From the IMG/VR virus record IMGVR_UViG_3300032284_001265, positions 1 through 20,864 of that record: 20,864 nucleotides of DNA; one strand, given 5' to 3'. The position numbers and the translations under genes are program-made. This document shows positions 1-20,864 of the stretch, one piece after another (the first letter of the stretch is position 1; the number at the start of each line of letters is the position of its first letter). Source of the DNA: a virus. The notes beneath the pieces are model-generated. The model made no database searches, had not been told where the DNA came from, and was given only the letters and a program-made list of their open reading frames with translations.

Positions 1-788
1 ATCTTTGCTTCGCCTAACAAGTTATGATATTCATTTTTTGTTAGTTGTTGATCCTGACACACTACAAATTCATACTGCGGTAAGTGTGTAGCCAAGTCTC
101 GAAAAATCTCAACTTGCTTCTCAGGTGCGATGCGATGCGGAAAAAGAATTAAATCACGCTTGGGCATATTCTTATACACAGTTAGCGTATCATCCATATA
201 TTCCATAGGCCAGCCTGTGCGTACATACTTACCAGACTCTAGCATGTCCGCTTTATCTTCTTCTTCCCAAGGATTCTCAACCATTCCATCATTTAATAAG
301 TTATGATGGAACATGTCGATATGGAATTCTGTAGCAAAGTAATTATGATCAAATGCCGCAAAGAATGATTTTTCTGCGTGACGTACCCAAGGCTTATTGC
401 CAACAAGACGTCCTAGAAAATCTTGAGGATCATAACTGCCAGCATGCCAAAGTCCGTGTGTAACTACTGGAATGTTTAGTAGCTCACTCATATACTTTAA
501 GTTTATGATGCCAGGATGCCAAGCGTCAGTAAAAATAAAATGATCGCCTGGCTGAACTGATCCGGAGCAAAATAAACGCCCCATTTGTTCCACTTGGCTA
601 GACTTATAGATATTGGTACCACCAAAATTAAGGAAAGCACCAGGAGTAGTGGCTGTAGGAATATCCGTAGGGCCAGATATAATTTGAACATTGTGTCCTG
701 CCTTTCGTAAGAGATTAGGTACATGAGTCTTCCACTGACCCGTGTACCTTGTCTCAACAGCTTCTAAATCAACTAGAAATACGTTCAT
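1..788 (-). CDS. GT-B-type glycosyltransferase, 3' end cut by window edge
   Basis: This is an open frame of 262 codons from ATG at 788 that runs off the left edge. It begins MNVFLVDLEAVETRYTGQW and has no internal stop. The N-terminal beta strand, the segment 'RKAGHNVQIISGP', the segment 'TDAWHPGIINLKYM' and the later 'LILFPHRIAPEKQVEIFRDL' fit the Rossmann-like lobes of GT-B glycosyltransferases; the last resembles the start of the second, sugar-nucleotide-binding lobe. The start overlaps the upstream gene by 20 bases, which suggests coupled translation; no clear Shine-Dalgarno sequence is visible. The acceptor is unknown. Phage enzymes of this kind can glycosylate modified DNA bases or surface structures. 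Its place at the end of a DNA-modification cluster makes modified DNA possible but unproven. The C-terminal catalytic lobe lies outside the window. Confidence 0.72.
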   Translation of the reverse strand, partial: MNVFLVDLEAVETRYTGQWKTHVPNLLRKAGHNVQIISGPTDIPTATTPGAFLNFGGTNIYKSSQVEQMGRLFCSGSVQPGDHFIFTDAWHPGIINLKYMSELLNIPVVTHGLWHAGSYDPQDFLGRLVGNKPWVRHAEKSFFAAFDHNYFATEFHIDMFHHNLLNDGMVENPWEEEDKADMLESGKYVRTGWPMEYMDDTLTVYKNMPKRDLILFPHRIAPEKQVEIFRDLATHLPQYEFVVCQDQQLTKNEYHNLLGEAK

Positions 789-1014
789 TGTAGGGACGTG
801 GATTCTTGCCTAAGTAAGGCTTGCGTTCACGGAATTTTTCTCCGTTTTTTCGATATTGCCAATCTCGATACTCCTTAGATTTATACAAATCTGCAGGGTT
901 ATAAGGTAGAAGTTTAATTCTGCAATGGTCTAACCATGCTTCTAGATCTTCAAAGATCTTCTTAACTTCTGGTTTCATGTAAAGAGTTTTTTGGATATAG
1001 GCAGGAATTGCCAT
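769..1014 (-). CDS. Small conserved-type phage protein of unknown function (81 aa)
   Basis: The 81-residue product is charged and rich in Lys, Arg, Tyr and aromatic residues (e.g. 'DLEAWLDHC', 'YRDWQYRKNGEKF'), with a basic, proline-containing C-terminal tail. It has no signal peptide or membrane segment. The start is supported by AAGGA eight bases before ATG. It lies 17 bases after the QueD-like gene and overlaps the start of the glycosyltransferase gene, so it is part of the same transcription unit. The basic tail suggests nucleic-acid or protein binding, but this is inference only. I recall similar short proteins beside queD-like genes in T4-like cyanophages, though I cannot verify this here. 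No function is assigned. Confidence 0.7.
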   Translation of the reverse strand: MAIPAYIQKTLYMKPEVKKIFEDLEAWLDHCRIKLLPYNPADLYKSKEYRDWQYRKNGEKFRERKPYLGKNPRPYNERISS

Positions 1015-1031
1015 TTTATATTTCCTTGTAA

Positions 1032-1427
1032 TTAATACTTGATAAAAGAACCATTTTCTCCGTCTTCGGAGACCTCAATCCAAACCTCACGGTTGGGATA
1101 TTTTGCTGAAATAGTGTCATATAATTCATCTGACATCATTTCGCAACTTTTATAATCCAGTGTAATTGCGCCACCTTCATAAAGACGTTCTAGCCAACGC
1201 TTAAACTGAATAAATTCTATATCTCGATCATTATGTGTAACACTAATCCAGACTTTAAAATGAAAAATATGCCTATGTGGATAACCTAAGAAACTTACAT
1301 CATCCCATTGATTTGGTTTATTTAAGTTTGGATCTGTAAGTGCGGCCGGATATTTGTGAATACCTTCCTTCTTAAATGTAACCCAAATCATTTTGTTAGG
1401 CCGCCAATCTTGTCTTAATGTACTCAT
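1032..1427 (-). CDS. QueD/PTPS-fold protein, probable 7-deazaguanine-pathway enzyme (DpdL-like candidate)
   Basis: The 131-residue product aligns by eye with 6-carboxytetrahydropterin synthase (QueD). 'IHKYPAA' (His24) and 'YPHRHIFHFKVWI' (His51, His53) match the three zinc histidines. 'IEFIQFKRWLERLY' matches the IDFxxLK helix. 'SCEMMSDELYDTI' matches the NPTSExLA helix. 'VWIEVSEDGENGSFIKY' matches the last strand with the substrate-binding Glu. The catalytic Cys four residues before the HxH motif is Leu here, and the Asp-His pair of QueD is not seen. An altered reaction is therefore likely, as proposed for DpdL, a QueD paralogue thought to decarboxylate 7-carboxy-7-deazaguanine. The start ATG overlaps the upstream stop by four bases (ATGA). 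It belongs with the transglycosylase two genes upstream. Fold assignment is fairly firm; the reaction is inference. Confidence 0.65.
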   Translation of the reverse strand: MSTLRQDWRPNKMIWVTFKKEGIHKYPAALTDPNLNKPNQWDDVSFLGYPHRHIFHFKVWISVTHNDRDIEFIQFKRWLERLYEGGAITLDYKSCEMMSDELYDTISAKYPNREVWIEVSEDGENGSFIKY

Positions 1428-1954
1428 TCTGTAATCTCGTCTTCTTTATATTGATCCCAATCTGTAAACTTATCAACATCTAACAGATCATGTAATCTAT
1501 GTGTCCATACTCCGGGATTAGTTGCCTCAAAGTCTTTATCGTCAATTTTAATTGTAGCATTATAATTGAATTGTGTCAAGTAGGGAAGCTTCACAGATAT
1601 CATCGAAATAAATTTTCTATATTCATTAAAGCCTCCTTCTAAAACACCTTCGGCGCATGATACATCAAAGTCTAAAGTAACCCAATAGTCTTGTTTTAAA
1701 CAAGTTGTAATCATATCTTCCCACGGACGCCATCCATTTATGTCATTTACATCAAGTTTTGGAAAACTTTGATTAGCACCAAAATAGATATGTTTAACAT
1801 CATGTTCTTCAGCCATACTTAAAATAGTATCTGCAGGATGAACTCCGGTGACAAATAATGTTTTCATACCATATGCCGCGGTATGTTCGACTTCAATTCC
1901 TACAAAAAATTGAATATCTTCGGCCGTTACTCCGTCTGCATAGTCTCTATTCAT
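1424..1954 (-). CDS. Uncharacterised protein between DpdA-like and QueD-like genes (176 aa)
   Basis: I do not recognise this protein with confidence. The open frame extends to an ATG at 1981, but the ATG at 1954 (MNRDYADGV) is preceded by AAGGA with a five-base spacer and lies just after the transglycosylase stop, so I use it; the product is then 176 aa. It is soluble and mixed alpha/beta, with 'FFVGIEVEHTAAYGMKTLFV', 'VKHIYFGANQSFP', 'YWVTLDFDV' and 'FISMISVKLPYL...NYNATIKIDDKDF'. The alternating strand/helix pattern and the last segment faintly recall the C-terminal half of QueE, but the CxxxCxxC radical-SAM motif is absent. It sits between two likely 7-deazaguanine genes with 1-4 base junctions, so a role in the same modification is the best inference. 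Confidence 0.75.
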   Translation of the reverse strand: MNRDYADGVTAEDIQFFVGIEVEHTAAYGMKTLFVTGVHPADTILSMAEEHDVKHIYFGANQSFPKLDVNDINGWRPWEDMITTCLKQDYWVTLDFDVSCAEGVLEGGFNEYRKFISMISVKLPYLTQFNYNATIKIDDKDFEATNPGVWTHRLHDLLDVDKFTDWDQYKEDEITE

Positions 1955-1955
1955 A

Positions 1956-3518
1956 TTATTCCTTGGTAAATTCTGATTCAAGTTCGTCTAATTTATCTTC
2001 ATCTAATACAGGCATAGCTGTTACTGCTGATACTGATTTATCTAACACTACTTCGTCTGTATCAAATAATGTACTATATATGTTGTTTGCATTGCCTCCA
2101 CGCAATCTCATACCCATCATAGTATTAAGCATTGGTTTAGCCTGTTCAATCATTTGAAATGCTTCTGATTTGGTCTGTGTGTTGAATAGTTCTTCTACAA
2201 AACGATCGAAATATAAAATATTACGTGGAACCCAATCGGAGTATTGATCACTAGTAGTTTCAGAATCTTTGAGCTTTTTATAATGTCTCCAATCTGGCTT
2301 GGCCTTAGCTGTTTCAATGTCCATTAATTGATTGGCACGTTGTACAGCAACAATATGGCAATATACATTGTGCGACATCATTAGTGCATACGCAAAACTA
2401 TCCCAAGAAGTTTTACCTTCCTTGCCAATTTTGTTAAGCATACCTGGGGCATAATGACAGATATCACCCATTGTTAGTCTTCGACCAATTTCACTTTCAA
2501 ACGGAAATGGAATATCACTGCCAGAAAGTGCTTTGTTATCCGGAGCTTTATCCATAATAACTGACCAGCGTTTTGTTGTGTGTTGTGCATTAGTATAAAC
2601 TAATCCGTGTGCAGTTGCAATAAATGGACTAGCACAATCAAAACTAATTGTAAGTTCTGGATTAATATGTTTACGAATTTGACGTTGAATACTTGTTAGA
2701 TAACATGCCCAGTCTAATTGAGCAGTGCCTAAGAAGTGTATCCAATTCTTACCATCTAACATTTTTTCTTCACGCATAGTCATTAGACGTTTAAGTGTGA
2801 CATCCATCTTGCACATATTGGCACCACCAAATGCCCATCCCTCTGCGGCTTTGTCACCCCATATTTTTGGATCACTAAATTCTTTAACGCCGTTGTACCA
2901 ATCTTCTGCTGAATCCCAATCCCATCCCTGCAGAACATTTAGGAATTTTGTATGACCTAAACGATTCTTTAAAAAATATTCATTATTAAATTTAGTTTTT
3001 TCTAAACAATCTTCAACAGTTTTTAATCCTGTTTTTGGGCTATGTACGTGATCACAAGCCCATGTAGGAACGTCTAACATCATTGACCAATCAGCAGTTA
3101 ATTCTAACCACTCTAAAATCTGTTGACGTGTTTTATTAGCACTTGCACCTTCAAAATCCATCCAATCAAATTTAAGAACACCTTTACCAATTTGATATCC
3201 ACCAGAATCACCTAAAATCATTGTGTTAACACGATCTCGTTGTTGAATCATTGATTCTTGCACTATCGATTTGTTAAGATCTAATTGTGCATGGCCTGCT
3301 GAATACAAACCATATTTGTAAGTAAAATATCCTTCTTCTGGATTAAGAAAGTTCATACCTTCGATACCGCGATCAAATCCTGCAGGAATACGATCCTTAG
3401 GAACAAATTCTTCAAGTCTTTGTTTTGCTACATACGTAGAAAAGAAACTACTAATAGCTGGCAAATATACAGCATAGTCTTTTTGTAATGGTGTTAGGTT
3501 AACTGGTTCTTTATTCAT
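1956..3518 (-). CDS. dpdA: DpdA-like guanine transglycosylase for DNA modification
   Basis: The 520-residue protein has the hallmarks of the tRNA-guanine transglycosylase superfamily. These are 'DSGGYQIGKG' (Asp104, DSGGFQ motif), 'MMLDVP' (Asp149), 'GWAFGGANM' (227-235), 'HFLGTAQLD' (261-269), 'SFDCASP' with the probable nucleophile Asp294 (FDCxxP motif) and 'SHNVYCHIVAVQRA' (His383-Asn384, matching the HNLxY segment). The CxCxxC...H zinc site of bacterial tRNA enzymes is missing; only 'DICHY' remains. It is longer than bacterial Tgt, as phage and bacterial DpdA proteins often are. DpdA exchanges guanine in DNA for a 7-deazaguanine base and protects phage DNA from restriction. It follows the sliding-clamp gene by 32 bases and starts the modification module. 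The DpdA subfamily cannot be decided by eye. Confidence 0.82.
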   Translation of the reverse strand: MNKEPVNLTPLQKDYAVYLPAISSFFSTYVAKQRLEEFVPKDRIPAGFDRGIEGMNFLNPEEGYFTYKYGLYSAGHAQLDLNKSIVQESMIQQRDRVNTMILGDSGGYQIGKGVLKFDWMDFEGASANKTRQQILEWLELTADWSMMLDVPTWACDHVHSPKTGLKTVEDCLEKTKFNNEYFLKNRLGHTKFLNVLQGWDWDSAEDWYNGVKEFSDPKIWGDKAAEGWAFGGANMCKMDVTLKRLMTMREEKMLDGKNWIHFLGTAQLDWACYLTSIQRQIRKHINPELTISFDCASPFIATAHGLVYTNAQHTTKRWSVIMDKAPDNKALSGSDIPFPFESEIGRRLTMGDICHYAPGMLNKIGKEGKTSWDSFAYALMMSHNVYCHIVAVQRANQLMDIETAKAKPDWRHYKKLKDSETTSDQYSDWVPRNILYFDRFVEELFNTQTKSEAFQMIEQAKPMLNTMMGMRLRGGNANNIYSTLFDTDEVVLDKSVSAVTAMPVLDEDKLDELESEFTKE

Positions 3519-3550
3519 CTGTGCTCAATATAGTTGTTATTTTTAATTGT

Positions 3551-4288
3551 TCATGCTTGTGCGGGAATAATATACTTGTATGTTGCAATACCGCTATCTA
3601 ATGTAATTTGCATAGCGCCGTCGTTTGAGAAACTAATTTTAGCATTGTTAGAATCTGCAATTTTTAAAACAGCAAGAACGCTAGAAACTGGCCATGTCCA
3701 TGCTTTTGTAATTTTTCCTGTAACACCAGTAGCAAACACAAATTCACCATTATGTGTACTAGTATCACCAAAACTAAACACTAGCTTATCACCGTCTGTT
3801 TTTGCTAAGAATGATTCGTGTTCGTTGTTAGCGCCTGCCTGAAATCCAAATCTTTGAATAGATTGCAATGTTGGCTCAACTTCAACGTGCCAAGTAACTC
3901 CTCGAAATTTTCCTGTCTTTACTTTTTCGTTAATAACATCAACGTTCATAAACTGATAATCGTTATGTATGTCACCGGTAGCACTATCAAAATTAATGCC
4001 TAATGGAATATCAGTGTATCCTGCTTTATTACCCCTATAGATTGCAATAGTAGCGCCTTCTTTGTAATCTGGACCATCTAACAAAAATTTTAATTTGTTA
4101 AGTTGCGGCATTCCAAATGTTCCAATCATTTCTGGATGTGGTGTAGTAGTTTCGCCAAACATAATTACTCGGCGATCGTCTGATATAGCGTCGATTGATG
4201 TTTTATTTTCATCACCGACTACTTTTACAATATTTAAAAAGCCAAGATTGTGTGTATGGCTTACGATGTCTTGCAGAATATCTCTCAT
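3551..4288 (-). CDS. 45: Sliding clamp (T4 gp45-like)
   Basis: The 245-residue protein fits the gp45-like clamps of T4-like marine phages. It begins 'MRDILQDIVSHTHNLGFLN' and ends 'AMQITLDSGIATYKYIIPAQ', a typical clamp C-terminal strand. Other clamp-like segments are 'FGMPQLNKLKFLLDGPDY', 'SIQRFGFQAGANNEHESFL' and 'FSFGDTSTHNGEFVFA'. The clamp forms a trimeric ring on DNA, tethers the polymerase and, in T4, also activates late transcription. AAAGGA seven bases before ATG supports the start. It lies directly downstream of the polymerase gene, and CTAAATA at 4317-4311 in the gap could give it a late promoter. The clamp-loader genes are not in the window. The alternative of a virion protein is unlikely given the context. 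Confidence 0.85.
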   Translation of the reverse strand: MRDILQDIVSHTHNLGFLNIVKVVGDENKTSIDAISDDRRVIMFGETTTPHPEMIGTFGMPQLNKLKFLLDGPDYKEGATIAIYRGNKAGYTDIPLGINFDSATGDIHNDYQFMNVDVINEKVKTGKFRGVTWHVEVEPTLQSIQRFGFQAGANNEHESFLAKTDGDKLVFSFGDTSTHNGEFVFATGVTGKITKAWTWPVSSVLAVLKIADSNNAKISFSNDGAMQITLDSGIATYKYIIPAQA

Positions 4289-4310
4289 ATTAATTTCCTT
4301 TTGTTAAGTA

Positions 4311-4317
4311 TATTTAG
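4311..4317 (-). promoter_or_regulatory. Candidate late promoter (CTAAATA) upstream of sliding clamp
   Basis: The minus strand reads ACCTAAATATACTT about 25 bases upstream of the clamp start codon. The core resembles the T4 late -10 element TATAAATA. It is one of several such motifs that sit in gene junctions of this window. No -35 element is expected for this class. Confidence 0.4.
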
Positions 4318-4343
4318 GTTTTTGGTTAAAGTCAACAATATTT

Positions 4344-7013
4344 TTAATCAAATGTAAACAAACTATTGTATGTATTGTCTTGGGTAGTAGATTCTAGATC
4401 CCATTCCAATACACCAATTAAGTTTTCTAATTTGTTATTAATAATAGTTGTTTCCATTTCGGAATGATTAAATGGTAAATCTTGGAACCATTTAGGCAAT
4501 CTTAATTCGTCTACTGGGTATGCAACACTAGTATACCCTAATGGATTATCTTTTATTTTACAAACAATAACTTTCATTCCATCTACAATATTCATAGAAT
4601 ATTTGTCATTGTTCATTCTTTTTAAGGTATTCCAATTCATACTAGCACGTACATGTCCTGGAATAGTTACCTTACCAGACTTTGCTTCTTTAGCCTGATA
4701 TTCGGTAATATTATTTGCACGTTTTGGACTACCTTTTTCCCAACCAGGTCTAGATTTAAATTCAGTTCTAAATTCGCTAATCATATCTAGAACTTCGTTT
4801 TCTTCTGCACCGTTTAGAACCCGAGTCAATACTTCTTCTAAAAACTTCTGCATAAACTCAGGGGTGTCACTACGCTTCAAATCTAAACCCATAGCTTTAA
4901 TTTTGCCAGGTTTGCCATCTACGTCTTGACGTTTACCTTCTTTATCATAATAAAGAACTGCATAACGCTTCTTGGTAATGAATAAACCTTTAATAGCAAC
5001 AAGTTCACGACCGGCCTTGATAACTTCTCCGCGACTCTTAGGGCAGTGATGTGCGTCTAACATAAATTGCGGAAATGTACCGTTAACTTCTTCAGCAACA
5101 GAATCGTAAAGTTTAATTGCGGTATCTTTATCCCAAGGAATCAAACCTTTATTAATGTCATTTTTTAAAGTATTATATGCACTAAAATATGCTGAATCTG
5201 TATCTCCATATATAATGGCTTTTCCGATATGATTGTAATCACCTGTTATAACTTCATTTATTTTTGCGGCCATATGACGGGCAATTCCTCGTCCTGTAAG
5301 AGTGGTTGACTGACCAATGCGATTATCGAAAAAACGACAACCAGCATTGAGAATAGCACCGTATAGGCTATTGAGGTTAATCTTTTTAACCAATTGACGT
5401 TTGTCCCAGTATTCTTCTTCAATTTTATTCTCCGCTTTAATTGCCTCTTTTAATTTGGCCTGCATTTCTTTACGTTCAGCATACCAACGTTTTAATAACC
5501 CGGGAATAACTCCTTCATGTTCATGTGTAAAGATCGTGCCATTAGCACTGAGCATCCAAGGTTGACCACTTTCAAAAATTAATTCATAAATTTGTGCGCC
5601 ACTTAACACATCAGTACGACCATCTTCCCAATCAATAATAATGTCATTAACTTTATCTCGATTCATTACAAATTCATATTCGTTGCTACCAAATTTACCT
5701 TCCCATGCCGCGGCAAAACTATCTCCTTTGGCCATCTTAGCTTCAATTTCTGCTTTGGTATAATCTTGTCTCAGTTGACCAATAATAGTTTCTGGACCCA
5801 TGTTAAGCGCACGAATTACAGATGGATACAAACTGTTAATATCCATTGAACCGATATAATCATGTAGTCCTTTTTTGGGATAGGCAACATAAGCACCGGC
5901 GGCCTGTGTATTAATTGTATCATCACGTTTAGGGCGACTTGGTACTATCATTCCTCTATGATGTGCTTCGTTTACAATAGCTTGTTCTGTAACAGCAACA
6001 GCACCCATTGTAGTTTGTATCAACACAGTATTTTCGTGTGCAACTGTATTTGCAAGATCGATAAATTTAAGTTTTTTATCTAGTTTATCTAGAAGCGCAC
6101 AGTCTTGTCTGTTATATTCAATAAACTTTTTAAAATCATTGTTGTATAATTGATCAAGAGTTCCTTCATATTGTGTTTTCTTTTCACCTAACTCATATTC
6201 TGCAATAGCATCTAGTCGGTAACTGTGCCGTTCTTCGTATGTGTATTTCCGATACAATTCTAAACTGTCTACATGTACACGACCAATTAAATCATACGTG
6301 AGAGCAGTCTTTCCATATTTTTCATATTCTCGCTTTTTAGGAAATTGATTCCATAGACAAAATCTTCGTGTATCTTCCTTACTTAAAGTTTTAGTAACAC
6401 GATTAACAGTATAGGGAATATCAAACCCTTCTGAATTCCAACCACTTAACACATCTGCATCTTCAATTAAAGAAAGAAATGTTTCTAACATTTCTGCTTC
6501 TGTCTCAAACAACATGGTGTTAGGGAAATCCTTAATCTGTTCTTCAGCCTCTGCCATAGTTAATGTTTTTGGCGGAACAGCAAGACATACTAATGTGTCT
6601 AACCATTGTAGGTGAACAGCAATCGCAGTAATTGGCATAAATGCATCTTCTGGAGACGCATAACCCCGCTCTGGATCAAAGTCCACCTCAATATCAAAAA
6701 ACGCTACATTTAATTTTGGGGGTTCTTTACCTAGATAATTTTCTTCTAAGATACGAAAAATTGCATTAATATCACTTTCGTATAATCTATGTCCTGAATG
6801 AATTTTTTGTTCTTTTATAAACTCTTTAAAGTTTTTACAAGTAACTTTTGATAGGCTTTCGCCGTATATTGATTTGTATTTTCCCTTGACATCGGGATAA
6901 TAGAATATATAACGGGCCGGATAATCTGTATAGATTCTGCCCTTCTTTTGATCTCGTTCAACAACATGAACAGTATCAGTGTCACGATTCCAGATGGCGT
7001 CGACGTAACTCAT
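4344..7013 (-). CDS. 43: DNA polymerase, family B (T4 gp43-like)
   Basis: The 889-residue replicative polymerase is close to the length of T4 gp43. The exonuclease motifs are complete: 'FFDIEVDF' (Asp107, Glu109), 'GWNSEGFDIPY' (Asp198) and 'YNRQDCALLD' (Asp304). The polymerase motifs are complete: A 'SMDINSLYPSVIRAL' (Asp391), B 'KKINLNSLYGA' (544-553), C 'YGDTDSAYF' (602-610), followed by 'KKRYA'. It ends 'NSLFTFD', which resembles the C-terminal clamp-binding peptide of gp43. AAGGAG seven bases before ATG fixes the start. The clamp gene follows immediately. T4 places regA and the clamp-loader genes between the two; here they are absent. No insertion, intein or split is visible. Confidence 0.97.
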   Translation of the reverse strand: MSYVDAIWNRDTDTVHVVERDQKKGRIYTDYPARYIFYYPDVKGKYKSIYGESLSKVTCKNFKEFIKEQKIHSGHRLYESDINAIFRILEENYLGKEPPKLNVAFFDIEVDFDPERGYASPEDAFMPITAIAVHLQWLDTLVCLAVPPKTLTMAEAEEQIKDFPNTMLFETEAEMLETFLSLIEDADVLSGWNSEGFDIPYTVNRVTKTLSKEDTRRFCLWNQFPKKREYEKYGKTALTYDLIGRVHVDSLELYRKYTYEERHSYRLDAIAEYELGEKKTQYEGTLDQLYNNDFKKFIEYNRQDCALLDKLDKKLKFIDLANTVAHENTVLIQTTMGAVAVTEQAIVNEAHHRGMIVPSRPKRDDTINTQAAGAYVAYPKKGLHDYIGSMDINSLYPSVIRALNMGPETIIGQLRQDYTKAEIEAKMAKGDSFAAAWEGKFGSNEYEFVMNRDKVNDIIIDWEDGRTDVLSGAQIYELIFESGQPWMLSANGTIFTHEHEGVIPGLLKRWYAERKEMQAKLKEAIKAENKIEEEYWDKRQLVKKINLNSLYGAILNAGCRFFDNRIGQSTTLTGRGIARHMAAKINEVITGDYNHIGKAIIYGDTDSAYFSAYNTLKNDINKGLIPWDKDTAIKLYDSVAEEVNGTFPQFMLDAHHCPKSRGEVIKAGRELVAIKGLFITKKRYAVLYYDKEGKRQDVDGKPGKIKAMGLDLKRSDTPEFMQKFLEEVLTRVLNGAEENEVLDMISEFRTEFKSRPGWEKGSPKRANNITEYQAKEAKSGKVTIPGHVRASMNWNTLKRMNNDKYSMNIVDGMKVIVCKIKDNPLGYTSVAYPVDELRLPKWFQDLPFNHSEMETTIINNKLENLIGVLEWDLESTTQDNTYNSLFTFD

Positions 7014-7082
7014 TAATTTTCTCCTTACCGTTTATGGCCGGCATACCTTCTTTGTAGCAACTTATGGCTTGCTGTACCTTTC

Positions 7083-7382
7083 TCAAAAATATTTAGCTAA
7101 CATTCTAATAAGACCAACAGAATCTATACTAACTAACAAGATATAGTTAGCCAACATGCCAAATGATTTCCTAGTATAACTAGCCCAAGCGTACATAGCA
7201 CAACCAGAGATCCAAATGGGATAAAGGACAAGAAGCGGAGGGTTGGGTACAGTGAGCGCCATCGTAATGCTACAGCCAATGCTGATAGCCCAAGCCAATA
7301 ACTCGATGCAAAAACGAAAGGAGTTAGATCTAAAGTCATCTCGGATCCATTCAAGTGTAGGTTTAAAAAAAGTATCTATCAT
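7083..7382 (-). CDS. Small multi-pass membrane protein (99 aa)
   Basis: The 99-residue protein has a charged amphipathic N-terminus ('FKPTLEWIRDDFRSNSFR') followed by three hydrophobic stretches, about residues 25-45, 49-68 and 77-95, consistent with three inner-membrane helices. The last part, 'SFGMLANYILLVSIDSVGL', recalls the final helices of PnuC-like transporters, but the protein is far too short to be a complete transporter. I recall similar short proteins next to DNA polymerase in T4-like marine phages. No Shine-Dalgarno sequence precedes the ATG, and a promoter-like sequence ends only a few bases before it. An overlapping 73-residue frame inside it (7133-7354) looks spurious. Function is unknown. 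Confidence 0.65.
   Translation of the reverse strand: MIDTFFKPTLEWIRDDFRSNSFRFCIELLAWAISIGCSITMALTVPNPPLLVLYPIWISGCAMYAWASYTRKSFGMLANYILLVSIDSVGLIRMLAKYF
7090..7096 (-). promoter_or_regulatory. Candidate late promoter (AGCTAAATA) upstream of DNA polymerase
   Basis: CTAAATA, preceded by AG, lies at the 3' end of the membrane-protein gene, about 77 bases before the polymerase start. The same nine-base string AGCTAAATA occurs again upstream of the 118-residue gene near 15.45 kb. It resembles the T4 late -10 element but could be chance in AT-rich coding DNA. Confidence 0.3.
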
Positions 7383-7417
7383 TCAACTATGATAGCATAA
7401 ACAAAATTATAAAGCAA
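7376..7417 (-). promoter_or_regulatory. Putative promoter with inverted repeat over the start codon of the 99-aa gene
   Basis: On the minus strand TTGCTT (7417-7412), a 17-base spacer and TATCAT (7394-7389) form a weak sigma70-type promoter. A perfect inverted repeat CTATCAT-N6-ATGATAG (7395-7376) covers the -10 and the ATG start codon at 7382. Transcription would begin at or next to the ATG, which would explain why no ribosome-binding site is seen. The repeat could be an operator. Confidence 0.4.
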
Positions 7418-7426
7418 GTTATTTTG

Positions 7427-7434
7427 AATAAATA
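7427..7434 (+). promoter_or_regulatory. Candidate late promoter (GAATAAATA) for the plus-strand nucleotidyltransferase gene
   Basis: AATAAATA differs at one base from the T4 late element TATAAATA, and the nine-base string GAATAAATA recurs upstream of the virion-type gene at 15879. With normal late spacing, transcription would begin at about 7440, at the ATG (7441). The message would be almost leaderless, in keeping with the lack of a visible Shine-Dalgarno sequence. Confidence 0.45.
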
Positions 7435-7440
7435 TTTCTT

Positions 7441-8502
7441 ATGCGAATATACGAACTTATATCTGAAGGCGGTTGGACCACTGGAGATAATCCGGGCATA
7501 AAGGCCAAAATGGTCAAGCAAGGAATCGCTTCTGTTAATACTTTTTTAAAAGATTTTAATCCTTGGTTAAAACAACAAGGACAGGGTCCGGTCAAAGCAG
7601 GCCATCCTACAGGATCTGCGGCCTATCACGAATTAGACGATCCAGAAAATACTATCTATGGTGATATGGATTTTCAGGTAATAATTCCAGATTTGCCAGA
7701 ATACGATAATTTAACCAGCGGGCAGGTCCAAGGACGTTGGGGCGCATTGATTGATAAGTTTATACAAAGTTCGAATCTATCTTACATTGATAAAGCAGAA
7801 AGTAAAGGTAGTCAGCCAATGTTTATTTTACCAGACGGTAGTAAATTACAAGTTGACATAATGCCTCATCCGGAAAAAACTGCCGAATGGGGACGTTTCC
7901 GTGCTACAGGCGAACATGGGTTAAAAGGTCTTCTAAATGGTAATATTTTTGCTACTATGAGTGAAATGATTCCGGTTAATTTACAGCATAAAGGCATTCA
8001 GTATAAATCTGTAAATGGCAAAAAAGTAAATTACGGTAAAACACTTAAAGGTTATGATCTGCATACAGTTGGCACAAATATTAAAACATGGATACTAGAT
8101 ATATTCATGCACGAAGCACATGAACTAGGAATAAAAAATCCCAAAATTGATCCTTTACTTAAAGCTAATCCTGGTGTAGATGTTGACAATGTTAATGTTG
8201 AACGATTAGTAAATGGTATTAAAGGATTTGCACGTAGTTGTGATTTAAACAATATGTTTACTCAAGGTGATTTAGCTGGTTATTTGTCTGGAGAAGATTT
8301 CTTGCAAAAGTTTGTACATAACTATGTAACTAAATCACAGCATGCTATCAGTGCGCCTAAGCGTGATAAGGCCAGCACAGCCGCAAGCCAAGCTCGTGCT
8401 GTTAAAGATAGGGAAGCATTAAGTAAAGGTCTTGCCTATGTCCAGAAACTATTTTCTGGAGAAGTATCGGGAAAACGATATAAAGATTATTCAAGTCAAT
8501 AA
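7441..8502 (+). CDS. Pol-beta-superfamily nucleotidyltransferase with capsid-targeting-like N-terminus
   Basis: This is the only plus-strand gene of the window, with a 353-residue product. 'PTGSAAYH' (Gly58-Ser59), 'IYGDMDFQVIIP' (Asp75, Asp77) and 'SKLQVDIMPH' (Asp139) form the GS...DxD...D pattern of pol-beta-type nucleotidyltransferases. Helical regions follow, with a basic tail (approximately 310-353). The same pattern occurs in the first domain of the 1410-residue protein (GDID 135-138, LQVDLEF), so the two look like distant paralogues. The N-terminus 'MRIYELISEGGW' resembles T4 internal-protein targeting peptides, with a possible cut after Glu9 (ISE). It may therefore be packaged and injected. 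The substrate (tRNA, RNA end, nucleotide or protein) is unknown. A bidirectional terminator follows at once. Confidence 0.7.
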   Translation: MRIYELISEGGWTTGDNPGIKAKMVKQGIASVNTFLKDFNPWLKQQGQGPVKAGHPTGSAAYHELDDPENTIYGDMDFQVIIPDLPEYDNLTSGQVQGRWGALIDKFIQSSNLSYIDKAESKGSQPMFILPDGSKLQVDIMPHPEKTAEWGRFRATGEHGLKGLLNGNIFATMSEMIPVNLQHKGIQYKSVNGKKVNYGKTLKGYDLHTVGTNIKTWILDIFMHEAHELGIKNPKIDPLLKANPGVDVDNVNVERLVNGIKGFARSCDLNNMFTQGDLAGYLSGEDFLQKFVHNYVTKSQHAISAPKRDKASTAASQARAVKDREALSKGLAYVQKLFSGEVSGKRYKDYSSQ

Positions 8503-8503
8503 A

Positions 8504-8523
8504 AAACCCGCATAAGCGGGTTT
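8504..8523. terminator. Bidirectional intrinsic terminator between convergent genes
   Basis: AAACCCGC-ATAA-GCGGGTTT is a perfect eight-base-pair stem with a four-base loop, just after the plus-strand stop codon (8502) and before the convergent gene's stop (8544). On the minus strand the stem is followed by a run of six T; on the plus strand the T-tract is shorter (TTTCTT). It can end both converging transcripts. Confidence 0.9.
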
Positions 8524-8543
8524 CTTATAGTTACACTTTAATA

Positions 8544-8816
8544 TTAAAGCGTAATGCCCAAAGCGCGAGCCTTGTAACCAAGAGCAATGATTTCACGTGT
8601 TGGACGATCTAAACGATACTCAGTTACATGAACGCCATTGCCAGCCTTGCGTGACTTAGCATAGATAGCGTGACCATTGTAACGAAGACGACTTGCTTCA
8701 GCGGCCAAGTTCTTGATACCAAAACGCTTTTCAGCTTGTGCTTGAGTAACAATTTCACCTTGTTTAAATGCTTCAAGCAATTTATATGTCTTAGTTTCCT
8801 TGCTGATCTGTTTCAT
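8544..8816 (-). CDS. Small winged-helix-like phage regulator (90 aa)
   Basis: The 90-residue basic protein starts 'MKQISKETKTYKLLEAFKQG' and continues 'IVTQAQAEKRFGIKNLAAEASRLR', which reads as a helix-turn-helix with recognition helix around residues 33-46. It is followed by a beta-wing-like 'HAIYAKSRKAGNGVHVTEYRL' and a C-terminal helix. I recall similar proteins in T4-like cyanophages near capsid genes. It should bind DNA, but the target is unknown. A strong GAGG-type ribosome site precedes the ATG, and the gene has its own sigma70-type promoter at 8863-8891. It ends at the bidirectional terminator, so it is the last gene of its unit. Regulatory function is inferred from fold only. Confidence 0.7.
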   Translation of the reverse strand: MKQISKETKTYKLLEAFKQGEIVTQAQAEKRFGIKNLAAEASRLRYNGHAIYAKSRKAGNGVHVTEYRLDRPTREIIALGYKARALGITL

Positions 8817-8862
8817 ATTATTTTTCCTCTTTGTGTTAGACTGTAATTAAACAGTTAAAATT

Positions 8863-8891
8863 ATTATATATATCTATAATACCTATTGCAA
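8863..8891 (-). promoter_or_regulatory. Sigma70-type promoter of the winged-helix gene
   Basis: TTGCAA (8891-8886), a 17-base spacer and a perfect TATAAT (8868-8863) face the 90-residue gene, giving a leader of about 40 bases. The -10 forms the right arm of a perfect inverted repeat TATTATA-GATATA-TATAATA (8881-8862), a possible operator, although such repeats arise easily in AT-rich DNA. Confidence 0.65.
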
Positions 8892-8909
8892 CCTATTTGG
8901 CAAAATTAG

Positions 8910-9179
8910 TTATTCTGTACGGCGATTTGCATGTCCAGAAATATCTACAATAGTTTCTAAGTCGTCGAATTCTCGGAATACCTGATCCCACTGATCTTTT
9001 TGTGCGATTCGAATTGCCTTTTTAATTACAGATGGTTTTACCTCTAGTTCTTCTGCAACAGCTTTGATTGTTTCGTTTAATCCCTCGGTAAGGTCTTGAA
9101 TCTCTTGCATAACAGTCATACCTTCTGATACAATCTGTTTAATTTTAGCCTGCTCTGGCGCGCCAAATGCTTTACTCAT
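8910..9179 (-). CDS. dsbA: DsbA-like double-stranded DNA-binding protein, late-transcription accessory
   Basis: The 89-residue protein has the same length as T4 DsbA and a matching layout: a long N-terminal helix ('AKIKQIVSEGMTVMQEIQDL'), then 'LNETIKAVAEELEVKPSVIK', a helix-turn-helix-like part, and an acidic segment 'FREFDDLETIVD'. In T4, DsbA binds DNA near late promoters and enhances late transcription. AGGAG seven bases before ATG supports the start. The promoter region just upstream is unusual, with the ribosome site inside a long inverted repeat (see 9185-9230). The winged-helix gene follows after 93 bases with its own promoter. Family assignment rests on resemblance in length and pattern rather than on a diagnostic motif. 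Confidence 0.7.
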   Translation of the reverse strand: MSKAFGAPEQAKIKQIVSEGMTVMQEIQDLTEGLNETIKAVAEELEVKPSVIKKAIRIAQKDQWDQVFREFDDLETIVDISGHANRRTE

Positions 9180-9184
9180 AAAAA

Positions 9185-9230
9185 ATCTCCTGTATTAAAT
9201 GAGTATATATACTCGTACAGGAGATGTCAA
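9185..9230 (-). promoter_or_regulatory. dsbA promoter nested in a ribosome-site-sequestering inverted repeat
   Basis: TTGACA (9230-9225), a 17-base spacer and TATACT (9207-9202) make a near-consensus promoter. The spacer contains ATCTCCTGTA (9225-9216), the exact complement of TACAGGAGAT (9194-9185), which holds the AGGAG ribosome site. Between the arms lies a perfect palindrome GAGTATATATACTC (9214-9201) covering the -10. A transcript starting at the promoter (about 9195) lacks the first arm, so its ribosome site is free; a read-through transcript would fold it away. Confidence 0.75.
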
Positions 9231-9242
9231 GTGTTTTTTAGA

Positions 9243-9929
9243 TTATTTGTCTACGTCTTGTTCGCCGTGTTCTAAGAAATCAAAAACAGTTTCTATATAA
9301 TCAGATGCAACTGCAATTTTGGATTGTACCCAAGAATCTAGTTGTGTATCAGAATCCATTCGGGTCGCAAGATTAATTGCTAATTTTGCCGCAGTAATTA
9401 ATTGTGTACGGGCCATTGCACCTTCAGAATCTGTACCTTCACCTATGTGTTTATCTATACCTCGTGAATTAATACCACCTTTTTTGCGTACTTTTGCTAG
9501 TTCATCAATACCATGACGAATTTGTTCAATGTTCATTGCTAATTCATCAAAGTTTCGGGCAATGCTTTCCCAACCTAATGCGCTGTCTGTTTGTGCTCTA
9601 TCTGCTAGGTCTTTTAATTGACCAGCGGCACGTAACATGCGAGTTTTTAATTTAGCAGGATTGACACCTTGATGGCCATATACTGTAGGATTCATTGGTT
9701 CTGCTGGATCCATTTCGATAGGTGCTTCTGAAATATGTTTAATATATGTTGGATTTTCTTCTAATTTGTTTTTTAATAAATTTTCAAGATGTTCTGAATA
9801 CTCGTGCTTTTGTGCTTTGTGTTTGACCTCGCCTTGTTTAGCGGCCTTCTTCTTATCCTTGTGAGCACCTGCACCACTAGTAGTCATATTCTTAGCAACA
9901 AAGTTACGAGGTTTAGCTGTATACTTCAT
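9243..9929 (-). CDS. Phage protein with WVQSKI-type C-terminal helix module (228 aa), possibly packaged
   Basis: The frame is open further upstream to 10034, but AGGAG eight bases before the ATG at 9929 (MKYTAKPRNFVAK) sets the start; the longer version would overlap a 59-residue gene. The first 45 residues are very basic and rich in Ala, Gly and Lys. A helical middle region ('LRAAGQLKDLADRAQ'-like, about 90-160) follows. The C-terminus 'LDSWVQSKIAVASDYIETV' (197-215) is a module I recall at the ends of several proteins in T4-like cyanophages. 'IKHISEAPIE' (63-72) contains an ISE site like that of the targeting peptides elsewhere in this window. Function is unknown. The basic region suggests DNA contact or condensation inside the head, which is inference. 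Confidence 0.7.
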   Translation of the reverse strand: MKYTAKPRNFVAKNMTTSGAGAHKDKKKAAKQGEVKHKAQKHEYSEHLENLLKNKLEENPTYIKHISEAPIEMDPAEPMNPTVYGHQGVNPAKLKTRMLRAAGQLKDLADRAQTDSALGWESIARNFDELAMNIEQIRHGIDELAKVRKKGGINSRGIDKHIGEGTDSEGAMARTQLITAAKLAINLATRMDSDTQLDSWVQSKIAVASDYIETVFDFLEHGEQDVDK

Positions 9930-9966
9930 TGCTTTAACTCCTTTTTTATGTTCGTTTATCATGATA

Positions 9967-10146
9967 TTATCTTTTAATAACTTTGATTTTTTTCTTAGGT
10001 TTATTGTTTGAAGTTTCGCCATATGTACCTCCAAATAGGCTACCTACTTCACTACGTTTTTTTCCGCCTGGATTTGCTACTGTAGCAATAGCACCAGATC
10101 CTGTAGCACCAGCAGATGCAGATTCTAAAAGTTCACTTATTTTCAT
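9967..10146 (-). CDS. Small basic protein with capsid-targeting-like N-terminus (59 aa)
   Basis: The 59-residue product begins 'MKISELLESASAGATGSG' and ends with the basic 'NNKPKKKIKVIKR'. Its ATG overlaps the upstream stop codon by four bases (ATGA), and it ends 38 bases before the next start, so it fits the operon exactly. The N-terminus has the hydrophobic/acidic pattern of T4 capsid-targeting peptides, with a possible prohead-protease cut after Glu8 (LLE). The rest is low in secondary structure and rich in Gly, Ala and Lys. I recall short proteins with an 'ESASAGAT...VANP' signature in T4-like cyanophages but cannot verify this. A packaged DNA-associated peptide is a reasonable guess. Confidence 0.7.
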   Translation of the reverse strand: MKISELLESASAGATGSGAIATVANPGGKKRSEVGSLFGGTYGETSNNKPKKKIKVIKR

Positions 10147-10529
10147 TTCTTTTTCTTCTTTTTGGTAGGCTTATTATTCCAATTGCTTACAGGACTAACC
10201 TTATTTGTTCCTGCACTTTCTTCACTACCGTCTGAACTTAGTCGAACTTTAGGAGTTCCTACAAGACCTTGTGCGGCATCTAGAATGTCTCTTTCTGCTT
10301 GAGTATACCCAATAGTAACCATCTTAAGACCTGTAGGACCGGCAACATCCATTTTTTGATGAGGCATACCAGCTAGGGCAACACCAAATCTATATGCAAG
10401 ATATCCAGAACTGTTATCAAGTTCGGGCCATGCGTGAGCACCAGGTAAAGCATCCATATGACCAGGTGGCATATTAGATGCTCCTGCCATATCTTTTGCT
10501 TCGTTAACAATAAACTCTTTTGCTCTCAT
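10143..10529 (-). CDS. Phage protein with capsid-targeting-like N-terminus and polylysine tail (128 aa)
   Basis: The frame opens at 10550, but the ATG at 10529 (MRAKEFIVNEAKDMAGA) is preceded by AAAGGA five bases upstream and overlaps the previous stop as ATGA, so I use it. The N-terminus resembles T4 internal-protein targeting peptides; the possible cut after Glu10 has Val rather than Ile/Leu at P3. The core includes 'LPGAHAWPELDNSSGYLAYR' followed by 'FGVALAGMP'. This pattern I recall from T4-like cyanophage proteins that carry the same leader. The protein ends in a run of lysines (about 121-128), which suits binding to packaged DNA. The function is unknown. Confidence 0.75.
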   Translation of the reverse strand: MRAKEFIVNEAKDMAGASNMPPGHMDALPGAHAWPELDNSSGYLAYRFGVALAGMPHQKMDVAGPTGLKMVTIGYTQAERDILDAAQGLVGTPKVRLSSDGSEESAGTNKVSPVSNWNNKPTKKKKKK

Positions 10530-10801
10530 TTTAATCCTTTGCCAAACCATAGTTCAAACCAGGCAGGTGTTCCTGGTTTAACACCAAATTCCTTCATATA
10601 TTTGGCTTTTTCATTATTAGCATTATTTACCATATTTCTTTTAGCTGTCTCGACATTGTATTCTGCTAATCTTGCCTGAGCACCTAGACCTCCTAAGTAA
10701 CTAGCAATTTTTAATTCATGTATAGGATCATCAGGTGGTAGCGCACAATCATCGGGGCTATCTTGACTTATATTTTCTTTAGTAATATAAAATTGTTTCA
10801 T
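10526..10801 (-). CDS. Uncharacterised small phage protein (91 aa)
   Basis: The 91-residue protein has an acidic N-terminal third ('SQDSPDDCALPPDDPIHE'), a central helical part ('LKIASYLGGLGAQARLAEYN') and an aromatic C-terminus 'GTPAWFELWFGKGLK'. It has no signal peptide or membrane segment. Start and stop each share four bases (ATGA) with the neighbouring genes, a strong sign of translational coupling with the large three-domain protein upstream and the 128-residue protein downstream. It lacks the targeting-type leader of these neighbours. A role as a partner or chaperone of the large protein is possible, but nothing in the sequence proves it. Confidence 0.75.
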   Translation of the reverse strand: MKQFYITKENISQDSPDDCALPPDDPIHELKIASYLGGLGAQARLAEYNVETAKRNMVNNANNEKAKYMKEFGVKPGTPAWFELWFGKGLK

Positions 10802-13800
10802 TTGTTTTCTAATAATTTGATAGCTTTGGCAATTTCATTTTCCCATGCTTCTCCGACCTTAACACAATTATTAACACGAGTACCGCCTTTCATTTTGGTC
10901 CCTTGTTTGCGATAACCTTTCCAGCATTTGGGATCTAAGCGTTGGTCTTCTCCAAATTTTTTCATACCTAATTGTGTATTACCTGGGTGTATTTTAGTAC
11001 TGATGGCAGTATCAAAACTAGCTTTGCCGAATTCACCATGATCTTCATTTTCGATACTTTCGCTTCCGCCTACGAGATCTCCTTGACGTGCTGGTCTTTT
11101 CATATTGCCTTTTAATTGACCGGCAGGTCCTAATTTGTTTTTCTTAGATCCTGCAAATGCGCTTTTTGGTAGCATGGCTTCTCCAATACTCTCTCCACCT
11201 GCATATCCTTTCCAGCGTTGACCTGTTTCTCTAGCATGTTGTTCCATACCAACACCAGCCATACTTTCACCTGCTGTTTTAAATTTATTAATTGCTTTTT
11301 CTAATGCGGCAAAGCGTTTATTCATAGGCAACTTATTAATCATATTTCTAATTTCGCCTTGATGCTTAGAAGGGATATGATCTTTAATTGCTTTATTAAT
11401 TAAAATGTCTGCTTGATTATTTTGAGTACCTATTGTATTATTCTTTGGAACTTTTGGACCAGATGGTTCGTCATAATCATCGCTATTTGCTTCTAACTCT
11501 ATCTTCTCAAGGTATGCTTCATAATCTGCTTGACGTTTTTCCCATTGTCCTGCAAATGTGTATAATTCTTGATTTCTAAGTTTTTGTGCAATATTTTTTA
11601 ATATAGGAGGTAATTCGCTAGATAATTGGGTAAAAGTTTTATGTCCACTACGACCTCTACCCTCACTGTTTAAGAAATCCATTAACTGCCCTGATCCTCT
11701 ACCTGCTTGTTTGGTTAGATCGTACAATTCTTTCTGTAACTTATTAAAATAAAAATCATTGTACCAGCGACTACCCTGACCGGCGGCCATCATGCCAAAA
11801 CCTTTTAGGTCTCCTCGATTGTCAACCCATTTCTTAGCCATTGATTTTAATACTTCATAAACTTGTGCAATGTGTTTACCGTTATCTACAATGCTTGATA
11901 ATGTTGAATCTAAACTTGTACTTTCACCTAAATCTTTGTCTTCTGCATCTTGCATAGTAGAATTCCAACCACGTCCTCTGCCGCTCATATCAAGATCTTT
12001 GTTATTTCCACTAATTGGACTTAGTCCGGTATGCTCGCCGCCTGCACCTAAATCTTCGTTGGTGTGTTGGTCTGTAAAAGTGTTTAACTTCATATCTTGT
12101 TGTCCTTTTGGTGTAGGTTTAGGTTGTTGTATTCCCATACCTTGTCTAGTTAAATCCATTAGATGTTCGATCCATTTTTGACCTAACTTTTTAACATCAA
12201 ATCCTTGCTCCCATACAGATAATTGTTGCTGTGGTGTAGCGTTTGGGTCTTGTAAAATGTTACGTAATTTAGTAAAGCTCATACCTGTACCTCGAGGTGT
12301 AACCTCTAAGCTCACTTTAACATGTTCGTAACCTTGAAATTTATTAACTGCCTTCATTAATGCATTTGCAATAGGCATTTTAGCTTGGTCTTCTCCAACC
12401 ATAATAATGATATTATCATATCGAGGTGGTTTACCTGGTAGCGGATTAATTAACTCATGTTTTATTTTTTGCATAAGCGTTCCGCCTTCGTGTGTAACAG
12501 TACTGATATTATTAGCATATTCTGGGTACATTTTATGCCATGTTTGTACTTTTACACTTGGAGGAATAGGATCGTCTTTACCCTGGGCATTGCCTATAAA
12601 CAAATAAGGATCGCCGCCTACTTGCTGTGCTTTTTTAATTGTATAATCAAATAATTGTTCGTGACCGATATGACCGACAAAACTACCAATAGCAACTACG
12701 GCTGTTTTATTAGAATTATTTCTTGGGCGTTCTGTTCTAGCATTGGCTTTAGCATCATTTTTAGCCTGTATAACATTTCTTTGTTCTTGGCTAGTAACTT
12801 TAATAGGACCAAGACGACTGTTGATAACAATACCTTCGTAATCTTTGCCTAATAGATCTTTACCAACAATATTAGGATCTTCGATGATCGCTTTTTCTAA
12901 AGCAATCTTAATTGGTTGTAATTTTTCTTCTACTTCTCGTTTTAATTGTAGACTAGCTCGATCACGCTTACCTGCTGTAGCAGTTACAATTTGTTTTAAT
13001 TCTTCTATATTTTCTAAAGGATTAATAATTTCTGTAACATCTAATGCATCATTCTGTGTTAGACTGTTATCAATAAACATAACAGTTCCTGCCTTACCAA
13101 CGCTTAATAATTTTTTAATATATGCGTTAGAATCTGGCAAATCTTCTCCAGTATCTGCATTAACTACCCGGAAAGGAACTAACGCTAGTTGTACACCTTT
13201 GGGAAGTTTATCATAGGCAATACCTACAAATTTTAATTTTCCTTCTGGTGTTTCTGTAGCAAAAGGCAAATATAGTACTTCACATGTGACCTGTTTATTA
13301 ATTAAAAATTCAGGACCTAATTTACTATCGACTAATTTAACAGCGTCCATCATTTCATAAAATAAATCATCAAATGTTTTGGCACGACCTAATATATCAG
13401 GATCTGTTGTACCTTTTTCTTGATGATATTTTAAGAATCCTGCTTGGTAACGAGGTTCGGTACGACTTGTACCCATAAAAGGTTTACCTTCTGCATTTTT
13501 ACCAAAACGTCCACCAAATCCGTCTACTTTAACATTTAACGGAATATTTTGTAATTTAAAACGTCCGTTACCATCATGCAGTTCATCTATAAGATCTAGA
13601 AAGTCAGGAGCCTTTAAATCATGTAGGTGCGGCATTCCTTTACGTAACTGTGCTTTAACAGCAGGAGGTTCATCCTCTCTTAGGATAGATTCTTGTACAT
13701 TACCTTTTTTAGAATTAAAATCTTCTTCATACTGTTTTGCCATTTGGAGGGCCTGTTTACGAAGATTTTTCATGCCTGTTTTATCTAATACATAATCAAC

Positions 13801-15030
13801 TGCTGTCATTTTAATTTTAAAATCTTCAGTAGGATTATTTGCTTCAATCATCTGTGCGCCTGGACCAAAATTAATTTTTAAAAATTCTTGAACAGCAACA
13901 CCTTGTTGTTCAGGAGTAAAATATTTTTTCATTAATTCAACAGTACCCACTAAGCCTGCCATCATCTTAGTTTCATTACCTTCTGGTGAAACACCGAAAA
14001 ATTGTTCAAATTGTTGATCCATATCTTTGATATAATCACTTTCGGCAGGAGTTAATGGCACCATAACTGGTATACTGTTAATTTCGCTTGGAATATTTTC
14101 TTCAGGATTAGGAGCGCGGTATTTGGCTCTGACACCGCCCCCGCCTACACTAGCAACAGCAAAACTAAAATTGGCATCATGAAATGGTGGGGGAGGATTT
14201 TCAAAATCTGTAACTTGTTCTTTTCCGTCATCGCCACCAAATATAGCTATACTACGGGCCTTACCTCTACCAGCTAATTTTGCAATATACTTACTTGATG
14301 GTGCTACCTTAGCAATCGATCTGTATAGCCATTGTCTAAATACACCTTTCATACCTGCTTCTAAATCTGCCCAGTCGCTACCGTGACTTATTTGAGCCCA
14401 TTCGGTGGGTACTTCAAAACCTCGATCATCTGAAGTATAATCAACAAATTCCAAATCGACTTGTAGTGTAATAGGTGGTTCGTGTAATTGCCATAATGCT
14501 AACCATTGATCACTACCCTTTTTAGTTCCTAATAATGTAGCACTACCTATGTTTTTACCGATATTTTTATGAACAAATTCTTCTATTTGTGGTTCTAGTC
14601 TACGATCGATCTGCGTATCTATGTCGCCGACTTTTTTCTTTACACGTTGAAAATCTTTATCAGTTACACCTATTTCTTTAGGGTTAGCATCTGATACAGG
14701 TTGTTTAGGATCAAAGTTTGGATTTGGTTGTTTTAAAAACATAAACCATTTACTAGATCCACTAATAAATGTATGAACTTCTTTTTCAATAAGTTCTGGG
14801 CTCCAGATAGGTCTACCGTATTGTCTAGTAAACGTATTATTAATATCTACCAATAGTTGTTTAACCGCAGGTTGCATAACTCTACGATTTTCCGAATCAA
14901 TTTTGCCTGCGGTATGCTGTCCGGGTATTCCTGTCCATCCTACTGTCGGTGTTCCGTCTGCTGTGTGACTAGCAAGATTTCCACCTTCTGTAATATATAA
15001 TTTTTTAATAAAAAATTCATTCAAGAGCAT
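10798..15030 (-). CDS. Giant multidomain nucleotidyltransferase: pol-beta-like, ligase-like and HIGH-type domains, probably packaged
   Basis: The 1410-residue protein has, in order: a targeting-type leader 'MLLNEFFIKKLYITEGGN' (possible cut after Glu15); a pol-beta-like domain with 'SGSSKW' (90-95), 'GDIDTQ' (135-140) and 'LQVDLEF' (189-195); a ligase/capping-type adenylyltransferase domain with 'VKVDGFGGR' (Lys501), 'CEVLY' (Glu584), 'YEGIVIN' (Glu732) and 'GPIKV' (Lys744); and a cytidylyltransferase-like domain with 'GSFVGHIGHEQLF' (HIGH 787-790) and 'GMSFTKLR' (916-923). A low-complexity and helical C-terminal third ends with 'KQGTKMKGGTRVNNCVKVGE'. (I/L)xE sites lie at domain borders: LRE452, LGE1036 and IGE1284. 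Roles in RNA or nucleotide repair after injection are plausible. No substrate is proven. Confidence 0.82.
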   Translation of the reverse strand: MLLNEFFIKKLYITEGGNLASHTADGTPTVGWTGIPGQHTAGKIDSENRRVMQPAVKQLLVDINNTFTRQYGRPIWSPELIEKEVHTFISGSSKWFMFLKQPNPNFDPKQPVSDANPKEIGVTDKDFQRVKKKVGDIDTQIDRRLEPQIEEFVHKNIGKNIGSATLLGTKKGSDQWLALWQLHEPPITLQVDLEFVDYTSDDRGFEVPTEWAQISHGSDWADLEAGMKGVFRQWLYRSIAKVAPSSKYIAKLAGRGKARSIAIFGGDDGKEQVTDFENPPPPFHDANFSFAVASVGGGGVRAKYRAPNPEENIPSEINSIPVMVPLTPAESDYIKDMDQQFEQFFGVSPEGNETKMMAGLVGTVELMKKYFTPEQQGVAVQEFLKINFGPGAQMIEANNPTEDFKIKMTAVDYVLDKTGMKNLRKQALQMAKQYEEDFNSKKGNVQESILREDEPPAVKAQLRKGMPHLHDLKAPDFLDLIDELHDGNGRFKLQNIPLNVKVDGFGGRFGKNAEGKPFMGTSRTEPRYQAGFLKYHQEKGTTDPDILGRAKTFDDLFYEMMDAVKLVDSKLGPEFLINKQVTCEVLYLPFATETPEGKLKFVGIAYDKLPKGVQLALVPFRVVNADTGEDLPDSNAYIKKLLSVGKAGTVMFIDNSLTQNDALDVTEIINPLENIEELKQIVTATAGKRDRASLQLKREVEEKLQPIKIALEKAIIEDPNIVGKDLLGKDYEGIVINSRLGPIKVTSQEQRNVIQAKNDAKANARTERPRNNSNKTAVVAIGSFVGHIGHEQLFDYTIKKAQQVGGDPYLFIGNAQGKDDPIPPSVKVQTWHKMYPEYANNISTVTHEGGTLMQKIKHELINPLPGKPPRYDNIIIMVGEDQAKMPIANALMKAVNKFQGYEHVKVSLEVTPRGTGMSFTKLRNILQDPNATPQQQLSVWEQGFDVKKLGQKWIEHLMDLTRQGMGIQQPKPTPKGQQDMKLNTFTDQHTNEDLGAGGEHTGLSPISGNNKDLDMSGRGRGWNSTMQDAEDKDLGESTSLDSTLSSIVDNGKHIAQVYEVLKSMAKKWVDNRGDLKGFGMMAAGQGSRWYNDFYFNKLQKELYDLTKQAGRGSGQLMDFLNSEGRGRSGHKTFTQLSSELPPILKNIAQKLRNQELYTFAGQWEKRQADYEAYLEKIELEANSDDYDEPSGPKVPKNNTIGTQNNQADILINKAIKDHIPSKHQGEIRNMINKLPMNKRFAALEKAINKFKTAGESMAGVGMEQHARETGQRWKGYAGGESIGEAMLPKSAFAGSKKNKLGPAGQLKGNMKRPARQGDLVGGSESIENEDHGEFGKASFDTAISTKIHPGNTQLGMKKFGEDQRLDPKCWKGYRKQGTKMKGGTRVNNCVKVGEAWENEIAKAIKLLENK

Positions 15031-15031
15031 T

Positions 15032-15388
15032 TTACATTACCTTATACTCGTCTTTAATTATATCTTCATGAAAATGTTTAGCAAATCGTTGACATAATTT
15101 TTTTCTAACTTCTTTATTAAAAAGATCTTTAGGGTCGTCTATTAGTTCTCGTTCCTTATAAAACTTCATACAACCATGGTTTACTAATGGTAACCATACT
15201 TGTGGATCATGCTCTTTAGATTTTTCAATTTTAATTTTTTTTGCGGCAGGAAGAAAATATTTCTTATGTAGGTCGTCTTGATTTAAAATGTATTCAAATA
15301 CATCATCCATCAACTGTTCTTCTTTGAATTTATGTTTATCTGTGCCATTAAGGCCTTGTGCTTTACCAAAAAATTCGTTTAATAGCAT
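15032..15388 (-). CDS. Uncharacterised phage protein sharing MLLNEFF leader (118 aa)
   Basis: The 118-residue protein is charged and helical, with 'LMDDVFEYILNQDDLHKKYFLPA' early and 'EVRKKLCQRFAKHFHEDI' late. Its first seven residues, MLLNEFF, are identical to those of the large protein encoded one base pair downstream. It has no clear (I/L)xE site after the leader, unlike its neighbours, apart from LNE within the leader. I recall a family of such 'DDxFxYIxNxDDLHxKYFxPA' proteins of unknown function in T4-like cyanophages. A late-type motif (AGCTAAATA) lies about 60 bases upstream, so it probably opens the packaged-protein operon. Confidence 0.75.
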   Translation of the reverse strand: MLLNEFFGKAQGLNGTDKHKFKEEQLMDDVFEYILNQDDLHKKYFLPAAKKIKIEKSKEHDPQVWLPLVNHGCMKFYKERELIDDPKDLFNKEVRKKLCQRFAKHFHEDIIKDEYKVM

Positions 15389-15445
15389 AATAGTTCCATT
15401 AGTCGATACTGGAGCCGCAGTAATACTACAACTCTGTTAATTGAG

Positions 15446-15452
15446 TATTTAG
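15446..15452 (-). promoter_or_regulatory. Candidate late promoter (AGCTAAATA) for the packaged-protein operon
   Basis: CTAAATA, preceded by AG, lies in the 77-base gap between the 137-residue and the 118-residue genes. It resembles the T4 late -10 element and faces the operon that runs from 15388 to 9243. It repeats a nine-base string found upstream of the polymerase gene. Confidence 0.5.
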
Positions 15453-15465
15453 CTGGATTTATCTA

Positions 15466-15879
15466 TTAGTGATTATAGCTGATTGAGTGCATTGAACCCT
15501 GTGAAAAGGTCACTACACCACGAACCCACACGAACAGGCCTGTAAAATTAGCGTATTGTGTGTTATTTGAGCCAGGATAAGGATAAGATATGTCGGTTCC
15601 TGCAATATCAAACCAATCGGTTTGTGTACTACTAACATCGATAGGGTTAGTTGCAAGTGTTCCTTGCATCTTAATTTCACCTATAAAGTTTTGCGTTACT
15701 GTATAAGCAACTGTATGTAATCCGTCACTTGATCCGAAATACCCGTCACCTTTTTCTTGATTACTAATAAAAGTCAAATTACCAGTGGTCATTTGTGGGT
15801 ATACCAATGCAACTGTTGTTGCTGTTGTGCTGGTGTTAACAGATTGTACGAATGTTAATTGTGTGCTTAAACTTGCCAT
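15466..15879 (-). CDS. Probable beta-rich virion protein (137 aa)
   Basis: The 137-residue protein is rich in Thr, Ser, Gly, Asn and aromatics, with alternating strand-like segments and almost no charge, typical of tail, neck or fibre components. The C-terminus 'NFTGLFVWVRGVVTFSQGSM' resembles the ends of small structural proteins in T4-like marine phages, a comparison I cannot verify. It has no signal peptide. A GGGA ribosome site lies nine bases before the ATG, and a late-type promoter GAATAAATA lies about 22 bases upstream, which fits a virion gene. The exact part of the particle is unknown. Confidence 0.7.
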   Translation of the reverse strand: MASLSTQLTFVQSVNTSTTATTVALVYPQMTTGNLTFISNQEKGDGYFGSSDGLHTVAYTVTQNFIGEIKMQGTLATNPIDVSSTQTDWFDIAGTDISYPYPGSNNTQYANFTGLFVWVRGVVTFSQGSMHSISYNH

Positions 15880-15900
15880 GTCTTATAGTCCCGAATACAG

Positions 15901-15909
15901 TATTTATTC
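15901..15909 (-). promoter_or_regulatory. Candidate late promoter (GAATAAATA) for the virion-type gene
   Basis: The minus strand reads GAATAAATACTG, one base from the T4 late element TATAAATA, overlapping the stop of the upstream gene. A start about six bases downstream would leave a 15-base leader containing the GGGA ribosome site. The same nine-base string precedes the plus-strand nucleotidyltransferase gene. Confidence 0.55.
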
Positions 15910-16608
15910 TTTAGCAACGGAACTTCTAAGTATGTAATTATCAACTTTGCGAATATTTCCAGTAAGGAACATTCCTACTAACGATAGCATAGGACCATTA
16001 TTTACATACAAAAAGGGTTCGTTCGCCCATTTTCTTTCATTGCGTAACCATCTAGATGTTTCTTTGGATACATGTATTTGCTCTTGCTTATATCTACTTA
16101 ACCAGTTAATTAATGTTTGTCTTTTATCTGAGCTAATGTTTGTTTTTAAACTAATTTTATATTCGTATTTTCCGTGAGGCAATTGGTCAACTAATAGTTT
16201 TTTTGTTCCGTTTACCTTCATAAAATCTAAATCAGCCTGACTAGCAGGTTCTGCTATTTCTCTAATCCATTCTTTTGTTTCAGCCTGAATCTCTTGATAT
16301 AATGCATAATCGGTAGTATAAAAATCTACGTATGACATTTCTGCCCTAGTTTTTATATCTTTTTGATCTTCATTAATTACATACTTATTAACCTTATTGC
16401 TGTATCTTTTAAGATCATCTTTTTGTTCTTGGCTAAAACGAGTTCTTTTCCACAGGTAATTTCTAGCTTCTGTCTGTTTCGGATCATTGCAAAACTTTTC
16501 TACAAAGTCATATCCGCAATGCACCAAAAGGCTAGCACCTTTTGAAAAAGTGCTAACCTTATATGGATATTTTCCATAAAATAATTTATTGATTTTCTTG
16601 ATCAACAT
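15904..16608 (-). CDS. Uncharacterised basic phage protein (234 aa)
   Basis: The 234-residue protein begins 'MLIKKINKLFYGKYPYKVST' and is rich in Lys, Tyr and Trp. Helical charged stretches follow ('DKRQTLINWLSRYKQEQIHV', 'SRWLRNERKWANEPFLYVNN'), and it has a more hydrophobic end 'GPMLSLVGMFLTGNIRKV'. No known domain is recognised. The ATG lies 23 bases inside the end of the clpA-like gene, with AAGG nine bases before it, so expression is coupled to the unfoldase. A strong terminator-like hairpin lies within its codons 17-27 (16528-16560). The tail segment could contact a membrane but is too short and polar for a sure helix. Function is unknown. Confidence 0.72.
   Translation of the reverse strand: MLIKKINKLFYGKYPYKVSTFSKGASLLVHCGYDFVEKFCNDPKQTEARNYLWKRTRFSQEQKDDLKRYSNKVNKYVINEDQKDIKTRAEMSYVDFYTTDYALYQEIQAETKEWIREIAEPASQADLDFMKVNGTKKLLVDQLPHGKYEYKISLKTNISSDKRQTLINWLSRYKQEQIHVSKETSRWLRNERKWANEPFLYVNNGPMLSLVGMFLTGNIRKVDNYILRSSVAKE
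16528..16560 (-). terminator. Intragenic terminator-like hairpin early in the 234-aa gene
   Basis: The RNA of the minus strand has an 11-base stem AAGGUUAGCAC / GUGCUAGCCUU with one G-U pair and an 11-base loop, in which UUU/AAA can extend pairing. It is followed by UUGG, so the U-tract is only four long. It lies 48-80 bases after the start codon and just after the clpA-like gene. It could attenuate read-through or be a by-product of coding. Confidence 0.4.
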
Positions 16609-18859
16609 CTTCTTCTACCTTAGTTTTATCAACCGGTAATACCTCGATGAATTTTAATTTTAATTTACCTTCTTCTGCTGTAACTTCTACAATACCACCG
16701 TTTACTAAATTACCAAACAGAATTTCTTTACTTAGTGGCTTTTTAATCATGTCATCGATTGTTCGTTGTAATGGTCGAGCTCCCATTTTACGATTAAAGC
16801 CCTTCTTAATCAACAGCTCACCTGCATCACCGTCAAGTTTAACATGAACATTTTTATCTTTCAACAAAGAATTAAGCTCGTCGATAAATTTCTTAACAAT
16901 CTTAGCCATTGTATTATGATCAAGTTTTCCAAACTTAATAATACCATCTAATCGATTACGGAATTCTGGTTTAAAAAATGCGTTAATTGCTTCATCGGTT
17001 TCGTCACCTCTTTCAAGAGTACCAAAGCCAACAGCATTACGATCATTATCTGCAGATCCTAAGTTACTTGTCATAATAATAATAGCATTGCGGCCGTCTG
17101 CTTTTTTACCGTTGCTTCCTGTAATAAACCCATTATCCATTAGTCCTAACAATACATGACTTACGGAAGGATGAGCTTTTTCAATCTCATCAAACAATAA
17201 AATACCGTTTGGATGTTCTTGCAGTTTAGTAATTAGTTGTCCTGCATTATCTTCAAATCCTACATAACCAGGAGGGGCTCCGATAAATTTTGCAACACTA
17301 TGTTGTTCTTGATATTCGCTCATATCAAATCTAATTAATTCTACACCCATACCTTCTGCAAGTACCTTAGCGGTTTCAGTTTTGCCAACACCAGTTGGGC
17401 CTGTAAACAAAAAATTACCTACTGGTTTATTAATACTTTTGAGACCTGCTTGAGCGATAAAAATTTTATCTAATAAAATATCAATAGCCTGTTCCTGACC
17501 ATACACCTTACTTCGCATATTTTTGTCAAGATCTTTTAAGTTTTTATTTTCTTTGGCCGCCACTTGTTCTAAAGGCAAGTTAGTTGTTTTTGCTACTTCA
17601 AATACAATTTCATTATGGTCAACAATTCCACCTTCTTCATCTCTAACTTTAAAACGAGCACAGGCACAATCAATTAGATCGATTGCTTTATCTGGTAATC
17701 TTTTATCTGTCATATATTTGATAGAATATTTTACTGAATCAATAACCGCTTGATTAGTAATTTTAACACCGTGATGTTTTTCGTAATACTTGCGCAGTCC
17801 TTTAATAATTTTAATAGCGGTCGCTTCTGATGGTTCGTCAACAGTGATACGTTGGAAACGACGCATCAAAGCACGATCCTTTTCAAAGTGTTTACGATAT
17901 TCTTCCCATGTAGTTGACGCAATAACTTTAATTGTGCCTTTACTTAATACTGGTTTTAACATATTTGCCATATCGTTAGAGCCGCCACTTACTGCACCGG
18001 CGCCACTCATCATATGAGCTTCATCGATAAACAAAATGCAATTCTTTTTACGTTCAAGTGCGGTTAATACCATTTTTAAACGTTCTTCAAAATCTCCTCG
18101 ATATTTGCTGCCGGCAAGCATGGCGCTGATATCTAAATTATATACAGTACAATCTTTGATAAATTTAGGAACATTACCTTCAATGATTCTACGTGCAAGT
18201 CCTTCTGCTATGGCAGTTTTACCTACGCCAGGATCACCGACTAACATAACATTAGCCTTATGTCTACGTGCCAATACTAATGTAATATCTTCAATTTCTT
18301 TTTCTCGTCCAATCACAGGATCGATTTGTTTGCTCTTAGCCTTGGCGGTTAGATTTGTACAATACTGTACAATTAATCGTTCAAGTTGTCTAACATTAAC
18401 TTCTTTACTTTCGCCTTCTTCTGAACTAGCTTCGTTATTAACAAATTCAATAAATTTATCTTTGTCAATCTTAGCTTTACGCATGAAGAAATTAGCAAAA
18501 CTTTTCTTTTCTGAAAATAAACTAATAAAACAATCTATAGGTTCAATGATATTTCTACCATTAAACAATACCTGCGTAAATGCACGGTTTAACATGCGTT
18601 CTACATTATTTGTTTTTTTAGGTCTTTGATCAGGTTTGTTCGTTTTAATATCCTGAAGATCATCTTGAATAAATTTTTCAAGATTCTTTTTTAGATCTTC
18701 AACTTCTGCACCAAAGTCTGTTAACAGTTGACCAAATTTTTGATCCGTAACTAGGCTATATAAGAAATGCTCGAGTGTAATATACTCGTGCTGATTTTTG
18801 GCGGCAAGTAAAACAGCCCGTTCAAAAATACCTTCTAAATCGCTATTTGGTTCTAACAT
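16586..18859 (-). CDS. clpA: ClpA-like AAA+ unfoldase
   Basis: The 757-residue protein is the usual length of ClpA (758 in E. coli). It has a Clp N-domain (1-140), a first AAA+ module with Walker A 'GDPGVGKT' (208-215), pore loop 'KYRG' (252-255) and Walker B 'ILFIDEAH' (275-282), then a second with 'GPTGVGKT' (487-494), pore loop 'GYVG' (531-534), 'ILLFDEIE' (553-560) and sensor 'GARPLQR' (693-699). There is no coiled-coil M domain, so it is not ClpB or ClpC. 'NAVGFGT' (609-614) sits where ClpA has IGL, the ClpP-docking tripeptide, and reads VGF. No clpP gene is in the window, so it may use host ClpP or act alone. Start and upstream stop share one base (TAATG). Confidence 0.95.
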   Translation of the reverse strand: MLEPNSDLEGIFERAVLLAAKNQHEYITLEHFLYSLVTDQKFGQLLTDFGAEVEDLKKNLEKFIQDDLQDIKTNKPDQRPKKTNNVERMLNRAFTQVLFNGRNIIEPIDCFISLFSEKKSFANFFMRKAKIDKDKFIEFVNNEASSEEGESKEVNVRQLERLIVQYCTNLTAKAKSKQIDPVIGREKEIEDITLVLARRHKANVMLVGDPGVGKTAIAEGLARRIIEGNVPKFIKDCTVYNLDISAMLAGSKYRGDFEERLKMVLTALERKKNCILFIDEAHMMSGAGAVSGGSNDMANMLKPVLSKGTIKVIASTTWEEYRKHFEKDRALMRRFQRITVDEPSEATAIKIIKGLRKYYEKHHGVKITNQAVIDSVKYSIKYMTDKRLPDKAIDLIDCACARFKVRDEEGGIVDHNEIVFEVAKTTNLPLEQVAAKENKNLKDLDKNMRSKVYGQEQAIDILLDKIFIAQAGLKSINKPVGNFLFTGPTGVGKTETAKVLAEGMGVELIRFDMSEYQEQHSVAKFIGAPPGYVGFEDNAGQLITKLQEHPNGILLFDEIEKAHPSVSHVLLGLMDNGFITGSNGKKADGRNAIIIMTSNLGSADNDRNAVGFGTLERGDETDEAINAFFKPEFRNRLDGIIKFGKLDHNTMAKIVKKFIDELNSLLKDKNVHVKLDGDAGELLIKKGFNRKMGARPLQRTIDDMIKKPLSKEILFGNLVNGGIVEVTAEEGKLKLKFIEVLPVDKTKVEEDVDQENQ

Positions 18860-19365
18860 TATATACCTTTCCTTTTATTTGGTTTTGATTTTTTAACAGC
18901 CAACGCCCATTTAAGCGGGCTTACACGATCTTGAAATACAATACCTTCTAAATGATCGTGTTCGTGTAAGAATACTTTACAATCATATCCTTCAAATTCT
19001 GCTGTTTCGGTTTCCCCGTCTGAATTTTGATATTCTACCTTTATTGCAGATGGTCTTTTTATATTAATAAAAATTCCTGGAAAACTTAAACAACCTTCTT
19101 CTAAATCTAATACATCACTTGTACTAGCTATTATCTTTGGATTAAAATACGCTTTTGCCATTAAGAAATTTGTTTTATCTCCTAATGTAAAAACTCTAGC
19201 ACGAATACCTACTTGGTTTGCGGCTAGGCCGATTCCCTTGTTGGCAAACATAGTGGCCAACATTTCTCTTTCGAGTTCTTTTGGATCCATAACAGGATTC
19301 TCAAAATCAAAGTCGGGCATTCGTTCTCTTAAAATTGGATCTGGAAATTTTACAATTTGTAACAT
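18859..19365 (-). CDS. def: Peptide deformylase
   Basis: The 168-residue enzyme has all three motifs: 'GIGLAANQ' (44-51), 'EGCLS' (90-94, metal ligand Cys92) and 'HEHDH' (134-138, metal ligands His134 and His138, catalytic Glu135). It removes the formyl group from new proteins. The length is that of bacterial deformylases, and unlike many phage versions the C-terminal part is kept, with a basic tail 'KKSKPNKRKGI'. GGAG from the end of the dnaJ-like gene lies 11 bases before ATG. The gene is eight bases after dnaJ and overlaps clpA by one base, so the three are one operon. Phage deformylases are known from marine T4-like phages; their role is thought to be processing of fast-made phage or photosystem proteins. 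Confidence 0.96.
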   Translation of the reverse strand: MLQIVKFPDPILRERMPDFDFENPVMDPKELEREMLATMFANKGIGLAANQVGIRARVFTLGDKTNFLMAKAYFNPKIIASTSDVLDLEEGCLSFPGIFINIKRPSAIKVEYQNSDGETETAEFEGYDCKVFLHEHDHLEGIVFQDRVSPLKWALAVKKSKPNKRKGI

Positions 19366-19373
19366 GTAGATAT

Positions 19374-20222
19374 TTACTCCGAGAGTCGTCTTACTAAATC
19401 TTTTTGTTCTTCTGTTAAATTAGTAGGAATTATTATTTTTAATTTTAACATCATGTTACCTTTAAATCTATAATCATTTTGATTAGGCATGCCATAACCG
19501 TGCAGTCTTAAAGTTGCACCCGGTTGAATACCAGGCGGAACAGTTGCAAGTACCTGACGCCTATCTATGCAATCTACTGTTATATTTTTTCCAAGTATAG
19601 CATCCCACACTGAAATGTCTACTTCTCGGACTAGGTCATCACCTTCTCTTTTAAATAATATATGAGGTTGTACATTTACAGTTAAATGTATATCACCTGG
19701 AGGTAGGTGCTTGTGCGTTTGATCTCCAACTCCGCCAACTCGTAAAGTTACGCCGTCATTAATACCTGGAGGAATTTTAATTTCAATAGTTCTAAGTTCT
19801 CCGCTTGGTAAAGTAAAACTAGCAACTACATCTTTACCTTTATAAGCATCTTCTAATGTTATATGAGTGTGCAATCCTATTGTTTGATTTCTTTGTTGAG
19901 GTCGACGTTGTTGAAATGCTCCACCAAATGGACCAAAAGGACTTCCACCAAACATTTGTGAAAGTATCTCATCCATACCAGGAGGCACACCATTAAATCC
20001 TCCTCCCATGTTTCCAAATTGTGGTTGAGGATTATCATATTGAGATCTTTTTTGAGGATCGCTAAGTGTAGCGTAGGCTTCTTGAATTTTTTTAAATTCT
20101 GTATCATCACCACCTGTTCGGTCAGGATGGTGCTTCATGGCCAATTTTCGATAGGCCTTTTTTATGTCATCATCTGATGCGTTTTTAGCAACGCCTAATG
20201 TTTGATAATAATCCACATGCAT
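19374..20222 (-). CDS. DnaJ/CbpA-like co-chaperone without zinc finger
   Basis: The 282-residue protein has a J domain at the N-terminus ('[20 protein letters not shown]', HPD motif 32-34), a Gly/Phe-rich linker (about 65-115) and two C-terminal substrate-binding domains ('[18 protein letters not shown]', '[19 protein letters not shown]'). The CxxCxGxG zinc repeats of DnaJ are absent, so it is class II, like CbpA. It should stimulate a host DnaK, as the HPD motif is intact. No dnaK or grpE gene is in the window. The start ATG at 20222 follows a strong sigma70-type promoter and has only a weak GGA ribosome site. It leads the dnaJ-def-clpA cassette. Confidence 0.95.
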
Positions 20223-20230
20223 CCAATAGA

Positions 20231-20263
20231 AAAGGTATAGTACAACTAGTATACTATACCTTT
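20231..20263 (-). promoter_or_regulatory. Twelve-base inverted repeat over the dnaJ promoter start
   Basis: AAAGGTATAGTA-N9-TACTATACCTTT is a perfect inverted repeat that covers the end of the promoter spacer, part of the -10 and the transcription start. It could be a repressor operator. In RNA made from upstream it can also act as a weak terminator (AU-rich stem followed by TTTTCTATT), ending the exported-protein transcript. Confidence 0.55.
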
Positions 20264-20276
20264 AAATGCTAGTCAA
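20248..20276 (-). promoter_or_regulatory. Sigma70-type promoter of the dnaJ-def-clpA operon
   Basis: TTGACT (20276-20271), a 17-base spacer and TATACT (20253-20248) each match the consensus at five of six bases. The start of transcription would fall near 20241, about 20 bases before the ATG at 20222. It drives the proteostasis cassette independently of the genes to the right. Confidence 0.75.
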
Positions 20277-20280
20277 GTAA

Positions 20281-20484
20281 TTATTTTTTACTTGGTACCG
20301 CAGTCCCGTCCAATTTTTCATGTACTTTGATTTTTTTACATTCTTGTACGGGTTTTCCATCTTTACCTACAACAGGCTTGCCGGCCTTGTCGACTTTGTC
20401 ATGGCACACTTCTTTCATTTCACCACCCGCATAGGCTGTGCCCACCAATGCCAAACTTGCTATCAATGCTAATATTTTTTTCAT
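20281..20484 (-). CDS. Small exported protein (67 aa precursor)
   Basis: The open frame reaches back to 20511, but AAAGGA six bases before the ATG at 20484 marks that start. The product starts 'MKKILALIASLALVGTAYAG', a classic signal peptide with a cut after AYA (residue 19), leaving a mature peptide of about 48 residues. The mature part is basic and has two cysteines ('EVCHDKVDK', 'VQECKKIKV') that could form a disulfide, and a 'KAGKPVVGKDGKPVQE' repeat-like stretch (two K-x-G-K-P-V units). It is therefore probably periplasmic. The ribosome site overlaps the stop of the upstream gene (20495). Candidate roles are envelope change, lysis or exclusion; none can be shown. Confidence 0.8.
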   Translation of the reverse strand: MKKILALIASLALVGTAYAGGEMKEVCHDKVDKAGKPVVGKDGKPVQECKKIKVHEKLDGTAVPSKK

Positions 20485-20494
20485 AATAATTCCT

Positions 20495-20864
20495 TTATAA
20501 AATAGGATCATCCGCTGGTACAGGACCTAGTTTACCGCCAAACCCTGGAGCAACTTGACCAGTTACTGGTGCTGGTGTGTTTGGTGTTGAACTACCAAAC
20601 CCTGATGTTGTTGGTGCTGTAGTTGCGGGTGTTGCTCCTGACCCGCTATTAAAACCCGATCCAAAACCTCCTGCTGTTGCTGAAGGTGTTGTTGAACCAA
20701 AACCGCCTGAGGAACCGAATCCTCCTGACGCAGGTGCGCCAAATGCTGGAGCCCCGCCAAATGATGAGTTGTTTCCACCGCCAAATCCTCCTGAGTTCAT
20801 ACTGCCGCCAAAGCCACCTCCCATTCCGCCCATACCAGCCGGAACGCCTGACATGTTAGTATTA
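20495..20864 (-). CDS. Gly/Phe-rich protein with acidic tip, 5' end cut by window edge (possible SSB/gp32-like tail)
   Basis: The frame is open to the right edge and no in-frame stop lies upstream of the first ATG (20854), so I treat it as the C-terminal part of a larger protein. The visible 119+ residues are almost entirely low complexity: GFGG, FG and SGGFG repeats, then Thr/Pro/Ala-rich linkers. They end in 'GGKLGPVPADDPIL'. This layout, a flexible Gly-rich linker and a short acidic hydrophobic tip, is that of single-stranded DNA-binding proteins (DDDIPF tip in E. coli SSB). A T4 gp32 equivalent would suit a replication-gene context. A Gly-rich virion protein is the alternative. No folded domain is in view. 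Confidence 0.6.
   Translation of the reverse strand, partial: NTNMSGVPAGMGGMGGGFGGSMNSGGFGGGNNSSFGGAPAFGAPASGGFGSSGGFGSTTPSATAGGFGSGFNSGSGATPATTAPTTSGFGSSTPNTPAPVTGQVAPGFGGKLGPVPADDPIL

Follow-up and report, generated by a model that had tools for sequence, protein, structure and literature searches.

A predicted packaged phage protein combines three nucleotidyltransferase folds that recur together as separate genes in cultured phages

Why would a single phage protein carry three different nucleotidyl-transfer folds, and would such a protein travel in the virion? The questions arise from a 1410-residue ORF (P0001) on the minus strand, positions 15030 to 10798, of a 20.9 kb stretch of virus DNA (IMG/VR record IMGVR_UViG_3300032284_001265, positions 1 to 20,864; hereafter the window). 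By inspection, T4-type genes of the window include ORFs resembling the gp43 polymerase, the clamp, and ClpA. A preliminary description, which placed the ORF at the same boundaries (10798-15030), reported motifs of a pol-beta-like domain, a ligase-type domain, and a HIGH-type cytidylyltransferase domain in this order behind a capsid-targeting-type leader, and proposed that the protein is packaged. A family search with the whole chain yields weak links alone, to the cytidyltransferase family phrog_3041 at residues 755-985 and to several PHROGs of unknown function, and the Pfam match of the whole chain to FAD_syn is sub-threshold. Searches of PDB sequences with P0001 and with profiles of its first two domains returned nothing useful, and PADLOC found no match to a defense system.

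The chain nevertheless resolves into domains with recognizable active sites. Domain D1 (residues 16-452; 13675..14985, minus strand) has the motifs GSS (91-93), GDID (135-138), and QVD (190-192) of the pol-beta superfamily, and this signature (GS, GDID, QxDxE) is invariant in an alignment of 63 sequences. Its AlphaFold (AF2) model (pLDDT 94.5, pTM 0.90) has DNA polymerases beta, mu, and lambda and AsfvPolX as best Foldseek matches in the PDB (probabilities of 0.9-0.98 to pol beta/mu/X). Its VIA matches are modest, with a Z of about 8 (maximum 8.3) and many rows tied. Domain D2 (residues 453-768; 12727..13674, minus strand) is a ligase-type covalent nucleotidyltransferase with motifs KVDG (501-504), E584, EGIV (732-735), and K744; the K, D, and G of KxDG, the glutamate of motif III/IIIa, EG of motif IV, and lysine of motif V are invariant in 65 sequences. 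Foldseek matches of D2 (probabilities of 0.8-1.0) are led by RNA and tRNA ligases, with archaeal RNA ligase 5d1o, 6n0t, a tRNA ligase, and DNA ligases, AsfvLIG among them. In sequence and model alike, little follows motif V before D2 passes straight into D3, and the model that covers both has a pLDDT of 90.9. Because D3 filled the VIA list for D2-D3, the lack of other ligase families in the VIA lists is not evidence.

Domain D3 (residues 769-985; 12076..12726, minus strand) belongs to the HIGH superfamily. Its motifs are GHIGH (786-790) and SFTKLR (918-923), and GHxGH and the arginine of the downstream S/T-x-x-x-R are invariant in 66 sequences. D3 accounts for the match to phrog_3041 (2.3e-14), and FAD_syn matches 63 of 66 members. 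VIA places it near PPAT (Z of 13.4) and NMNAT (Z of about 12), and Foldseek near FAD synthetase, PPAT, and NadD. Structure models and fold searches thus put each set of motifs in the expected fold, so that the KVDG and HIGH segments do sit in nucleotidyltransferase folds. The invariant catalytic residues and the Foldseek and VIA matches uphold the earlier proposal of three different folds, and with core residues invariant in 63, 65, and 66 relatives, respectively, the ordered occurrence of the motifs in one chain is far from chance. We did not adopt the name cytidylyltransferase for D3, since its nearest folds, those of PPAT, NMNAT, and FAD synthetase, favor an adenylyltransferase. An assignment to the HIGH type is not an assignment of cytidylyl transfer.

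The arrangement is conserved. Relatives were gathered in four scans of viral contigs (loci L001-L006 and L009-L229) and their ORFs were then scanned with HMMs. In ∼85 distinct phage proteins, 64 of these at <85% identity, D1, D2, and D3 are fused in the same order. These proteins range from ∼910 to 1919 aa because their N- and C-terminal modules vary. Exceptions among single genes are few: one has D1 only (L025), one has D1 with a C-module (L064), and in one locus the ligase and HIGH genes are separate (L005). In four relatives (L004, L119, L120, and L180), the leader and D1 are separated by a zincin-like domain of metallopeptidase type, recognized by inspection, with [IL]xE/GGN after it; an HExxH region is visible in L004. 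One related phage contig of 221 kb (L242; G001 1-20000) has a cluster of 41 tRNA genes, and another of 166 kb (G006) has none.

A clue to packaging of the chain comes from its leader. Internal proteins of T4 have short N-terminal targeting sequences that are removed by gp21, which cuts after L/I-x-E (PMC9026906). The window protein starts with MLLNEFFIKKLYITE (residues 1-15; 14986..15030, minus strand), a leader of capsid-targeting type ending in YITE/GGN, with a predicted gp21-type cut after E15 and before GGN (16-18). [LIV]xE/G[GS]N lies directly before D1 in each of the 68 relatives whose ATG start is resolved, with GGN in 67 and leaders of 11-18 aa, and the site still directly precedes D1 in the nine that carry an extra N-terminal domain or extension. 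In shuffled leaders, the site arises by chance at a rate of 12-27%. Another 16 relatives had appeared to lack the site, but in 14 of them, allowing a GTG or TTG start reveals the same leader upstream, and for the other two (L036 and L049) the stretch examined ended short of the leader region.

Sites within the chain follow the domain boundaries. The D1/D2 linker is poorly conserved and hypervariable in length (16-155 residues), yet an [LIVM]xE site is present in 86 of 86 sequences, against an average of 20.9 in shuffles, and the strict motif in 76 of 86 (average of 10.4 and maximum of 20 in shuffles). These counts are of sequences rather than of independent events, and the variability of the linkers argues against mere inheritance of the sites. 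In P0001, the junction has two predicted sites, VQE447/S and LRE452/D (13675..13692, minus strand). By contrast, the motif occurs in none of the 86 D2/D3 linkers. It is also rarer inside D1 and D2 than in shuffles, which inside D3 is so for the strict motif only.

Downstream lie modules beyond those in the preliminary description. D4 (residues 1037-1262; 11245..11922, minus strand) is a conserved domain of unknown function with a predicted cut, LGE1036/S, exactly before it, and an xxE-type site immediately precedes D4 in 12 of 12 proteins that have it. A C-terminal module (residues 1285-1394; 10849..11178, minus strand) lies between predicted cuts SIGE1284/A and VGE1394/A, and a site follows most C-modules. 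It matches several PHROGs that have no assigned function. Within it is a Cys-pair module, CWKGYxxxGTKxKGGxxVxNC (residues 1366-1394; 10849-10935, minus strand), common to 53-54 distinct ORFs in relatives. The Cys-pair module appears to be portable, recurring across a wide range of proteins in these phages and in S-PM2, often beside LxE sites.

A candidate processing protease is present in many of these phages. Both Peptidase_S77 (gp21, PF03420) and gp23 are found in seven of 11 long relatives and both are missing in the other four. In both related genomes, the gp22-like scaffold is the protein richest in the motif (10 sites versus 1.7-2.0 expected), supporting the motif for this clade. In whole-genome counts, only this scaffold is clearly enriched; the full G006 chain is not (8 sites versus 5.0 expected), so the argument for processing rests on where sites are located and not on their total. 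With a site in the D1/D2 linker and none in D2/D3, a packaged precursor is probably cut into D1, D2-D3, and C-terminal modules. The capsid-targeting-type leader of the preliminary description is therefore borne out across relatives. Its suggestion of a packaged 1410-residue protein stands in part, because the conserved sites predict release of D1 and delivery of the uncut chain is probably not what occurs.

Neighboring ORFs share features of the fused gene. Directly upstream is a 118-aa ORF (15032..15388, minus strand) with its own MLLNEFFG leader, and its relatives, judged by inspection, form the N-terminal part of D1 fusions in L021, L024, L060, and L184, each ending in [LI]ME/GGN. A 353-aa ORF (7441..8502, plus strand) is a second leader-bearing candidate nucleotidyltransferase (MRIYELISE/GGW; GS..YGDMD..QVD) with motifs kept in eight relatives. 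It has no Pfam, PHROG, NCBIfam, or PADLOC match and hhalign gave no support for homology between D1 and its family, but going by its motifs it is possibly another packaged pol-beta-type nucleotidyltransferase. A small ORF (10143-10550, minus strand) has an internal leader-like start, MRAKEFIVNE/A, similar to that of the ORF adjoining the fused gene in G006 (56052), and the similarity suggests a cluster of packaged proteins. A 520-aa ORF (1956-3518, minus strand) with a GDSGGYQ motif looks by eye like a tRNA-guanine transglycosylase or DpdA.

Regulatory signals are less distinct. The octamer TATAAATA, the T4 consensus late promoter, is absent from the window and from upstream of most relatives. 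It has 27 copies over all loci (2.57 Mb) where shuffles of the window expect ∼3.7 per 20.9 kb, and hence seems to be avoided outside functional sites. Upstream of the operon, a TAAATACT element (15444..15451, minus strand) is a weak candidate for a late promoter; a AATAAATA element is at 15901-15908. ATAAATA is enriched 5' of ORFs in the related 221-kb contig.

The same three enzymes occur together in cultured phages. A search of 50,697 phage records with D1 of phage X1 identified 38 records that correspond, by record names, to 28 distinct phages: 11 of Campylobacter, six of Vibrio, 10 of Stenotrophomonas, and one of Xanthomonas. All 28 also have ligase-type and HIGH-type nucleotidyltransferases, in operons, as separate genes, or as a ligase-HIGH fusion, and a HIGH-type query from phage Moby recovered these phages and, in addition, an uncultured jumbo phage. 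In IBB_35, a single phage, the trio genes are split between two contigs. About 65 kb separates D1 from the ligase-HIGH fusion in CP220, thus linkage alone does not explain the co-occurrence. The ligase partner is of D2 type in the Stenotrophomonas phages and X1, and part of a ligase-HIGH fusion in the Campylobacter and Vibrio phages, where it was recognized by motifs only. In hhalign comparisons of D2 to the latter, motifs IV-V alone aligned, with low probability, and the Vibrio/Campylobacter ligase may therefore be a different branch. Isolate homologs of D1, of X-D2, and of the ligase-HIGH fusion correspond to phrog_19290, phrog_12709, and phrog_27149, respectively. D3-type proteins lacking a D1 partner are found in many marine cyanophages.

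In X1 and Moby, overlapping genes form an operon in the order D1-X-D2-D3. A third gene (X) beside those of the trio in isolates is seen at L263:5678-6682, L264:5818-6762, L265:11899-12693, and L278:6982-8295; its D...(S/E)xK stretches are PD-(D/E)XK nuclease-like by eye only, and it lacks an informative family match. Que-type genes are also near the trio in X1 and Moby. The L278 contig, binned as Anaerolineae and carrying T4-like phage genes by inspection, links the fused and separate forms. Its D1 (FLNE/GGN) and D2 (YLQE/AE) are encoded separately and both have a leader-like start, and its D3 is elsewhere on the contig. In the fused form, the cut site before D2 is L/I/VxE/AE, which the start of D2 in L278 matches, suggesting that the cut in the fused chain is equivalent to the leader cut of a stand-alone D2. 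D3 of L278 is matched by profiles of both the window family and the isolate family and so ties the two together. Because the trio recurs as separate genes in other phages, it looks like one unstudied pathway.

Starts of D1 in isolates point to its terminal residues. D1 begins with MGGN and has no leader in X1, Moby, IME-SM1, and Va1, whereas in CP220 it begins MKLSELMFILE/GGN. Methionine aminopeptidase removes methionine before glycine, and MGGN starts would thus mature to the same GGN end that prohead-protease cleavage is predicted to produce from forms with a leader. As isolates begin with MGGN or E/GGN, the N-terminal GGN of D1 appears to be functional. The lack of a leader in X1, Moby, and Va1 also means that packaging is not essential to function.

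We propose that the leader would direct the precursor to the prohead core, where a prohead protease of the gp21 family would remove it to leave D1 with an N-terminal Gly-Gly-Asn. The same protease would separate D1 from D2 and the C-terminal modules from one another, with D2-D3 remaining joined, and the products would leave the head with the DNA at ejection. D1, D2, and the HIGH-type adenylyltransferase D3 would then act on nucleic-acid ends in a common pathway, most likely to repair or protect RNA (tRNA) that host defenses have cut, ahead of phage gene expression. Going by sequence, our best guess is an injected kit for processing nucleic-acid ends, probably of RNA or tRNA. We regard the predicted packaging and processing of the fused chain as highly probable; the putative RNA-end substrate falls a little short of even chances, and the explanation as a whole could equally prove right or wrong.

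The RNA/tRNA ligases heading the fold matches of D2 favor RNA ends, and a pol-beta nucleotidyltransferase (RlaP) paired with an RNA ligase is an established theme of RNA repair in phages (PMC7824862). Packaging of D3 relatives has been reported: by mass spectrometry in virions of S-SCSM1 (PMC9602691), of which the NMNAT gene is a match of the L005 D3 query, and, by annotation, in virions of S-CREM2 and S-SM1, though authors of two of the papers on these three phages note that carry-over in virion preparations is possible. The main text of the Campylobacter phage proteome papers does not name the D1 or fusion proteins. Counted against RNA repair, D1 has no Pfam match and the RlaP family (PF10127) is unmatched at E≤1 in seven relatives, D2 has no Pfam match and RNA_ligase (PF09414) is found in none of seven relatives, the fold matches of D1 are modest, and tRNA genes are uneven, with 41 in one related phage and none in another. 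To our knowledge, a HIGH-type adenylyltransferase is not a usual component of RNA repair.

Other explanations account for parts of these observations. The trio could be a set for modifying host proteins, in which D1 and D3, and possibly D2, transfer nucleotides to host proteins (NMPylation) after delivery like that of T4 Alt. The logic of packaging and processing is the same, as Alt is packaged, cleaved by gp21, and injected, and ADP-ribosylates RNA polymerase (PMC9026906); moreover, protein modification is the predicted role of minimal pol-beta nucleotidyltransferases from mobile elements (PMC5512222). But the fold of D1 is closer to full-size pol X and TUT types than to a minimal nucleotidyltransferase, and its strict co-occurrence with an enzyme of ligase type speaks for nucleic acid as the target, making modification of host proteins unlikely. 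Strict co-occurrence with D1 and D2 is left unexplained if D3 acts as an NMN adenylyltransferase to restore the NAD+ that host defenses deplete, while D1 and D2 have separate roles. The fold of D3 is NMNAT-like, stand-alone D3 of X1 matches NMNAT models at 2e-8, and related cyanophage proteins seen in virions are annotated as NMNAT. However, phages with NadM reportedly never lack NadV (PMC9503650), and a NadV-type phosphoribosyltransferase is found in none of seven long relatives, of which the contigs may be incomplete, while Stenotrophomonas phage Ps15 has the trio in addition to separate NadV and NadR. We consider NAD(H) restoration still less likely than protein modification.

Equally improbable is a DNA repair kit: as the phage genome enters the cell, its gaps or breaks would be filled by a pol-X-like D1 and sealed by the ligase D2. 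Such a kit would have a parallel in PolX and the ligase of African swine fever virus, in keeping with polymerases beta, mu, lambda, and AsfvPolX as top Foldseek matches of D1, DNA ligases including AsfvLIG among those of D2, and a Pfam DNA_ligase_A_M match in only two of seven long relatives. Sequence and model, however, leave no room for the OB domain of a DNA ligase between motif V of D2 and D3, and D3 would have no role. Finally, the leader and xxE motifs could have arisen by chance or serve another use in an ordinary intracellular multi-enzyme fusion, as the leaderless D1 of Vibrio, Xanthomonas, and Stenotrophomonas phages might suggest. We find this very unlikely given a leader site in 68 of 68 relatives versus 12-27% by chance, D1/D2 sites in 86 of 86 versus none of 86 for D2/D3, sites before D4 in 12 of 12, and depletion of sites within D1 and D2. 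Returning to a packaged, processed precursor whose products act on nucleic-acid ends, a more specific version, advanced tentatively, is an undescribed pathway widespread in T4-like phages. The HIGH-type enzyme would make an adenylylated donor, the ligase-type enzyme would transfer or join it, and the pol-beta enzyme, requiring a free Gly-Gly-Asn, would extend or cap the nucleic-acid end; in freshwater phages the trio would be delivered as a polyprotein processed by the prohead protease.

Several described systems share parts of this organization. Like T4 internal head proteins (Alt, IPI-III), the chain has a short N-terminal leader ending in L/I-x-E, a gp21-family protease in related phages, and an enzyme cargo expected to be injected, as for Alt; unlike them, it has three unrelated nucleotidyltransferases per precursor and predicted internal cuts, whereas T4 has one enzyme per gene. 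Polyvalent proteins (PMC5512222), the nearest described class, also combine several disparate enzymatic domains, here three nucleotidyltransferase folds, in one polypeptide predicted to be injected, and the zincin-like domain of four relatives is a further likeness; prohead-protease-type sites predict a processing that sets our chain apart. In the survey that defined them, pol-beta nucleotidyltransferases are restricted to proteins of conjugative elements and the combination of ligase-type and HIGH-type enzymes was not found (Iyer et al. 2017; PMC5512222). RlaP and its ATP-grasp RNA ligase (PMC7824862) are similar in that a pol-beta nucleotidyltransferase is strictly accompanied by a ligase-type one, but D1 does not match PF10127, D2 does not match PF09414, and the trio here always includes a HIGH-type enzyme. 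Cyanophage virion proteins annotated as cytidylyltransferase or NMNAT (T4-GC190; S-SCSM1 ORF91; phrog_3041/phrog_395) are related to D3 and virion-associated by mass spectrometry, but are single enzymes with no fused D1 and are annotated from similarity only. Members of phrog_19290, phrog_12709, and phrog_27149 differ from the fused chain in being separate, mostly leaderless genes, with no earlier link in the literature searched. In keeping with the preliminary description, no defined function of the three-fold combination is described in that literature. The fused chain is probably a variant of packaged, processed cargo of the T4 internal or polyvalent kind, and the joint function of the trio is undescribed in the literature searched.

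These findings connect three functionally uncharacterized phage protein families as a co-inherited trio, and its occurrence in cultivable phages makes the pathway directly testable. The GGN end, predicted to arise by cleavage in some phages and from Met-Gly-Gly-Asn in others, leads us to expect that a free glycine at the N terminus of D1 has a specific role. More broadly, the locations of predicted cuts suggest that T4-like phages may use the head protease to unpack precursors of multi-enzyme cargo at the boundaries of their modules.
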